Shown here one piece after another: positions 1 to 64,000 of a stretch of DNA of 64,000 bases. How positions within the stretch are numbered: the first letter of the stretch is position 1; the number at the start of each line of letters is the position of its first letter. The DNA is from Chryseolinea sp. H1M3-3. Its GTDB lineage: Bacteria; Bacteroidota; Bacteroidia; Cytophagales; Cyclobacteriaceae. Under the pieces are notes generated by a model that worked only from the letters and a program-made list of their open reading frames with translations, was not told the DNA's origin and made no database searches. The stretch spans positions 620,001-684,000 of the forward strand of contig NZ_JARKMY010000018.1 in assembly GCF_029360725.1 (NCBI RefSeq). The letters run 5' to 3'. The translations under genes and the position numbers were made by a program.

Positions 1-2
1 CA

Positions 3-263
3 TACCACGAGATGTGTATGAAAAAAATGGACAACACATTTATCAAAGCCATGGGCGAATTTGTTCATCACGCTATCAATAGAAAAGAAGTAGTCAAATT
101 GCCAGTTGAAGTCTATTGGTCAATCGCGTTTGCGCCTTTATATCAGCTCGTTAAAATGCATATGTCGGGACGAGGATTACGCGGGGGCAGTGAGAAATTT
201 GTACTAGACGAAAAAATCATGAATCAAACGCTCAAGCTTGTACTAAAAGCGTTGAAACCTTAG
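3..263 (+). CDS. TetR/AcrR-family regulator, C-terminal part
   Basis: The reading frame is open from the first bases of the window, so the helix-turn-helix half lies outside it. What remains is about 86 residues starting YHEMCMKKMD. The stretch YWSIAFAPLYQLVKMHM, followed by a helix ending in VLKALKP, is the usual last part of a TetR ligand-binding domain. Such proteins repress a neighbouring gene and release DNA when they bind a small molecule. The MFS exporter 350 bases downstream on the same strand is the natural target, but no operator can be seen because the promoter is outside the window. The family call rests on the C-terminal half only. Confidence 0.6.
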   Translation, partial: YHEMCMKKMDNTFIKAMGEFVHHAINRKEVVKLPVEVYWSIAFAPLYQLVKMHMSGRGLRGGSEKFVLDEKIMNQTLKLVLKALKP

Positions 264-271
264 CCGATCGA

Positions 272-538
272 ATGGAGTTTAAAAATCAAAATATGGCAAC
301 GAATCACTACACCGATATGCTTTCAGAAGTGCTGGTATTTAAAACCAATATTTCAACGGAGAGACAACTTGAAAGTGTCAGCACTATTCTCTCCTCCGTG
401 CAAAACATCATTCAATGGAACGTTGACCGTAAAGATATTGACAATGTTCTGCGCATAACGTGCGAACAACTGTCGCCAAATACCATTATCGAAGCGTTGA
501 GAAAAGCCGGTTTTGAATGTGAGGAGTTACCAGATTGA
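272..538 (+). CDS. Small protein of HMA/ACT-like size, function unknown
   Basis: The product has 88 residues, or 81 if the ATG at 293 is used. It begins 8 bases after the TetR stop, so the two are probably co-transcribed. The pattern (a VLVFKTNI strand, a helix with periodic hydrophobics, an IIQWNVD strand, a VLRITCE strand, then IIEALRKAGFECEEL) resembles the beta-alpha-beta-beta-alpha-beta ferredoxin fold of heavy-metal-associated domains. The CXXC metal site of that family is absent; the only cysteines are single ones near the end. Metal binding is therefore not supported. The fold is inferred from pattern alone. Confidence 0.55.
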   Translation: MEFKNQNMATNHYTDMLSEVLVFKTNISTERQLESVSTILSSVQNIIQWNVDRKDIDNVLRITCEQLSPNTIIEALRKAGFECEELPD

Positions 539-617
539 CTTTTATATAATCAAACTTTGGTCTCAATAGCATGAATCGTAAACACTCAATACACAATATT
601 TAAAATACTTTTCTTCT

Positions 618-1874
618 ATGAAGGAAAAAGTTTTCAGCAGATACGAAGTTTTTGTTATTGCCATGGTAACCATCGTACAATTTACTGTTGTACTCGATTT
701 TATGGTGCTCTCCCCGTTGGGCGCGATTTTGATGCCGGAGTTAAATATTACGCCAGCCCAATTCGGCATGGTGGTGTCAGCCTATGCATTTAGCGCTGGT
801 GCCTCCGGGTTACTGGCAGCAGGTTTTGCCGATAGATTTGACCGAAAAAAACTCTTACTCTTCTTCTATGGTGGATTTATTATCGGAACCACATTCTGCG
901 CCGTGGCGCCCGATTATCACGATTTAATGCTGGCCAGAATTATTACCGGGATATTCGGTGGCGTTTTAAGTTCCATAAGCTTCGCTATCATTACCGACTT
1001 ATTTAAGCTCGAAGTTCGCGGGCGGGTTATGGGATTTGTCCAAATGGCCTTTGCTTCAAGCCAAGTACTTGGCATACCCATAGGGTTGTATTTTGCAAAT
1101 CTTTTCGGATGGCATTCGCCGTTCATTATGCTTGTCGGGATTTGTGTTGTTGCCGGTTTGCTGATCATCGTGTTTATGCGGCCCATCGATGCGCATTTAA
1201 AGATTCCTTCAACAAGAAATCCATTTCAACACCTCATCAAAACTATTTCGAAATTAGACTACTTGCGCGCCTTTGCTGCAACCACGTTGTTAGCAACTGG
1301 AGGGTTTATGTTGATGCCGTTTGCCAGCGCATTCAGTGTGAATAACTTGGGAATCACGTTAGAACAACTCCCGATGCTGTACATGGTGACCGGAGTTTTT
1401 TCAATGATTACCGGTCCACTCGTCGGGAAATTCAGTGACCAGGTTGGTAAGTATAACATCTTCATGATCGGTTCATTGATAACCATGGTTGTTGTTGGAA
1501 TTTATTGCAACCTTGGAATAACCCCCCTTTGGATCGTGCTTGCGCTGAATGTTATCATGTTTGCTGGAGTGTCTTCCCGTATTATCTCATCATCTGCATT
1601 ACTAACTGCCGTACCCCTGCCACAAGACCGCGGCGCATTCATGAGTATTAATTCTTCTGTACAACAAATTTCGGGAGGCATCGCTACTTTTATTGCCGGA
1701 TTGATTGTTGTTCAAACTCCAAATGGAAAACTTGAACATTACGATACGCTAGGTTATGTAGTGATTGGCGCTATGCTGATAACAATTATCATGATGTATA
1801 CCATTCACGTGTATGTTGAAAAGAAATCAAAATCAGTTATAAAACCTCAACCCGCTCCTGTGAGTCCCGACTAA
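618..1874 (+). CDS. MFS transporter, drug/sugar efflux type
   Basis: The 418-residue protein has about twelve hydrophobic segments, the normal length for the major facilitator superfamily. The loop after helix 2 carries ADRFDRKKLLLFFY, matching the family signature G-x-x-x-D-R-x-G-R-R-x, and helix 4 contains LARIITGIFGG, a typical motif B arginine. The organisation resembles the AraJ/Bcr-type proton-driven exporters that remove drugs or sugars from the cytoplasm. It follows the TetR remnant on the same strand, which suggests substrate-induced expression. The substrate cannot be read from sequence. The last bases overlap the end of a small gene on the other strand. Confidence 0.85.
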   Translation: MKEKVFSRYEVFVIAMVTIVQFTVVLDFMVLSPLGAILMPELNITPAQFGMVVSAYAFSAGASGLLAAGFADRFDRKKLLLFFYGGFIIGTTFCAVAPDYHDLMLARIITGIFGGVLSSISFAIITDLFKLEVRGRVMGFVQMAFASSQVLGIPIGLYFANLFGWHSPFIMLVGICVVAGLLIIVFMRPIDAHLKIPSTRNPFQHLIKTISKLDYLRAFAATTLLATGGFMLMPFASAFSVNNLGITLEQLPMLYMVTGVFSMITGPLVGKFSDQVGKYNIFMIGSLITMVVVGIYCNLGITPLWIVLALNVIMFAGVSSRIISSSALLTAVPLPQDRGAFMSINSSVQQISGGIATFIAGLIVVQTPNGKLEHYDTLGYVVIGAMLITIIMMYTIHVYVEKKSKSVIKPQPAPVSPD

Positions 1875-2029
1875 AAAAGAATTAAATAAATTAAAAACAG
1901 GAGTAACAAAAGGAGTACGCCCCATCTCAGTCCTTTAGATGACGTTGTAAATTCGTAGTTACAGACAGGACAAATCTTACTTTTCACATCCACCTGCATC
2001 GCGCATGATGGGCATTCTTTAGTTTTCAT
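1871..2029 (-). CDS. Zinc-ribbon membrane miniprotein (52 aa)
   Basis: This short gene is easily missed. Reading from the ATG at 2029 gives 52 residues: a Cys4 zinc ribbon at residues 6-23 (CPSC, then CPVC eleven residues later), a short polar linker, and one hydrophobic segment at about residues 37-52 that runs to the C-terminus (GVLLLLLLFLIYLILF). The layout is that of a zinc ribbon facing the cytoplasm and anchored by one helix. Zinc-ribbon plus single-helix proteins are widespread, but few have a known job. The gene is convergent with the MFS gene and shares 4 bases with its 3' end. The clean Cys pairs followed by a membrane segment argue strongly that it is real. Confidence 0.75.
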   Translation of the reverse strand: MKTKECPSCAMQVDVKSKICPVCNYEFTTSSKGLRWGVLLLLLLFLIYLILF

Positions 2030-2151
2030 AAAAATTTGAAATAGAATTCAATTTGAACAATCTGTTTGAAACAAACGCTGCTATCTCCGGTTAAAATATA
2101 TATTTCAATTACAAGAACACAGACATCCGAATATTTAACGCAAACCCTATT

Positions 2152-2370
2152 ATGAGCCAGGCATTTGTACGTGAAGGTGATGATCAATGGCTAAGCGATA
2201 TTGGCCCGTCACTACGCGCCCTTATCATTTTTTTGACGCGCGAAAACAATGGAATTGAAGTGTATGAACAAAAAAGCTACACCGGTTCCGACGGTAGGAC
2301 AATCCATGTTATGAGCAACGGACTATCTTATACAAAAGATGATAAAAGTAAATGGCAAGTTGTTAATTGA
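2152..2370 (+). CDS. Small conserved-type protein of unknown function
   Basis: A 72-residue soluble protein with no signal peptide or membrane segment. The N-terminal half (DDQWLSDIGPSLRALIIFLT) looks helical, and the C-terminal half has alternating short strands (IEVYEQKSY, GRTIHVMSNGLSYT, KWQVVN) that could form a small sheet. I do not recognise a family. It stands alone between the zinc-ribbon gene and the DUF2911 gene. Its codon use matches its neighbours and the start is the first ATG after a stop-rich stretch. Confidence 0.55.
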   Translation: MSQAFVREGDDQWLSDIGPSLRALIIFLTRENNGIEVYEQKSYTGSDGRTIHVMSNGLSYTKDDKSKWQVVN

Positions 2371-2545
2371 TGACGGAAATAAAACGACATTTTTTATGTT
2401 AATATAGTAAGTGAATAACATGCCGTTTCGGTAAAAAAGACACTGATAAATTTTTAGATTCTGATAATAAATGCCACATCTTACGGGAGACTTTTAAAAG
2501 GCAAAAGGTGTAGATTGAACGTCACAATCACTAACCTAAACTCCC

Positions 2546-3628
2546 ATGAAAAACCGTAGTTTATTTCCGTTTTTCGTTATGGCATTGGCATTACTTTCCG
2601 TCCAATGCCTTGCCCAGCAAATCACAACACCAGCGCCGAGTCCTGCAGCTGTAGTCACACAAACTGTTGGCATTTCAACTGTGACGGTAAAATATTCACG
2701 ACCTGCTGTTAAAGGACGAGAAGTCTGGGGCGCGCTGGTGCCTTATGGATGGACAGCTCAGCCCTTTGGAAACCTGAAAGAAGCTCCCTGGCGTGCTGGT
2801 GCAAATGCAAATACGACAATCGAATTTTCTCACAACGCTAGGGTTGAGGGCAAAGAAGTTCCAGCCGGTGTTTACGGTTTGTTTTTTGTGATCAATAAAG
2901 ACAACACCGGAGAAGTAATTTTATCCAAGGATAACCGGTCATGGGGAAGTTTTTGGTATGAGGCTAGCCGAGACCAACTACGCGCGCCCATTAAAATTCG
3001 AGATGTGGCCTTTACCGAACTGTTGACATTTGATTTTATTTCCCTTGATAAAAATTCCACAGAGCTTGTTCTTAATTGGGAGAAAAAACAATTTCCGATT
3101 GCCATACAATTTGCTGTAGATGATATTGTCATGGCTAACGCCACCGAAGAACTGAAGGGTACCGTCGGCTTTACCTGGCAAGGTCCTTCCAGTGCTGCGA
3201 ATTATGCACTGCTTAACAAAGTGAACATGGAGCAGGGAATGATTTGGGCTGACCGTGCCATCGCTCAAAATAAAAATTTTACAACCCTCAACATCAAGGC
3301 AGGGCTCTTACAGGAAACAGGGAAGGTTGCTGAAGCTGAAAAATTAAAAAAAGAGGCAATTGCCCTGGCGACAGAAAACGAACTTAATATCTACGGATAC
3401 CAACTCCTTGGCCAGACACAATTTGATAAAGCGATCGAAGTTCTCAAAATTGCTACGGAACGATTTCCTAAAAGCGCCAATGCCTGGGATAGTTTAGGGG
3501 AAGCTTACGCCTTGAAAGGGGATACTAAAAACGCCATCATTAATTTCAAAAAATCTCTTACCATGAACCCCCCGGAAAATGTGAGGGCAAATTCTGAAAA
3601 ATATCTCAAACAATTTGGGGCTCTATGA
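2546..3628 (+). CDS. Exported DUF2911 protein with C-terminal TPR repeats
   Basis: The 360-residue protein starts with a Sec signal peptide (residues 1-23, ending CLAQQ). A DUF2911 domain fills about residues 35-180; the landmarks are VTVKYSRPAVKGREVWG, PWRAGANANTTIEFS and VPAGVYGLFFV, all typical of this Bacteroidota family. Residues 220-355 hold tetratricopeptide repeats, for example the segment around AWDSLGEAYALKGDTKNAI. It should be periplasmic or surface-exposed. DUF2911 has no established biochemical role; TPRs usually bind peptides or partner proteins. It is a single gene with an intrinsic terminator 80 bases downstream. Confidence 0.85.
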   Translation: MKNRSLFPFFVMALALLSVQCLAQQITTPAPSPAAVVTQTVGISTVTVKYSRPAVKGREVWGALVPYGWTAQPFGNLKEAPWRAGANANTTIEFSHNARVEGKEVPAGVYGLFFVINKDNTGEVILSKDNRSWGSFWYEASRDQLRAPIKIRDVAFTELLTFDFISLDKNSTELVLNWEKKQFPIAIQFAVDDIVMANATEELKGTVGFTWQGPSSAANYALLNKVNMEQGMIWADRAIAQNKNFTTLNIKAGLLQETGKVAEAEKLKKEAIALATENELNIYGYQLLGQTQFDKAIEVLKIATERFPKSANAWDSLGEAYALKGDTKNAIINFKKSLTMNPPENVRANSEKYLKQFGAL

Positions 3629-3706
3629 TGCTCCCATATCCCGCCGGTTTGTCTTTGGGCCGTACGTCAAGTCTCAATTTTAGCAGGAATTTAAGCGATT
3701 TTATAT

Positions 3707-3739
3707 AAAAAGTGCTCCTCGAATGTGGAGTGCTTTTTA
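3707..3739 (+). terminator. Intrinsic terminator after the DUF2911-TPR gene
   Basis: AAAAGTGCTCC pairs with GGAGTGCTTTT across an 8-base loop and is followed by a T-rich run. Two pairs are G-U wobbles in plus-strand RNA and become A-C mismatches in minus-strand RNA, so the hairpin works only for plus-strand transcripts. Confidence 0.8.
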
Positions 3740-3778
3740 TTTTCTGTTTCTTTGTGCCCGTAAAATAAAATACTTACT

Positions 3779-4516
3779 ATGAGATTGATAATTGTTTGTT
3801 TGACGGTGTTGATTAGTATGCCATTGTTTTCTCAATCCAAAAAAGAATTGATTGCTGAGGTTAATACATTAAAATCACAAATAGCAGAATTGCAAAAAAC
3901 CAAAGAAGCTGATACCAGCAATGTACATAAAAAAGCAAGTTACGGCCTGGGCGTAATCATCGCGACAAACCTAAAAATGCAAGGTGGCGACTCTCTTGAC
4001 ATCGAAACGCTTAACATCGCTTTAAGAGATACGTATCAGGGAAAAACTTTGAAAATGGACGCACAAAAAAGCTCCATGGTTGTGCAGCTATATATGCAAC
4101 AGATGATGGCAAGAAAAGCTGCAGAAGCCCAACAGGAAGGCAAATTTTTCTTAGAAAAAAACAAACAAACCGAGGGTGTAAAAGTCACTGCGAGCGGCCT
4201 GCAGTATAAAGTTTTGAGCGCTGGAGCGGGCACGGGCAAAACTCCCGCTGCAACTGATAATGTAACGGTTCACTACACTGGTAAATTGGTAGACGGTACG
4301 GTCTTCGATAGTTCGGTACAGCGGGGCAAGCCAGAAACTTTTGGTGTGGGTCAAGTAATTCCGGGATGGACTGAAGGCCTACAATTGATGCACGAAGGTG
4401 ATAAATGGATGCTCTATATTCCAAGTGAACTCGCTTACGGAGAACAAGGTGCCGGCGGACAAATTCCGCCACACGCTACATTGATTTTCGAAGTGGAGTT
4501 GATTAAAGTGAATTAG
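3779..4516 (+). CDS. Exported FKBP-type peptidyl-prolyl isomerase
   Basis: The 245-residue protein has a Sec signal peptide (residues 1-20, ending LFSQS). A heptad-like segment follows (residues 21-41), then an FKBP N-terminal dimerisation domain (about 45-130) and an FKBP catalytic domain (about 150-245). Catalytic-domain landmarks are VTVHYTGKLVDGTVFDSS, VIPGWTEGLQLM, the proline-rich IPSELAYGEQGAGG and the closing IPPHATLIFEVELI. This is the MIP/FkpA arrangement, which speeds proline isomerisation during folding of envelope proteins. It is probably periplasmic, perhaps membrane-attached by its partner proteins. It converges on the gene that follows. Confidence 0.9.
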   Translation: MRLIIVCLTVLISMPLFSQSKKELIAEVNTLKSQIAELQKTKEADTSNVHKKASYGLGVIIATNLKMQGGDSLDIETLNIALRDTYQGKTLKMDAQKSSMVVQLYMQQMMARKAAEAQQEGKFFLEKNKQTEGVKVTASGLQYKVLSAGAGTGKTPAATDNVTVHYTGKLVDGTVFDSSVQRGKPETFGVGQVIPGWTEGLQLMHEGDKWMLYIPSELAYGEQGAGGQIPPHATLIFEVELIKVN

Positions 4517-4567
4517 GCAGTTGGCAGAAGCGGTTGCAATATGCTATCGCCTATATTTTAAAATCGG

Positions 4568-5293
4568 TCAAGTCGTTAACCATTTTAAAAATTTTCCCCA
4601 CCATGTTTTGGGGGGCTCTTGTAATTGGGCAGTTGACATTTCTTCCGTTTCCTCTCGCATGAACCTTGCAGCTTTCGTGGGTTGCTGGTTCTTCACTTTC
4701 TTCAAGTAGTTTTGAGTGCGTTTTTCCTTTTGCAGTCTTAGCACTTCGTCCCTTTTTTTCTTTGCTTCAAGTTCTTCCTCCTCCCGTTGTTTTGCAATCG
4801 GGTTTTTGGCTGGACGAGGTTGTGTTTTATGGTTCGAATTTCTTTTTTCTCTCTTAAGCTCTTTTGGAGGTTCGGTGGTGTTATCGTCTGCTATGGACTC
4901 ATCTGATTTCTTTTTTATCTCGGGAAGTTCAATTTTTCCGAGAACCTTCAGCCCGGACAATTCCACCTTCGGCGCTTTAATAACTTCAATACGTTCAGCG
5001 TCTTTTTGTACCGTAATACTGTCTGGTGGAAGCACCGCTTCTTCAATAGAAGCCTTTACAGCGTCTACAGGTGCAGGAGGTACAGGATCAGGCAACTCAA
5101 CCTCCTGGATATCCGTTTCAGCCATGTCCTCAAGGTGAACATGAGGAGCAAAGTGCTGCACGGCCAACGTAGCATGCGCTGCCGCTACCTTGGTGTTCGT
5201 ACCTGTGTCGATGTGAATATTTTTCGTAGCCAGGAATTCGACTACTTCGATTGGCCTCACTTCCAGTTTTCTAGCCAGCTGTCCGAGCCTCAT
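4568..5293 (-). CDS. Charged protein with IF2-N-like N-terminus
   Basis: The 241-residue protein begins MRLGQLARKLEVRPIEVVEFL, a small helical module like the N-terminal subdomain of translation initiation factor IF2, which recurs in Bacteroidota. The middle (about 75-130) is rich in Pro, Glu and Val. Residues 130-215 are strongly basic with runs of Lys and Arg and look like a long helix or coiled coil (KQREEEELEAKKKRDEV). A Trp-containing tail ends WWGKFLKWL, which could be an amphipathic membrane or protein contact. No enzyme motif is visible. It might bind nucleic acid or ribosomes, but that is a guess from charge. It is transcribed alone. Confidence 0.6.
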   Translation of the reverse strand: MRLGQLARKLEVRPIEVVEFLATKNIHIDTGTNTKVAAAHATLAVQHFAPHVHLEDMAETDIQEVELPDPVPPAPVDAVKASIEEAVLPPDSITVQKDAERIEVIKAPKVELSGLKVLGKIELPEIKKKSDESIADDNTTEPPKELKREKRNSNHKTQPRPAKNPIAKQREEEELEAKKKRDEVLRLQKEKRTQNYLKKVKNQQPTKAARFMREETEEMSTAQLQEPPKTWWGKFLKWLTT

Positions 5294-5410
5294 AAAAAAG
5301 TGCTTTCGATTTCATTCGCACAAATATACCGTGGACGAAACGATTAAAAAACAGGGTATAAAAACTTAATAGGATATCGAAATGAGCGAACGGTAGCCAC
5401 CGGCCATTTC

Positions 5411-6853
5411 CTATTGGTACTTATAAGAACCTATGCTTGTCCCGAACCTGGCTTTATAGGCTTGAGAAGTCTGTGCAATAAGTTCGTTCATGGAGGTCAG
5501 CGAAGTAATCTTCCACAATAAATAATAATGGCTTTTCTCTGCTGGATTAAAATTCGAATGGCTATTGATAAAGTTAAAAGCGATCTGTCCCAATTCCTTT
5601 TGAGTAAGGTTGTAAAGAAAACTATTGATCAGTTTTAATTCCTCACAATAATTCGGCGTAAATCGTGCAACATAATCTTCGAAACGGTTAGCGCCTTTCG
5701 CTTCGTATAAGTCTGCAAGGATTTTTCCGATCCTCGAAATGACATAGGCATTCTCTGGATACCGGTTATACAACTGTAACGCATGGTATAGTGATAAATC
5801 GTATTCTTTATTTTTATATGCACTCTCCACCGTTTCAAAAGCTGCAATTTCTGATACCGCATTTACAAATTCCACCGATTGGTTAATGGCATTACCATGT
5901 TGGTTTATCAGGTAAGTGGTCAATATATTTTTCCGTGAGTCAATCGTCGGGTGAGTTTCAATAGAGTCAGCTGAATACAAAAAAGTACCCATATATTTCT
6001 TACTGTAAACCGTCAGGCGGTCGTTCAACCAATAATCCTGAAAGGGATAATTTTTAAAATGAAAAGGTAGAAATAACTCTGCACCAATTTCATACTTAGG
6101 GGACTGAGCACGTTGCAAGATGGAAAGTGCAGCAGAAGCCTCCCGCTCATCATATCGTGCATTGCGTAAGAGGATCAGCGCCATAGAATCTGCCCTCAAT
6201 TCGTTGTTACGGCTATCTTTACTGTAGTCATAAATAAGCCGGCGAAATTCATCAATTTCATTCTTCACAATCCTCCCTGAAATAATTCTTATCGTTTGCT
6301 CACGCGCTTTATCTTCCAGGTCTAGATCAGCTTCCTGCACAATACGGGTTCTGATATGTCCCAGCTCATCATGCGCTAGTTCATGCGCAAGAATAAATGC
6401 CAACTGATTCTCATTTTCTATCCGAGCGAGTAGGCCTACCGTGACTGCATAGATTCCTTGTCCATAACACACAGCATTTACGTGCGGACTGGACAGTATG
6501 AGCACGCGCCTGGGATAAGACTGCAACGCGTTTTGGTCTACGATCTTACTCAAAATGTTTGAGACATATGTTTCCAGTGAATCATCTTTGATAAAAGCGC
6601 CATCGAGTACCTTTTCCATGAAAAGCATTTTTCGATCAAAGTTGATCTGTCTGACTTCTCGGTTACCAGACATGATTTTGTTCTCTTGCTCAAACTGAGA
6701 TTCTAACCCTTCGATCAGTTCCTTGGATAATTCTGAATGGGTCAGGCGAGGATTATAATGTGATACTAATTGTGCGTTCGAAAAATTTGAAATCAACACG
6801 AATATCATTACCAGGAAACTGCAACGATAATCAGACATAGAGGCCGTTTTCAT
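5411..6853 (-). CDS. Exported M48-family zinc metalloprotease
   Basis: The 480-residue protein has a signal peptide ending NFSNAQ; either the first ATG or the one at 6838 could be the start. The zinc site is HELAH at residues 157-161, with the third ligand probably E218 in NELRADSMAL, as in M48 peptidases (BepA/YfgC, Oma1 type). The C-terminal half, with helical pairs around YHALQLYNRYPENAYVISRIG, looks TPR-like, as in BepA. Such enzymes act in the periplasm and remove misassembled outer-membrane proteins. It starts 11 bases after the TerB-like gene, so the two form an operon. Confidence 0.85.
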   Translation of the reverse strand: MKTASMSDYRCSFLVMIFVLISNFSNAQLVSHYNPRLTHSELSKELIEGLESQFEQENKIMSGNREVRQINFDRKMLFMEKVLDGAFIKDDSLETYVSNILSKIVDQNALQSYPRRVLILSSPHVNAVCYGQGIYAVTVGLLARIENENQLAFILAHELAHDELGHIRTRIVQEADLDLEDKAREQTIRIISGRIVKNEIDEFRRLIYDYSKDSRNNELRADSMALILLRNARYDEREASAALSILQRAQSPKYEIGAELFLPFHFKNYPFQDYWLNDRLTVYSKKYMGTFLYSADSIETHPTIDSRKNILTTYLINQHGNAINQSVEFVNAVSEIAAFETVESAYKNKEYDLSLYHALQLYNRYPENAYVISRIGKILADLYEAKGANRFEDYVARFTPNYCEELKLINSFLYNLTQKELGQIAFNFINSHSNFNPAEKSHYYLLWKITSLTSMNELIAQTSQAYKARFGTSIGSYKYQ

Positions 6854-6864
6854 AAATCGAGAGG

Positions 6865-7284
6865 TTAAGCAACTGATTTTATTGAACTATCAAACGATGA
6901 TTTTTCACGGGGTAATCTGTTTAGCTCTTTTTGAACCTTAAAAATTTCTTCCAAGGGAAGATTGAGCTCCTTATGATATATCGTGTAAATTAATTGCCAC
7001 TCCATTTTATCCATAAAGCCATCGCCGTTAGCAACCACACACAGCCAGGCAACGACCCGGATTTGTTGGTTACGGTCTAATTTTTTAAGGGCTTTAATGC
7101 AATCCGAAAGTATAGCTGACGGATCCTTAGACTTCAAAAATTCTAATTGAACCTGGAAGTCCTCTTCATCAAATCGTTCAATCTTAACGAGGTTTTTGCC
7201 AGAACACCGTTCATGATCGTTTACCTGCCCATCGGCATATATAAGAATGAAATACAACTGCGTGAGGATCGACTTGTAGCTCAT
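6865..7284 (-). CDS. TerB-like helical protein
   Basis: A 139-residue soluble protein. It contains two acidic DG motifs, YADGQVNDHE near the N-terminus and VANGDGFMDKMEW in the second half, spaced as in TerB-like domains, where a pair of such acidic helix starts binds divalent metal. The rest is all-helical by pattern. TerB-like domains are known from tellurite resistance and from membrane-linked stress complexes; their role here is not known. The gene leads a two-gene unit with the M48 protease, and the sigma gene on the other strand starts about 200 bases away. The domain call is from pattern only. Confidence 0.55.
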   Translation of the reverse strand: MSYKSILTQLYFILIYADGQVNDHERCSGKNLVKIERFDEEDFQVQLEFLKSKDPSAILSDCIKALKKLDRNQQIRVVAWLCVVANGDGFMDKMEWQLIYTIYHKELNLPLEEIFKVQKELNRLPREKSSFDSSIKSVA

Positions 7285-7485
7285 GGTTATTAAGAGAGTT
7301 TTGCATCTCTACTGGAAAAATAATGCCATGCAAAAAAGCCGCGAAAGCAATGTAAAATCGAGCTTTTATTTTATCAAAATTTCCAATTTGGGAATAAGTT
7401 TTATTTTTAAGCCACCGGCATTTCGCTCTTTCAGCCCCAGGCCTACCGCTAAAATCAATTGTAATTTCATAATCTTTGTGTGTAC

Positions 7486-8031
7486 ATGAACGATATAGCG
7501 CTTCGGGAATTAGCAAAGCGGATTAAGGCATCTGACCCAGTTGCCTTTGAAATGGTTTTCAATTTATTCCATGATACAATTTTTAAATTCCTGCTTTTTA
7601 AAACGAAAGATGCCGATACAGCAGAGGATATCTTGCAGGAAGTATTTTTCAAATTGTGGAACGCTCGTTTTACCCTGAATGAACATCAATCTCTTAAAAA
7701 TTATCTTTACACCATTGCCGATAATCAGGTGTTAAATCACCTCCGCCATTTAAAAGTTGTTCAAAGTCACCTGCAGCAAAAGCCCTCACGACTTTTCTCG
7801 GTCATCGACAACCCTCAGTTTATTTTGGAGGAAAAGGAATGGAAACTCAAATTAATGAATGCCATCGATAATTTACCTGAGAAAACACGGATCATATTTC
7901 TGATGAGTCGAATGGAAGATCTTACTTATATGGAAATAGCCGAACGCCTGTCGCTCAGCGTAAAAACCGTGGAGGGCCACATGGTAAAAGCTTTGAAACT
8001 TTTGCGGCAATCTGTTTCAGCGAAACTATAA
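7486..8031 (+). CDS. ECF sigma factor of the FecI type
   Basis: I chose the ATG at 7486 over the GTG two codons upstream. The roughly 181-residue protein has sigma region 2 (DPVAFEMVFNLFHDTIFKFL to YLYTIADNQVLNHLRH) and region 4 (LPEKTRIIFLMSRMEDLTYMEIAERL, then a helix-turn-helix LSVKTVEGHMVKALKLL). It binds RNA polymerase and directs it to one or a few promoters. The next two genes encode a FecR-type anti-sigma and a TonB receptor, so this is a cell-surface signalling cassette: ligand binding at the receptor is relayed through FecR to free the sigma factor. Confidence 0.9.
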   Translation: MNDIALRELAKRIKASDPVAFEMVFNLFHDTIFKFLLFKTKDADTAEDILQEVFFKLWNARFTLNEHQSLKNYLYTIADNQVLNHLRHLKVVQSHLQQKPSRLFSVIDNPQFILEEKEWKLKLMNAIDNLPEKTRIIFLMSRMEDLTYMEIAERLSLSVKTVEGHMVKALKLLRQSVSAKL

Positions 8032-8082
8032 AAGTCAAGCGAGGGTAAATTGTCCCATAAGTGTATATAAATCAAAATCAGG

Positions 8083-9036
8083 ATGGAAACAGATCAACCC
8101 GAATTAGAAAGCTTGTTTTTGAAAAAGCTAAGCGGTACGCTCTCTCCGAATGAAAGCATTTATCTGGAAGATAGGCTAAAATCCAATTCACAGGATAGAA
8201 GCGATTTTGAAGAAACACGAAGCGTGTGGAAAACTTCTGATCAATTGCAACTACCCCGAGGACTGTCTCGAAACGTGCGTTGGAATAACCTGCAACAAAA
8301 AATACAATCCACCTCAACGCATTCTGTTCCTACATTTAAGAGTTTACTAAAATATGCAGCTTCGCTTACCGTCATTGGTGCACTGATTGGAATCTATTTA
8401 TTCACTTCTTCGGATGAACTCATTGAAATCACAACAAAATATGCCGAAACGAAAACGGTAACACTTCCGGACCAATCTACGATTATCCTGAATGCTGGTA
8501 CCTCCATATCGTATGACGAAGATTCGTGGGATGATGAGCGCCTGATAAACCTTGAAGGCGAAGCTTTTTTTAACGTTAAGAAAAACGGGGCGCCTTTTAC
8601 GGTAGCTTCCAACAATACAACGGTTAGGGTTTTAGGCACCTCATTCAATGTTCGCTCCCGCAACGAAATTACAGATGTCATTTGTCTCACAGGAAAAGTA
8701 AAGTTCAGTATACTGGATCGTCAGTCGGTGGTACTCACAAAAGGAAATGGAGCCACGGCTACCGGAAATAATTTGTCACCCGCTTATGCGATCGCTTTAG
8801 TTGATACGATGCCTTGGATAACGGGAGCGCTGTACTTTAACGATACACCGTTAAAAGAAGTATTTGCCGAAATGGAACGGTACTTTAACGTTCGGATTAT
8901 CATAAAGAAAGATGTCGGAACATTGACGTTTACCGGCAAGTTTAGCAAGCCACAATTGAATGTTGTAGCAGAAACCGTTTGTTTGTCAGCAGGTCTACGG
9001 TATACGATAAATAAGGAATCCATCACGATCGAATAA
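8083..9036 (+). CDS. FecR-family anti-sigma factor
   Basis: The 317-residue protein has a cytoplasmic N-terminal part (about 1-85) that should hold the sigma factor, one membrane helix (about 87-104, ASLTVIGALIGIYLF) and a periplasmic FecR domain with signatures TVTLPDQSTIILNAGTSISY and FNVKKNGAPFTVASNNTTVRVLGTSFNV. The C-terminal part (ITGALYFNDTPLKEVFAEMERYFNV) is the STN-like FecR C-terminal module that meets the receptor's N-terminal signalling domain. It lies 51 bases after the sigma gene and 59 before the receptor gene. It relays receptor occupancy to the sigma factor. Confidence 0.9.
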   Translation: METDQPELESLFLKKLSGTLSPNESIYLEDRLKSNSQDRSDFEETRSVWKTSDQLQLPRGLSRNVRWNNLQQKIQSTSTHSVPTFKSLLKYAASLTVIGALIGIYLFTSSDELIEITTKYAETKTVTLPDQSTIILNAGTSISYDEDSWDDERLINLEGEAFFNVKKNGAPFTVASNNTTVRVLGTSFNVRSRNEITDVICLTGKVKFSILDRQSVVLTKGNGATATGNNLSPAYAIALVDTMPWITGALYFNDTPLKEVFAEMERYFNVRIIIKKDVGTLTFTGKFSKPQLNVVAETVCLSAGLRYTINKESITIE

Positions 9037-9095
9037 ATTCGACTTTGCTTGAGGGTATTTGATTACAGGCGTGTATATATTCCAATCCCACAGAT

Positions 9096-11654
9096 ATGAG
9101 GAAATTTTTGTTCGTTACTACGACATTGCTTTTTATCGTTTCGATTATCTATGGACAGACACAAAAGGTTTTTATAAAGGGCGATTTTTATAATCGGCCA
9201 CTTTTGGATTTTATACATGAAGTAGAAAAAAATCACGGTATTCAATTCCATTATGTAAATGATGTTGTTGATGGCATTCTTTTAACAGGCGTTATTAAAT
9301 TCAATACTCCCCTTCTTAAGGCGTTGGAAATACTACTTAAAGACAAACCAGTGTCCTTCGCATCCTATCAGGAAGGCCAAATTATTCTATTTGCGAATGA
9401 GAAGAAGGCTATTAAATCAGAAGAATTATTTTACAAATTGTCCGGGCAAATAACAGACAAATCAACGGGTCAGCCGTTGCCTTATGTAACTGTTCACATA
9501 CCAGGCGCAGAGAAAGGGACGATTTCAAATGAAAATGGTGAATTTGAAATAAAACCACTTTCCGCAGGCCAGCACCTCATTCATTTCAGTTATATCGGGT
9601 ACGCCGCTGTTGCAAAAAAAATAAACCTGACTAACGACATTAGCATATCCATAGCGTTAGAGGAGAATTCTTTGGAATTGCCAGAACTCATTATCACACC
9701 TTCTGCCTTTGAAATCACTACTGTTGAAACACCCCTTACGTTGGCAAAGGAAGAAATATTGCATTCTCCAAACATGAGCAAAGACATTTATCGAACGCTT
9801 AAAACGCTCCCCGGCATAGCAAACAACGACTACTCCGCCAAAGCAAGGATCCGTGGAGGGCATAGTGATGAAACTGGCGTGTATCTGGATCATTTCCTGA
9901 TTAATGATCCATTCCATTTGGAAGAAGTGGATGGAAGTTTCAGCATCTTCAATACCGATTATGTTAATGAACTTTCCGTGCTCACCGGTGGATTTTCCGC
10001 CAATTACACTGATCGTCTGTCAGGTATCCTCGATGTAAAAACTTCCGATCAACTTGAAGCCGACCGCTATCAGGCTTCCGTGGATCTGATGAATATCAGT
10101 GGACTGGTTCAAAAGCGAATTAGCGATAAAGTAAATATTTTCGTAACAGCCAGAAGAGGTTATTTAGATTTTTTACTCCGCGAAATGAATACCGATGACA
10201 CCGACGCAATCCTGCCAAGGTTCTCTGACGTCTGGGCAAAAGTTGCGTACAATGCTGATCCAAAGCATTCAATAACATTCAATTTTCTGGCTGGACGAGA
10301 CAACTTTCGTGTAAAAGATATCGACGATTTTTCAGCCCGCCTTGATCTACAAAGTATCCGGAATAATATTAACGGTTGGGCTAATTGGAAATGGTTTCCG
10401 TCAAAACGTTTTAGCGCTATCACGACGATCGGTTATCAATCACTGGATAAAGATGCGCGCTTTTTGTTTCCGGAAAATATCAGTCAACATAACATTGATC
10501 AAAACAATTCACGAACTTTTACATTGACAAACACCAACTATTGGAAAATATCTAATAAGTCAAACCTTGAGACGGGCATAGAGTTAAAAACGTTCAATTC
10601 TCATTACCGGTACGTGGAAGAACGTTATGACGTATTTAATTCTATCCCTGACAATATTATAATTCACAACCTTAATATAAATCGTGATATTTCAGGATTT
10701 ACGAACTCATTTTATACACAATACAATTGGACGAGCCGCCAAGGTTTAATTGCTCAACTTGGTCTTCGCGCATCCGTTCAAAGTTTTTCTCCTTCAATTA
10801 AATGGGCGCCCCGACTCGCCTTGAGCTATTCCATCTCTCCATCCTTTACAGCTAAGGCAGCATGGGGCGTCTACTATCAGCCTGACTTATATTTTAAACT
10901 CAGAACTTCGTTAAGCCAGGAAACACCGTACCGCAAAAATAGCGAGAGTATTCATTACACGGCTTCGTTAATCTATTCAAAAAGTAAAACAGATATCATG
11001 GTAAACGTGTATTATAAAAATTATAATCACCTATTCGATGATTATCGTTACGAATTCTTCAATCGGATGGGCGGCGTTAACATCCTGGATATTCCATTCA
11101 ACACAAGCTCAGGATTTGCAAAAGGTTTTGAAGTGATGATGCGGCAGGCCTATGGTAAACGTAGTATGTTAAGCGTATCATACACATACGCGGAAAGTAA
11201 GATCCGTAATGCTTCTGGCAATGAAACCTACAGGGAATTTGATCAACCTCATACCATCATTATTAATAATGCTTTCAGGTTACCAAAAAATTGGAACATT
11301 AGTCTGTTGTGGACCTATCACACAGGCTATCCATATACACCCACGCAGCCCGGGTTTGTCAAGCAACGACCAAATGAAGAAGGGATAGTGCTTTTTTATG
11401 AAGTTGGAGATAAGAATAGTAAACGCTTGCCTGAATTTCACACGTTAGACCTGCGTATGGAAAAGACGTGGCATTTCAGAAAAAATGCTTTAATGATATA
11501 TCTGAATGTGGTCAATTTTTACAATCGTGAAAACCTGAGAAGCTATTGGTGGTTTCCATTCTATTATAAAAACGGTTCCATCGGATTCGACCATGAAACC
11601 CAATCTAACATTCCCTTTTTCGTTTCGCCGGGCGTAAGTTTTACGTTGTACTGA
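9096..11654 (+). CDS. TonB-dependent transducer receptor with STN domain
   Basis: The 852-residue outer-membrane protein has a signal peptide (1-20), an STN signalling domain (about 25-100, including LLDFIHEVEKNHGIQFHYV), a carboxypeptidase-regulatory-like domain (about 112-200, LSGQITDKSTGQPLPYVTV), a plug (about 215-330, with LKTLPGIANNDYSAKARIRGG) and a 22-strand-type beta barrel ending in an aromatic residue (SFTLY). The STN domain marks it as a receptor that signals through the FecR just upstream. Its ligand is unknown. It does not have the usual RagA/SusC partner lipoprotein next to it. The next gene, 167 bases on, is the haem/copper-type lipoprotein. Confidence 0.9.
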   Translation: MRKFLFVTTTLLFIVSIIYGQTQKVFIKGDFYNRPLLDFIHEVEKNHGIQFHYVNDVVDGILLTGVIKFNTPLLKALEILLKDKPVSFASYQEGQIILFANEKKAIKSEELFYKLSGQITDKSTGQPLPYVTVHIPGAEKGTISNENGEFEIKPLSAGQHLIHFSYIGYAAVAKKINLTNDISISIALEENSLELPELIITPSAFEITTVETPLTLAKEEILHSPNMSKDIYRTLKTLPGIANNDYSAKARIRGGHSDETGVYLDHFLINDPFHLEEVDGSFSIFNTDYVNELSVLTGGFSANYTDRLSGILDVKTSDQLEADRYQASVDLMNISGLVQKRISDKVNIFVTARRGYLDFLLREMNTDDTDAILPRFSDVWAKVAYNADPKHSITFNFLAGRDNFRVKDIDDFSARLDLQSIRNNINGWANWKWFPSKRFSAITTIGYQSLDKDARFLFPENISQHNIDQNNSRTFTLTNTNYWKISNKSNLETGIELKTFNSHYRYVEERYDVFNSIPDNIIIHNLNINRDISGFTNSFYTQYNWTSRQGLIAQLGLRASVQSFSPSIKWAPRLALSYSISPSFTAKAAWGVYYQPDLYFKLRTSLSQETPYRKNSESIHYTASLIYSKSKTDIMVNVYYKNYNHLFDDYRYEFFNRMGGVNILDIPFNTSSGFAKGFEVMMRQAYGKRSMLSVSYTYAESKIRNASGNETYREFDQPHTIIINNAFRLPKNWNISLLWTYHTGYPYTPTQPGFVKQRPNEEGIVLFYEVGDKNSKRLPEFHTLDLRMEKTWHFRKNALMIYLNVVNFYNRENLRSYWWFPFYYKNGSIGFDHETQSNIPFFVSPGVSFTLY

Positions 11655-11714
11655 GAGAAAGTTTCCGTGTAATCCTATTTTAAAAAACTAGTGTTAGCAA
11701 ATATTCACAGTTGA

Positions 11715-11730
11715 TGGAACAGATGTTCCA
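11715..11730. promoter_or_regulatory. 16-bp inverted repeat upstream of the copper/haem lipoprotein
   Basis: TGGAACA and TGTTCCA flank a GA spacer, giving seven perfect pairs. It lies about 92 bases before the start codon of the 449-residue lipoprotein gene and 60 after the receptor stop, where an operator would be expected. There is no T-run after it, so a terminator is unlikely. The protein that might bind it is unknown. Confidence 0.35.
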
Positions 11731-11821
11731 AATGACTAGAATAAAATATTCCGGGCCGAGTTAAAAATTTGCTCAGGGCAAAATCCATCTAGCGTGTATA
11801 TTAGAAATACTTATATAAATT

Positions 11822-13171
11822 ATGAAACTACCGTTTTTGATACTGGCTATTGCACTGACTTTAGTAATTGTCACCTCCCGTTGCAGTGAGCCACCGGTAG
11901 TTGTAAAATCAAACGAAAGTTTTGATTTGATACAGCAGAAAATCCTAAATATTTCATGCGCGCTCAGTGGATGTCATGCTTCCGAAAATGACGTTGCTTT
12001 TGCGCAGCACAAATTATTATTAAAGGAAGGCGCGGCGTATGACAATCTTGTGAATGCAGATCCACAGAATGAGCAAGCACGAATCGATGGATTAAAACGC
12101 GTACTTCCTGGTAACGCAGATGGGAGCCTGTTGGTACACAAACTTCATTGTAATAATGGCCATCATTCGAGTGATTATGGAAACCAAATGCCTTTGGGAA
12201 TGAATCCCCTTTCAGAAGGGCAAATTGAATTCATTACAAAATGGATTGAGCAAGGTGCAATTGAGACCGGGATTATTGAAGCCGACACTAGTTTATTGAG
12301 TGATACCTCCCCAGCATGTGAAGACGAATTTATTCCCATGGCGGCGCCGCCAGCTGGAGAAGGCTATCAAATTAAAGTTGAACCTTTTAACGTTGCACCT
12401 AATTTTGAGCGTGAAATTTTTGTTTATAAAGAAGTTGGAAATGAATCGGAAATATTTGTGAAAAGTATTGCGTTGACAATGCGCAAAAACAGTCACCATT
12501 TTTTGGTGAATTCTTTTTCTGATGAAATACCTTCCAATCAAATCCCTGAAATAAATACGATTCGTGATTTGCGTGACGCCAATAATAATTACATCATGTC
12601 GACAGTCGCCCAGATGGAATATCAGATTCCAACTGTTGCCAGTCAAACACCGGCGTTACAATATAATTTTCCTCCTGGTGTAGCATTGAAAATGCCACCA
12701 CGCCACAAGTTGGATGTCAATCTCCATTATGTCAACAAAACCTCTACAAGTTTTCAGGGTGAATGCTACATAAACCTTTTTACTATGTCGGCGGGTCAGG
12801 TTGTTTATGAAGCCCAATCGATTTTTTTAAGCAACGATGACATTTTTCTGCCACCAAATCAAAAAACAATTGCGAATAAAACTTTCTCCGTTACTCAAAC
12901 GATGAAAATATTCATGCTCACCTCCCATACCCATAGGCTAGGCGAAAGGTTTGAAATCCAAATTGTCGGCGGCCTGAGAAACGGTGAAATCATTTATAAC
13001 AGTTCGAACTGGCATCATCCAGAAGTGAAAACGTTTGATCCGCCGCTCGAACTCGTCCAAGGACAGTCGTTGAAAATGATGGTGACCTACGACAATACCA
13101 CTAATAAGTCCGTCAAGTTTGGTTTAACCAGTGAAGATGAGATGGCCATTATCTACGGGTATTATTACTGA
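11822..13171 (+). CDS. Envelope protein with CX4CH motif and PHM-type dicopper monooxygenase fold
   Basis: The 449-residue protein has an N-terminal export segment; C21 could be a lipid-attachment site, although SRC is a weak lipobox. Residues 35-150 resemble a planctomycete-type cytochrome c module with CALSGCH at 46-52, a CX4CH variant of the haem motif. Residues 180-449 resemble the two lobes of peptidylglycine alpha-hydroxylating and dopamine beta-monooxygenases. All six copper-ligand positions can be placed: HH at 225-226 and H302 (in NLHYVN) for the first copper, HTH at 369-371 and M441 (in SEDEM) for the second. These enzymes use copper and a reductant to hydroxylate C-H bonds. An attached haem could supply electrons. 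The substrate is unknown. Confidence 0.7.
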   Translation: MKLPFLILAIALTLVIVTSRCSEPPVVVKSNESFDLIQQKILNISCALSGCHASENDVAFAQHKLLLKEGAAYDNLVNADPQNEQARIDGLKRVLPGNADGSLLVHKLHCNNGHHSSDYGNQMPLGMNPLSEGQIEFITKWIEQGAIETGIIEADTSLLSDTSPACEDEFIPMAAPPAGEGYQIKVEPFNVAPNFEREIFVYKEVGNESEIFVKSIALTMRKNSHHFLVNSFSDEIPSNQIPEINTIRDLRDANNNYIMSTVAQMEYQIPTVASQTPALQYNFPPGVALKMPPRHKLDVNLHYVNKTSTSFQGECYINLFTMSAGQVVYEAQSIFLSNDDIFLPPNQKTIANKTFSVTQTMKIFMLTSHTHRLGERFEIQIVGGLRNGEIIYNSSNWHHPEVKTFDPPLELVQGQSLKMMVTYDNTTNKSVKFGLTSEDEMAIIYGYYY

Positions 13172-13504
13172 AGACCCTTGTAAATGGAAATTAATGACGT
13201 CAGACAGAGAGTGGTTGTTAATCCTTTCTCATTTCTTTAGTATACCACGATCTGCTGACTTGCTTACCTCCTGTCTCAAATCTGATGGATTTAATGAATA
13301 ACTAAATTTGACCAGCTACATAAGGCAACGCTGGCCTTCATTATTTCTTGGTTCTTTATCGTGTCTTTCGCATGTGCATAACTCGGTGGAAAAGTTGTGC
13401 AGTACTTTATTGATAAATATTTGCCATGATGAAATGAGGAAAGTATCTTCATATCACTAAGTCGCTTTTAAGAGAATTGATCAGGAAAAACAGTAAACAA
13501 AATT
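13172..13504. other. Intergenic stretch with no gene seen
   Basis: I see no open reading frame with coding character and no hairpin terminator right after the copper/haem gene. The stretch may hold the promoter of the RNA candidate that follows, but no clear TAnnTTTG box stands out. Confidence 0.4.
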
Positions 13505-13727
13505 TTATTTCCCACGGGAAGTAGAAACAAAAAAGCTGGATTGAATGATTGTGCCTAGCTGGCAATCCTTCGGGATAATCAGAAAGGACACGGAAGATGC
13601 ATAGTCATCGCAAGATAATTAAGCAAATTTCAATCTTTCAGAAGCAACATAGGGTTGCACATTGGCTTCGGCTGATGTACAATCAAGACGGGAAGCTCTC
13701 AAGCAATTGACGGGTTTCCCGTTTTTT
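13505..13727 (+). ncRNA. Candidate structured non-coding RNA
   Basis: No protein frame is present, but the plus strand can fold into an ordered set of helices. CTGGATTGAA (13536-13545) pairs with TTCAATC/CAG (13629-13641) and closes a domain. Inside it are a UUCG-capped stem at 13565-13576 and a GATG/CATC stem at 13596-13609. A 14-pair hairpin with one mismatch and a UUCG loop follows (13653-13684), then an intrinsic terminator. Three pairs in the long hairpin are G-U, which would be mismatches in minus-strand RNA, so the RNA should be read on the plus strand. The 5' end is a guess. I found no RNase P, tmRNA or SRP signature. It might be a 6S-like or novel regulatory RNA. Confidence 0.45.
13706..13727 (+). 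terminator. Intrinsic terminator with an alternative pairing arm
   Basis: ACGGG and CCCGT pair across a TTT loop and are followed by six T's. A second, upstream copy of the 5' arm (ACGGGAA at 13688-13694) can pair with the same 3' arm over a longer loop, so the two hairpins exclude each other. No plus-strand gene lies just upstream apart from the RNA candidate. Confidence 0.75.
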
Positions 13728-13845
13728 ATTTCGACTAGCCGAACCTGCGAAAGTGTCCTGGTTATTTGGTACACCAACAAGCCTTAATGCGATCGTCCAA
13801 GTGCAAAAGCTCTTTTCTCTTCGTCTTCTTTATCTTCTTCTACCC

Positions 13846-15141
13846 TTAAAAAAAACCTTCTCTTATAATTTCTTCAGCCGCCTTGTTACCACTGGCGAGC
13901 GCCGCCTCTACAGTGCCCATTTCTGGGCCATCGTACAACGCTTCCCCTGCAAAGTAAATGGTGTTATCAAGGGGGCGTGTCAACACGCGTACCGCAGTAG
14001 ATGTAGCCAGAGTTTTGTAAGCATAAGCACCTTGCGCGTATGGATCAACGTACCAATTGAAAACTTTTGCAGCACGAATTTCTTTTTCCAGCGCCGCCGT
14101 CTCACAGCCAAACACATATGCAAGGGAACTTATCGCTTGTGAAAGCAGCACGTTATCATCCTGTGGAAGGTTTTGAACGACTGGTCCCGCAAGCCACCCA
14201 GTGAGCAAAGGAATTTCAGCAGGACGTTGCGACCACCACGTTGGAATAAAAGCATCAGAGAACAAAAAATTTAAAGCAGGCATTCGATTAAATTTTGAAG
14301 GCCCACGTCTCTCCCATATCGGACCTTTAAATTCGACGAGAAATTTAATCACGCCGCCTACTTCAAGTTGTTGAAGTGCTTCCTGGTGTTGAGCTAACGG
14401 AGGATCGAACTTAATAGCACCGCTTTTGAGAACTGAAACAGGAACCGTGACTAAAACTTTTCGCGCTGTAATCTTTTCGTTTCTGTCACTGTACATTTCA
14501 ACGTAGTTATTTCGCCATACTATTTTGTTTATGACAGTTGAAAGTTTCAGGACCCCATGAAGATGATTAACTTCTGACCACAGATGCTCAACAAGCAAAG
14601 AATATCCGCCAATCGGCCGATACCCTTGAATATTTTCATTAGCCCACTCTTCCCGGAGTGCCAAGGCACTGGCCTTATTCACATCCGCAGCATCGTATCC
14701 TTGAACAAATCTTGTTACCCCTTCTACAAGTGATTGGTACTTGGGTTCATTAAAAAACGTTTTCAAGAACTCACCGATCGTGATGTCATGCTCAAGTTGT
14801 CTAAGTTTCGTTAAAAGGATATCCCAATTGTCGTCGAACAAATCGCCCCGGGCCAATTCGTTTTTTTCTACAGTCCACGTTTGACCTTTACCCGCGTAAT
14901 AGGAAACTTTTGCCTGTTTCATCAAAGCTTTCGTGAGTGGAAGGTCTCCATGTATAAATTCAGCCCCAGCTTCAACGGGCCCCGAAAATTCTCCACCCTT
15001 AAGCGTATGAATCCTACCACCGATTCGGTCGCGTGCCTCACAAATACAAATCGACCTTCCTGCGGTCGATAATATTTTTGCAGCGGATAGCCCCGCGGCT
15101 CCCGCGCCTATAATGACGATATCAAACACATCTGGCTTCAT
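13846..15141 (-). CDS. FAD-dependent amine oxidase family protein
   Basis: The 431-residue protein opens with a Rossmann FAD site (IIGAGAAGLSAAKIL, about residues 10-24), followed by the acidic end ICEARDRIGGRI and GGxxEAGAEFIHG. The C-terminal FAD motif TIYFAGEALYDGPEMGTVEAALASG is the classic end of monoamine and polyamine oxidases. It has no export signal. Family members oxidise primary or secondary amines, tryptophan-like amino acids or related compounds with oxygen. The substrate here is not evident. It lies 18 bases after arfB on the same strand, so they are probably co-transcribed. Confidence 0.85.
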   Translation of the reverse strand: MKPDVFDIVIIGAGAAGLSAAKILSTAGRSICICEARDRIGGRIHTLKGGEFSGPVEAGAEFIHGDLPLTKALMKQAKVSYYAGKGQTWTVEKNELARGDLFDDNWDILLTKLRQLEHDITIGEFLKTFFNEPKYQSLVEGVTRFVQGYDAADVNKASALALREEWANENIQGYRPIGGYSLLVEHLWSEVNHLHGVLKLSTVINKIVWRNNYVEMYSDRNEKITARKVLVTVPVSVLKSGAIKFDPPLAQHQEALQQLEVGGVIKFLVEFKGPIWERRGPSKFNRMPALNFLFSDAFIPTWWSQRPAEIPLLTGWLAGPVVQNLPQDDNVLLSQAISSLAYVFGCETAALEKEIRAAKVFNWYVDPYAQGAYAYKTLATSTAVRVLTRPLDNTIYFAGEALYDGPEMGTVEAALASGNKAAEEIIREGFF

Positions 15142-15159
15142 CGGGATATTAACAACAGT

Positions 15160-15573
15160 TTACAGCCCTGGTTTTTGTCGCCACTGCTTCTTTTCAGCGT
15201 GAAGCTTCTTAGTAGTGATACGTTTTTGAATAGCGGTTTTAGATGGTTTAGAGGGCTTTCGTGGTTTTTTTTCCCGAAAAGCAGTAGAAATGAGTTGCTC
15301 TAATTTCCGGGTAACAGCTTCCTTATTTTCAAGCTGTGATCTGTAGTCTTGCGATGAAAGGATTAGAACCCCGTTCTTCGTAATGTTTGCAGATAACCTT
15401 TTTAGAATAATTGCTTTCTCTTCCTCTGTCAGGATCTGCGAATGGATTACATCAAACTTAACAGAAATTTTAGAGTTGACTTTGTTTACATTCTGCCCGC
15501 CGGGGCCGCTGCTCCGGGAAGCTGTAAAGTCAAGCTCATGGTATAATAAGGATGCAGTGATACGCGATGTCAT
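15160..15573 (-). CDS. arfB: Alternative ribosome-rescue factor ArfB (YaeJ)
   Basis: The 137-residue protein has the peptidyl-tRNA hydrolase motif GPGGQNVNKVNSK with GGQ at residues 25-27, as in class I release factors, but lacks codon-recognition domains. Its tail is very basic (about residues 100-137: REKKPRKPSKPSK and onward), which in ArfB enters the empty mRNA channel of stalled ribosomes. It releases the nascent chain from ribosomes that lack a stop codon. The length matches the family. It leads a two-gene unit with the amine oxidase. Confidence 0.92.
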   Translation of the reverse strand: MTSRITASLLYHELDFTASRSSGPGGQNVNKVNSKISVKFDVIHSQILTEEEKAIILKRLSANITKNGVLILSSQDYRSQLENKEAVTRKLEQLISTAFREKKPRKPSKPSKTAIQKRITTKKLHAEKKQWRQKPGL

Positions 15574-15728
15574 GCACGATATGGGTTATGTTGATTCAAA
15601 GTTAACCGAAACACCTGTTTGTAGAGAAAACAATATTGTCAAAACAATTGAACAATTATGTAGCCAAACCGCTTTTAGTATTGTGATAGAACTTACTAAG
15701 TTAAGTAACTTCCCTTTCGACATTCCCC

Positions 15729-18170
15729 ATGAAAAAGTTCCTCAAGTGGCTACTGTATATCGGTGGGTTAATTACCGTTCTGGCAATTAGCGTCCTCGCC
15801 GTTGCCTATTGGAATAGAGACCAGCTCCTGGATAAGCTCACAGCTCAATTAAATACAGGCATTAATGGAAAGTTTAGCATAGACAAAATCGATTTTACCT
15901 TTCTCCACAATTTTCCCAACTTTTCCATCACCCTTCACCGCGTTTCCCTGAGAGATAACCAATATGAACGCTATCAAAAAGAGCTGATTTCAGCAAAGAA
16001 GGTTGTCCTTGATGTCAACCCCTATGCGTTGATGAAAAAAGAGATTAAAATCAATTCGTTAGCGGTAGACGCGGCCGACGTCTTTATTTTTAAAGCAGCA
16101 AATGGTGATACCAATATCGATGTGTTTAAAAAGCGGGACACTGTTCAAACTGACCACGCTGAAAGAAGTGCGCTCTTTCTAAATCTTCAGAAGATTAATT
16201 TCAAAAATGTTTCAATCGTTTATGCTGACTCGGGCAAACGCAAATTTATGAACTTTCAGTTCTTGAATACCAGGCACACATTTTCGCAGACTGATTTAGG
16301 TTATACGATAGACGTCAACGGAAAAATGCATTTTGATAGTTTGTACTTTAACCCGAAAGGCGGCAGTTACCTGGCCGACAAAGACGCATTGGTTAATCTG
16401 AGTATCCGCATAAACCGAATAACAAATGATCTTACTATTCAACCTTCCTCGTTAATATTTGAAAAGAATCAAATCAATCTCAGTGGAAAATTCCAGTTAC
16501 AAAAAGAAGGCCCCTACGCATTGTTATTCACTGCAACCCATATCAACCCCGCAGAGGCGACGCAACTCTTGAACAAAAAATTGATGCGAAGTCTTTCCAA
16601 ATTCAAAATTAACGATCCTGTTGATGTTGAAGTTCGCCTCGCGGGAAGGTCAATCCCCGGATATGTTCCGGATGTAGATGTTGAATTTGAAACGACCAAT
16701 GCTAAGTTTCAATATGGCACATTGGATTTTACGTCGCTCTCATTGAAAGGCCTGTTTACGAACCACCTGGATAGTTTGAAACCTAAGGATAATAATAATT
16801 CCAAAGTCACAATAACATCATTTGATGCCACCATGGAAAAAATACCCATTAAGGGAAAAGTGATTTTTACACAACTCCAGGACCCCACTGTGGACCTATC
16901 TTTCTCATCAAAAATGACTTTCAGGGATGTCAACAAGCATCTTGACAATGATCGATTCGTTTTGGAGAAAGGAAGATTTCAAACTGAAGTTACCTATAAG
17001 GGAAAGCTTTCGGAATACCTTGACCCTACACGCACAAAGTATTTGGGTAAACTCCAGGGGCAAATTAAGGCGATGAATGCTTCCCTCCGTTACAAACCGA
17101 AAAAGATTCATCTGGATAACATTCAGCTAACGTGTACCTTCAATGAAGATGTGTTTACCATAAGTGATCTTAATCTGAATGTAAATGGAAGCAGCGTAAG
17201 CATCCATGGAAATATAAAAGACTTTATTCCATTTTTTATACAACCCAAGAACAAGGGGTATGTGAGACTGACCGTCAATTCTCCTGATTTTGATCTTACA
17301 AGCTTAACCTCCAGAAGGGACCAGCAAAATAAATCAAATGAGCAAAACAAAGAGAATCGCAAAAAGGTCACTGACCTTATCGATAAAGTGTACAATAAGC
17401 TGGAGTTTGATGTGGATGTTATTATTGACGAATTAAAGTTTAGAAAATTTTCAGCTTCTAATTTCAAAGGCAGGGTTAAGCTCGACAATAATTTATTGCA
17501 GGCAAATCCTGTATTCATGCAGGTAGCAGGCGGAACAATGAATCTTGATTTTTCATTGAGCAATGTTTTTGATTCCTTTAGTCCCATGGCGATTGAAGCG
17601 CAACTCAACAACGCTAACATCAAGGAGCTCTTTCAGCGTTTTAATAATTTTAATCAAAAGACAATTGGCGCAGAAAACCTCGAGGGGAAAATTTCAGCTG
17701 ATGTAAGCTTCAGCGCTACCGTTGATGACGATTATAAACTGCTGCCCTCATCTATGCGGGGAACGCTGGATTGCAAAATTTCAGAAGGTGGCCTGAAAAA
17801 TTTTGAGCCAATGGAGAACATGAGCAATTTCTTATTTAAGAAGCGCGACTTTTCCGACGTGCAATTCGCCGAGCTTAACAGCGCATTTTCGATAGAAGGC
17901 ACCAATATGGATATCAGGAGAATGGAGATTCAGTCATCTGTACTTTCGCTTTTTCTTGAGGGAAGATATTCTTTTACCGACAGCACCAGTTTAAGCGTGC
18001 AAATTCCCTTGAGCAATCTTAAAAAACGCCATAAAGACTTTACGCCAAAGAACATCGGCATCCATGCAAAGGCAGGGCCGAGTGTCTTTCTACATGTCTA
18101 CCGCGATAAGGATATCAATAGCAAGATCAAAATTGATTACGATCCATTTAAGAAATGGGCCAGGAATTAA
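15729..18170 (+). CDS. AsmA-like envelope protein
   Basis: The 813-residue protein has one N-terminal membrane helix (about 7-27) and then a very long run of amphipathic beta-strands, with an AsmA N-terminal region (KIDFTFLHNFPNFSITLHRVSL) and an AsmA-like C-terminal region near 590-750 (LEGKISADVSFSATVDDDYK). AsmA-like proteins form long hydrophobic grooves that are thought to carry phospholipid between the inner and outer membranes. The charged stretch near residues 530-550 (QQNKSNEQNKENRKK) is a likely flexible insert. It is a single gene that converges on the MFS gene with only 16 bases between them. Confidence 0.85.
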   Translation: MKKFLKWLLYIGGLITVLAISVLAVAYWNRDQLLDKLTAQLNTGINGKFSIDKIDFTFLHNFPNFSITLHRVSLRDNQYERYQKELISAKKVVLDVNPYALMKKEIKINSLAVDAADVFIFKAANGDTNIDVFKKRDTVQTDHAERSALFLNLQKINFKNVSIVYADSGKRKFMNFQFLNTRHTFSQTDLGYTIDVNGKMHFDSLYFNPKGGSYLADKDALVNLSIRINRITNDLTIQPSSLIFEKNQINLSGKFQLQKEGPYALLFTATHINPAEATQLLNKKLMRSLSKFKINDPVDVEVRLAGRSIPGYVPDVDVEFETTNAKFQYGTLDFTSLSLKGLFTNHLDSLKPKDNNNSKVTITSFDATMEKIPIKGKVIFTQLQDPTVDLSFSSKMTFRDVNKHLDNDRFVLEKGRFQTEVTYKGKLSEYLDPTRTKYLGKLQGQIKAMNASLRYKPKKIHLDNIQLTCTFNEDVFTISDLNLNVNGSSVSIHGNIKDFIPFFIQPKNKGYVRLTVNSPDFDLTSLTSRRDQQNKSNEQNKENRKKVTDLIDKVYNKLEFDVDVIIDELKFRKFSASNFKGRVKLDNNLLQANPVFMQVAGGTMNLDFSLSNVFDSFSPMAIEAQLNNANIKELFQRFNNFNQKTIGAENLEGKISADVSFSATVDDDYKLLPSSMRGTLDCKISEGGLKNFEPMENMSNFLFKKRDFSDVQFAELNSAFSIEGTNMDIRRMEIQSSVLSLFLEGRYSFTDSTSLSVQIPLSNLKKRHKDFTPKNIGIHAKAGPSVFLHVYRDKDINSKIKIDYDPFKKWARN

Positions 18171-18186
18171 CCTGACACGAGGCTAT

Positions 18187-19359
18187 CTACTTTGCGCTGT
18201 TGTTCCCCTCGCCACTCGCGCGCATCGATCTTCTGTACCGGAAGAAAAGTTGGGACACAGGAATGAACATAGCACCTGAAAAAGCAAAAATTAAGAAAGA
18301 AACTCTTAAGTTGAACGCGTGGGCGAGGTATCCCACCAAAGGTGGCCCAATAAACATTCCGACTATACCATACGTTGCGATAAGCGAAATTGCCATTCCT
18401 GGAGAATACTTCTTTGAACCCGACGCGAGGGTAAATGTCATGGGAATGATCGCAGCTGTGCCGAAACCTGTAAGACAAAAGCCAATCATGGATGGCCAGA
18501 ACGTCGGAAATGCGATAGCGAGCAGAATACCTGAAAATATTAAAAGTGAACTGGCAAAGAATGTTTTCGACATCCCAATCCATTCAACTACAAAATCAGA
18601 GGCAAATCGCGATAATGCCATGCAGATCATGTACGTGAGATAACCCCAGGTAAATATTTCAACTTTAACCACTTCCTTAAAATAAATTCCACTCCAGTCG
18701 AACATTCCTCCTTCGCATAAACCAGCGAAAAAAACCAATAAACCGAGGTAGGCGATGTAGGGATCGGGCTTACCAAGTATGAGCTTGTTTCCTGAAGTAG
18801 ACCGATCGTTGCGCAATAAAAACCGGTACGAGAAGAATGTAACGAGCAGCGTAATACAGGCTACGATCAACAAATGTTTGGCAATAGAAATATTCAAGGC
18901 TACCATGAGCGTTGAAAATCCAACCCCCACAATTCCTCCCGTACTCCACAGGCCGTGGAATGATCCGTTAATTTTCCGATCGAATAATTTCTGCAAAGCA
19001 ATCGCCTGCGTGTTCATCGAAATGTTAAGCACGCGCATGCTGAAAGAAAACAGGCAAAGTGAAGCAATGAGGGCAAAGCTTGTCGTGGCAAAGCCGATCG
19101 ACAAAATGGCGAGTGACAGTGCGACAAAAGCAAATGACATGGGTATTCGGCTATCGTATCGCGCCACAAGCCAGCCTGAAATTGGAAGTCCTATTAACGA
19201 ACTGATAGGCATAAATAAAAGGATGGTACCCAGTTCGGCTTCGTTGTAGCCAAAAAAACTTTTGATCGTTGGAATTCTTGACGCCCAGCTGGAAAAACAA
19301 ATTCCCGAGAGAAAGAAAAATACGCTTAAAAAAATGCGTTGCCTGTTTTTTAAATCCAT
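18187..19359 (-). CDS. MFS transporter, YbjJ-like
   Basis: The 390-residue protein has about twelve membrane helices. It opens SVFFFLSGICFSSWASRIPTI, like the inner-membrane MFS protein YbjJ and its relatives, and has the loop ISGWLVARYDSRIPM at the motif A position. The long polar segment at about 195-205 is the central loop. YbjJ-type transporters are poorly characterised, with sugar or metabolite export suggested. It may serve the sugar-processing genes that begin at 19.5 kb, which run in the same direction, but there is no direct evidence. Confidence 0.8.
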   Translation of the reverse strand: MDLKNRQRIFLSVFFFLSGICFSSWASRIPTIKSFFGYNEAELGTILLFMPISSLIGLPISGWLVARYDSRIPMSFAFVALSLAILSIGFATTSFALIASLCLFSFSMRVLNISMNTQAIALQKLFDRKINGSFHGLWSTGGIVGVGFSTLMVALNISIAKHLLIVACITLLVTFFSYRFLLRNDRSTSGNKLILGKPDPYIAYLGLLVFFAGLCEGGMFDWSGIYFKEVVKVEIFTWGYLTYMICMALSRFASDFVVEWIGMSKTFFASSLLIFSGILLAIAFPTFWPSMIGFCLTGFGTAAIIPMTFTLASGSKKYSPGMAISLIATYGIVGMFIGPPLVGYLAHAFNLRVSFLIFAFSGAMFIPVSQLFFRYRRSMRASGEGNNSAK

Positions 19360-19492
19360 GCTGCTGCAAAAATCGCGTACAAAAGTAACACGATTAGCAG
19401 ATTAAAGGATTAAAAGATCATGAGATTTAAAATGGTAAATCGCACGTTTGAAAATTGAATGTCCCTGATATCATCATTCATCCTCATCTGCA

Positions 19493-20833
19493 TTAAACCA
19501 CCGGCATCTCCCATCCATTGTGGTAAGCAGGCTTGATGAATTTGTTGGCTTCTGCATCGTTGCCAAAGTTTCCTTGCATAGCGTCCCAATAAACTTTCTT
19601 TCCGGTTCTGTATGCGATGTTCCCCATCTGTGCATTGATAGCTGCTACACTACCTGAACGTATGGGTGTGTTTAAAAGTGATTGATCATTTTTCTTGACC
19701 GCTGCCACAAAGTTTTGCGTATGCAAGTCGAGGTAATCGATTTCTTTTGGTTTAACAAACGCTTCGATGGGATCCATTTTTTGATCACCCCACATGGAAT
19801 ATCCCTCAGCTTTCCGCTCCGTTAGAACCTCATAGCCACCACGGTCGACCACAAGCGTCCCGTTGTTGCCGATAAAAGCGATGCCCTCTCTTCTTTTATA
19901 AGGACCATTATCGATACCGGTCGCGTGTTCCCACAACATGTTGAAATCTTTATATTGAAACACGGTCTGCAAAGTGTCAGGTGTCTCAGAAGCATCATCA
20001 GGATAAGCCAGCTTTCCCCCGGTAGCCATAACAGAAATCGGCGCGTCCGCTTGCATGGCGTAAAGTGCGATATCAATTTCATGAACGCCCCAATCAGTCA
20101 TCAACCCACCAGCATAATCCCAAAACCATCTGAAGTTAAAGTGAAAACGGTTCGCATTAAAATTTCTTTTGGGCGCGGGCCCCAACCAGAAATTATAGTC
20201 TACACCAGCCGGAACAGCGGTATCAGGCACCACGGGTACAGGCTTCATCCAACCTTGATAAGCCCATACTTTAACCAAACGGATTTTACCCAGCACGCCC
20301 GAACGTACAATCTCTATCGCTTTTTTATAATGCGGACCACTCCTTTGCCATTGGCCGGCTTGCACAATTTTACCCGTCTTTTGTTGTGCTGCAACCATTA
20401 AGTTACATTCTGCTATGGTGTTGGCAACGGGCTTCTCAACGTACACGTGTTTACCGGCTTTGACCGCATCAACCATGATTTTGCAATGCCAATGATCAGG
20501 CGTTCCAATGATCACAGCGTCAATCTCTTTGTTATTAAGCAGTTCCCTGTAGTCTGAATAGGTCTTTGGAATGTTTTTTCTCAGGGACGAATAATCAGAG
20601 GTCCTCTTTTTGATCACGTTAGAATCAACGTCACAAATTCCCAACAAGTCAACGTCCTTCATCTTTAAAAATGAATTGGTATTCGACCAACCCATTCCAT
20701 TGCACCCGATGACACCAATGTTAAGTTTGTCATTAGCAGAAACTATTCCAGGTGTGGCTATAATTTCAGATCCCAAAAACATACCTCCGGCCAATGCAGC
20801 ACCGGTTCCTTTGATAAAATTTCTACGTTTCAT
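19493..20833 (-). CDS. Tat-exported Gfo/Idh/MocA oxidoreductase
   Basis: I start the protein at the ATG at 20833 (MKRRNFIKGTGAALAGG), which gives a twin-arginine signal; the open frame continues a few codons upstream only from a TTG. About 446 residues. The NAD-binding fold has IGVIGCNGMGW, and the catalytic lysine motif is VEKPVAN. The C-terminal domain includes FWLGPAPKRNFNANRFHFNFRWFWDYAGG, typical of secreted members in Bacteroidota that act on glycans or inositols. It is exported folded with its cofactor. A second paralogue at 26.2 kb shares the WLGPAP/WTGPAP region. Substrate unknown. Confidence 0.88.
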   Translation of the reverse strand: MKRRNFIKGTGAALAGGMFLGSEIIATPGIVSANDKLNIGVIGCNGMGWSNTNSFLKMKDVDLLGICDVDSNVIKKRTSDYSSLRKNIPKTYSDYRELLNNKEIDAVIIGTPDHWHCKIMVDAVKAGKHVYVEKPVANTIAECNLMVAAQQKTGKIVQAGQWQRSGPHYKKAIEIVRSGVLGKIRLVKVWAYQGWMKPVPVVPDTAVPAGVDYNFWLGPAPKRNFNANRFHFNFRWFWDYAGGLMTDWGVHEIDIALYAMQADAPISVMATGGKLAYPDDASETPDTLQTVFQYKDFNMLWEHATGIDNGPYKRREGIAFIGNNGTLVVDRGGYEVLTERKAEGYSMWGDQKMDPIEAFVKPKEIDYLDLHTQNFVAAVKKNDQSLLNTPIRSGSVAAINAQMGNIAYRTGKKVYWDAMQGNFGNDAEANKFIKPAYHNGWEMPVV

Positions 20834-20888
20834 GCAAGTCAAAATTTAAAGTTGTCCCTCATCCACGTTTCGGCTTTGCTAACTATTT

Positions 20889-21098
20889 TTATCCTAACAA
20901 TGTTAATTTAACCTTTTCATACGGCATATCCACTTCCAAATAAACGGGCGTATCATTGATGCTCTGATAATTCAACTCAACAATGCAGCGCAAACTGCTT
21001 TGGGGGTCTGCATATACTCTGCCAATGCTGGCAATATTTACCAACTCAGTCTTCTCTTCAGATTCATCCGATACCTTTAACTCAATAAACTTTACCAT
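20889..21098 (-). CDS. Small soluble protein of unknown function
   Basis: I prefer the ATG at 21098 (MVKFIELKVS) because AAAGGA sits 5-10 bases before it; the frame is open for seven more codons. The product has 69 residues with alternating strands: KFIELKV, TELVNIASIGRVYAD, RCIVELNYQ, PVYLEVDMPYEKVKLTLL. It looks like a small all-beta protein, perhaps of the flagellar FlbD-like or 'YlzI-like' surface type, but I cannot name a family. It precedes the Gfo/Idh gene in the same direction with a 55-base gap. Confidence 0.55.
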   Translation of the reverse strand: MVKFIELKVSDESEEKTELVNIASIGRVYADPQSSLRCIVELNYQSINDTPVYLEVDMPYEKVKLTLLG

Positions 21099-21382
21099 AG
21101 TCCTTTCTATAAATTTCAATGCTAAAGTTACAGACCTTTACTTAGAAAACACACGGTGCACATAACAATAAATCAACTAACCGTGCGTGTTCCTGTAGCC
21201 AATCCAGCCTTATCCCTTTTGTGTAAATCGGATTTCATCTTAAATATAATAGAAGTAGTATTGTATTAAGACGTTCACAATATTAAAGACATACTATAAA
21301 CGTAAGACACATTCGGTCTTTCAAAGAATTACAACCGGACCCTGACACCGGCAACTGCAATGGCGGCTAAATACTTTATCTC

Positions 21383-22498
21383 ATGAAACACTATAAAAAC
21401 ATTCTGCTTGGGTCTATCCTACTCATGGCGATAACCCTCCACGCACAAACTAAACCAACAACCGAGGAGCTTCCTGTACGTGGATTTTGTATCGCTTCGC
21501 CACGTCCGGCTGACGTAGATGCGTTCGTCAAATTTATTCGCGAAGAACTGGCTCCTAGGAAAGTAAACACCCTGATACTCCGCGTGGATTTCAATTATCA
21601 ATATGAAAGCCACCCGGAATTACGAGACTCCATCGCACTGTCAAAAAATGATGTTAAAAAGATGGTGGACATTTGTAAGCGTAACAATATTCGAATTATT
21701 CCGCAGATAAATTTATTGGGCCATCAATCGTGGGCAAACACTACGTATAACCTCCTGCGTGTATACCCACAGTTTGATGAAACGCCCCATGTAAAAATGC
21801 CTGAAAAATATGTTTGGCCAAACGCAGATGGATTGTATTGCCGCAGCTATTGTCCACTGCATCCTGATGTCCACAAAATTGTTTTTGAAATGGTAGATGA
21901 AATTTGTGACGTGTTTGAAACGGACGCTTTTCATGCGGGAATGGATGAAGTATTTTACATCGGCGACGATAAATGCCCGCGGTGTGGAGGGCGTGACAAA
22001 GCTGAATTGTTTGCCGGGGAAGTATCGCGGATACGCAATCATCTTGCACAAAAAAACCGGATGTTGTGGATTTGGGGCGACCGCTTATTGGATGGCAAAG
22101 CTACCGGTCTGGGTATGTGGGAAGCCAGTATGAACAATACGCATCGTGCCATCGATATGATTCCGAAAGACGTCATGATTTGTGATTGGCATTATGAACG
22201 TCCGGATAAAACAGCAGTGTACTTTGCCATGAAGGGTTTTAAAGTAGTGACGTGTCCCTGGCGAAACCCTTCGATTGCCGTACTGCAAGCGGAAGATATG
22301 GTTAAGTTCAGAAAAGATTCCACTCCAGCCATGAAAGAAAATTTTCAGGGGATGGTTCAAACTGAATGGTCGAGTGCGGCCAGCTTTATGGATGGATTTT
22401 ACAATAAAAAGAAGGACCCCGAAGGTGGTAATAATACTTCCTGGAATTCCTTCATTGCGCTGTTCCAGAAACTGAAAGAACTGAATGCCGTAAAATAA
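21383..22498 (+). CDS. GH20-like exported glycoside hydrolase
   Basis: The 371-residue protein has a signal peptide (1-21, ending TLHAQ). It is a single TIM-barrel domain. HAGMDEVFYIGDD at about 184-196 matches the H-x-G-x-D-E motif of family 20 hexosaminidases, where D188 orients the substrate acetamido group and E189 is the acid. Other landmarks are IRIIPQINLLGHQSW and WIWGDRLLD. Two close cysteine pairs (CRSYC, CPRC) may bind metal or form disulfides. It lacks the extra N-terminal domain of larger GH20 enzymes. It would remove N-acetylhexosamine, or a similar sugar, from glycans in the periplasm. A strong terminator follows. Confidence 0.75.
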   Translation: MKHYKNILLGSILLMAITLHAQTKPTTEELPVRGFCIASPRPADVDAFVKFIREELAPRKVNTLILRVDFNYQYESHPELRDSIALSKNDVKKMVDICKRNNIRIIPQINLLGHQSWANTTYNLLRVYPQFDETPHVKMPEKYVWPNADGLYCRSYCPLHPDVHKIVFEMVDEICDVFETDAFHAGMDEVFYIGDDKCPRCGGRDKAELFAGEVSRIRNHLAQKNRMLWIWGDRLLDGKATGLGMWEASMNNTHRAIDMIPKDVMICDWHYERPDKTAVYFAMKGFKVVTCPWRNPSIAVLQAEDMVKFRKDSTPAMKENFQGMVQTEWSSAASFMDGFYNKKKDPEGGNNTSWNSFIALFQKLKELNAVK

Positions 22499-22510
22499 TT
22501 TAGCCGATGA

Positions 22511-22543
22511 AAGCCAGCAATTTTTTGCTGGCTTCTTTTTTTT
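22511..22543 (+). terminator. Intrinsic terminator after the GH20-like gene
   Basis: AAGCCAGCAA pairs perfectly with TTGCTGGCTT across a TTTT loop and is followed by a run of T's. It starts 12 bases after the stop codon. Confidence 0.92.
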
Positions 22544-22699
22544 ACACTCTGCGACTTGTGGTTTTAAATCTACGGAGGAATAATATTCCACGATTTTCAT
22601 CCAAGCAATACTTGCATTTTCAAATCTATTCTCACATTTGACTTCTGGCATTTTATTTCTGCACGTGCTTCCTGATTACGCAACAATTTTCGGAAACCA

Positions 22700-23875
22700 A
22701 TGAAAAGAAATTTAAAATCCTCTACCCTGAACATGCACATCGCCAGTGCATGTTCTGTTTTGTTTATCTGCTTATGCCTGGTGTCTTGTGACGAGTGGTT
22801 TGATGATGATGACGATGGCTTAAATGATTTTAACGGTCAAGTTTATGCAGATCACCTTGACACACCCTGGGAACTAGAGTTTGCGCCCGATGGCCGGCTT
22901 TTTTTTACACAAAGACCGGGCGTGGTGAGTGTCATTGAAAACGGAAAAACAAACGTATGGCTGAAATTAGATTCCGTCGTAGCTGAGATTGGTGAGTCTG
23001 GTCTTCTCGGAGTAACGCTTCATCCTGATTTCGCACAAAATGGTTATGTGTATGTAGGATATACCTATGCTGCAAGTAAATCACCATTAAAGCTCGTTAA
23101 CAAACTTGTCCGGTATAAAGAAGATCCCGCAACAAAAGCACCAATGTTCGACATGGTGGTGATGGATGGTATTGCAGGAAACTACGTTCACAACAGCGGG
23201 CCGTTGGAATTTGGACCCGACGGCAAATTATATTGGGCGATAGGAGAAATCTTTTCACCTGAACTGGCGCAGGATATGAATGTTTTGAACGGGAAAATTT
23301 TGAGAATGAATGACAATGGTAGTATTCCGTCCGATAATCCATTTCCAGCATCGTATATTTATTCTCTTGGCCACAGAAATCCACAAGGGTTGGCTTTCCA
23401 CCCTGAAAACGGCGCGCTTTGGTCCACCGAGCATGGGCCTTCTGAAGAACAAGGATGCTGCATGGACGAGATTAATCTGATCAAACCAACTGCAAACTAC
23501 GGTTGGCCTATCATACGCGGCAGTCAGACACAAGCGGGACTCGAAACGCCGGTCTACCACAGCGGCGACACAACGACATGGGCACCCACAGGTGGAATAT
23601 TTGTCACGCAAGGTGACTGGAAAGGATCATTCATTTTTACCGGCCTCCGTGGGCAAGCGCTCTATCGCGCAACGATTGATCCAAACGATGCTACCAAAAT
23701 ACAAAAGGTTGACCGGTATCTCTACCAGAAATTTGGAAGGCTTCGGAATGTCGTTGAAGGTGCTGACGGAAAATTATATATCGCCGTGAGCAATCAGGAT
23801 GGCAGAGGAGATCCAAAGACACAAGATGACCGGATCATTATACTTACACAAAAGCAAATAGAAAAAAATAATTAA
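22700..23875 (+). CDS. Exported PQQ-dependent sugar dehydrogenase-like protein (GSDH)
   Basis: The 391-residue protein has an N-terminal lipoprotein signal (LCLVSCDEW) and an acidic spacer of Asp residues, then a six-bladed propeller of the glucose/sorbosone dehydrogenase family. Landmarks are LDTPWELEFAPDGRLFFTQRPG, GLLGVTLHPDF, LGHRNPQGLAFHP, WSTEHGP and NYGWPIIRG. Family members oxidise aldoses at C1 with PQQ and calcium in the periplasm. Whether this one binds PQQ cannot be told from sequence alone. The gene has its own terminator. Confidence 0.85.
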   Translation: MKRNLKSSTLNMHIASACSVLFICLCLVSCDEWFDDDDDGLNDFNGQVYADHLDTPWELEFAPDGRLFFTQRPGVVSVIENGKTNVWLKLDSVVAEIGESGLLGVTLHPDFAQNGYVYVGYTYAASKSPLKLVNKLVRYKEDPATKAPMFDMVVMDGIAGNYVHNSGPLEFGPDGKLYWAIGEIFSPELAQDMNVLNGKILRMNDNGSIPSDNPFPASYIYSLGHRNPQGLAFHPENGALWSTEHGPSEEQGCCMDEINLIKPTANYGWPIIRGSQTQAGLETPVYHSGDTTTWAPTGGIFVTQGDWKGSFIFTGLRGQALYRATIDPNDATKIQKVDRYLYQKFGRLRNVVEGADGKLYIAVSNQDGRGDPKTQDDRIIILTQKQIEKNN

Positions 23876-23895
23876 GCAACTTTTAGTTGAACAGC

Positions 23896-23929
23896 ACCAG
23901 CGTGAGCTTTGGCCACGCTGGCTTTTTTT
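23896..23929 (+). terminator. Intrinsic terminator after the GSDH gene
   Basis: CCAGCGTG pairs with CACGCTGG across a 9-base loop and is followed by seven T's. It overlaps the last bases of the converging minus-strand gene. Confidence 0.9.
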
Positions 23930-26075
23930 ATTTCTCCATTACAATACCCTCAAATTTGTCCAGGCGCTCGACAGTAAATTTTATAACGCCATTCTCCCAA
24001 CGGAATTCAATTGGCGCATTGTTAATCATTCCCCGGATTTTTGACGGCCTGGTATCCGAACGAATGCTAAACTGAAGGTTGTAAACGGGAATTGGCTCAA
24101 AGTATGTATTGCCACTGAAGCCGGTCAGGTTAACAAGGTGTAATATCTTTCCCTCGGGTTCCTTTCGTGAAATGTTTTCTGGAATATTTCTGACATAGTC
24201 TTGAAGAACAACCTCTACCCTGACAGGCGCATTTGTTTCTATCAATTGGTTCACCTCCGGATAGAGGTAATCAATTACATCCAGCAGGATATTTTTATGT
24301 TGTTCATATCCATGAATAAAGTACAGCTTGCCCAGATTGATGGGCAAGATTGCTGCTTTGCTCTTAGCATGATTTTTTATCGCAAGTGCCTTATAGCCCG
24401 ATGGCTCATGTCCACCGATAATTTCTGGCGGGCCAGGTCTGCCCGCCGTGTAAATGGGAAGCAATGAAGTATCAGCGGCAGAAAAATCATATAGTCCTAA
24501 GTTAAACTTCCAGAATAATAAAGTCTGCTTGTCAAATCGTTTAAAAAACTGCTTCTCCTCTGGTTTTAAATAATATCCATTTCCTACATGATCCTTGTTA
24601 ACGATTTTTGCTCCAAACAATTTTAGCAAAGCCTCGGGGTGGCGATGAAAAGATTTGTTGGTCGCAATCAGGTTCACCCCCTTTTCACAAACACGGTTTA
24701 TAACTTCCACTGCGTCGTCGCTCAAATTGATAATTTCCGGAAGAATGATGAGTTTATACTGTCCGAGTTTATTTTCCAGGCTTTCAATTTTTCCATCCTC
24801 AACAATATCGTATTGTATGTGCGATTCCTTTAACATCAGCTGAACACCTCTGTACTCCTGAGCAGCCTCACCCGCTGGCCAGGCGCCAGGTGCAATAACA
24901 ACAACTTGAGCCGGTGAAGTATACTTTCCATAATAAGGCTCAAATTTTTTATGGTGATCATATACCAGTTTGAATGCTTCAAAGTTGCGTTCGTCTTCAT
25001 AGTTTTGAAAATCACCCATCAGACTCATGTCCAGCCCTGAGCCGTTGGCGATATTCTCATACAACCGAATTACGGTCTCTTCCGGCTCTATGGCGTTATA
25101 GCGCGATTGAAAAGAGATTTGCTGAATACTGGCATTGCTGATGATGTGATCAGGATACGAATGCCTTGCATTGGTAACATTATCCGATGCCATGTACGGC
25201 CAATACGGTAGGCTATTGGTTTGTGTTTCATGGCGAATGATGTCGATGTAACGGTCTCCATAGGTGCAAATGGCTACTTGTTTATTTTTGGATTTCACCA
25301 GCGCGTTTAGGCGTTTCATCAGATCGTCTACGGAATGTTTCTTAAACGCTTCATACTTTCGGAAAACAGGATCATCCACATTTTCTTCTTTGGGTAGTGT
25401 CATGCCATTGCTGAATTCCGCAAAACGTTTTTTGCTGTATTCATTTTGATCGATTCCATGATATTCACCTACATAAGAATTACGGGTTTGATATCCAGGC
25501 ATGTTAATAAATATGCCGTCGATAGGATATAGATTCATTACCTCCTCAACAATCTGGAACAGGACCTCTTGCTCGTAGGGTGCATCAATCGACACCACAT
25601 ACATGTCATCATTGATAATGTGTTCTCCTTTTGGAGAAATATAAAACCAATCGGGATGTTTCTGAAAGATACTTTCATGTGCGCGGCTAAAATCAAAACG
25701 GGTTATAACCTTTATGCCGTTCTCATGACATTTCCTGATTACATCTCCTAACATGTCTTTCTTCATGTATGGATTTGTATATTGGTTTTCCAATTTCGTG
25801 GGATAAAAAGCCATAATACCACCCGCATTGATAATAAGTGTATTGGCAGAAAAACGTACGAGATCCTGGACCAAAGAATCCGCATTTAATCCGCCTTCGT
25901 ACGCAGGCAAATTGGTCTGCATCACGCGAAGGTTATTTCGTTTCCACCACGCCAGTGAATCGGGCCAGTTTGATATTAAAGATGTTGAAGGTGGATTTTC
26001 TTGTTCCGGAGAACCGCAATTGATGCATGCAGCAGAATAAAAAAGTAGATATAAATAAAAAATCAGTTTACGCAT
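23928..26075 (-). CDS. Glycoside hydrolase-like lipoprotein with glutaminase-fold middle domain
   Basis: I start at the ATG at 26075, which gives a lipoprotein signal (MRKLIFYLYLL, lipobox INC); the open frame continues 45 codons upstream without coding character. About 715 residues. The first 330 form a TIM-barrel like the hypothetical GHL6/GH10-type hydrolases (NNLRVMQTNLPAYEGG, IDGIFINMPGYQ). The middle (about 390-520) resembles the beta-galactosidase trimerisation domain (VVVIAPGAWPAGEAAQEYRGV, LIILPEIINLSDDAVEVI). The tail is a beta-sandwich. The call is by fold; substrate unknown. It diverges from the Gfo/Idh gene at 26.2 kb. Confidence 0.7.
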   Translation of the reverse strand: MRKLIFYLYLLFYSAACINCGSPEQENPPSTSLISNWPDSLAWWKRNNLRVMQTNLPAYEGGLNADSLVQDLVRFSANTLIINAGGIMAFYPTKLENQYTNPYMKKDMLGDVIRKCHENGIKVITRFDFSRAHESIFQKHPDWFYISPKGEHIINDDMYVVSIDAPYEQEVLFQIVEEVMNLYPIDGIFINMPGYQTRNSYVGEYHGIDQNEYSKKRFAEFSNGMTLPKEENVDDPVFRKYEAFKKHSVDDLMKRLNALVKSKNKQVAICTYGDRYIDIIRHETQTNSLPYWPYMASDNVTNARHSYPDHIISNASIQQISFQSRYNAIEPEETVIRLYENIANGSGLDMSLMGDFQNYEDERNFEAFKLVYDHHKKFEPYYGKYTSPAQVVVIAPGAWPAGEAAQEYRGVQLMLKESHIQYDIVEDGKIESLENKLGQYKLIILPEIINLSDDAVEVINRVCEKGVNLIATNKSFHRHPEALLKLFGAKIVNKDHVGNGYYLKPEEKQFFKRFDKQTLLFWKFNLGLYDFSAADTSLLPIYTAGRPGPPEIIGGHEPSGYKALAIKNHAKSKAAILPINLGKLYFIHGYEQHKNILLDVIDYLYPEVNQLIETNAPVRVEVVLQDYVRNIPENISRKEPEGKILHLVNLTGFSGNTYFEPIPVYNLQFSIRSDTRPSKIRGMINNAPIEFRWENGVIKFTVERLDKFEGIVMEK

Positions 26076-26210
26076 GTCTCTTATTTTCGGGAATATCAAT
26101 TTAAAAAAGTAAAATGCGTAAAATTTTTGATACACGGTATTCCTTAAATAACTGATGATCGTAATTTTACGCTTCAACACGCCGTACTTCAACACTACAA
26201 CATCTTTCAC

Positions 26211-27578
26211 ATGGATAATTTTAATATTAACAGAAGACGCTTCCTGCAGGGAGCAACAGCCTCGCTGGCACTCTCAGCTTTCGGAGCGCAGGGCATGGAC
26301 ATTATCAATCCACAAAAACCTCTTCGCGTCGGATTAATTGGAACGGGATGGTATGGGAAGAGTGATTTATTCCGGCTTATTCAAGTCGCCCCCGTAGATG
26401 TAGTTGCGCTTTGCGACGTTGATAAAAATATGCTGAAGCAGGCAGCCTCGATGGTAAGCGAACGGCAGAAATCAAAGAAGACACCGCGTACCTATGGAGA
26501 CTACCGGAAAATGCTTTCAGAAAATGAAATGGATATTGTATTGATTGGGACTCCGGATCATTGGCACGCTCTACAAGCTATTGATGCGATAAAAGCAGGG
26601 GCTAATGTCTACTTGCAAAAACCCATCAGCGTTGATGTTATTGAAGGCGAAGCCATTCTTGCTGCCGCACGCAAGTATAATAAAGTGGTGCAGATCGGTA
26701 CGCAGCGAAGAAGTACACCGCATCTCATCGAAGCGAAAAAAAATATTGTCGATGCCGGTCTGTTAGGAAAAGTATCGCACGTTGAAATGTGTTGTTATTT
26801 TCCTATGCGTAACAACACCAATCCACCTGTTGAACCAGTTCCTGATTTCCTTGACTATGAAATGTGGACTGGCCCTGCACCGTTGCGTCCCTACGATGGA
26901 ATTCCTCACATCCGGTGGTGGCGTGCATTCATGGAATATGGTAATGGTATCGTGGGCGATATGTGTGTTCACATGCTCGACGCCGCGCGTTGGATGCTCG
27001 ATCTCGGATGGCCTAAGAAAATTACTTCTACGGGAGGTATCTATGTCCAAAGAAATACAAAGTCAAATATTTCAGATACACAGACCGCTGTATTTGAATA
27101 CGAGGGGTTAAATTGTGTATGGCAGCACCGCTCATGGGGTACGCCTGCTGATCCCGAATATCCATGGTCCTATAAACTGTATGGCGACAAAGGCACGCTT
27201 TCGGCCAGCACGATGAAGTACGACTTTGTGCCGGTGGGCGACGGTCAGAAGATTCACAAGGATGTTGTTTATGAAAAAGAAAAATATCCTGAAGACCTGA
27301 AAGAGGAAAGAATTGAATTGAATGCAGCGCCGGCTACGCGCCTTCACATGCTGGATCTGCTCGCAGCTATGGAAAAGGGTAGCCATCCCGTGGCAGATAT
27401 TGAACAAGGACACATTTCAACAGCAAGTTGCATATTGGCAAATATGTCTATGCAAACTGGACGTCCGATGGTGTACGATCATCAGAAGAGAGAAGTCGTT
27501 AATGATAAGGAAGCAACGGCGCTTCTGCAAAGAAAATACCGTGCACCATGGATACATCCGGACCCGCAAAAGGTTTAA
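26211..27578 (+). CDS. Tat-exported Gfo/Idh/MocA oxidoreductase
   Basis: The 455-residue protein has a twin-arginine signal (NINRRRFLQGATASLALS), a nucleotide-binding fold with VGLIGTGWYGK, and LQKPISVD at the position of the usual EKP catalytic lysine. Downstream are WTGPAPLRPYDGIPHIRWWRAF and GDMCVHMLDAARW, typical of the secreted family. It is followed after 59 bases by a sugar phosphate isomerase-like gene with its own twin-arginine signal, so the two probably act on the same periplasmic sugar: the oxidoreductase forms a keto derivative and the isomerase-like enzyme reshapes it. Confidence 0.88.
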   Translation: MDNFNINRRRFLQGATASLALSAFGAQGMDIINPQKPLRVGLIGTGWYGKSDLFRLIQVAPVDVVALCDVDKNMLKQAASMVSERQKSKKTPRTYGDYRKMLSENEMDIVLIGTPDHWHALQAIDAIKAGANVYLQKPISVDVIEGEAILAAARKYNKVVQIGTQRRSTPHLIEAKKNIVDAGLLGKVSHVEMCCYFPMRNNTNPPVEPVPDFLDYEMWTGPAPLRPYDGIPHIRWWRAFMEYGNGIVGDMCVHMLDAARWMLDLGWPKKITSTGGIYVQRNTKSNISDTQTAVFEYEGLNCVWQHRSWGTPADPEYPWSYKLYGDKGTLSASTMKYDFVPVGDGQKIHKDVVYEKEKYPEDLKEERIELNAAPATRLHMLDLLAAMEKGSHPVADIEQGHISTASCILANMSMQTGRPMVYDHQKREVVNDKEATALLQRKYRAPWIHPDPQKV

Positions 27579-27637
27579 CGCTGTAGCATTTCATATTTGA
27601 ATATTCGATCTAAAAAAATTTTATTAATCCAATTATC

Positions 27638-28564
27638 ATGAACAGAAGAGACGCGATCAAAGCAGCATCGGTAACAACGGGGCTCGGTCTTTTAGGAACC
27701 GTCGGCTTTGCCAAAGAAAAGAAAAAGCAAGCAGACAAATTCAAATTTTCCCTGAATACAAGCACCATCAGCGGTCAGAAACTCGGTGTTCAAAAATACA
27801 TTGAGATTGCGGCTCGCGCAGGATACGATTGTATGGAGCTTTGGCTACCCGACTTGAAAGTGTACATGGATAACGGTGGCACACTGCCGGCATTAAAAAA
27901 ACTGATCGACGATAGTAAGGTACCAGTTGTTAACGCCATTGGCTTCGCCCCCTGGATGATTGACGATGAAGAAAAACGAAATGCAGGATTCAAACAGATG
28001 CGTCAGGAGATGGAAATCATGGCAGCGCTGGGTTGTCCGCGCATAGCGGCACCATCGGCAGGTATTGGCCCGACTGCACAATTGGATATGTTTATTGTCG
28101 GTGAAAGATTTGCCAAGCTGATTGAGCTAGGTAAAGAGACAGGTGTTACGCCGCAGCTTGAGTTCTGGGGTGCTTCAAGATTCCATCATATAGGGCAGGC
28201 GTTAATGGCGTCTGCGGTGGCAAATAATCCGGGGGCGAAAATTCTCGCTGACGTTTATCATTTATTCAGAGGGAACTCCGGGTTTGAAAGTCTTAAAATG
28301 ATCGACGGAAGCATGATCGAAATTTTCCACATGAATGATTATCCCGGATCAATTCCGCGTGAAAAACAAGAAGACAAAGATCGGATTTACCCTGGAGATG
28401 GTGTCGCACCTTTCAAACAAATTCTAACGGATCTGAAAAACATGAAAGGTCCGAAGGTTCTGTCACTTGAGCTTTTCAACCGCGAATATTGGGCACAAGA
28501 TCCATTACAAGTGGCAAAGACTGGTTTAGAAAAAATGAAGAAAGTGGTGCAGGGAATTGTTTAG
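27638..28564 (+). CDS. Tat-exported sugar phosphate isomerase/epimerase-like TIM barrel
   Basis: The 308-residue protein starts MNRRDAIKAASVTTGLGLLG, a short twin-arginine signal. The body is an AP-endonuclease-2/xylose-isomerase-type barrel. Likely metal ligands are in QLEFWGAS, LADVYHLFRG, IFHMNDYPGS and SLELFNREYW, the Glu/Asp/His/Glu positions of the family. Family members isomerise or epimerise sugars and keto-sugars such as 3-keto glucosides and inosose. It is paired with the Gfo/Idh gene just upstream, a common partnership in inositol and keto-glucoside breakdown. Confidence 0.85.
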   Translation: MNRRDAIKAASVTTGLGLLGTVGFAKEKKKQADKFKFSLNTSTISGQKLGVQKYIEIAARAGYDCMELWLPDLKVYMDNGGTLPALKKLIDDSKVPVVNAIGFAPWMIDDEEKRNAGFKQMRQEMEIMAALGCPRIAAPSAGIGPTAQLDMFIVGERFAKLIELGKETGVTPQLEFWGASRFHHIGQALMASAVANNPGAKILADVYHLFRGNSGFESLKMIDGSMIEIFHMNDYPGSIPREKQEDKDRIYPGDGVAPFKQILTDLKNMKGPKVLSLELFNREYWAQDPLQVAKTGLEKMKKVVQGIV

Positions 28565-28672
28565 TCTTGTTCGATCCCGGACCATAGCCACCACGCCACC
28601 AATGTTTTAATCATGATCTTTATCATCCAACAGCAAATGCGCCAGAACTTTTAACCATTAACCTCTAAGAAA

Positions 28673-29410
28673 CTGAAAGACTTCTTTTCAACCCAATCCA
28701 AAGCTTACGCAACATTTCGTCCGACCTATCCGGAAGAGTTGTATCAGTTTATTTTTAAACATGTAAAAGAATATAATACGGCGTGGGATTGCGCCACAGG
28801 TAACGGCCAGGTCGCACAATACCTCGCACGTTATTTTGAACAAGTGTTGGCAACTGATATCAGTCAGCAACAATTGGATCATGCAGCCCTCAGTGATAAT
28901 ATTATTTACAGCGTTAGTTCTGCAGAGCAGACCTCTTTTAAGGATAACCAATTTGATCTGATTACAGTCGCTCAGGCTTTGCATTGGTTCGATGCCAACA
29001 AGTTTTATTATGAAGCAACACGGGTCGGTAAGCCGGGATCGCTCATTGCCGTTTGGGGATACGGAATGCTGAACATTGAGTCCCGCATTGATGCAATGTT
29101 CAGGTCCTTCTATTCCGACACCGTTGGACCGTATTGGGATGATGCACGCCGCCTTGTTGAGCAAGGGTATAAAACCATTTCGTTTCCCTTTGAAGAAATC
29201 AGCGCACCGGAATTTTTTATTGAAGTACAATGGACGCTCGAACAGCTGTCGGGCTACCTGTCAAGCTGGTCTGCCACGCAAAAATACATCAAAGAAAAAG
29301 GACATGACCCCGTTACACCCTTTATCCAGAAACTTCAGAAACACTGGCCATCCGCTGTTATGAAAGTGTCTTTTCCTGTCTTTTTGCGAATAGGGAGAAT
29401 CATAAAATAA
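28673..29410 (+). CDS. SAM-dependent methyltransferase with a CTG (non-ATG) start
   Basis: The protein of about 245 residues has the class I SAM site TAWDCATGNGQVAQYL and downstream LATDISQQQLDHA, ITVAQALHWFD. Its family normally begins M-K-D-x-F-S-x-Q-S-x-x-Y-A-x-F-R-P-x-Y-P. This frame reads exactly that (LKDFFSTQSKAYATFRPTYP) but with CTG at 28673 where ATG is expected, and an in-frame stop lies only six codons further upstream. A TTG start at 28739 would remove the conserved N-terminus. So either CTG is used or the start has mutated. It is a small-molecule methyltransferase of unknown substrate. Confidence 0.8.
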   Translation: MKDFFSTQSKAYATFRPTYPEELYQFIFKHVKEYNTAWDCATGNGQVAQYLARYFEQVLATDISQQQLDHAALSDNIIYSVSSAEQTSFKDNQFDLITVAQALHWFDANKFYYEATRVGKPGSLIAVWGYGMLNIESRIDAMFRSFYSDTVGPYWDDARRLVEQGYKTISFPFEEISAPEFFIEVQWTLEQLSGYLSSWSATQKYIKEKGHDPVTPFIQKLQKHWPSAVMKVSFPVFLRIGRIIK

Positions 29411-29441
29411 CATCAAATCTCACGGCCAGTAATCCAGCTTA

Positions 29442-29636
29442 TCATAATTCTGTCTGGGAATTGACTACCTCACAAACAAATGTTGCTGCATCGGCCGTGG
29501 ATAGCAAACTTTCAACTTCAAAATCAGCAAAGAAACGTTTCCATGCCATAAAGTATATGATAATGGTAACAAGGATCACATAAAACTGTTGATTCATTAG
29601 ATAGCTGCCTGTTGGAACAAAGCGCTTTGTAGTCAA
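29442..29636 (-). CDS. Possible small membrane protein
   Basis: The frame encodes 64 residues (51 from the ATG at 29597) with one strongly hydrophobic segment (FYVILVTIIIYFMAW). No family is recognised. It fills a gap between two plus-strand genes on the opposite strand and has no clear promoter. It could be a chance frame, so the call is weak. Confidence 0.25.
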   Translation of the reverse strand: MTTKRFVPTGSYLMNQQFYVILVTIIIYFMAWKRFFADFEVESLLSTADAATFVCEVVNSQTEL

Positions 29637-29697
29637 TTATTACATAGCCTTTCATTTGTCCGGAAAGTGCACTATCATGCCACCATATTTTTTTTAT

Positions 29698-31347
29698 ATG
29701 CGCTATGTCATCCTCTCCATCATCGTCATTGGCGTCATCATGGCCTGTGCTAAAAAACCCAGACAAGATTTTGATCTTATCATTCGGAACGGAAATATTT
29801 ATGATGGCTCAGGTGCTGCGCACTTCGTAGGTGATGTAGCTATTCAAGCAGATACCATTGCTGCGATCGGAAACCTGGATGATGCCGTCGGCAAAACAGA
29901 AATAGATGCCAAAGGACTTGCTGTCGCTCCCGGTTTTATAAACATGTTAAGCTGGGCCGACAGAAGCCTGTTAATGGACGGGCGGAGTGTGAGTGACATT
30001 AAACAAGGCGTCACATTAGAAGTATTTGGAGAAGGTTGGTCGCCGGGACCAGTAAAAAGAAAACCGACCAGCAAGCCAGTCGATAGTCTTTGGACGACCC
30101 TAGGGGGATACTTTGACTTTCTTATGAAAAAAGGTGTTAGCCCAAACGTTGCATCTTTTGTGGGCGCGACTTCCATTCGTATTCATGAATTGGGACACGA
30201 TAATCGTCCACCGAAACCTGAAGAGTTGGATCGCATGAAAGCACTTGTTCGCCAGGCCATGGAGGAAGGTGCCATGGGATTAGGGACATCTCTGATTTAT
30301 GCGCCCGCGGACTATGCCTCAACAGAAGAACTGATTGAACTCGCCAAAGTTGCGTCCCAATATGGTGGCATGTATATCACACACATGCGCAGTGAAAGCG
30401 ACAACATTCTGGATGCGATGAATGAAACTTTCCGGATTGCCAAGGAAGCTAATATCGCTGCTGAAATTTATCATCTTAAAATCAATCACGAACGGAACTG
30501 GAATAAGATCGATACAGTAATCGCTAAGCTTGATAGTGCTCAACGGGCGGGGCTCAGAATCACAGCAAACATGTATCCATACATCGCCAGTGCCACAGGG
30601 TTAACAGCAAGGCTTCCGACCTGGGTACAGGAAGGGGGTGCTTCAGCTATGCGGAAAAGAATGAGGACGCCACCCATCAGAAAAAGAGTACTGGAAGAAA
30701 TGAGGTTGGGTATACCAACAAAAAATTCGGATCCCAAAGATGTAATGATGCTGGGATTCAGATTAGATTCTTTAAATAAACTATATCGCGGTAAGCGGCT
30801 TGACTATGTGGCCAGAATGCATGGCAAAGATGCTGATGAGACTGCAGTTGATTTGATCATGAAAGACAAATCCACCATCGCGGCCATTTATTTTTTAATC
30901 TCCGAAGACAACATGAAAAAAATGCTGACACTCCCCTACGTGAGTTTAGGCTCAGATGCTGCATCCATGTCGGACGCCAAAATATTTGCCGACTGGGGTA
31001 CGCATCCACGTGCTTACGGAACCTTCGCGCGCTTCCTTGGAAAATATGTAAGAGATGAAAAAATTGTATCGCTTGAAGAAGCCATTCGCAGGTTAACATC
31101 TTTGCCCGCTACAAATCTAAAAATTAAAAAACGCGGCAAATTACAAGTGGGATTCTTTGCTGATATTACCATTTTTGATGCCGCAACGATCACAGATAAA
31201 GCTACATTCGAACAACCTAAAGCCTATGCGGACGGCGTAAAACATGTGTTCGTCAATGGTGTGCAAGTACTCCGAAATGGAGAACACACGGGCGCAAAGC
31301 CGGGTCGCGTTGTACGCGGACCAGGCTGGAAAAGTCAAATCAAATAA
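29698..31347 (+). CDS. D-aminoacylase-family amidohydrolase lipoprotein
   Basis: The ATG at 29698 gives a lipoprotein signal (MRYVILSIIVIGVIMAC); the frame is open for 14 more codons. About 549 residues. It follows the N-acyl-D-amino-acid deacylase pattern: FDLIIRNGNIYDGSG, LAVAPGFI, ITLEVFGEG-like VTLEVFGEGWSPG, a late GSDAAS, and a closing GKLQVGFFADITIFDA. The usual H-x-H metal pair after PGF is replaced by NMLSWAD. Later His and Asp ligands (MYITHMRSES, IYHLKINHE, GSDAAS) remain. This subgroup may use one metal rather than two. It likely cleaves acylated D-amino acids or cyclic amides outside the inner membrane. Confidence 0.8.
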   Translation: MRYVILSIIVIGVIMACAKKPRQDFDLIIRNGNIYDGSGAAHFVGDVAIQADTIAAIGNLDDAVGKTEIDAKGLAVAPGFINMLSWADRSLLMDGRSVSDIKQGVTLEVFGEGWSPGPVKRKPTSKPVDSLWTTLGGYFDFLMKKGVSPNVASFVGATSIRIHELGHDNRPPKPEELDRMKALVRQAMEEGAMGLGTSLIYAPADYASTEELIELAKVASQYGGMYITHMRSESDNILDAMNETFRIAKEANIAAEIYHLKINHERNWNKIDTVIAKLDSAQRAGLRITANMYPYIASATGLTARLPTWVQEGGASAMRKRMRTPPIRKRVLEEMRLGIPTKNSDPKDVMMLGFRLDSLNKLYRGKRLDYVARMHGKDADETAVDLIMKDKSTIAAIYFLISEDNMKKMLTLPYVSLGSDAASMSDAKIFADWGTHPRAYGTFARFLGKYVRDEKIVSLEEAIRRLTSLPATNLKIKKRGKLQVGFFADITIFDAATITDKATFEQPKAYADGVKHVFVNGVQVLRNGEHTGAKPGRVVRGPGWKSQIK

Positions 31348-31449
31348 GCATTAATGTAAGTTTCGTACCCGAAAGCCATTTTCCCTGGATTTTTTTTGCT
31401 TTATCTTATTTGAATTAGAGAAATTTTTATCAACGACTTCCATTTTGTT

Positions 31450-33438
31450 ATGGCTAAAAATATTTTAGTTGTTTGGCTGATTTTATGCGCATTCACCGGA
31501 TATGCTCAGGATCAGAAAACGCTAATTGCAACCGGTGATAAGCACTATAGCAAGAAAGACTACAAAAATGCATTGGCCGCTTACCTCGCTGCACAGGAAA
31601 TCAATCCCGACGATGCATACCTGAATTTTAAGATCGGCCTTACATATTTGTACTCAGAAACAAAGTCCAAAGCGGCTACTTATATCGACAAAGCGTATCG
31701 ACTCAATCCCGCCGTTAATCCTGACATCGATTATCATTTGGGTATTGCATTTCAAAACACAAACTCCTTCAAGCTGGCGATTGAACATTTCGAACGTTTC
31801 AAAAAAAAGAATAACAAACTGGCAAGCATCGCGGATGAGAAAATAGCAGAATGCCATGTTGCAGATTCACTTTCACAGAACGAGCTTAATGTAATTATCG
31901 AGAATTTGGGACAAGGGGTTAATACAAATTTCAACGATTATTCTCCCATCATTTCCGCAGATGGAAATACATTGATCTTTACCTCCAACAGAACAGATGA
32001 TGTTTCGAAAGTAAAAGCGAATGCGAATTTTGAAGATATTTTTGTGAGTTATAAAAACGGTAACCAGTGGTCGGCACCAAAACCAATCAGTCCAAATATC
32101 AATATCAAATACAATGATGCCGCTGCTTCCCTCTCACCGGATGGACGAACATTATTTTTATACTATGAAGAAGGGGAAGGAGACATCTATATATCTACAC
32201 GCAACGGAGATGAATGGTCTGAACCAAAAGCGCTGAACAAGAACATCAATACAGCCATGTTTTGGGAAACTTGCGCCAGTATTACTGCCGATGGAAAGAA
32301 ACTTTTCTTTGCCAGTAACAGACCAGGCGGCATTGGCGAACTGGACATTTACATGAGTCAGCTTGATGCAAAAGGCGATTGGGGAAAAGCCGTCAACCTA
32401 GGCCCGGTAATCAACACGCCGAACAATGAAGACTCTCCATTCATTCATCATGATGGCGTGACCCTGTATTTCTCGTCCGACGGTCATCCCCGATTAGGAA
32501 ACAGTGACATTTTTACTAGCCAGTATGTGAACAACAAATGGAATAAACCAGAGAACATGGGGTACCCGCTTAACTCCTGGGAGTACGATGGGTTCTTTAC
32601 ATTGTCACCGGACAAAAAGAAAGGATATTTTTCTACGGCCAAAGAAGGCGGGCTCGGCGATGCAGATATTTATTCCATCACTTTCCTGGAACCAAAATAT
32701 AAACCGAAACCCAAGCCGGTGATCGCAAAGGCGGAAGAGGTAAAAATAAAACCAGAGTTACCCAAACATGAAGAGTTTGTCGATCCGGAAATTGAAGTTC
32801 ACAAGATGGCAAAGGTCGTCACGCTGTTAAAAGGTAAAGTTATTGACGAACGTAACGCCGCACCATTAAGTGCGGTCATTTCATTGGTAGACAACGTTAC
32901 TAATAAAGTGATCACGAAAATAAACTCTCATCCCACAACAGGCGAATTTGAGATTACAATTCCTCACGGGGGAAACTACGGTGTGGCTACAGAAAAATCC
33001 GGCTATCTTTTCAACTCCATTAACTTTAACGTTCCTCAGTTTGCCGAATATCAGGAAATCGATACACACATCATTATGGTGAAAGCGGAAGTCGGCTCCA
33101 AAGTCGTTCTGCGAAATGTGTTTTTTGATATCGGAAAGTCAGACTTGAAGACTGAGTCGATTGCTGAGGTGGAAAACATCCGGGAGCTTCTAGTGAGCGA
33201 CCCTAAATTGCGTGTGCAGATCAACGGGCATACCGATAACATGGGTAACGCTACTTCCAACAAAGCGCTTTCCCTTAAACGGGCCTCTTCGGTTGTTAAT
33301 TATCTTGTTCAACATGGCATCGCTGCCACACGTCTTTCGGCAAAAGGTTTTGGTTCAGACCGCCCAATCGTTTCAAACGATGACGAAGAAGGCGGACGTG
33401 CAATCAACCGAAGAACTGAAATTGAAATCATAAATTAG
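31450..33438 (+). CDS. PorE-like TPR / PD40 propeller / OmpA protein
   Basis: The 662-residue exported protein (signal 1-20, ending GYAQ) contains TPR repeats (about 24-140), a WD40-like PD40 propeller (about 150-420, repeated SADGNTLIFTSNR, SPDGRTLFLYYEE, ADGKKLFFASNRPGG), a carboxypeptidase-regulatory-like domain (about 455-540) and an OmpA peptidoglycan-binding domain (about 555-660, VQINGHTDNMG, RASSVVNYLVQHGI). This order matches PorE of the type IX secretion system, though many paralogues with other roles exist. It would sit in the outer membrane and grip peptidoglycan. It is transcribed alone. Confidence 0.85.
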   Translation: MAKNILVVWLILCAFTGYAQDQKTLIATGDKHYSKKDYKNALAAYLAAQEINPDDAYLNFKIGLTYLYSETKSKAATYIDKAYRLNPAVNPDIDYHLGIAFQNTNSFKLAIEHFERFKKKNNKLASIADEKIAECHVADSLSQNELNVIIENLGQGVNTNFNDYSPIISADGNTLIFTSNRTDDVSKVKANANFEDIFVSYKNGNQWSAPKPISPNINIKYNDAAASLSPDGRTLFLYYEEGEGDIYISTRNGDEWSEPKALNKNINTAMFWETCASITADGKKLFFASNRPGGIGELDIYMSQLDAKGDWGKAVNLGPVINTPNNEDSPFIHHDGVTLYFSSDGHPRLGNSDIFTSQYVNNKWNKPENMGYPLNSWEYDGFFTLSPDKKKGYFSTAKEGGLGDADIYSITFLEPKYKPKPKPVIAKAEEVKIKPELPKHEEFVDPEIEVHKMAKVVTLLKGKVIDERNAAPLSAVISLVDNVTNKVITKINSHPTTGEFEITIPHGGNYGVATEKSGYLFNSINFNVPQFAEYQEIDTHIIMVKAEVGSKVVLRNVFFDIGKSDLKTESIAEVENIRELLVSDPKLRVQINGHTDNMGNATSNKALSLKRASSVVNYLVQHGIAATRLSAKGFGSDRPIVSNDDEEGGRAINRRTEIEIIN

Positions 33439-33504
33439 TCACTGGCTTAGTTTTTATTCCGTACAATTTTTTTTACCATTGGTAGGTAATACAAACTATC
33501 TACC

Positions 33505-34251
33505 ATGATATTCAAACTTTTTTTTCTTATCATCCTATTTTCAATTCCGATACTTCCTGCTGCTTTCGCACAAGATGACGCTAAAGAAATTATCATCACG
33601 GAAGGACTGTCAATTATCCCTTTATCAAAAACCGTTTATCAGCACATTTCAGATTTTACATGGGAAAAGGGAAAAGTAAAATGCAATGGCTTGCTTTATA
33701 TCAACGGCAACGAAGGCATTATATGCGACACCCCTACAAATGACGAGCTGTCGAAACATTTATTAAAATGGATCAGTGAAAATCATCCTGGCGTAAAAAT
33801 AAAAGCCCTCATCGTAAATCATTTTCATGAGGATTGCCTCGGCGGTCTTGGTGAATTCCATCGCGCTGGAATTAAATCATATGGGCATTCGCTTGGCCCC
33901 GAGCTCATGAAAATGAAAAACGACTCTTCCGAAGCTCCTCAAAATCTTTTTAAGACGTCACTGGAAATAAAAGTCGGTAACAAGAAAATTATCAATTATT
34001 ATTTGGGTGAGGCACATACACGCGACAATATTATTACCTGGATACCTTCGGAGAAAACAATCTTTGGAGGATGCATGGTGAAGTCAATGAATGCTGACAA
34101 AGGAAACCTCGCCGACGCCAACGTAAAAGAATGGCCCAATACAATTCAGAAAATTAAGGACACTTGCCCCCAGGCGAAGCTGATCATACCCGGCCACGGC
34201 GATGCGGGAGGACAAGAGCTCTTGGATTACACCATACAATTATTCAAATAG
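33505..34251 (+). CDS. Subclass B1 metallo-beta-lactamase
   Basis: The 248-residue protein has a signal peptide (1-22, ending AAFAQ). All six B1 zinc ligands are present: H106, H108 and D110 in NHFHEDCLGGLG, H171 in GEAHTRDN, C190 in FGGCMVKS, and H231 in PGHGDAGG. The cysteine ligand and the G-G-C-x-V-K-S segment separate B1 beta-lactamases from other family members such as hydrolases with an Asp there. Length and signal are as expected. It should hydrolyse beta-lactams, probably carbapenems, in the periplasm. No insertion sequence or integron flanks it, so it looks like an intrinsic chromosomal gene. Spectrum must be measured. Confidence 0.88.
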   Translation: MIFKLFFLIILFSIPILPAAFAQDDAKEIIITEGLSIIPLSKTVYQHISDFTWEKGKVKCNGLLYINGNEGIICDTPTNDELSKHLLKWISENHPGVKIKALIVNHFHEDCLGGLGEFHRAGIKSYGHSLGPELMKMKNDSSEAPQNLFKTSLEIKVGNKKIINYYLGEAHTRDNIITWIPSEKTIFGGCMVKSMNADKGNLADANVKEWPNTIQKIKDTCPQAKLIIPGHGDAGGQELLDYTIQLFK

Positions 34252-34632
34252 GCCACGGCGACCGAAAGGCAAACCCCGCTGCCTTACGATTAATCTTTCC
34301 GTTCCGTGCACATGCTAATTGACTTTTCGAACTTTGACACTTCAACATTTTTTATTAACACCCAACTAAAACTTGCCGTCAACTTTGTATCTTCGCTCTA
34401 CACGAATTTTCGATCAGAATTTTCGTTTCCAAGGCCTCGATCAAAGCCATCTCCCGAAGCTGCCCAATGTACAATGGATGTAGGATGAGTGTAAGATGAC
34501 TGTAGGATACCTGATGCTAACGGCCAACCAACCTGGAGCTACCTTAACGCTAATGACAAACTTTTTTTAAGCCACCAGCAGTGACACAAGTTGTCAAGGG
34601 AGGTGTATTAGCTTTAAGAAAATATTCTTCGT
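34252..34632. other. Intergenic stretch with a short tandem repeat
   Basis: No gene is supported; a plus-strand frame at 34306-34488 has no coding character. The only structure seen is the 11-bp tandem repeat near 34.48 kb. Confidence 0.5.
34479..34511 (+). repeat. Tandem repeat, three 11-bp units
   Basis: Units TGTAGGATGAG, TGTAAGATGAC and TGTAGGATACC follow each other without gaps. The copies differ at one to four positions, so this is an old repeat or a protein-binding array about 120 bases upstream of the next gene. Confidence 0.6.
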
Positions 34633-35136
34633 ATGGCTATTGCAAAGTTTAATCCTATCTTAAAAAGCGTTTCTGGCAAAGTTGGGCTGCGCCTTATGTT
34701 CAAACAACGTGGAAAGACCACGGTACTTTCATCAGTCCCTAGAAAACCTGGAAAAAGAACTGAAGCGCAGAAAGCCTGCGCTGCAAAGTTTAAAGGCGCT
34801 GCCGTATTCGCCAAGGCCGTCCTTCGGAATCAGACCATCAAAGCATATTATAAGGAAATCTGCCGCCAAAGGGATCAGCATAGTGCTTATGTTTCGCTGC
34901 TGAAGGATATTCTGAACAGTCCCATAGCACTTACCGAAGAGCTATTGCTTGAACGTGCGAGTAAGGCTCCGAGGGTGGAAAACAAACCGAAGAACAAAAA
35001 GCATGATCTGGAAGTAATCGTCCGAACCGCACAAGGCGACATTATTGCTCAAGGGTGTGTCAGTCAATCTGATGGAAATCAGTGGATATACAAAGCGCCG
35101 CACAGTGGTATCGAGGTGGTGATAACAAAGGCCTAA
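34633..35136 (+). CDS. DUF6266-like protein of unknown function
   Basis: The 167-residue soluble protein starts with a basic segment, SVSGKVGLRLMFKQRGKTTVLSS then VPRKPGKRTEAQKA, whose G-x-x-G-K-V-G and P-R-K-x pattern resembles the N-terminus of DUF6266 proteins in Bacteroidota. Helices follow (ISQ-like YKEICRQRDQHSAYVSLLKD). The C-terminal 60 residues are a small beta domain (HDLEVIVRT, DIIAQGCVSQSDGNQWIYKA, GIEVVITKA). No function is known. Its high charge suggests nucleic-acid or surface binding. It converges on pgl. Confidence 0.5.
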   Translation: MAIAKFNPILKSVSGKVGLRLMFKQRGKTTVLSSVPRKPGKRTEAQKACAAKFKGAAVFAKAVLRNQTIKAYYKEICRQRDQHSAYVSLLKDILNSPIALTEELLLERASKAPRVENKPKNKKHDLEVIVRTAQGDIIAQGCVSQSDGNQWIYKAPHSGIEVVITKA

Positions 35137-35207
35137 AACTTACTGCCATGTTAAGCATGAAATTTGTTATCCCTCGCCCTTGACTGAGCGTTTTAACATT
35201 TATCCTT

Positions 35208-35963
35208 CTAGTGCTTGATTTTTGAGGCTGCCCCTTCGTCCATAAACCAATACAACGCTCCGTCTACCGGCGTAACCAGCTGCGCGGGATATGCTTCGAT
35301 GTTTCGCGCATCTTCGATGATGTGATGCACCGCCTCCGCCTTCCCGGCACCATAAACCAAGAATGCAATTACATGCGCAGCGTTGATAAGCGGCGCCGTA
35401 AATGTTATGCGATACATGTTTACTTCATCGACAAAAATTTCCTTTACAAGCGCTTTTTGCTCGTGCAATACTTTAGTGTAAGGGAACAAGGAAGCGGTAT
35501 GTGAATTATCACCAAGCCCCAGGAGAATAAGGTCGAAACGACATTCTTCATTGTTAAAATGACTGCGCATTCTGATCTCATAATCGTGTGCGGCTTCTGC
35601 GGGCGGAAGTGCAGTATTCACAGCGAAAACCTGCTCTTGCGAAATTCCTAGCGGCTCAAAAAGGGCTCTTTCGGCCATCAGGTAATTGCTGTCTTTATGA
35701 TAAAGTGCAACGTACCTTTCATCTCCGAAAAAAAAGAATACCTTTTTCCAGTCGATCTTATTTTGATAGGGATCAGATGCCAGCAACTCATACAATTTCT
35801 TAGGCGAGCTTCCACCCGACAACGCTATCGTAAATCTGCCTTGACGGGCAATAGCCTCCTTCGACTGCACTACAATGAAGTCTGCCAGGGCAGTGAGAAC
35901 GTTTTGTTCTTCTTTAAATACTTTTATCAAACCTGTATAAATTAAAGTTAAGTCGCCGGTCAT
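35208..35963 (-). CDS. pgl: 6-phosphogluconolactonase
   Basis: The 251-residue cytosolic enzyme hydrolyses 6-phosphogluconolactone to 6-phosphogluconate, the second step of the oxidative pentose phosphate pathway. Motifs: IALSGGSSPKKLYELL, VFFFFGDERYV, LILLGLGDNSHTASLFP. The length fits DevB-type lactonases. It is the last gene of the pathway operon and starts 20 bases after zwf, whose product makes its substrate. Confidence 0.93.
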   Translation of the reverse strand: MTGDLTLIYTGLIKVFKEEQNVLTALADFIVVQSKEAIARQGRFTIALSGGSSPKKLYELLASDPYQNKIDWKKVFFFFGDERYVALYHKDSNYLMAERALFEPLGISQEQVFAVNTALPPAEAAHDYEIRMRSHFNNEECRFDLILLGLGDNSHTASLFPYTKVLHEQKALVKEIFVDEVNMYRITFTAPLINAAHVIAFLVYGAGKAEAVHHIIEDARNIEAYPAQLVTPVDGALYWFMDEGAASKIKH

Positions 35964-35983
35964 TAATGACTGGTAACCCTATA

Positions 35984-37501
35984 CTATTTTTTCAAAGGCA
36001 ACGTAAACCAATGGAATCCATCTTTTGCAATTAATGCTTCAGCAATTTCTGGTCCCCACGAATCCGCTGCATAGTTGGGAAAATTCAAACTCTTCTTGCT
36101 CGACCATGCATTTAAAATTGGCATCAACAAATCCCACGCTGCTTCAACCTGGTCGCCACGCATAAACAGCGTTTGATCGCCCAACATTGTATCCAGCAAA
36201 AGTGTTTCGTACGCTTCAGGCGAATCGCCGTTATAAGTTCCACTGTAATCAAAGATCAGGTCGACTGGATTCAGCGTCATCCCTAAACCTGGGCGTTTCG
36301 CCTGCACTTGTAATCGAATGCTCATCTCCGGCTGAATGCTGATAATAAGACGGTTTTGCTGCCAGCTTTCAATGGCTTCCGAAGGGAAGATCAAATGCGG
36401 AACATCTTTGAATTGAATGCTGATAATGGAAGATGATTGATGCATCCGCTTTCCGGTTCTTAAATAGAAAGGAACACCGTGCCATCTCCAGTTATCAATA
36501 AAAAATTTAATTGCAGCAAACGTCTCTGTATTTGATTCCGGGTTTACGGATTCTTCTTCGCGATAGCCCAATACCTCACGTCCTTCTACCCAACCCTTAC
36601 CATACTGGCCGCGAACGGCATTCTTCTTGATTTCTTCCGAAGTAAACTTCCGCATGGCATGAAGTACATCAACTTTTCGGTTTCGAACTTCGTCTGCTTG
36701 AAAACTCACCGGAGGCTCCATCGCTACCAGACATAATAATTGAAGGATGTGGTTCTGAACCATATCACGCATGGCACCAGCCTCTTCATAATAACCTCCC
36801 CGATCACCAACGCCCAGCTGCTCCGTAACAGAGATCTGCACATGGTCAATGTGATTCCGGTTCCATAGCGGCTCCAGAATAGAATTGGCAAAACGAAAAG
36901 CAAGAATGTTTTGTACCGTTTCTTTACCAAGATAATGATCAATGCGATAGATCTGTCTTTCTAAAAATAAACTGTTCAAAAGCCTGTTTAATTCTTTGGC
37001 TGAATCTAAATCATGACCAAAGGGTTTCTCTATGACGATTCTGGCTTTCTCCGGATTGTCAGCAAGCTTATGCTTAGCAAGATTTTCGGCAATTGTGGCA
37101 AAGAATCTTGGAGCGACTGCGAGATAATAAATGATGCATGGCTCGGCATTCCATGCACTGCTCAACTTCTTTATTGTATTTGTCTGCTCCTCGTATGTCC
37201 TGTCGTCTTTAATATCGGATACCTGAAAGGTAACATTCGATGAAAAGGCTTCCCACTTTTTTGGCTCAGCCTTGCCTTTCCTTGAAAAATTATTAAGATC
37301 CTCCAGCAGCAAACCACGGAATTGTTCATCGCTATACAAAGTTCGGCCCATACCGACCACTGCAAATTTTTCGGGCATCCATCCATCCAGGTACAAGTTG
37401 TACAACGCCGGAATTAATTTTCGCGATGTAAGATCTCCGGTTCCTCCGAAAATGAAAAATATGGTTGGTTGTTTTTGGATAGGGTTTTTTTCTGAGCTCA
37501 T
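35984..37501 (-). CDS. zwf: Glucose-6-phosphate 1-dehydrogenase
   Basis: The 505-residue enzyme oxidises glucose 6-phosphate with NADP to 6-phosphogluconolactone. Motifs: nucleotide site IFGGTGDLTSRKL at about 18-30, active site RIDHYLGKETVQN, and FYLRTGKRM near the substrate pocket. Full length. It lies 27 bases after gnd and 20 before pgl, inside a six-gene operon. Confidence 0.96.
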   Translation of the reverse strand: MSSEKNPIQKQPTIFFIFGGTGDLTSRKLIPALYNLYLDGWMPEKFAVVGMGRTLYSDEQFRGLLLEDLNNFSRKGKAEPKKWEAFSSNVTFQVSDIKDDRTYEEQTNTIKKLSSAWNAEPCIIYYLAVAPRFFATIAENLAKHKLADNPEKARIVIEKPFGHDLDSAKELNRLLNSLFLERQIYRIDHYLGKETVQNILAFRFANSILEPLWNRNHIDHVQISVTEQLGVGDRGGYYEEAGAMRDMVQNHILQLLCLVAMEPPVSFQADEVRNRKVDVLHAMRKFTSEEIKKNAVRGQYGKGWVEGREVLGYREEESVNPESNTETFAAIKFFIDNWRWHGVPFYLRTGKRMHQSSSIISIQFKDVPHLIFPSEAIESWQQNRLIISIQPEMSIRLQVQAKRPGLGMTLNPVDLIFDYSGTYNGDSPEAYETLLLDTMLGDQTLFMRGDQVEAAWDLLMPILNAWSSKKSLNFPNYAADSWGPEIAEALIAKDGFHWFTLPLKK

Positions 37502-37528
37502 TTGGTTTAAGGTAATAGAAGAACTGAA

Positions 37529-38944
37529 TTATTTAGCAAACCACTGGGTGTGGTGAACACCATCTTTTCCTATTAATTCGTAGGTATGTGCACCGAAGTA
37601 ATCACGCTGTGCCTGGATAAGATTAGAAGGCATTCGTTCGCTCTTAAAGCTATCGAAGTAACTGATAGCGGCCGTGTGTGCCGGCATGGCAATACCTGAA
37701 GTAATGGCTGACGACAGGATCGATCTTGTCGCTCCTAACGTACCACTAATTGTTTTTTGAATTTCTTTGTCCAGCAGTAAATGTGGCAGGCTTGAGTTTC
37801 TTTTAAACGCCTGGTACATGTCTTCGAGAAAAACAGAACGGATAATACAACCCCCTCGCCAGATCAAAGCTATCCGGTCCATCTTTAAATCATACTTATA
37901 TTCAGCTGACGCTTGTGCAAGCAAATGCATGCCTTGCGCATAAGCAACTATCGTTGAAAAATACAACGCCGCTTCTAATGCCTGAATAGCGTCATCCTGG
38001 GATCCGATCAATGTTACTTTTTCCTGACCGTATATGGAAGCTGCCTGGCCGCGAAGGGTTTTATACTTTGACATATCTCGCATGGTAACGGCTGAGTCGA
38101 TTACGTTTAAGGGTGTAACCAAATCCATCGCTACCTGAGATGTCCATTTACCAGTGCCTTTTGACTTCGCTTCATCTTTAATATCATGAATAAGTAAATG
38201 ATCTGACCCATTGGCCTTGAACGCAAGGATATCGCGGGTTATCTCGATGAGGAAAGATTTCAATCTTCCTTCACTCCACTGTCTGAATACCGAATGAATT
38301 TTTTCATCCGGTAAATTCAACCCTTTTTTCATCATCTCATACGTCTCAGCAATTAATTGCATGATGCCGTACTCAATTCCGTTGTGAACCATCTTAACAA
38401 AATGTCCTGATGCACCTGGACCAATGTAAGTGACGCATGGGTCACCATTTACTTTAGCTGCTACAGCTTCAAAAATAGGTTGTACCACTTTGTACGCCTG
38501 TTGATCACCGCCTGGCATCATGCTCGGACCCTTTCGCGCACCTTCTTCACCACCGGAAATACCCATTCCAAAAAAGTGTAATCCTTTTTCCTTTAATTCA
38601 ACTACGCGACGATTTGTATCGGTAAAGTGCGAGTTACCGCCATCAATTATTAAATCACCTTTATCGAGGAGAGGCACAAGTTCCTGAATAACATTGTCAA
38701 CAATTTTACCAGCGGGAACAAGCAACATCACTGCGCGGGGCTTTTGCAAGCTTGCAATGAATTCGTTTGCCTGGCTGAAACCTTTGACATTAGTTTTGCC
38801 AGCAGATTCCTTGCCTAAGAGTTCTATTTTATTTTCATCCTTGTCATGACCGGCCACCATAAAGTTGTGATCAGCCATGTTGAGTAAAAGATTACGACCC
38901 ATCGTGCCCAGGCCGATTATTCCAAAAGTGTATTTGTCTCCCAT
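37529..38944 (-). CDS. gnd: 6-phosphogluconate dehydrogenase, decarboxylating
   Basis: The 471-residue enzyme converts 6-phosphogluconate to ribulose 5-phosphate with release of CO2 and NADPH. Motifs: Rossmann GIIGLGTMGRNLLLN at about 9-23, catalytic GASGHFVKMVHNGIEYG, and the substrate region DEAKSKGTGKWTSQVA. Length matches the long, NADP-dependent form. It lies between rpiB and zwf with short gaps. Confidence 0.96.
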   Translation of the reverse strand: MGDKYTFGIIGLGTMGRNLLLNMADHNFMVAGHDKDENKIELLGKESAGKTNVKGFSQANEFIASLQKPRAVMLLVPAGKIVDNVIQELVPLLDKGDLIIDGGNSHFTDTNRRVVELKEKGLHFFGMGISGGEEGARKGPSMMPGGDQQAYKVVQPIFEAVAAKVNGDPCVTYIGPGASGHFVKMVHNGIEYGIMQLIAETYEMMKKGLNLPDEKIHSVFRQWSEGRLKSFLIEITRDILAFKANGSDHLLIHDIKDEAKSKGTGKWTSQVAMDLVTPLNVIDSAVTMRDMSKYKTLRGQAASIYGQEKVTLIGSQDDAIQALEAALYFSTIVAYAQGMHLLAQASAEYKYDLKMDRIALIWRGGCIIRSVFLEDMYQAFKRNSSLPHLLLDKEIQKTISGTLGATRSILSSAITSGIAMPAHTAAISYFDSFKSERMPSNLIQAQRDYFGAHTYELIGKDGVHHTQWFAK

Positions 38945-38977
38945 GTATGTTGAGTTAAATTGGACCTATTGACGTAA

Positions 38978-39421
38978 TTATTTTTCGAGCGCCTTAATTT
39001 TATCAAGTCTTCTCCGATGTCTCTCAGCGCCAATGAAACGCGCGTTTAGAAAAGCGGTAATAAGTTCTTCCGCTATTTTCACACCGATTACTCTTCCCCC
39101 GAGGCAAATCAAATTCATATCGTCGTCTTCGACGCCCTGGTGCGCTGAGAAGCTATCATGGATTAAAGCGGCCCGTACGCCGGCAATCTTATTAGCACAT
39201 ATCGATGCTCCTACGCCGCTTCCACAGATAGCAATCCCGTATTTCACTTCTCCGGCGGCCACAGCACGCGCAAGTGGCACGACAAAATCAGGATAATCAT
39301 CGAACGCATCCAGGGTATGAGCACCAAAGTCTTTTATCTGGTGACCTCCTGAAGCCAGCCAGGATTTTATTTCCTCCTTTAGCGTGAACCCGCCGTGGTC
39401 TGCAGCAATTCCTAAGTTCAT
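38978..39421 (-). CDS. rpiB: Ribose 5-phosphate isomerase B
   Basis: The 147-residue enzyme interconverts ribulose 5-phosphate and ribose 5-phosphate. Motifs: IAADHGGFTLK at the N-terminus, the catalytic cysteine and anion loop in AICGSGVGASICANK, and the RAALIHDSFSA segment with H and D. The position between gnd and tkt fits its job of feeding transketolase. Confidence 0.94.
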   Translation of the reverse strand: MNLGIAADHGGFTLKEEIKSWLASGGHQIKDFGAHTLDAFDDYPDFVVPLARAVAAGEVKYGIAICGSGVGASICANKIAGVRAALIHDSFSAHQGVEDDDMNLICLGGRVIGVKIAEELITAFLNARFIGAERHRRRLDKIKALEK

Positions 39422-39461
39422 GTTATTACAATTAGCTATAAACTTGAGTGACTCACAAAAA

Positions 39462-41468
39462 TTATGAAAGCAATGCCTTTGCTTTTTTAACTACGTTATC
39501 GACGGTAAAACCAAAGAATTTCATCAAGTCGCCAGCTGGTGCAGATTCACCAAAGGTGGTCATCCCCAGAATATCTCCTTCATCAGTCACATATTTGTGC
39601 CATCCCAATGTTGATCCCATCTCTACTGCCAGGCGCTTCCGAATTGCCGCTGGAAATACTTTCTCTTTGTAGGAGGCATCCTGCTTTTCAAATAGCTCCC
39701 ACGAAGGCATACTTACCACGCGGGCGGAAATCCCTTCTTCCTTGAGCTTTGCCTGCGCATCCAAGACCAATGCAACTTCGGAGCCCGTTGCAATTAAAAT
39801 AATTGATGGTCTTTCCGCATCGGACAGTATGTAAGCACCTTTTTCAAGTTCTTTTGCTGCCGTGTATTTTGTTTGGTCAATTACCGGAAGTCCCTGACGG
39901 GTCAAAACAATTACCACCGGGCCACTTTTATGCTCCAAAGCAACTCGCCACGCGTGCGCAGTCTCATTGGCGTCTGCAGGTCGAAGTACGACTGTATTAG
40001 GAATGGAACGCAAAGAAATTAATTGTTCAATAGGTTGATGTGTTGTTCCATCTTCGCCAAGTCCAATACTATCATGTGTATAAACAAAGATTGGTCGGAT
40101 TTTCATAATTGCAGCCAACCTTATGGGTGGACGCATGTATTCTGAGAAAATAAGGAACGTTGCTCCATAAGGAATGATCGCTGGCGTTAAAACCATGCCA
40201 TTCAATACCGACCCCATGCCATGCTCTCTGATTCCAAAATGAAAATTGCGGCCGCCATAATTTTCAGGCGTGAAGGATGGATACTTCTTAAGGAGCGTTT
40301 CTGTAGATGGCGCGAGGTCCGCAGCACCACCCATTAATGTTGGTAACGTATCGGCTATTGCATTTAATACTTTTCCCGAAGCCTGGCGTGTTGCCAGCTT
40401 ACCGTCTTCAGGTTTGAACACCGGTAATTTATCCGTCCAGCCATCCGGCAACTTCCCACTGCTCAGCAATTCAAATTCTTTTGCTAATTCAGGATGTGCT
40501 TTGCGATATTCATTAAATAATTCATTCCACGCTTTTTCTTTCTCTGCCCCCCGCTTGCCACGTTGACGATAAAATTGTAATACTTCATCCGGTACGACGA
40601 AATGCTGGTCCGGATCAAAGCCAAAATTTTTCTTCACTAACTTTACTTCGGCCTCGCCAAGTGGAGATCCATGGGCCCCGGCGGTATCCACTTTATTAGG
40701 GCTGCCAAAAGCAATATGGGTCCTTACATTAATGATCGAAGGCTTGGATGTTTCCGCTTTTGCTTTTTTAATTGCATCAGCAATGGCATTAACGTCATTT
40801 CCATCTTTTACAATCTGCACATGCCAGCCGTAGGCTTCAAACCGTTTTGCAACGTCTTCAGTAAATGCTATGGCAGTGTCACCTTCTATGGAAATATGGT
40901 TGTCATCATATAAGTAAATGATATTTCCCAGCTTCATGTGACCCGCCATGGAAGCAGCTTCAGCACTTACTCCCTCGTTCAAGTCCCCATCACTGCATAT
41001 AGCATATACGTTATAATTGAAAAGTTCAAAGCCGGGCTTATTGTATCGTGCCGCCAAAAATTTTTGGCCGATAGCAAACCCGACACCATTGGCAAAGCCC
41101 TGACCGAGTGGCCCGGTAGTCACTTCTATGCCTTTCAGCAAGCCATATTCCGGATGGCCGGGCGTTTTGCTATGGAGCTGACGAAAACTTTTCAGGTCTT
41201 CCATAGTAATATCATAGCCGGTAAGAAAAAGATAAATGTATTGCAACATGCATCCATGTCCCGCCGACAGAATAAACCGGTCGCGGTTTAACCAGTCCGG
41301 GCTCTGCGCATTGTAGTTCATGGCTTCTGACCAAAGAACATGTGCCATTGGCGCAGCGCCCATAGGCATACCGGGATGACCGGAGTTTGCTTTTTGAACT
41401 GCATCAGCCGCCAATACCCGTACAGTATTGATTGCAGTTTGCACGAGATTTTGTTCTTTTTGTTCCAT
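39462..41468 (-). CDS. tkt: Transketolase
   Basis: The 668-residue thiamine diphosphate enzyme moves two-carbon units between sugar phosphates. Motifs: NSGHPGMPMGAAPM at the N-terminus, the ThDP site CSDGDLNEGVSAEAASMAGH, the Pyr-domain segment TFLIFSEYMRPPIRLAA and DSIGLGEDGTTHQP. It is full length as one chain, unlike the split form found in some relatives. It lies 44 bases after the kinase gene and 40 before rpiB. Confidence 0.96.
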   Translation of the reverse strand: MEQKEQNLVQTAINTVRVLAADAVQKANSGHPGMPMGAAPMAHVLWSEAMNYNAQSPDWLNRDRFILSAGHGCMLQYIYLFLTGYDITMEDLKSFRQLHSKTPGHPEYGLLKGIEVTTGPLGQGFANGVGFAIGQKFLAARYNKPGFELFNYNVYAICSDGDLNEGVSAEAASMAGHMKLGNIIYLYDDNHISIEGDTAIAFTEDVAKRFEAYGWHVQIVKDGNDVNAIADAIKKAKAETSKPSIINVRTHIAFGSPNKVDTAGAHGSPLGEAEVKLVKKNFGFDPDQHFVVPDEVLQFYRQRGKRGAEKEKAWNELFNEYRKAHPELAKEFELLSSGKLPDGWTDKLPVFKPEDGKLATRQASGKVLNAIADTLPTLMGGAADLAPSTETLLKKYPSFTPENYGGRNFHFGIREHGMGSVLNGMVLTPAIIPYGATFLIFSEYMRPPIRLAAIMKIRPIFVYTHDSIGLGEDGTTHQPIEQLISLRSIPNTVVLRPADANETAHAWRVALEHKSGPVVIVLTRQGLPVIDQTKYTAAKELEKGAYILSDAERPSIILIATGSEVALVLDAQAKLKEEGISARVVSMPSWELFEKQDASYKEKVFPAAIRKRLAVEMGSTLGWHKYVTDEGDILGMTTFGESAPAGDLMKFFGFTVDNVVKKAKALLS

Positions 41469-41512
41469 GTCAAATTGGGTTTTGTATTTCTAATGATATA
41501 ATAACAGGTTCC

Positions 41513-42241
41513 TTAAACAGCATAGTACATTTCACGTTGCCAGACTTTTGCGCCACCTTTAATGCCATCAATGTTAGAAACTATGGTGATGTTGTTCTCT
41601 ATTTCAAAGCTGATTTTTTTTGAATTGCCTCCTCCGATGTACAAGGAATCATAATTGAATACTGTCTTTAATATTCCAATGACCTTTTTCAGTCTTCTGT
41701 TCCATTTCTCTAAGCCAGCCTCATCGAGTGCTTTATCGCCAATGTATTGATCATAAGTTCGGTCTTTTGAAACGGGGTGATGCGCTATTTCAAGGTGAGG
41801 TAATAAGTTGCCTTCCAAAAAAAGTGCAGTCCCAAAACCTGTTCCCAATGTAATTACCATTTCCAATCCTTCGCCCCGAATTACACCCATCCCCTGCATA
41901 TCGGCATCATTTAAAACCCGAACTGGTTTGTTCAGCACATCACTCAATAGTTTGGTTAAATTAACGCCGCTCCATTTTGGTGTCCCCAAATTCGGGGCAG
42001 TATGAATGATGCCTTGCCTGGTATATCCCGGAAATCCCACCGATACCCGATGATACTCTTGAAAATTTTGAGTGAGCTCTAAAATGGCTTGAATGACGTT
42101 GCCGGGATCCGGCGTTATAGGCGTTGCGATTTTTTGATAGTCCATCAGCATCTTACCATCCGGATCCAAAATAGTGGCCTTAATGCGCGAACCGCCGATA
42201 TCGATAGAGAGAATTCTTTCGTCGTACCTAAGACTTTGCAT
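41513..42241 (-). CDS. Glucokinase of the polyphosphate (PPGK) type, ROK superfamily
   Basis: The 242-residue protein has SIDIGGSRIKATI, VGFPGYTRQGIIHTAPNLG, LNDADMQGMG and TLGTGFGTALF, the phosphate, sugar and hinge motifs of the ROK/actin fold. The order and wording (GFPG, NDAD) fit polyphosphate glucokinase, and the CXCGXXGC zinc site of classical ROK kinases is absent. It should phosphorylate glucose with ATP or polyphosphate. As the first gene of the operon it supplies glucose 6-phosphate to zwf. Its phosphate donor is a guess. Confidence 0.8.
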   Translation of the reverse strand: MQSLRYDERILSIDIGGSRIKATILDPDGKMLMDYQKIATPITPDPGNVIQAILELTQNFQEYHRVSVGFPGYTRQGIIHTAPNLGTPKWSGVNLTKLLSDVLNKPVRVLNDADMQGMGVIRGEGLEMVITLGTGFGTALFLEGNLLPHLEIAHHPVSKDRTYDQYIGDKALDEAGLEKWNRRLKKVIGILKTVFNYDSLYIGGGNSKKISFEIENNITIVSNIDGIKGGAKVWQREMYYAV

Positions 42242-42275
42242 GCTTTGGACAGGTTTAGCCAGATAAAAAATCTGC

Positions 42276-42283
42276 CAAAGATA
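42276..42283 (-). promoter_or_regulatory. -7 box of the pentose phosphate operon
   Basis: On the minus strand TATCTTTG matches the Bacteroidota -7 consensus TAnnTTTG. A TTAG lies about 17 bases upstream as a weak -33. Transcription would start about 28 bases before the glucokinase ATG. No other consensus box was found in the gap. Confidence 0.6.
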
Positions 42284-42399
42284 GCAGAAATACTTTCTTC
42301 TAACTTTCTGATGCCCTTCTATTTCCGAAAACGATTTTCCGTACTGAAAAAGAAGAAATTTACAATCAGCCTAAGCGGGAACAGCAAAACCAACTGAAT

Positions 42400-42714
42400 T
42401 TACTCTGCTGCGAGGTGAAAGACTGCGCCATTTAAATTTTCATTGATCTTGATCTGGCAAGCCAGTCTGCTTTGTGGCGTAGCTTTAGGAAGTTGATCAA
42501 GCATGTCAAGTTCTACATCCGTAGGAGATGGTAAATTTTCCAGCCCCTGTGCAACTTCCACCTGGCAAGTTGCGCATAAGGCCATGCCGCCACATGTTGC
42601 CAGTATGGGATATTCGGAAGCCTTGAGTACCTCCATTAAATTGAGGTTTATTTCTTCGGGAACCTCAACTTTCTGCAGGTTTCCGGCCCTATCAACGACG
42701 TCGAAAATTATCAT
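42400..42714 (-). CDS. [2Fe-2S] ferredoxin, adrenodoxin-like
   Basis: The 104-residue protein carries four cysteine ligands, C41, C47, C50 and C86 (CGGMALCATC, then LACQI), the spacing of vertebrate-type/adrenodoxin ferredoxins. It carries electrons in the cytoplasm. It starts 9 bases after the ferredoxin-NADP reductase gene, so reductase and carrier form a matched pair. The electron acceptor is not in the window. Confidence 0.9.
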   Translation of the reverse strand: MIIFDVVDRAGNLQKVEVPEEINLNLMEVLKASEYPILATCGGMALCATCQVEVAQGLENLPSPTDVELDMLDQLPKATPQSRLACQIKINENLNGAVFHLAAE

Positions 42715-42723
42715 CTCGAAATT

Positions 42724-43728
42724 TTAAAAAGCATTAACACCATTGACGGTCGTGTATTTGAAACTGAGTTTCTGATTTGGATACACAAATTTAAACGCAC
42801 TTTGAGCCATGAGGGCAGCTTCATGAAAACCACAAAGGATAAGTTTCAACTTTCCAGGATACGTATTGATATCGCCGATCGCAAAAATACCAGGTACGTT
42901 AGTCGAGTAATCAAACGTATTTACTTCAATCGCATTTTTGTCTATGTTTAAACCCCACTCGCTTATAGGGCCCAGCTTTGGACTCAGTCCAAACAACGGT
43001 ATCATATAATCAGCTTCAACTTTTTTAAGTTCTCCCTGCTTATTCATGATATCAACAGATTTCAATACGCCATTTCCATTGAGTGCGTGCAGATTGGAGT
43101 TCAATAACAAATTGAGACGGCCTGCTTTTGCCAGATCAAAAACTTTTTCGGTTGAATCCGGTGCACCACGAAATGATTCATTCCGGTGCACAAGGGTTAC
43201 CTGCTCGGCAATTTCAGTCAGATAAATAGACCAATCTAACGCAGAGTCGCCACCACCGGCTATGATCAACTTTTTGCCTCTGAATTTCTCAGGATCTTTC
43301 ACCATGTATACCACACCTTTTCCTTCGAAATGTTCAAGGCGTTGTAACTCAGGTTTACGGGGCTCGAAACACCCTAACCCTCCGGCGATAACAATTACTT
43401 TCGCCTTGATCTCGGTCTGATCAGATGTAGTGAGAAGAAAACCCCCATCCTCCGTTCGACTTAGTTTGTCAACTCTTTCACCTAATGAAAACGTAGGCTT
43501 GAAAGGAAGAATTTGCTGATAAAGATTCTCAATAAGTTCTTCAGCTTTAATTTCCGGAAATCCCGGAATATCATAAATCGGTTTCTTCGGATAGATCTCA
43601 GAAAGCTGTCCACCGATCTGCGGTAGGACATCAACCAAATGACAACGCATTTTTAGCAATCCCGCTTCAAAGACCGAAAAGAGCCCTACCGGGCCTGCGC
43701 CGATTATACAAATATCCGTGGTTATCAT
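42724..43728 (-). CDS. Ferredoxin-NADP reductase, thioredoxin-reductase-like
   Basis: The 334-residue flavoprotein has an FAD site (CIIGAGPVGLFSVFEAG, about 7-23), a second dinucleotide site for NADPH (LIIAGGGDSALDWSIYL) and the closing GIFAIGDINTYPG. There is no CXXC redox pair, so it is the FNR type (YumC-like), not thioredoxin reductase. It reduces the ferredoxin encoded next to it. Its upstream region holds a palindrome also found at marR. Confidence 0.9.
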   Translation of the reverse strand: MITTDICIIGAGPVGLFSVFEAGLLKMRCHLVDVLPQIGGQLSEIYPKKPIYDIPGFPEIKAEELIENLYQQILPFKPTFSLGERVDKLSRTEDGGFLLTTSDQTEIKAKVIVIAGGLGCFEPRKPELQRLEHFEGKGVVYMVKDPEKFRGKKLIIAGGGDSALDWSIYLTEIAEQVTLVHRNESFRGAPDSTEKVFDLAKAGRLNLLLNSNLHALNGNGVLKSVDIMNKQGELKKVEADYMIPLFGLSPKLGPISEWGLNIDKNAIEVNTFDYSTNVPGIFAIGDINTYPGKLKLILCGFHEAALMAQSAFKFVYPNQKLSFKYTTVNGVNAF

Positions 43729-43770
43729 AATGGTGATTTTATAAGCCTAAAAATACGAAAAAAAGGAACA

Positions 43771-43792
43771 TACTAATAATTAGTACAACAAC
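43771..43792 (-). promoter_or_regulatory. Palindromic operator upstream of the FNR-ferredoxin pair
   Basis: TACTAAT and ATTAGTA flank one base, giving a perfect 7-bp arm palindrome at 43771-43785, then CAACAAC. The same TTAGTAYAACAAC block recurs at the marR start. It lies about 43 bases before the reductase ATG. A MarR-type dimer is the obvious binder. Confidence 0.65.
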
Positions 43793-43827
43793 TATTTAGT
43801 TAAAAAAATTTGGCGACTACCTAGCCT

Positions 43828-44259
43828 TTATTTTAGATTCACATATATCGCATTCAGAATTCGTTTGAATTGGGTAAAATCCCGTTCCGATAAACCTTCC
43901 CATGCTTTTAACCGTACGTCTTTAATTTTAGGTTTTATTTGTTCAACTTTCGTTCTTCCCTGCGCAGTAAGACAAACGTTAAAAGAACGGCGGTCGTCGG
44001 GGTGTTGTTTACGTTTCGTCAACCCTTTATCACAGAGTAGATCAATTATCCGCGTTAAGGTGGGCGTATCCTTAAAAATTAACTCCGCTAACTCCTTTTG
44101 ATTAAGGTTATCATGATCATAAAGATGTCGCAAAACGAGCCATTGATCTACAGTGATATTAAACCCGAGTTCCTTAAACCTTTTTTGAGCATATTGTTTT
44201 ACCCGCCGCGCCGTGCGATCAAGCAAAAATGAATACATGCTGTAGGGTTCTTCTTCCAT
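43828..44259 (-). CDS. MarR-family transcriptional regulator
   Basis: I start at the ATG at 44259 (MEEEPYSMYSFLLDRTARR), the usual MarR N-terminus; the frame is open 15 codons upstream, but that stretch is hydrophobic and overlaps the promoter. About 143 residues. The winged helix-turn-helix is NQKELAELIFKDTPTLTRIIDLLCDKGL with wing RKQHPDDRRSFNVCLT. It binds DNA as a dimer and is relieved by a ligand or by oxidation. The shared operator suggests it controls itself and the ferredoxin/FNR genes that lie 100 bases downstream. One cysteine sits in the recognition region, as in some oxidation sensors. Confidence 0.9.
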   Translation of the reverse strand: MEEEPYSMYSFLLDRTARRVKQYAQKRFKELGFNITVDQWLVLRHLYDHDNLNQKELAELIFKDTPTLTRIIDLLCDKGLTKRKQHPDDRRSFNVCLTAQGRTKVEQIKPKIKDVRLKAWEGLSERDFTQFKRILNAIYVNLK

Positions 44260-44287
44260 GTTAATTATTAGTATAACAACAAAATTA
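44259..44287 (-). promoter_or_regulatory. marR promoter with overlapping operator
   Basis: On the minus strand TAATTTTG (44280-44287) matches the -7 consensus TAnnTTTG exactly. Next comes GTTGTTATACTAATAATTA, an imperfect copy of the palindrome upstream of the reductase gene, running up to the start codon. A repressor there would cover the transcription start, giving autoregulation. Confidence 0.65.
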
Positions 44288-44325
44288 GAAAAAAGGACCA
44301 TCATTCGGTCGCCATTTTAGAGATG

Positions 44326-44358
44326 AATAAAAATCCCACGTTCTTGGCGTGGGATTTT
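44326..44358 (-). terminator. Intrinsic terminator after the ThuA-GSDH-cytochrome gene
   Basis: AAAATCCCACG pairs perfectly with CGTGGGATTTT across a 7-base loop and is followed on the minus strand by ATTTTTATT. The reverse direction has fewer T's, so it mainly ends the large minus-strand gene and keeps it apart from marR. Confidence 0.9.
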
Positions 44359-44386
44359 CATTTGACTGTCACATCATCTTCAATAG

Positions 44387-47300
44387 CTATTTCATCGTAA
44401 TAGCATTTTGCTTCGACATCTTAGGATCAGCCTCCAACTTGATGTCTGAAAGAATGAATAGGGGTTGGCCTTCCGGTGCTTTGTCATTCTTGTAAATGAA
44501 ATACACGTCATGGAAACCTTCCGTAGCCGTAAGTCTGATGGCGGCATTGATGGGAACCGGGTTAGGTTGTTTTCCCTTTACCACGGCTATCGGTTTAGAT
44601 TGCCCGATCACAGGTCCATCAGGAGCATCTATCCGGACTTCAATTGAGCCACCTGCAGCATTCAATCTTTCTTCCGGTGCAAATACAGTGCAAGTAGCCT
44701 GAGAAACACCCGACATATCCAGTTGGTTAAATGCGATGTATGCATTGTTCCGCGATCCGATCATCCGCGGGTTTTGATTTCCGGCCTTTCGAACACCGTC
44801 TATTTTATCGGCCTTGCTTGCAGGAAAATTAGGGCTAGCCAACATCAATACCTTTTCTGTCGTTGCAGCTTGAATACCGTTCGCACCTTTATCGGTATAT
44901 GCAGCTCTCAAGATTAACACTCCTTTGTCGCTTACATCTTTGGCAAGCTGTGTCGTATAGCTTCCCCGTGGAGGAAAGGATTTCACTTCCTCTTTTTCGC
45001 CTAAGCTCAAAATATAATTAACAATCTCCGTTGCATCTTTTATAGCCAGCTGCGGATGTGCGGCCATCGCTGTCTCACCCCAAACGCCACTACCGCCGCC
45101 GATGATTTTTTTAGCGAGGTAATCAACTGCCTTCGGATCGTCTTTATATTTTTTAGCTACTTCCATATACATTGGACCTACCGACTTTCTATCTACACTA
45201 TGGCAAGCTTTACAATCACTGCCTTCCATCAGCTTTTTACCTGTGGCGAATTTGGCAAATGCGTCTGCACTTAAATGGCCCTGAGCAATTTCAATCTTAT
45301 CAAAACCTTCTTCGAGGTAATCGATGCGCACGGAAACCTGATCAGCAGCAATACTACCATCAGCCAGACTGCCGTCTTCTTTGTCGCTTACTTTTACTTC
45401 ATATTCAAATGCCTGATTGGGAAAGAAAAAAGTTTTGTTGCCTTTGGTAATTTCGAAGGTAAGTTCGGCTGGTTCGTTACCCGCCAGGATTTCCATTTCA
45501 CTCACTGACTTCTCTCCTTTTGCATCGGTTACGCTGAGCGCAGCCTTATAAACTCCAGGCTGATCGAACGTATAGTCCGCGTTCGGGTCTTTGCCTGTTA
45601 ATAAAACCTTACCATCCTGCGCAGTAATTTTCCATTCATAGGTCATTGCATCGCGATCATAATCTTTTGTTCCGTTCGAATTCAGACTGACCGCCATTGG
45701 CACAGCACCTTTTGTTTTGTTTGCAGCCATCCTAATGAGCGGCTTGCGATTGTTACCGTTGTACTCAATGCGCACGAGTCTTGCATCATCATTCCCTGTA
45801 AACCAGCCAGTACCATATTCAAGCATGTACAAGTCACCATCTGCAGCGAACTCCATATCCATGGGGTTGCTGAATTTATGACTTGGCATAAACCGCTCCA
45901 TTGAAACGTAATTGCCTTCATCATCCATGCTCACCGCCATGATCCAGCCACGCATCCACTCATAAATAAATAATTTCTTATCGTAATAATCCGGAAAGGC
46001 ACGTTTAGCGTTTTTAAAATCATTCACATAGTAAACCTGGCCGGCCATTGCCGTTCTTCCGCCTGTTCCAAGCAAAGGGAACTCAGGAGAAATATCGTAA
46101 GGATACCAGATAAAAGCTTTTTGTGCAGGAGGTAATTCAGTCAGCCCTGTGTTATTCGGAGAACTGTTAATGGGCTTCAAAGGGTCAAACGCAGGCCCTG
46201 TTTCACCTGTAGCAAAGTTACGTTGATGATAGGCCTTATTATCGCCAACGAAATATGGCCAACCGAAAAAGCCAGGTTTGCGCGCCTGGTTAATTTCATC
46301 GAACGCACGCGGTCCGCGATTAACGGAGTCACTAGCTGCATCTGGCCCAACATCACCCCAATATAAATAACCCGTATGCTTATCAACCGAAATGCGGTAT
46401 GGATTTCGGCCGCCCATGATGTAAATCTCCGGCCTCGTTTTTGGCGTTCCCTTAGGAAAAAGATTTCCCTCCGGAATGGTATACGACCCGTCTGGTTGGG
46501 GATGAATGCGCAAGATTTTACCTCTCAAATCGTTCGTGTTTGCCGATCCTTTTTGTGCATCCCATGGGCCTCTTCCTGGACGATTATCCATCGGCGCATA
46601 TCGCGTTGATCTCGGGCTCGTATTATCTCCGGTAGACAGAAATAAATTACCTTTTCCATCGAAGGCAATAGACCCACCCGTGTGGCAACACTGCTCGCGT
46701 TGAACTTCAACCTCCAGCAGAATTTTTTTCGATGATTCGATCAGAGAATCTCCTTTCAACTCATATCGCGTGAGAATATTCACCGGCTTCTCTCCTACCT
46801 GTGAATAGTACAGGTAAATCCAATTATTCTTTTCGTATTGAGGATCCAGCGCGACCCCGAGCAACCCATCCTCAGCTTCAGCCCTTCCGTTGTCTTTGAA
46901 TTTGTATTTCGTGCTGACAGGAATCTGTGCGATGGTTTTGGTTAGCTGCAGTTCCGGATCATAAATTTTTACTGCTCCTTTCCGCTCCACAAACAAAACA
47001 CGTTGCTTCGGAAGCAATGCCAACTCCACGGGTTCATCCAACTTCTCATCCAACACGATTTTTGTAAATCTATTTTCTTCGGGCACCCGTTTCGAACGTG
47101 CCAGTGAATAATTCAATTTAACGGGCTCATCACCACCCAACACATATTCCATACCGCCTGCCAGATGTCTTAAAAACAATGCCTCGTTGTATGTTTCATC
47201 CGTATGCCCCATAGCCGTGTAGAACGCTCTTCCGCCGTCATATTCATGATACCATGCCATTGGATGATTGTCGCCGTTAGTGCCGCCGGTATAGGTTTTC

Positions 47301-47878
47301 TCATCAATTTTTACGAGCACTTTAATGTCATTGCTGATGTTCCTGAAGCTGTAGAATTCATCCGAACGTTCGAACCGTTCAGGTAAAGAATCGGTAGCCG
47401 CATGATTTTTATCCACTACAAAATATTCCCCCTTTTTCACATTAGGGTTACTGGGATGACTTTCAAAGTATGCTCCTACCAGTTTTCCATACCATGGCCA
47501 ATCATATTCCGTATCCGTGGCTGCGTGGACCCCAACGTATCCTCCACCGGCCTGAATGAATCTTTCAAAATCATTTTGTTGCTCCTGGTTGAACACATCA
47601 CCTGTCGTGTTTAAGAAGACCACCGCTTTATACCGGACAAGGTTCTCCTCATTAAACTGTGAGGCATTCTCAGTGGTATCTACAATGAATCCCTGTTTTT
47701 GCCCGAGTTTTCGCAATGCTTCAATCCCGCTTCCAATGGATTCATGCCGGTATCCGGCGGTTTTTGAAAAGACCAATACGCGTACCTCTTCCTTAGTTGA
47801 ATCACAGGAAATCCCTAACGCTACCAGCATCGCAAACACCATGATGGATGGCGTTATTTTTATCATCTTACTCATCAT
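44387..47878 (-). CDS. ThuA / sugar dehydrogenase / PKD / cytochrome c fusion lipoprotein
   Basis: I start at 47878 (MMSKMIKITPSIMVFAML, lipobox GISC); the 22 upstream codons lack coding character. The roughly 1163-residue protein has a ThuA glutamine-amidotransferase-like domain (about 30-250, RVLVFSKTAGYRHESIGSG, GGGYVGVHAATDTEYDW), a GSDH propeller (about 265-690, LLGVALDP, GGRNPYRISVD, EINQARKPGFFGWP), a PKD domain (about 700-800), one haem c site (CKACHS, about 888) and a C-terminal carbohydrate-binding-type sandwich. It would oxidise a sugar derivative in the periplasm and pass electrons to its own haem. This fusion is common in Bacteroidota, with unknown substrate. Confidence 0.88.
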   Translation of the reverse strand: MMSKMIKITPSIMVFAMLVALGISCDSTKEEVRVLVFSKTAGYRHESIGSGIEALRKLGQKQGFIVDTTENASQFNEENLVRYKAVVFLNTTGDVFNQEQQNDFERFIQAGGGYVGVHAATDTEYDWPWYGKLVGAYFESHPSNPNVKKGEYFVVDKNHAATDSLPERFERSDEFYSFRNISNDIKVLVKIDEKTYTGGTNGDNHPMAWYHEYDGGRAFYTAMGHTDETYNEALFLRHLAGGMEYVLGGDEPVKLNYSLARSKRVPEENRFTKIVLDEKLDEPVELALLPKQRVLFVERKGAVKIYDPELQLTKTIAQIPVSTKYKFKDNGRAEAEDGLLGVALDPQYEKNNWIYLYYSQVGEKPVNILTRYELKGDSLIESSKKILLEVEVQREQCCHTGGSIAFDGKGNLFLSTGDNTSPRSTRYAPMDNRPGRGPWDAQKGSANTNDLRGKILRIHPQPDGSYTIPEGNLFPKGTPKTRPEIYIMGGRNPYRISVDKHTGYLYWGDVGPDAASDSVNRGPRAFDEINQARKPGFFGWPYFVGDNKAYHQRNFATGETGPAFDPLKPINSSPNNTGLTELPPAQKAFIWYPYDISPEFPLLGTGGRTAMAGQVYYVNDFKNAKRAFPDYYDKKLFIYEWMRGWIMAVSMDDEGNYVSMERFMPSHKFSNPMDMEFAADGDLYMLEYGTGWFTGNDDARLVRIEYNGNNRKPLIRMAANKTKGAVPMAVSLNSNGTKDYDRDAMTYEWKITAQDGKVLLTGKDPNADYTFDQPGVYKAALSVTDAKGEKSVSEMEILAGNEPAELTFEITKGNKTFFFPNQAFEYEVKVSDKEDGSLADGSIAADQVSVRIDYLEEGFDKIEIAQGHLSADAFAKFATGKKLMEGSDCKACHSVDRKSVGPMYMEVAKKYKDDPKAVDYLAKKIIGGGSGVWGETAMAAHPQLAIKDATEIVNYILSLGEKEEVKSFPPRGSYTTQLAKDVSDKGVLILRAAYTDKGANGIQAATTEKVLMLASPNFPASKADKIDGVRKAGNQNPRMIGSRNNAYIAFNQLDMSGVSQATCTVFAPEERLNAAGGSIEVRIDAPDGPVIGQSKPIAVVKGKQPNPVPINAAIRLTATEGFHDVYFIYKNDKAPEGQPLFILSDIKLEADPKMSKQNAITMK

Positions 47879-48027
47879 ACAGTTATAGGAAATAATTTGA
47901 TTACAATTTAATCCGGAAAAGATAGGAAAAATTGTCTGGGCCACTCGCTACAATTTGATAATCGGCAAATGGTAATAACTGCGATTCAAAAGGTCTTTTA
48001 TACGGACTACCCGCGGATCAATCAAAT

Positions 48028-49992
48028 TTACCGGTAATCATGTTTAAAGGTTGTATTTACCAACGTTGGTGACTCTGTTTTATACAGTCCATTTCTAAAG
48101 GCATAGCTCGAGGCTTGATACCAGGTGATGGCTTCCTCTACAAGTTCATTCTCCACTTCGCTCGGAACGGCAGATCCGTCTTTGAAATCAGGAACAACCT
48201 GCGCCACCTTTCGCTGAGGCGACAAGAGCACCAACCGGTTATCTTTAATAAAACCAAGTGTTTGATAAGTACTAATAAATGCACGTTCGCGACCTTTTTC
48301 TAACTGAAAAATGTCGTATCCAAAAAATTTACTGGTATAGCTAAAATTCAACAGACCCAGGAGTGTCGGCCCTAAATCTATCTGACTCATCAAGCGGTCT
48401 ACTCTTTGAGCAGGAACATTTGCCGGAGAGTAAATCAACAACGGGATATGATATTTATTAACCGGGAGTTCCGTCTTGCCAGCACTTGATGCACAATGGT
48501 CTGCGACGATCACAAAGACTGTATTATTAAACCATGACTTCTTTGAGGCATCCTTTAAGAATTTGCCCAATGCATAGTCTGTATACTTCACAGCGCCCTC
48601 TCTGCCCGTATGCGATGGAATATCAATTCGGCCTTCCGGATAGGTATAGGGTCTGTGATTAGAAGTTGTCATAATGTGTGCAAAAATTGGCTTCCCCTTT
48701 TCCAATGTCTTTTCAATTTCCCGGTTGGCGAGCGTAAATAAATTTTCGTCTGCTACACCCCATATGTTCTCATAATCAATTTCTTCATCCTTCAATAAAT
48801 CGCGGTCATCCACTTCATAGTAATTATTCGCGAAAAAATATCCCATGTTATCAAAGTAACTGTTACCCCCAAAGACGTACTTACATTCGTAGCCTTTATC
48901 CGTGAAAATTTTTCCGAGTGAATACAAATGCTCATTGTTCGGCCGGCGGACTATTGACTGGCCAGGCGTTGGCGGAATGCAGAGCGACAATGCTTCCAGT
49001 CCTCTGACCGTTCGTGTGCCTGTAGCATAAACGTTAGTAAACAGAAGGCTTTGCGCTGCCAGGGAATCTAATGCGGGGGTAAGATGCCGGGTGTTTCCAA
49101 AAACGCCCAAAAATTCCGCGCTTAAGCTTTCGACGCTTATCATCACTACATTCAATTTGCGTTCTCCACCAGTATGAATAATCTCTCTTTCTAAATGCAA
49201 AGGATCATCAGATAAAAATCTGCTTTCCTTTGTCTGCAACAATGCTCGGATGGACTGCAGAGAGGCTTCGTCATTGATGGTTTTATAAAACTGATTATAA
49301 TCCAGTTCGTTATTTAAATACGCGGCAAACAATTCATACATTCCATTTCCGGAAAGTTCATTGACATACATGTTTTTACTAAACCGGTGAGCTTTGGAAT
49401 CTACCGTGAAATAAAATACCACTGGCAGGAATAACAGCGCAATTGCCCAAAGACTTCTCTGTCTAAAAGAAGCATTCGACAGCGCAGAGAATTTTAATAA
49501 AGATCTGATCTTATAAACAACAATTAATGTAACTCCGCCGACTGCAATGAATACCCAGACAATCGGATAAGACTCCCATATGTTACCTATGACTTCCGTG
49601 GTATACACCAGGTAATCAACTGCTATAAAATTGAAGCGTGTGTTGAATTCGTTCCAAAATAAAAATTCAGCTGCAGCATTCAATACCAACAGAAGCGTTA
49701 GCAGGAAAAATAATCCGTACATAGCAAATCGGTGCCACGACTTCTTATAAAGTTTTTGAGGAATCAGCCATAGGTAAAATACCAGTGGTATTATAAAATA
49801 ACCAGTATTCACGAAGTCAAAAAAAAGGCCTACAACAAAAACGTTAACGATATCTGAAATTTCTATTTCGGCTTCACGAAAAGAAAATAGCAGTAATACA
49901 AGACGTGTTAGGAATGAAATCATTATTAGTACAATGCCTAATAATAAAACCGGACTAAAACGATGTTCTAATACCTTAATTTTTGAAACCAT
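48028..49992 (-). CDS. LtaS-like membrane sulfatase-fold enzyme
   Basis: I start at 49992 (MVSKIKVLEHRFSP), which leaves 13 bases after the PepSY-like gene; the frame is open 24 codons further, into that gene. About 654 residues: five membrane helices in the first 210, then a soluble alkaline-phosphatase-fold domain. Metal and nucleophile sites are VVMISVESLSAEFLG and YATGTRTVRGLEALSLC, where the Thr is the likely nucleophile as in LtaS; later VIVADHCAS supplies the Asp-His pair. There is no C-x-P-x-R, so it is not a formylglycine sulfatase. It probably transfers phospho-alcohol groups to envelope glycans or lipids. Confidence 0.85.
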   Translation of the reverse strand: MVSKIKVLEHRFSPVLLLGIVLIMISFLTRLVLLLFSFREAEIEISDIVNVFVVGLFFDFVNTGYFIIPLVFYLWLIPQKLYKKSWHRFAMYGLFFLLTLLLVLNAAAEFLFWNEFNTRFNFIAVDYLVYTTEVIGNIWESYPIVWVFIAVGGVTLIVVYKIRSLLKFSALSNASFRQRSLWAIALLFLPVVFYFTVDSKAHRFSKNMYVNELSGNGMYELFAAYLNNELDYNQFYKTINDEASLQSIRALLQTKESRFLSDDPLHLEREIIHTGGERKLNVVMISVESLSAEFLGVFGNTRHLTPALDSLAAQSLLFTNVYATGTRTVRGLEALSLCIPPTPGQSIVRRPNNEHLYSLGKIFTDKGYECKYVFGGNSYFDNMGYFFANNYYEVDDRDLLKDEEIDYENIWGVADENLFTLANREIEKTLEKGKPIFAHIMTTSNHRPYTYPEGRIDIPSHTGREGAVKYTDYALGKFLKDASKKSWFNNTVFVIVADHCASSAGKTELPVNKYHIPLLIYSPANVPAQRVDRLMSQIDLGPTLLGLLNFSYTSKFFGYDIFQLEKGRERAFISTYQTLGFIKDNRLVLLSPQRKVAQVVPDFKDGSAVPSEVENELVEEAITWYQASSYAFRNGLYKTESPTLVNTTFKHDYR

Positions 49993-50005
49993 AATTTTGA
50001 TCGGA

Positions 50006-50443
50006 CTATTGGATAATTTTGATGACATCACCCGCAAGAGAGAATTGGACGATCCTGACAGCAAATTCTTTTTTCAAGTAAACCTTGTACAACGTGTCAC
50101 CATCAATGCGTTCTATCCTTTCTGCAGTGTCAATTCTATAGCCAGGAAATTTCTTTGTTATCGTTGTTCTGATGGGTTTAGGCAGATAGCCTTTTTTTAT
50201 TTCTCTGTCTATTTCCAACCAGTCGCCAGTGTCCTTGAAGGTGGCGGAATACAGGACTTTTCCAATTTGAAATGCAGCCTTAAAGCAATGTGACTCAAGC
50301 GCCTTCCATAACACGTTGTCAGAGTGTGCAAACCGGCGTTCAAATGATTGTTTCACCAGTGGAGGTATGTCGTTGTTGAGGTTCTGAGCCGTGGCACTGC
50401 ACGCAAGGAAAAAGGAAATGATGAAGATGATGTTCCTGGCCAT
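50006..50443 (-). CDS. Exported PepSY-like (DUF2874) protein
   Basis: The 145-residue protein has a signal peptide (1-19, ACSATAQ) and two repeats of the beta-lactamase-inhibitor-like/PepSY fold: PPLVKQSFERRFAHSDNVLWKAL and KPIRTTITKKFPGYRIDTAERI, each a helix then strands. Members are periplasmic and of unknown role; some may inhibit peptidases. It is the upstream partner of the LtaS-like gene and follows the histidine kinase by 84 bases. Confidence 0.75.
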   Translation of the reverse strand: MARNIIFIISFFLACSATAQNLNNDIPPLVKQSFERRFAHSDNVLWKALESHCFKAAFQIGKVLYSATFKDTGDWLEIDREIKKGYLPKPIRTTITKKFPGYRIDTAERIERIDGDTLYKVYLKKEFAVRIVQFSLAGDVIKIIQ

Positions 50444-50527
50444 ATCGTTTATTACTCCCCTAAGTAACTAACCGATTTAGAAGAAATTCTGAATTTCGGA
50501 ACCTTCAGGTCTTACAGGGCATTTTCT

Positions 50528-51796
50528 TCAGAACTTTATTAAAAACTTATGAAATCCTTCCTCATAACTATAATGAAGACCAAAATTTGATACCGCGCAA
50601 ATTCTTTTTACGATAGCCAGTCCAAGACCAAGGCTTTGAGAAAGGTTACTTTCTTTACTAAAACGATCAAAAATTCTACTGGGGTTTTGCAACGGCACCC
50701 CAGGATTACGGATGCTTAGTTCTTTGTTTTTTAAAACCACCACAACTTGGCCGCCTTTTATATTATGCCGCTTCGCATTTGTGAGCAAATTGTGAACTAA
50801 AATTTCAAGCAACGCATGATTTGCGTTTATAACGGTAGGTTCAAGGTCGTAAACTATTGCAAGGTTCCGAATACTGATTTGCGGGGCAATTTGGTCTATT
50901 TGATTTCGAATTAAAACATCCAGGGAAACCGGCGCCATATCTGAAAACTGTCGGTTATCTATTTTAGATAACAATACAATATTCCGGTTAAGCCTTGCCA
51001 TCCGCTGCGCCGTCGATTCCAATTCGTCTATGAGACGAGCCTGTGTCTCAGTTAATCCAGGCTGTTGCATGAGGATGTCCAACTTGGATTGAAAAACGGC
51101 GATAGGGGTTTGAAGTTCATGCGATGCGTTTTCAATGAACTCCTTCTGTTGCTGAAACAGCAAACTATTTTTTGACGTTAATTGCTGAATTGCCGTATTC
51201 AAATCGTCAAACTCTGCGATGTTGGTACTTTCATATTCGAAAGACGGAACTTTATCTACTTCATAAGCTTTTAATTTCGCAAGCGTATTATAAAACGGTT
51301 TCCAGAGACGCTGCGAAAGTGACTTGTTTATAAAAATCAGCCCACCCACCAACAAAACGACAAGCGCTGCCTGAACTTGAACGATTGCCCAGGAAAGTTT
51401 CTCGCTTGCACCCAGCGACTTTCGTAAAGTAAGCACATAAGGATTTCCTTTTACAGATATCTTAGAAGTCAATTCTCGAAAAGGTTCTTCTTCTTTTGTA
51501 AGACTGCTAAAGGAATAGACTGTTTGAAAATATTCAGACGGACCAGTATTTGTTCCTGATTTGATACTTACATCGTGCGTTAACTGATCCAATACCTGCA
51601 AATCAACTTCAAGATCCGTCAAGTATTCAAAATTCTTTAGATGTTGAACAAATTCCGCCCGATCCACCAGAAGAGACGCATCAACCTCCGCCTGGATGAT
51701 TTCCCGGATAACGTAAAACGAAACAGGTATACTGATGATCACCAGTATCAGGGCATACAACAATAAACTTCTTAAACTAACCTGGAGAAGTCTCAT
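50528..51796 (-). CDS. Sensor histidine kinase
   Basis: The 422-residue protein has two membrane helices (about 11-30 and 140-157) around a 110-residue periplasmic sensor, a linker, then HisKA with H226 in FIENASHELQTPIAV and an ATPase domain with N-box LLTNAKRHN and G-box GLGLAIVKRI. It senses an envelope or external cue and passes phosphate to the response regulator, whose gene overlaps it by 4 bases. Targets are not evident; the PepSY-like and LtaS-like genes lie just downstream. Confidence 0.93.
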   Translation of the reverse strand: MRLLQVSLRSLLLYALILVIISIPVSFYVIREIIQAEVDASLLVDRAEFVQHLKNFEYLTDLEVDLQVLDQLTHDVSIKSGTNTGPSEYFQTVYSFSSLTKEEEPFRELTSKISVKGNPYVLTLRKSLGASEKLSWAIVQVQAALVVLLVGGLIFINKSLSQRLWKPFYNTLAKLKAYEVDKVPSFEYESTNIAEFDDLNTAIQQLTSKNSLLFQQQKEFIENASHELQTPIAVFQSKLDILMQQPGLTETQARLIDELESTAQRMARLNRNIVLLSKIDNRQFSDMAPVSLDVLIRNQIDQIAPQISIRNLAIVYDLEPTVINANHALLEILVHNLLTNAKRHNIKGGQVVVVLKNKELSIRNPGVPLQNPSRIFDRFSKESNLSQSLGLGLAIVKRICAVSNFGLHYSYEEGFHKFLIKF

Positions 51797-52467
51797 ACAG
51801 AAAATTTATAACCCAGACCATATACGGTCTTTATATAATCGAAACACCCGGCTTCCTGCAATTTTTTCTTTAGGTTTTTTATATGAGCGTAAACAAAATC
51901 AAAGTTGTCCATCACATCCGCGTCATCTCCGGAAAGGTGTTCTGCTATGGCGCTTTTCGAAATGACTTTGTTTTTGTTGGCAACTAAAAAAAGGAGCAAG
52001 TCAAATTCCTTTTTTGTCAACGGTACTTCCGACTCATTCACATGAACAGTTTTACCCGACGTATTAATCTCGATCTCCTTGAATCGGATAATATTGTTCC
52101 CTTCAAATTGTCGGCGCCGCACAATAGCTTGCACCCGCGCCCCTAACTCGGCCATGTGAAAGGGTTTTGGCAAGTAATCGTCTGCACCAAGTTGCAATCC
52201 GGAGATTTTATCATCAAGCGAGTTTCTGGCGGAAACAATTATAACGCCCTCCGTTTTATGCATTCGCTTCAACTCTTTTAGAATATCCAGACCACTTCCT
52301 CCTGGCAGATTGATGTCCAGAATGATACAGTCATAGTCGTAACTTCCGATTTTATCAAAAGCGGATTGATAATCGAAGGCAGGCTCACATAAAAAGTTCT
52401 CACCTTTCAAGTAGTCGCAGATACTCTGTGACAAAAACTTTTCATCTTCAATAACAAGGATCTTCAT
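51793..52467 (-). CDS. OmpR-family response regulator
   Basis: The 224-residue protein has a receiver domain with acidic pair E7/D8, phospho-acceptor D51 (IILDINLPGGSG) and the PKPF lysine, then a winged-helix DNA-binding domain (EVPLTKKEFDLLLFL and YIKTVYGLGYKF). It is co-translated with the kinase. It leads the operon. Confidence 0.94.
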   Translation of the reverse strand: MKILVIEDEKFLSQSICDYLKGENFLCEPAFDYQSAFDKIGSYDYDCIILDINLPGGSGLDILKELKRMHKTEGVIIVSARNSLDDKISGLQLGADDYLPKPFHMAELGARVQAIVRRRQFEGNNIIRFKEIEINTSGKTVHVNESEVPLTKKEFDLLLFLVANKNKVISKSAIAEHLSGDDADVMDNFDFVYAHIKNLKKKLQEAGCFDYIKTVYGLGYKFSV

Positions 52468-52629
52468 CGTTGCAACAAGGCTAGTCGTTAATTGCCCCGT
52501 CAGACTTCTAAGTTATGAACTATTTAGTAAGAATGATATCCGTCTTGGTATGATACAAGATCTAAATGCCGCCTTGCATGAAACAATTCTGTTGTTTGGA
52601 ACGTGAATATGAGGCGCGGTTAAAAATAT

Positions 52630-53408
52630 CTAATTGAATAATTTTTGTTCGTCCATGTAATATGTTTTTCTGGAACTTGAAGTTTCTACCTTGATCGGTG
52701 CGCCTGTTGGACTGTGTTCCTTTTTGGATTATGGATGAGCATAAAATCACGAATCTCGCCGCTGATAATATCAGGGTGTGTTTTAGTAATACTTTTTTCT
52801 GCTTTTTTAAGAACACTTTTAATGGACTTTAATAAGCCTTTAATCTCCGACTCTGGGATCTTCTTCGCGATAGAAAAAGGTGAAATACCAGCATCCCACA
52901 AAATCTCATCTGCATATGCATTGCCTATGCCTCGAATGATATGTTGATCAAGGAGCACATTTTTTATCGACGCTTTTGAGCGTGAAAGTTTATTCTTTAA
53001 AAAAAGAAGATTAACATCTTCCGAAAGTGCATCCGGAGCATCTTTCGATTCTGGATTTAACGTTGGAGTAGCCGCCTTTTGGAAATCAGTGAGCGCCAAC
53101 CCTGAATAGTCGGAGAAAAGGAATTCGACTATCGTGTTCTTTTGCGTATTCTCGTTTTCAAACTTATACATCTTACCGTGAAGCATCAAATGCAAAGCCA
53201 GAACATTTCCATTCTTAAATTGAAAATGCAATTCCTTCCCTACTCTGTTAATAGCAATCAGCTTTTCACCCTCCAAACTTTTTTTCAACCTAGAGACTGA
53301 AACGTTTAGTTTTTTGGAAATGGGAACTGCGACCTTTTTCAGTTCTTTACCGCCAAAAACCTTCGTGAGGTTCTTGCTGAAAACTTGTAAGTCGGGAAGT
53401 TCTGGCAT
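52630..53408 (-). pseudogene. Fpg/Nei-family DNA glycosylase with a one-base frameshift near the end
   Basis: The main frame encodes 240 residues starting MPELPDLQVF (P2 and E3 are the catalytic pair) and including the helix-two-turn-helix region KNVLLDQHIIRGIGNAYADEILW and RDFMLIHNPK. It then ends abruptly with RNTVQQAHRSR. In the next frame, from the same point, the sequence reads KKEHSPTGAPIKVE and then SRKTYYMDEQKLFN before a stop at 52630, the expected end of this family. A run of five A's on the coding strand (52721-52725) where six would keep the frame explains it. It has no zinc-finger cysteines, so it is a zincless-finger member. Repairs oxidised bases if intact. Could be a sequencing error. 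Confidence 0.85.
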
Positions 53409-53417
53409 ATCAAATAA

Positions 53418-54143
53418 TTATTTATACCATTGGAGAATCTCCTTGCCAATTGCGTTAACAAGCTTTTTATCCTTCAACTTCTCAAGTTTCCAACTGTTTT
53501 TCAACCTTTGGATAATTCCGATATGCTCGCCATCTAAGGATACTTCGAATTGCATGCAACCCTCTTCAAAACAAGTTTGGGCTATGGGTGATGCTTCCAG
53601 CCGATAGGTTTTCTCTTTAAACTCAAATTCAGAAACCATCGGATCTTTTTCCAGTCCATCGATAATTTCCTTCAGAAAGTTAATCAAGTGCTTGCGTTGC
53701 GTTTTTGTTGTTGAACTCCATTTCTCCTTTGTCGCCCGTTTGTGAGAAAGCTTATACTTCAGGCCGGTCATAGAAGTCGTGTAATCATTTGCATTTAATT
53801 TCTTTACGTTTTGATGAGCCAGAATAAACCAATGGTATGCAGTACCAACGGGTACACCAGAGCCTTCGGGTGCTTTTCCCGCACGTCGTTTGGTGACTTC
53901 ATAGGAGATCTGCCACAGGTCAGGTGTGATTTTTGTTTCTTTCCATTCGCCTTTGTCGTAGTACCATTTGTGGCTCCGTCCGATAGTCATTCCCGTATAT
54001 TGCTGCCCGTCAAATTGTTTAAATTCGTTATAACTTTCCGATCGATCCGGTTTTGCTGTTTTGCTTTCAGAGATAGGCATCCTTTCCTTTAGCCTGCGCC
54101 TCGGGGTCGTGGCTTTCTTTATAGCCGATTTTATTGTTGCCAT
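53418..54143 (-). CDS. Basic protein of unknown function next to the glycosylase
   Basis: The 241-residue soluble protein has a very basic N-terminus (IKKATTPRRRLKERM). The centre is rich in Trp and Tyr (GRSHKWYYDKGEWKETKITPDLWQISYEV) and in Lys/Thr (KWSSTTKTQRKHLINFLKEII). The tail is a beta domain with TCFEEGCMQFEVSLDGEHIG. No known family is recognised. It sits 9 bases before the glycosylase gene on the same strand, so a link to DNA repair or DNA binding is plausible but not shown. Confidence 0.55.
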   Translation of the reverse strand: MATIKSAIKKATTPRRRLKERMPISESKTAKPDRSESYNEFKQFDGQQYTGMTIGRSHKWYYDKGEWKETKITPDLWQISYEVTKRRAGKAPEGSGVPVGTAYHWFILAHQNVKKLNANDYTTSMTGLKYKLSHKRATKEKWSSTTKTQRKHLINFLKEIIDGLEKDPMVSEFEFKEKTYRLEASPIAQTCFEEGCMQFEVSLDGEHIGIIQRLKNSWKLEKLKDKKLVNAIGKEILQWYK

Positions 54144-54490
54144 ATTTCAAAGTTTTGAATATATCAGATTCAAAAGTCTGCCATAAGTTATTAGTTATAG
54201 AAACTAAAAATTTTGTGCTGACAATGATGAAATTCCTCTACAGAAACAGGAAAAAATTCTACTCCACAATTGCGTACAACGAACAGCATGTTTCAGGTGG
54301 TCAGCCCTACAAACGAAGCATATCGACACCGTTGTAAGTCAGACCAGACCTTCCAGTTAGCTTTGTCCAGCGTCACTAAGGTTGCGCCGAGGCTAATAAA
54401 AGTTTAATTCAAACGCAAGAACTCGTTGCTTCAAAATAACTCGCTATCCCTTTCATTTGCGGTCAAGGAATTTCGGGAGATTAGACAAAG
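54144..54490. other. Intergenic stretch with no gene seen
   Basis: A plus-strand frame at 54134-54337 has no coding character or family resemblance. No tRNA or strong hairpin was found before the 32-bp palindrome. Confidence 0.45.
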
Positions 54491-54522
54491 ATTAACTCGA
54501 TAGTTCGAACTATCGAGTTAAT
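54491..54522 (-). terminator. Perfect 32-bp palindrome, probable operon end
   Basis: ATTAACTCGATAGTTC is followed at once by its exact reverse complement. It lies 8 bases after the last gene of the metal-uptake operon and could fold in RNA into a long stem with a UCGA loop. The T-run after it on the minus strand (TCTTTGTCT) is weak, so it may also be a protein-binding site. Confidence 0.5.
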
Positions 54523-54530
54523 AATACCAT

Positions 54531-55160
54531 CTATTGAATAACAATTGTAAAAGTAATATCAAGATCTGTCTCGCCCTCAGAGGAACCTGATGTTGCGGAT
54601 TTCAAATCTGGCTGATGCTTCAACAAAACTCTAAATTCGCCTGTCGCGGCGGCTGCGGTTGTCCATGATGTTTCTAAGCCGAGGGGCAAAGCGTTGCTAT
54701 CCTGATCCTGATATCCTACTTCGTCGGATCTGTTGTCAATGTTGCCGTTCCCTTCAGGATCACTAAATACATTGTTCGTCCAGGAGAAATAGAACATATG
54801 CTCATCACCTTCTTCTTCCACTTCTTCCGTTATGTTATAGGCAGGATCCGACGGCTGAGCCAACCCGTTAATTAGTGAAATGGACATGGAATAGGTCTTG
54901 TTTGCTTCCAGGTTGATTGGGCCATCGACTTCAATTCCTTTAATCCCCTCGCCGTCAGGATCAGTTGCCGTTACAGTTACAACATTTCCCCCGGACTGTG
55001 GAGTGAATGCCAGCGTTGCTGTAGTGATAAGTTCTGGCACATCTTCTTTAACAGGGTCATCATCGTCACATCCCGAAAGGACGAATGCTGCTACAAAGAC
55101 AGCAACTACTGGCATATAAAAACTTATAAAGCGTTGTATTTTTTTCAAGTTTAAAGTCAT
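54531..55160 (-). CDS. Acidic lipoprotein partner of the TonB receptor
   Basis: I start at the ATG at 55160 (MTLNLKKIQRF), just after the receptor gene ends. About 209 residues. A lipoprotein signal ends VLSGCDDDD. The body has beta-strands (ITTATLAFTP, GGNVVTVTATDPDGEG, TYSMSISLING) and an acidic stretch EEVEEEGDEHMFYFSWTNN. The clustered Asp, Glu and His residues could bind metal. Proteins of this kind sit next to TonB receptors in Bacteroidota, where their role has not been defined. It is likely anchored in the outer membrane as a receptor partner. Confidence 0.65.
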   Translation of the reverse strand: MTLNLKKIQRFISFYMPVVAVFVAAFVLSGCDDDDPVKEDVPELITTATLAFTPQSGGNVVTVTATDPDGEGIKGIEVDGPINLEANKTYSMSISLINGLAQPSDPAYNITEEVEEEGDEHMFYFSWTNNVFSDPEGNGNIDNRSDEVGYQDQDSNALPLGLETSWTTAAAATGEFRVLLKHQPDLKSATSGSSEGETDLDITFTIVIQ

Positions 55161-55171
55161 AATAATATTTG

Positions 55172-57586
55172 TTAGAAAATGCATTTAATAGATAAAATAA
55201 AATTTCGTCCGAGATCATCTGCATAATAACGAAATCTGTTCGTGTATTCACGGTATGACGCGTTGAGAAGATTCTCCGATCCAAGTCGGAAGTCATATTG
55301 CGTCTTTTCTCGTTTAATCGTAATCCCTGTAGAAACATTCCATAATAAATATCCTTCAGGCGATCTCATAAAATCAAAATTATCGGAACTGCCTTCCAGT
55401 GGATCTGTTCCATTCTCCTGCGCATCATTAATCTCCTTTACGGTAACAACCCGAGGAGCACGATGTTGACGGCTAACATATTTAGTCTTGGATTCGATGT
55501 AGAAATTTTTAAAAGAACCCAAGACAGGTCTATCATAACGAATAGCCAGTTCATACCAATTAGAAGGAATAAATACCAGGTAATCGTTATTGCTCACATC
55601 GGATGCATGCAAAAGAGAAATCTTGGGCGTTACGGTAACCGATCGACTAGCTTTCCAGCTACCTGACACATCCAATCCCAGAAACAAGGCGTCGGTTTGT
55701 GTGTACCTATAATAAGGATATACGCCCCGAATATTTTGAGTAACACCTTTTGGCCTAAGGTAAATGTAATTGAAAATGTAATTTACGTATGGACCTACTT
55801 CCATCTGAAAACTCGTCCACTTCTTTTGATAGGTTGCTACCCACTTCAAAGCTTGCTCGTTCTTGAAAGACACATCATGAATATTCATTACTTCATTTGT
55901 TGAATCATTTAGCAACAATCCATACTCAATGGCCGCCGCGCTTTGGTGGGTACCCAAGCTGTATAATTCCACAACATGCGGCGGTCGCCAGGCGCTGCTT
56001 ATATTCATGTGCAAAGCCTGGTTGCTTTTTAATTCAACTGTTGCCCCAAGCGTTCCGCTTACATTGTTAAAATCGATCGCAGCGTCAAACAGCGAATTTT
56101 TAAAGTCGTAGCCATTAACTGAATACTTCCGATAGTCGTATCGTATGCCCGCGTCAATTGTCCATTTGTTGAAATTCAATTTTGTTATTACGAATAGGCC
56201 GCCCGATGCACTGTTAAAATTTGGAATGAACGGGATCCGTTGTGTGCCGGGTATATTTCGGTTGTTTTGCAACATTCCTGTTAAACCGAAACAAAACGTC
56301 TTTCCCTTTGATGCCAATGTTTCCCATTCTGCTTCGAGCGTATGGGTGTTGAGTTGTAGATCAATCGATGGCAAATTAGAAAGCCCTCCTCTACGTATAT
56401 CATATTCAGCGCGGTTATTATTTTGAAAACCATACTGGACATTTAATTCTCCGCGTTCAGTACCTACATGAGCAATAATCTTTGCAAGGTTGTGGCTTAC
56501 TTTCTGACGAGGTTCGCTGATGGTATAGCTAAAATCTCCCGTATATTGGGGAATGTCTCTTTCCATCGCAGCTTCCAGATCTTCCAAACTGCTAATCGAC
56601 GTTCCCTTCAGTATGCCAATTTCAGACTGAAAGTGACTAAAAAAACCTTCGATACCCAGGGAATTTTTATGGTACCCGAGGGCTGCCGAAAAATCCATTT
56701 CTTTTATTGCAGTATTTGTCAGTGCATAAGAAGAGGTTTGAAAATCTCCCGTGCGCTTCGCCGTACCTTGCAAACGCCAGCCCCAGCCATCGTGCTTTTT
56801 TAAGCCACCTTCAATCATACCGGAAGCTGTTCCCGATCTTCCATTACTTTGGAAAATGGTATTGAATGTTCCGCCGATTCCTCCGCTCTCCGGCAGTGGT
56901 GCTGGATTCACCACAATGACACCCCCCAAAGCATCTGTCCCATATTTAATTGAGGACGCATCCTTTATGATAACAATATTAGAAGCGATAAACGGGTCAA
57001 TTTCTGGCGCATGTTCTGCTCCCCATTGCTGTCCCTCTTGCCGGATACCATGATTAAGTATCAGCACACGTTGGCTATGTACACCGTGAATTACTGGCTT
57101 GAAAATTCCCGGCCCCGTTTGAATTGAATTTACACCTGGAATGTCTTTTAGGGACTCCCCTAACGATTTTCCTGCCGACTCGGCCAATTGTTTAGCATCT
57201 AGCTTTGCCAAATTATGCGCTTCCTCTGTATGCATTAGTTCATCTTCAACTATAACTGTTTGTAACTGATGGACATCCTCGGTCAAATGAATGACTTTAG
57301 ATACTGCGCCTTCGATTTTTATTTCAAACTCGAAAGGCTTATAGCCCAGATACTGAATGTTAACTTTATAGGTGCCACTGCATATCTTCAGAAATACAAA
57401 CTCACCTGAATCATTCGTTACAGTTCCTGTCTGGATGTTCTCAAGAACAATCGCTGCACCAATCAACGGGCGGTTGGCTTCGTCCAGCACCCGGCCGGTA
57501 AATGTACCGTTGCAATCTTGCCCGGGGGAGGAGATTATAAAAAAGACTGCTACTATCAGCAGCGTGATATACCTTAAAAACATCAA
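55172..57586 (-). CDS. TonB-dependent receptor, metal-uptake type
   Basis: The 804-residue outer-membrane protein has a signal peptide (1-22), a carboxypeptidase-regulatory-like domain (about 24-110, GTFTGRVLDEANRPLIGAAI), a plug (about 120-230) and a barrel ending in aromatic residues (SIKCIF). The plug reads GVHSQRVLILNHGIRQEGQQ and then WGAEHAPEIDPF, wording shared with zinc and copper receptors such as ZnuD. It has no STN domain, so it imports and does not signal through an anti-sigma factor. The flanking His/Cys-rich protein supports a metal substrate. Energy comes from TonB encoded elsewhere. Confidence 0.85.
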   Translation of the reverse strand: MMFLRYITLLIVAVFFIISSPGQDCNGTFTGRVLDEANRPLIGAAIVLENIQTGTVTNDSGEFVFLKICSGTYKVNIQYLGYKPFEFEIKIEGAVSKVIHLTEDVHQLQTVIVEDELMHTEEAHNLAKLDAKQLAESAGKSLGESLKDIPGVNSIQTGPGIFKPVIHGVHSQRVLILNHGIRQEGQQWGAEHAPEIDPFIASNIVIIKDASSIKYGTDALGGVIVVNPAPLPESGGIGGTFNTIFQSNGRSGTASGMIEGGLKKHDGWGWRLQGTAKRTGDFQTSSYALTNTAIKEMDFSAALGYHKNSLGIEGFFSHFQSEIGILKGTSISSLEDLEAAMERDIPQYTGDFSYTISEPRQKVSHNLAKIIAHVGTERGELNVQYGFQNNNRAEYDIRRGGLSNLPSIDLQLNTHTLEAEWETLASKGKTFCFGLTGMLQNNRNIPGTQRIPFIPNFNSASGGLFVITKLNFNKWTIDAGIRYDYRKYSVNGYDFKNSLFDAAIDFNNVSGTLGATVELKSNQALHMNISSAWRPPHVVELYSLGTHQSAAAIEYGLLLNDSTNEVMNIHDVSFKNEQALKWVATYQKKWTSFQMEVGPYVNYIFNYIYLRPKGVTQNIRGVYPYYRYTQTDALFLGLDVSGSWKASRSVTVTPKISLLHASDVSNNDYLVFIPSNWYELAIRYDRPVLGSFKNFYIESKTKYVSRQHRAPRVVTVKEINDAQENGTDPLEGSSDNFDFMRSPEGYLLWNVSTGITIKREKTQYDFRLGSENLLNASYREYTNRFRYYADDLGRNFILSIKCIF

Positions 57587-57643
57587 TTGAATAAAATAGA
57601 AGTTGACTGATAAAACTATCAGCTTAAATGTGAAACGGGATTT

Positions 57644-58069
57644 CTAAAAAATGGGAGGCGCTCGAGAAGGCAGTTTGATTGAAAAAATAACTTTGTCAAC
57701 ACTCGGTGAATATCCCTTGATTTCGAGAGATGGGGTAAACACATCAAAAGACTCGTAAATCGCCAAGTGTTGCTCGTTAACGGGAACCACGTGACATAGT
57801 GGGCATTTTTTTGGGGCAGTTAAATGAGTTTTATGGTCACAACCTTCTTTTGTAACCTCATGATAAATCGCACGGTGACAGGGATCTTTTTCCTGTTCAG
57901 TGGAATGCAGCGCCTTCTCCAGTGAATGGAATGCCTGATGAAAGCTTTCTACCTGAACATTTCCTAATACATATAAGAAAAGCAAAACAGCAGCAAAAAT
58001 CGGTTTTATCCGTTCGCTGAGATGTTTACCCTTTTTCTCATGCTTAAAAAACATACGGTATGGGTTCAT
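57644..58069 (-). CDS. His/Cys-rich single-pass membrane protein, DUF2946-like
   Basis: The 141-residue protein has one membrane helix (about 22-40) and a periplasmic part dense in metal-binding residues: H44, H48, H55, C64, H65, H70, C77, H79, H82, C89, C92 and H93, including PCHRAIYH and KCPLCH. It ends SRAPPIF, like the R-x-P-P tails of DUF2946 proteins. These are found beside metal receptors and are thought to bind copper or zinc. It opens the three-gene operon with the receptor and lipoprotein. The metal is not identified. Confidence 0.7.
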   Translation of the reverse strand: MNPYRMFFKHEKKGKHLSERIKPIFAAVLLFLYVLGNVQVESFHQAFHSLEKALHSTEQEKDPCHRAIYHEVTKEGCDHKTHLTAPKKCPLCHVVPVNEQHLAIYESFDVFTPSLEIKGYSPSVDKVIFSIKLPSRAPPIF

Positions 58070-58109
58070 TTTCCAGGCACGCCAAAGTAAGTTACCTTTA
58101 TCCCTATTT

Positions 58110-58124
58110 GCAACACTATTGCAT
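58110..58124 (-). promoter_or_regulatory. Inverted repeat, candidate metal-regulator operator
   Basis: TGCAA and TTGCA flank five bases 41 bases before the start of the His/Cys-rich gene, with AT-rich flanks. A TTG within it could be the -33 of a promoter whose -7 is near TACTTTG (58084-58090). The size fits a Fur/Zur-family dimer. The binder is inferred, not known. Confidence 0.45.
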
Positions 58125-58203
58125 TAATTTTATATTTATAAAGACAACAGGCGTTTTCCTAAGGAATTTAACAAGATTACAACGTGTGCCGTTTTATGGC
58201 ATT

Positions 58204-58261
58204 ATAAGGTGAGTGCTGCACGTTTTCCAACATGGCCCTATCCATTAAAACATCACCTTAT
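58204..58261. repeat. 9-bp inverted repeat across the thioredoxin stop codon
   Basis: ATAAGGTGA (58204-58212) and TCACCTTAT (58253-58261) are exact complements 40 bases apart; the second copy contains the stop codon of trxA. It might form a 3' hairpin in the trxA message. No T-run follows. Confidence 0.4.
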
Positions 58262-58554
58262 GCGAAAGCAAGCAGTTGTTTTTCCAGGGTATTCTTATCG
58301 ATCATACCTGAATGTCGCCAAACCTGCTGGCCTTGTTTGAAAATAATAAAAGTAGGTACAGCCCTTACGTTGTATTGCATCGCAGCGGCCTGATTCTTAT
58401 CAATGTTTACTTTAACAACACGGGCCTTTCCTTCCACTTCCTTTCCAACTTCTTGTATAGCCGGCCCCATCGCTTTACAAGGCCCACACCAATCGGCATA
58501 GAAATCTACCAGCACCGGTGTGCTGGTACTAATGAGTTTGTTGAAATTTTCCAT
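58258..58554 (-). CDS. trxA: Thioredoxin
   Basis: The 98-residue protein has the WCGPCK active site at residues 22-27 and the cis-proline region RAVPTFIIFKQGQQ. It reduces protein disulfides in the cytoplasm. It is a little short at the N-terminus compared with 105-110 residues for most thioredoxins, and has no signal peptide. It begins 6 bases after the DnaJ-like gene, so the chaperone and thioredoxin are made together. Confidence 0.93.
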   Translation of the reverse strand: MENFNKLISTSTPVLVDFYADWCGPCKAMGPAIQEVGKEVEGKARVVKVNIDKNQAAAMQYNVRAVPTFIIFKQGQQVWRHSGMIDKNTLEKQLLAFA

Positions 58555-58560
58555 ATAATT

Positions 58561-59487
58561 TCAATAAGTTGATTTAAGCTGTTCAAACAATTCCCGTTGC
58601 TTGTCCGTCAAAGATTCGGGAATGTGAATTTGTAATTGAACATATAAATCGCCGAATATGTTCGCATCGCCATACACCGGCATCCCCTTTCCTTTTATTC
58701 GAATCGTTTTACCGCTTTGTGTGCCAGGCGCGATTTTCACTTTTACCTGGCCCGACAACGTATCGACGATAGTGGATCCTCCTAAAACAGCCGTAAACAA
58801 ATCAATTGAATGGGTGGCATAAAGGTCATCTCCTTTTCGTACATAGCGTGGATGAGGTGTCACATGAATGCGCACATACAAATCACCATGGTTGCCCTTG
58901 CTTCCCTTCCCGCCTTTGCCCTTTATTCGCAGGCGTTGGTCGTCGTATGCTCCTGGCTTTGTTGTTATACGAAGTTTCTCATCCTCCAACTGTATTAGGC
59001 GGCTAGCGCCATGGTAGGCTTCTTCCAAAGTAATTTCCATCTCCGTCTGGTAATCCTGCCCTTTAAAAGTCCCTGATTGCCTACTTTGTCTGCCTCCCCC
59101 TGCGGCACCGCGTCCGAAAAACTGCTCGAAGAAATCAGAGAACCCGGATCCTCCTTCCTGACCAAAAATATCACTGAAGTCACCTTCAAACGTAAACGGT
59201 CCGTCCTGACCATTTCCTGGTCTCGAACCGCGTGGTCTTCCCCCAGCACCTGCATGCTCATATTGGCGCCAATTTTCTCCTAGCTCATCGTATTTTTTTC
59301 TCTTAACGGGGTCACTTAAAACCTCATTCGCTTCGTTAATCTGTTTAAATTTTTCTTCCGCTACTTTGTTGTCCTTGTTCTTGTCAGGGTGATATTTAAC
59401 AGCGAGCTTTCGGTATGCTTTTTTAATTTCATCCTGAGAGGCTTTTTTGTCAACCCCCAAAATTTTATAATAATCCTTGTAATCCAT
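58561..59487 (-). CDS. DnaJ-type co-chaperone (CbpA class)
   Basis: The 308-residue protein has a J domain (about 1-70) with the HPD motif at residues 33-35, a Gly/Phe-rich linker (about 75-125) and the DnaJ C-terminal substrate domains ([38 protein letters not shown]). It has no Cys-rich zinc finger, so it is class B (CbpA-like). It stimulates DnaK and carries clients. A palindrome lies just upstream of its start. Confidence 0.9.
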
Positions 59488-59505
59488 ATTAATTATAAGC
59501 TACAC

Positions 59506-59521
59506 TAATTAATATTAATTA
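59506..59521. promoter_or_regulatory. 16-bp AT-only palindrome upstream of the DnaJ-like gene
   Basis: TAATTAATATTAATTA is its own reverse complement and lies 18 bases before the DnaJ-like start; an overlapping copy of ATATTAATTA lies closer to the start. AT-only palindromes arise easily by chance in such DNA, so the role is uncertain. Confidence 0.3.
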
Positions 59522-59565
59522 ATGAAAAAAACCAGTGATTAGTTCTCGTAGAAAGTAGTTTGAGG

Positions 59566-60015
59566 TTAAGGAACAAGCCCTTCGTCTTTCAGCGCCTGCT
59601 GTTCATCGCCTGTGATATACGCAAAGATTCGAAGGTGCTCATCTTTCTTCTGTATCAGATAGAAAACATCGAAATCAATCTCGCCGTGAGTGTTATTCTT
59701 GCGGACGAAAGCACTGTTCCAATGAATTTTAACGAGCGCATGCATATCATCCAAAATACTTATCTGTTTAGATAATATTTCCATGGCCAGAATACCGATC
59801 TGTTTATAAAATGTCCAGCCCTGTCTTACTGAAGCTTTGAATTGATCATCATTTTTTGCTGCAACAACACCTGCGGGACTCGCTTCAATAAAGTACTCGG
59901 CAAATGAATTTACAGTTTCCTCTACGTCAGGTTCACCACCACGAAGCGCTTCATTAAAACGCGTTTCGTATCGATTAAAAAAATTTTCTATTTCAGGTTG
60001 TTGAATGGGCGTCAT
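59566..60015 (-). CDS. NTF2/SnoaL-like protein
   Basis: I start at the ATG at 60015 (MTPIQQPEIENFFNRYETRFN); the frame is open 19 codons more. About 149 residues. The pattern is that of the NTF2-like cone: helix FFNRYETRFNEAL, helix NSFAEYFIEAS, helix ASVRQGWTFYKQIG, then strands SKQISILDDMHALVKIHWNSAF and EIDFDVFYLI. Members are enzymes, isomerases or stress proteins, and the function here is unknown. It is transcribed from its own region next to the quinone reductase gene. Confidence 0.6.
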   Translation of the reverse strand: MTPIQQPEIENFFNRYETRFNEALRGGEPDVEETVNSFAEYFIEASPAGVVAAKNDDQFKASVRQGWTFYKQIGILAMEILSKQISILDDMHALVKIHWNSAFVRKNNTHGEIDFDVFYLIQKKDEHLRIFAYITGDEQQALKDEGLVP

Positions 60016-60124
60016 TTCACGATTCTGATAAATTAACCTTTTGTTGAGAGGGGCATGGTGTTCATTTGGCACTCACGTAGCTATTTACTTTTAACATAAA
60101 TGAAATGCAAATTGTTAAAATATC

Positions 60125-61108
60125 CTAACCTACCAACAATACGATTTTGCCAATGTGGGTGCTGCTTTCCATCAGACGATGTGCGTCTGCCGCTTTCTCC
60201 AAAGGAAATGTTTTGTATACAACCGGTTTAACCACCCCTGCTTCTAACCATGGCCATACATGTTCTTTTATCTTTTTTGCAACGGACGATTTAAACGCTG
60301 TGTCTCTTGCCCGCAAGGTTGATCCCGTAATGGTTAAACGTTTGCGCATGACCATAGACAGTTTAACCTTCGTTTCATCGCCTCTCATTACATTGATCAG
60401 CACAAGTCTTCCTTCTTCAGCAAGACACTCGAGGTTATCTGGGGTATAATCTCCCCCAATCATATCGAGAATAACGTCGACACCTTGTGATGATGTCACG
60501 CGTTTGATCTCTTCTTTAAAGCTTTGGGATTTGTAATTAATGGCCCTTTCAGCGCCAAGTTCCTCACAATAAGAGCATTTTTCATCAGTACCGGCCGTAA
60601 CATAAACCGTGGCACCCCATGCTTTAGCGAGCTGGATAGCGGCGACCCCAATTCCACTGGAGCCACCATGCACTAGCAATTTTTGTCCGGGTTTAAGTTG
60701 CCCGCGATCAAAAACGTTGCTCCACACCGTAAAAAAAGTTTCAGGCAAAGAAGCAGCCTCTTCGAAAGATAAATTATCCGGGATGGGGAGTAATTGACCT
60801 TCCGGAACCGTGCAATAGCCGGCGTAACCGCCTCCGCTTACAAGCGCACAAACTTTGTCACCAGGTTTCGTAGTCGTGCAATCTTTTCCTAATGCTTCCA
60901 CAATGCCGGCAACTTCCAACCCTGGAATATCAGGCGATGCACCTTTTGGTGGCGGATAATGTCCTTTGCGTTGAGCAACGTCCGGACGATTAACTCCAGC
61001 AGCAATAACTTTAATCAACACTTCGCCTTGCTCTGGAACTGGCGTCGGTCTTTCTTTAACCTGAAGAACTTCAGGGCCACCTGGCTCTGTTATTACGATA
61101 GCTTTCAT
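60125..61108 (-). CDS. NADPH:quinone oxidoreductase, PIG3-like
   Basis: The 327-residue medium-chain reductase has the cofactor motif VHGGSSGIGVAAIQLAK, the zinc-free N-terminal fold (AGVNRPDVAQRKGHYPPP) and the C-terminal AADAHRLMESSTHIGKIVL, matching p53-induced quinone oxidoreductase relatives. It reduces quinones or reactive carbonyls with NADPH and is a cytoplasmic stress enzyme. The NADPH could come from the pentose phosphate operon. Confidence 0.88.
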   Translation of the reverse strand: MKAIVITEPGGPEVLQVKERPTPVPEQGEVLIKVIAAGVNRPDVAQRKGHYPPPKGASPDIPGLEVAGIVEALGKDCTTTKPGDKVCALVSGGGYAGYCTVPEGQLLPIPDNLSFEEAASLPETFFTVWSNVFDRGQLKPGQKLLVHGGSSGIGVAAIQLAKAWGATVYVTAGTDEKCSYCEELGAERAINYKSQSFKEEIKRVTSSQGVDVILDMIGGDYTPDNLECLAEEGRLVLINVMRGDETKVKLSMVMRKRLTITGSTLRARDTAFKSSVAKKIKEHVWPWLEAGVVKPVVYKTFPLEKAADAHRLMESSTHIGKIVLLVG

Positions 61109-61331
61109 TAGCAGCTTAACGATTGGATATTTTGAGCAAAGTTAGCTGAAGATTTATAATGACAAGGAAGATCTTCCTCAGACGGGTCGGTGTTGAAATA
61201 TCTACTTAAAAATCAACACAACAACTTTAAAGTTTCAAACAAGCATCCTGGAAAACAATTCCTTTCCATAATGTACCGTAGTGCTTCAGATGTGAGCTTA
61301 AACTAAAGCATATGAACCAAACAAAATTTTC

Positions 61332-62477
61332 TTATGGACACCTGAATCCGTTCGAAATATAACCAGACTTAACGCTTGTGTTTTTAACACTGTACGGGCT
61401 GTCCAGCATGACGTCGCGAATCCACCCCTTCGGTGTCGAACCTGGAGCAATGTTAACAATAGATTGGTATGTACCATCCGTTGTAATGTCCATACCCGGG
61501 CATAAATAAGGCGGATTATATTCGTAAAAGCCATTGCCTGGACCCCACTCCCAAACCAGATACCCGATATTATTTGCAGAAGCTTCAGACAACAAAGTTT
61601 GATAATCAATTGAACCTTTCTCTTCGCAAGAAGCGGTATTTGGCTGACCAGCTCCGGGCCATCCGCCGTAACCACATAATTCACCCAACAAAAGAGGGAT
61701 ATTATTATCCGTGGCTTTTTTCAACTGGTCTTTAATAAAAGTTGGTTGCACTGTTTGAATGTCAAGCTTTGACCAATAAGGATGGACAGAAAACATAACG
61801 TTGTGATCGGGATCGTGGGCAATCAACGTAGCGGCTGTGGGTACCAACACATCCAAATCCTTTCCACAACCTTTGGCATCTATAATTAAAGGAGTACGGA
61901 TACCGGCATTTCGCAACGTGGTTATGGCCGATTGATATCCCGATACAAATTGTTGTTGTGTGACATTGTCGTCACCTGCTTCATTCGCGATATTAACCAG
62001 CAACGCATGTTCATACCGTTGCACGATTTGAATCACCTGAGGCTGTGTCCAATAATTGACTACATTATTTAACGCATTCCAATTACAGGTTGCATCATGC
62101 ATTTCCACCATAGGAATCATTTGATGTTTGATGCAATTTTTTATCAGAGAATCGAGTTGATTTAATGACGATGGCGTTCCATTGCTATAGGTTGCCTGCC
62201 AAACAATTCTTACACAATTTGAATTTGTTTTTGCAATTTCCGGAAAGTAATTCCTTCCATAAGGATCATTCTCATCAAACACGCTCATTTTATTAACACC
62301 TTTCAGAATAACTGTCTCACCACAAGGGTCAGTTAGTTTTGTTCCCACCACCTTGAAAGTCGACGCTGCCGGATTGGGGGTGTCGTCTGAACTGCAGGAC
62401 AGCATGATCAATACGACAACCAGCATAAAAACTGAGATTAGAGCTCGTGGACTGCATATCGTTTTATTAATGAACAT
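61332..62477 (-). CDS. GH5-family glycoside hydrolase, mannanase/cellulase-like
   Basis: The 381-residue lipoprotein (lipobox IMLSC, lipid site C28) has a GH5 TIM barrel: the acid/base E166 in NIANEAGD and the nucleophile E266 in LLGELCGYGG, with VHPYWS near residue 231. The wording is like GH5 mannanases. It would cleave beta-1,4 linkages in a plant or microbial polysaccharide at the cell surface. No SusCD pair is next to it, so it is not in a classical polysaccharide utilisation locus. Specificity is not readable. Confidence 0.85.
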   Translation of the reverse strand: MFINKTICSPRALISVFMLVVVLIMLSCSSDDTPNPAASTFKVVGTKLTDPCGETVILKGVNKMSVFDENDPYGRNYFPEIAKTNSNCVRIVWQATYSNGTPSSLNQLDSLIKNCIKHQMIPMVEMHDATCNWNALNNVVNYWTQPQVIQIVQRYEHALLVNIANEAGDDNVTQQQFVSGYQSAITTLRNAGIRTPLIIDAKGCGKDLDVLVPTAATLIAHDPDHNVMFSVHPYWSKLDIQTVQPTFIKDQLKKATDNNIPLLLGELCGYGGWPGAGQPNTASCEEKGSIDYQTLLSEASANNIGYLVWEWGPGNGFYEYNPPYLCPGMDITTDGTYQSIVNIAPGSTPKGWIRDVMLDSPYSVKNTSVKSGYISNGFRCP

Positions 62478-62829
62478 ATTTAGTAGCTTAACACAAAGGT
62501 GGTTAAAAGTATGACGAGATAGAGCAATAGAAAAGCAACGTGGCGATTGATTTTCGTTTCACAAACATTTAACAATTCCTTTACCCGCGTTTGCATTGAG
62601 CTGAATTTAAATTATGATTATGCTTCAGATACAAAATAACCATTTCCGGGTAGGGCGATCAATAACCTTTTTGGGTGAGTAAATTATGCCAGTTTTTGTT
62701 GGCCTCATCAGGTCGATCACTAAGGCTAATTAAAAGCTGCCGCTTTGAACCTCGAAAATTATCCTGCCGATTTTGTAGTATAATTTTTAAATTTGAGAAC
62801 ATCTCCATCAAATATTTACAATCAATAAA
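62478..62829. other. Intergenic stretch between divergent genes
   Basis: It separates the GH5 gene from the FGE gene and must hold both promoters. A minus-strand frame at 62659-62844 runs into the FGE start and has no recognisable features. I saw no hairpin or repeat here. Confidence 0.45.
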
Positions 62830-63957
62830 GTGAGAAGCAAACAAAAAATACTAATGCTCCTGATATTCTCAACTTGCTTCTTAACAAGCTGCAAGGAAAA
62901 ACAAGACAGGGATGGACGCGCAAGTGAACAAACAATGGACAGCATTACCTGTTGCGGGGAGTCTTTGCCTAAACGCTTTTCATCGCCACCATCCACAACT
63001 ATTCCAACAACACAAAATGGAACCTCCCATGAGGGCATGGTATGGATTGAAGGGGGCACATTTTCAATGGGTGCATCTGACAACGATGGACGCAGGGATG
63101 AGTATCCCGCCCACGAGGTGAGGGTAAAAGGATTTTGGATGGATGCCACAGAAGTAACCAACGCTCAATTTTCAAAATTTGTTGAAGCAACCGGATATGT
63201 GACAACCGCTGAAAAGGTGCCCGATTGGGAAGAACTAAAAAAACAATTGCCTCCTGGTACGCCCAAGCCTGCGGATAGCCTCCTGGTGGCTTCATCCATT
63301 GTTTTTGTTTCACCTGCCCGTCATGTTTCTTTACATGAAGTAAATGAATGGTGGCAATGGAAAAAAGGCGCTAACTGGAGACATCCACGAGGTACTGGCA
63401 GCAGTATTAAAGGAAAAGAAAATTATCCTGTCGTACACGTCTCCTGGGATGATGCAAACGCATACGCTGCATGGGCAGGCAAGCGGTTACCAACGGAAGC
63501 AGAATGGGAATATGCAGCTCGCGGCGGCGTAACAAATCAGCCTTTCTTTTGGGGTGCTGAAGACGCAGAACAAGGATCACCAAAAGCCAATACGTGGCAA
63601 GGACAGTTTCCTAATGTTGACACAGGTTGGGATAAATTCGAGGGACTCGCCCCAACGAAGAGCTTTGCTCCAAATAACTTCGGACTATATGATATGGCAG
63701 GAAATGTCTGGGAGTGGTGTTCTGATTGGTACCGACCCGACTATTATGGCCAACTTTCAGCCAGTACAGCAATAAATCCTCAGGGGCCAGAAACGGGTTA
63801 CGATCCTGATGAACCAACTGTTCCGAAGCGTGTAGTTCGGGGTGGGTCATTTCTTTGTCATTCCTCTTATTGTTCAGGCTATCGTGTGTCCGCCAGAATG
63901 AAAACATCCGCCGATACCAGTTTGGAGCATACAGGCTTTCGCTGTGTTGCTAATTGA
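62830..63957 (+). CDS. Formylglycine-generating enzyme (FGE/SUMF1) lipoprotein
   Basis: The start is GTG at 62830. The 375-residue protein has a lipoprotein signal (FLTSCKEK, lipid site C21) and an FGE-sulfatase domain (about 70-375): MVWIEGGTFSMG, KRLPTEAEWEYAARGG, MAGNVWEWCSDWY, and RVVRGGSFLCHSSYCSGYRVSAR. The last holds C343 and C348, the pair that binds copper and converts a sulfatase cysteine into formylglycine. Many family members lack these, so activity is likely here. Being exported in Bacteroidota is usual. No CxPxR sulfatase is in this window. Confidence 0.9.
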   Translation: MRSKQKILMLLIFSTCFLTSCKEKQDRDGRASEQTMDSITCCGESLPKRFSSPPSTTIPTTQNGTSHEGMVWIEGGTFSMGASDNDGRRDEYPAHEVRVKGFWMDATEVTNAQFSKFVEATGYVTTAEKVPDWEELKKQLPPGTPKPADSLLVASSIVFVSPARHVSLHEVNEWWQWKKGANWRHPRGTGSSIKGKENYPVVHVSWDDANAYAAWAGKRLPTEAEWEYAARGGVTNQPFFWGAEDAEQGSPKANTWQGQFPNVDTGWDKFEGLAPTKSFAPNNFGLYDMAGNVWEWCSDWYRPDYYGQLSASTAINPQGPETGYDPDEPTVPKRVVRGGSFLCHSSYCSGYRVSARMKTSADTSLEHTGFRCVAN

Positions 63958-64000
63958 TTAAATGATTTTCTCCCGTATCGCTTTGGCTACTGCTTCAGGG
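63958..64000 (-). CDS. C-terminal end of a minus-strand protein
   Basis: Thirteen codons before a TAA at 63958-63960 read PEAVAKAIREKII. The gene starts beyond the window, so it cannot be named. It converges on the FGE gene with no gap. Confidence 0.35.
   Translation of the reverse strand, partial: PEAVAKAIREKII

Follow-up and report, generated by a model that had tools for sequence, protein, structure and literature searches.

A Bacteroidota lipoprotein joining a predicted c-type haem domain to a dicopper core of the PHM/DBH type

Can one bacterial chain hold both a dicopper monooxygenase core of the peptidylglycine alpha-hydroxylating monooxygenase (PHM) type and the haem that would reduce it, and what would such a protein oxidise? 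The question is raised by an intact reading frame in the window, that is, the whole 64,000-nucleotide stretch of Chryseolinea sp. H1M3-3 DNA that was analysed. A first-pass annotation, made from the letters alone, had proposed that the reading frame encodes a haem-linked hydroxylase of the cell envelope at a FecIR receptor locus. The nine residues on which that proposal was built (C46, C51, H52, H225, H226, H302, H369, H371, and M441) all stand at the named positions of the translated reading frame. Coordinates of the protein, its parts, and its upstream neighbours are collected in Table 1.

Table 1. Features of the PHM-type gene and of the genes upstream, in window positions
Feature	Position	Strand	Basis or remark
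CDS, predicted lipoprotein of 449 aa: haem-c domain plus PHM-type dicopper monooxygenase core	11822..13171	+	intact ORF, Pfam, homologue conservation
Signal peptide and lipobox, residues 1-21	11822..11884	+	C21 invariant in 28 homologues, alignments
Haem-c domain, residues 33-152	11918..12277	+	TIGR03806, family-profile and Pfam matches
CX4CH haem attachment motif, C46-ALSG-C51-H52	11957..11977	+	Cys, Cys, and His kept in all 35 homologues
M123 (MPLG), likely distal axial haem ligand	12188..12190	+	invariant in 28 homologues; aligned with FoxE MPLG
N-terminal (CuH) jelly-roll domain, residues 180-337	12359..12832	+	Foldseek and profile alignment to PHM, DBH
H225-H226, CuH ligands (PHM H107/H108; DBH H262/H263)	12494..12499	+	profile alignment, conservation
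H302, CuH ligand (PHM H172; DBH H333)	12725..12727	+	profile alignment, conservation
C-terminal (CuM) domain, residues 338-449	12833..13168	+	PF03712 match
H369-T-H371, CuM ligands (PHM H242/H244; DBH H412/H414)	12926..12934	+	profile alignment, conservation
M441, CuM ligand (PHM M314; DBH M487)	13142..13144	+	profile alignment, conservation
FecI-type sigma factor	7480-8031	+	neighbour, probably not part of the system
FecR	8083-9036	+	neighbour, probably not part of the system
TonB-dependent receptor	9096-11654	+	neighbour, probably not part of the system

Pfam, profile, and fold comparisons were used to place the copper core. The C-terminal domain matches PF03712 (Cu2_monoox_C) with an E value of 4e-10 and 39.8 bits against a cut-off of 23, and the host genome holds a single PF03712 gene. 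Of 35 family members, 27 match this model and 6 match PF01082. Searching PDB chains with the single protein (phmmer) gave nothing useful, and the family profile was needed to reach PHM and DBH: built from the 35 proteins, it matches DBH with an E value of 7e-13 and PHM with one of 8e-10. Its HH, HY, HxH, and EM elements fall in register with the six copper ligands of both enzymes, for which H107, H108, and H172 are reported as CuH ligands in PHM (PMC6123673) and H262, H263, H333, H412, H414, and M487 as copper ligands in DBH (PMC4846438). A full-length AF2 model based on 17 sequences has a mean pLDDT of 73, with values of ∼85 in the copper core and 50 to 65 in the haem part. When this model was compared with the PDB by Foldseek, ranks 1 to 31 were all rat PHM or human DBH (rat PHM 3mll, E = 3e-14, TM 0.68 by target length). 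From rank 32 onward the matches were double-jelly-roll capsid proteins, whose structural relation to the PHM fold is known (PMC8812541). The model and the Foldseek comparison give the two-jelly-roll fold of copper type II monooxygenases. The PHM-type dicopper core proposed at first pass is thus upheld by fold match, by ligands in profile register, and by ligand invariance. On profile, fold, and ligands we assign the protein to the PHM/DBH superfamily, in which it is neither PHM proper nor DBH.

At the other end of the chain, C21 is the predicted lipidated cysteine. The lipobox of the window protein, TSRC, has an atypical arginine at position -1, and its relatives have VSC or LGC. This cysteine supports the cell-envelope location that had been proposed. 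The best explanation of the predicted features is that the protein is an outer-membrane or periplasmic-side lipoprotein with a PHM/DBH fold. C21 had gone unmentioned in the first-pass annotation, as had M123 and the prevalence of CX2CH as the haem motif among relatives.

The region between lipobox and copper core carries the putative haem domain. Among the 35 homologues the haem motif is CX2CH in 23, CX4CH in 11, and CX3CH in 1, and an MP dipeptide lies downstream of it in every one. The CX4CH members form one group beside CX2CH relatives in a maximum-likelihood tree (98/96 support), which indicates that the less common CX4CH motif arose once from CX2CH relatives. A spacing that changes with the three residues kept is, at the level of the alignment, the behaviour expected of a haem-attachment site. 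The TIGR03806 di-haem cytochrome model matches residues 31 to 144 weakly (E = 8e-5), the family profile matches hydrazine synthase alpha at E = 7e-5 and FoxE weakly, and some family members have weak Pfam matches to Haem_bd and Cytochrome_CBB3. TIGR03806, the C-terminal region of hydrazine synthase alpha, and FoxE share with the haem domain a CXnCH motif, then MP, and a W-I-x-x-GA tail; their similarity to it is weak, and in none of them is a PHM core joined to it. When residues 32 to 166 were modelled alone by AF2, the model was of low confidence (pLDDT ∼63) and found no match among solved structures. Two adjacent cytochrome-c assembly genes (PF01578) are present in the host genome, so covalent attachment of haem is possible. 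Taken together, the invariant CXnCH, the MP that follows it, and the weak to moderate sequence matches to cytochrome families sustain the proposal that the chain with the copper core also holds a c-type haem domain.

The residues named above are also those that the family has kept. In 28 full-length close homologues, the lipobox cysteine, both haem cysteines, the haem histidine, M123, and the six copper ligands are all invariant. Invariance across the 35 wider homologues is limited to 13 columns (C46, C51, H52, W141, H225, H226, P284, H302, H369, H371, N425, E440, and M441), and 9 of these are the six copper ligands and the Cys, Cys, and His of the haem motif. With only four other columns equally conserved, the pattern is not one of chance.

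A scan of genome contigs gave 16 full-length relatives at 43 to 47% identity, mostly from Spirosoma, with one recorded as Cellulophaga and one as Flectobacillus. Within the taxonomic family of the host, 23 of 149 genomes had some match and 12 had a roughly full-length relative; none was found in three sampled genomes of the same genus, and the gene is thus patchily distributed. PF03712 was detected in 29 of 297 sampled Bacteroidota genomes (∼10%) and in none of the 14 control genomes. At 28 of these 29 loci the reading frame that encodes the copper core has a CXnCH motif ahead of that core; the remaining one, L060, is truncated where its contig ends, and the motif filter used for choosing the reading frame excluded no locus. 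As judged from these reading frames, conservation of the haem/copper domain pair extends to roughly one in ten of the sampled Bacteroidota. Separately, a plasmid search returned an unannotated stretch of an actinobacterial record (Nonomuraea NZ_LT559118.1, 339202-340092) as a weak match of 23% identity covering the copper core only.

In one genome (G002) the two halves are separate. At its locus L078 (8335-9881), the haem domain and the PHM core are encoded by two adjacent lipoprotein genes; the haem-domain gene lies at 9330-9881 on the minus strand, and a signal peptide and lipobox are present in both proteins. The copper-core protein begins MRHITLLTLIGMLALGFQAC, and because this start includes a signal peptide and lipobox of its own, an error of sequencing within a single gene does not account for the split. 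Since the domains are fused in most genomes and adjacent in G002, the haem domain and the copper core are very likely to function together.

The family is not uniform in architecture. A second, deeply separated clade (L038, L040, L041, L042, L045, L056, L065, and L066) has a shorter haem domain with CXXCH and then MPPW. A T9SS C-terminal sorting domain is present in 6 of the 35 family members, which implies that some of them act outside the cell and that this second clade is probably secreted. In one member, L061:1447-3246, the PHM-haem protein has a redoxin/AhpC-TSA domain added at its N terminus.

Comparison with characterised systems shows where the window protein departs from them. Rat PHM (3mll, 1sdw, and 1phm) has the same two-domain fold with the six copper ligands in register, whereas the window protein is a predicted lipoprotein with a fused haem-c domain in place of the ascorbate supply, few cysteines in its core, and replacements at the residues that bind the peptide carboxylate. 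Human DBH (4zel), the best sequence-profile match, has the same copper ligands and likewise an N-terminal accessory domain, but this domain is a DOMON in DBH and a predicted haem-c domain in the window protein; no DOMON match was found in Pfam scans of the window protein or of family members. DBH also differs in its dimerisation domain and many disulfides (PMC4846438). A precedent for electron supply comes from bacterial copper LPMOs, which are reduced and activated by a c-type cytochrome domain (PMC8981238). The CjX183 cytochrome c domain of Cellvibrio Cbp2D is comparable to the arrangement proposed here in that its c-type haem supplies electrons to a copper monooxygenase, although the enzyme it reduces is a mononuclear LPMO, carried on another chain and unrelated in fold to the dicopper core (PMC8981238).

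Family membership leads us to propose C-H hydroxylation, and the coupling of the domains together with the LPMO precedent leads us to propose the haem as electron donor. The protein is probably an envelope dicopper C-H hydroxylase in which CuH is reduced by the tethered haem c and the substrate is something other than a peptidylglycine. Its core would bind two type-2 coppers, CuH through H225, H226, and H302 and CuM through H369, H371, and M441. An external donor would give electrons singly to the N-terminal c-type haem, held by C46, C51, H52, and probably M123, and the haem would pass them to CuH in place of the ascorbate used by the animal enzymes. Dioxygen and substrate would then react at CuM, with hydroxylation of a C-H bond in a substrate that is exogenous or part of the envelope. 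The term "self-contained," applied to the hydroxylase at first pass, goes too far: the haem must itself be reduced from outside the protein. For the family as a whole, we see the chances as evenly divided that it forms a prokaryotic PHM/DBH branch across Bacteroidota, fed by haem c and not by ascorbate, and acts as a hydroxylase on an extracellular or envelope substrate unlike those of any characterised member.

The main rival to haem as donor is electron flow in the reverse direction. The copper core would then oxidise its substrate and the haem would hand the electrons to the respiratory chain, making the protein a dehydrogenase or oxidase with a cytochrome exit, like the cytochrome-fused sugar dehydrogenases. 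Bacteroidota frequently fuse cytochrome c to extracytoplasmic dehydrogenases, and the window has an example on the minus strand at 44387-47944, where a 1,185-aa protein with ThuA, glucose/sorbosone dehydrogenase (GSDH), PKD, and cytochrome c domains represents another envelope oxidoreductase with a cytochrome c domain. The haem domain, moreover, resembles hydrazine synthase alpha and FoxE, neither of which is the reductase of an oxygenase. We nevertheless consider reverse flow unlikely, because all six ligands are invariant, including the CuM methionine typical of the O2-activating PHM and DBH, and because the known members with the PHM fold and ligands are monooxygenases that need electron input (PMC4846438).

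The genes upstream suggest a different role, in which a PHM-type enzyme would belong to a FecIR-regulated uptake system and process the ligand of the TonB receptor. FecI, FecR, and the receptor do directly precede the gene on its strand, at a distance of 167 bases, and since the genome has ∼11 strong FecR loci, chance adjacency would be uncommon for any one gene. To that extent the FecIR receptor locus described at first pass is real; the arrangement, however, is not conserved, for a FecI-FecR-receptor set stands directly upstream in 0 of 31 related neighbourhoods. FecIR genes lie several genes away from the PHM-type gene at L073 and L076, and in the Spirosoma relatives the upstream positions are taken by an ApaG-domain gene and by a further small gene that is unrelated. 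FecIR control as a general feature of the family was rejected on these grounds, and an uptake role for the window protein itself is improbable. Elsewhere the neighbours are transporters, helicases, regulators, or alpha-2-macroglobulin, and across the 31 loci the analysis found no common partner and none that indicates a substrate or an electron source.

Such widely varying neighbourhoods would also suit a copper- and haem-binding envelope protein that serves in copper storage, sensing, or simple electron transfer and has no oxygenase role, as would the lack of a known activity among bacterial members in the literature found. We think this distinctly improbable: two PHM-type sites, together with E440 and N425, are strictly kept down to ∼17 to 20% identity, which catalysis fits better.

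There remains the reaction that gives PHM its name. In PHM-substrate structures, R240, N316, and Y318 are the residues that hold the peptidyl-glycine carboxylate. The window protein has T367, I443, and Y445 at these positions, and the 35 homologues have T, F, W, A, S, or M at the first, I, L, F, or T at the second, and F, Y, or L at the third, with neither arginine nor asparagine ever found at the first two. That the protein is a true peptidylglycine alpha-hydroxylase, a bacterial peptide-amidating enzyme, is therefore very improbable despite the shared fold and copper ligands, and we rejected it, because the carboxylate-binding R240 and N316 are replaced in all 35 homologues and no lyase partner adjoins the gene in the neighbourhoods inspected. 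To judge from these positions, the substrate is probably not a glycine-extended peptide.

The preferred reading, a hydroxylase supplied by its own haem domain, bears on how this enzyme class is described. In a 2020 review, PHM and DBM appear in the eukaryote column only (PMC7435645, Table 3), and in a 2022 paper the PHM fold family is described as widespread in eukaryotes (PMC8812541). Our literature search, from whose coverage subscription journals were largely absent, found no study of a bacterial PHM or PF03712 protein. These bacteria probably have a haem-fed form of an enzyme whose descriptions otherwise come, as a rule, from eukaryotes. In animals, cores of the PHM/DBH type produce peptide hormones and noradrenaline. 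Ascorbate is the usual electron source of PHM and DBH, and transfer from CuH to CuM is still debated (PMC4846438). A bacterial PHM-type branch in which the haem-c partner is always present would reveal a further route by which dicopper sites can be reduced; the tethered haem would offer an optical handle on the electron delivery step, and the naturally split pair of G002 would let that delivery be studied with separate proteins.

Farther along the window, positions 19493-28564 hold a cluster of genes for GFO/IDH/MocA oxidoreductases, GH20, GSDH, GHL6, and a xylose-isomerase-like protein, and this region probably serves in sugar utilisation. Another GFO/IDH/MocA gene stands next to the PHM gene at L079.
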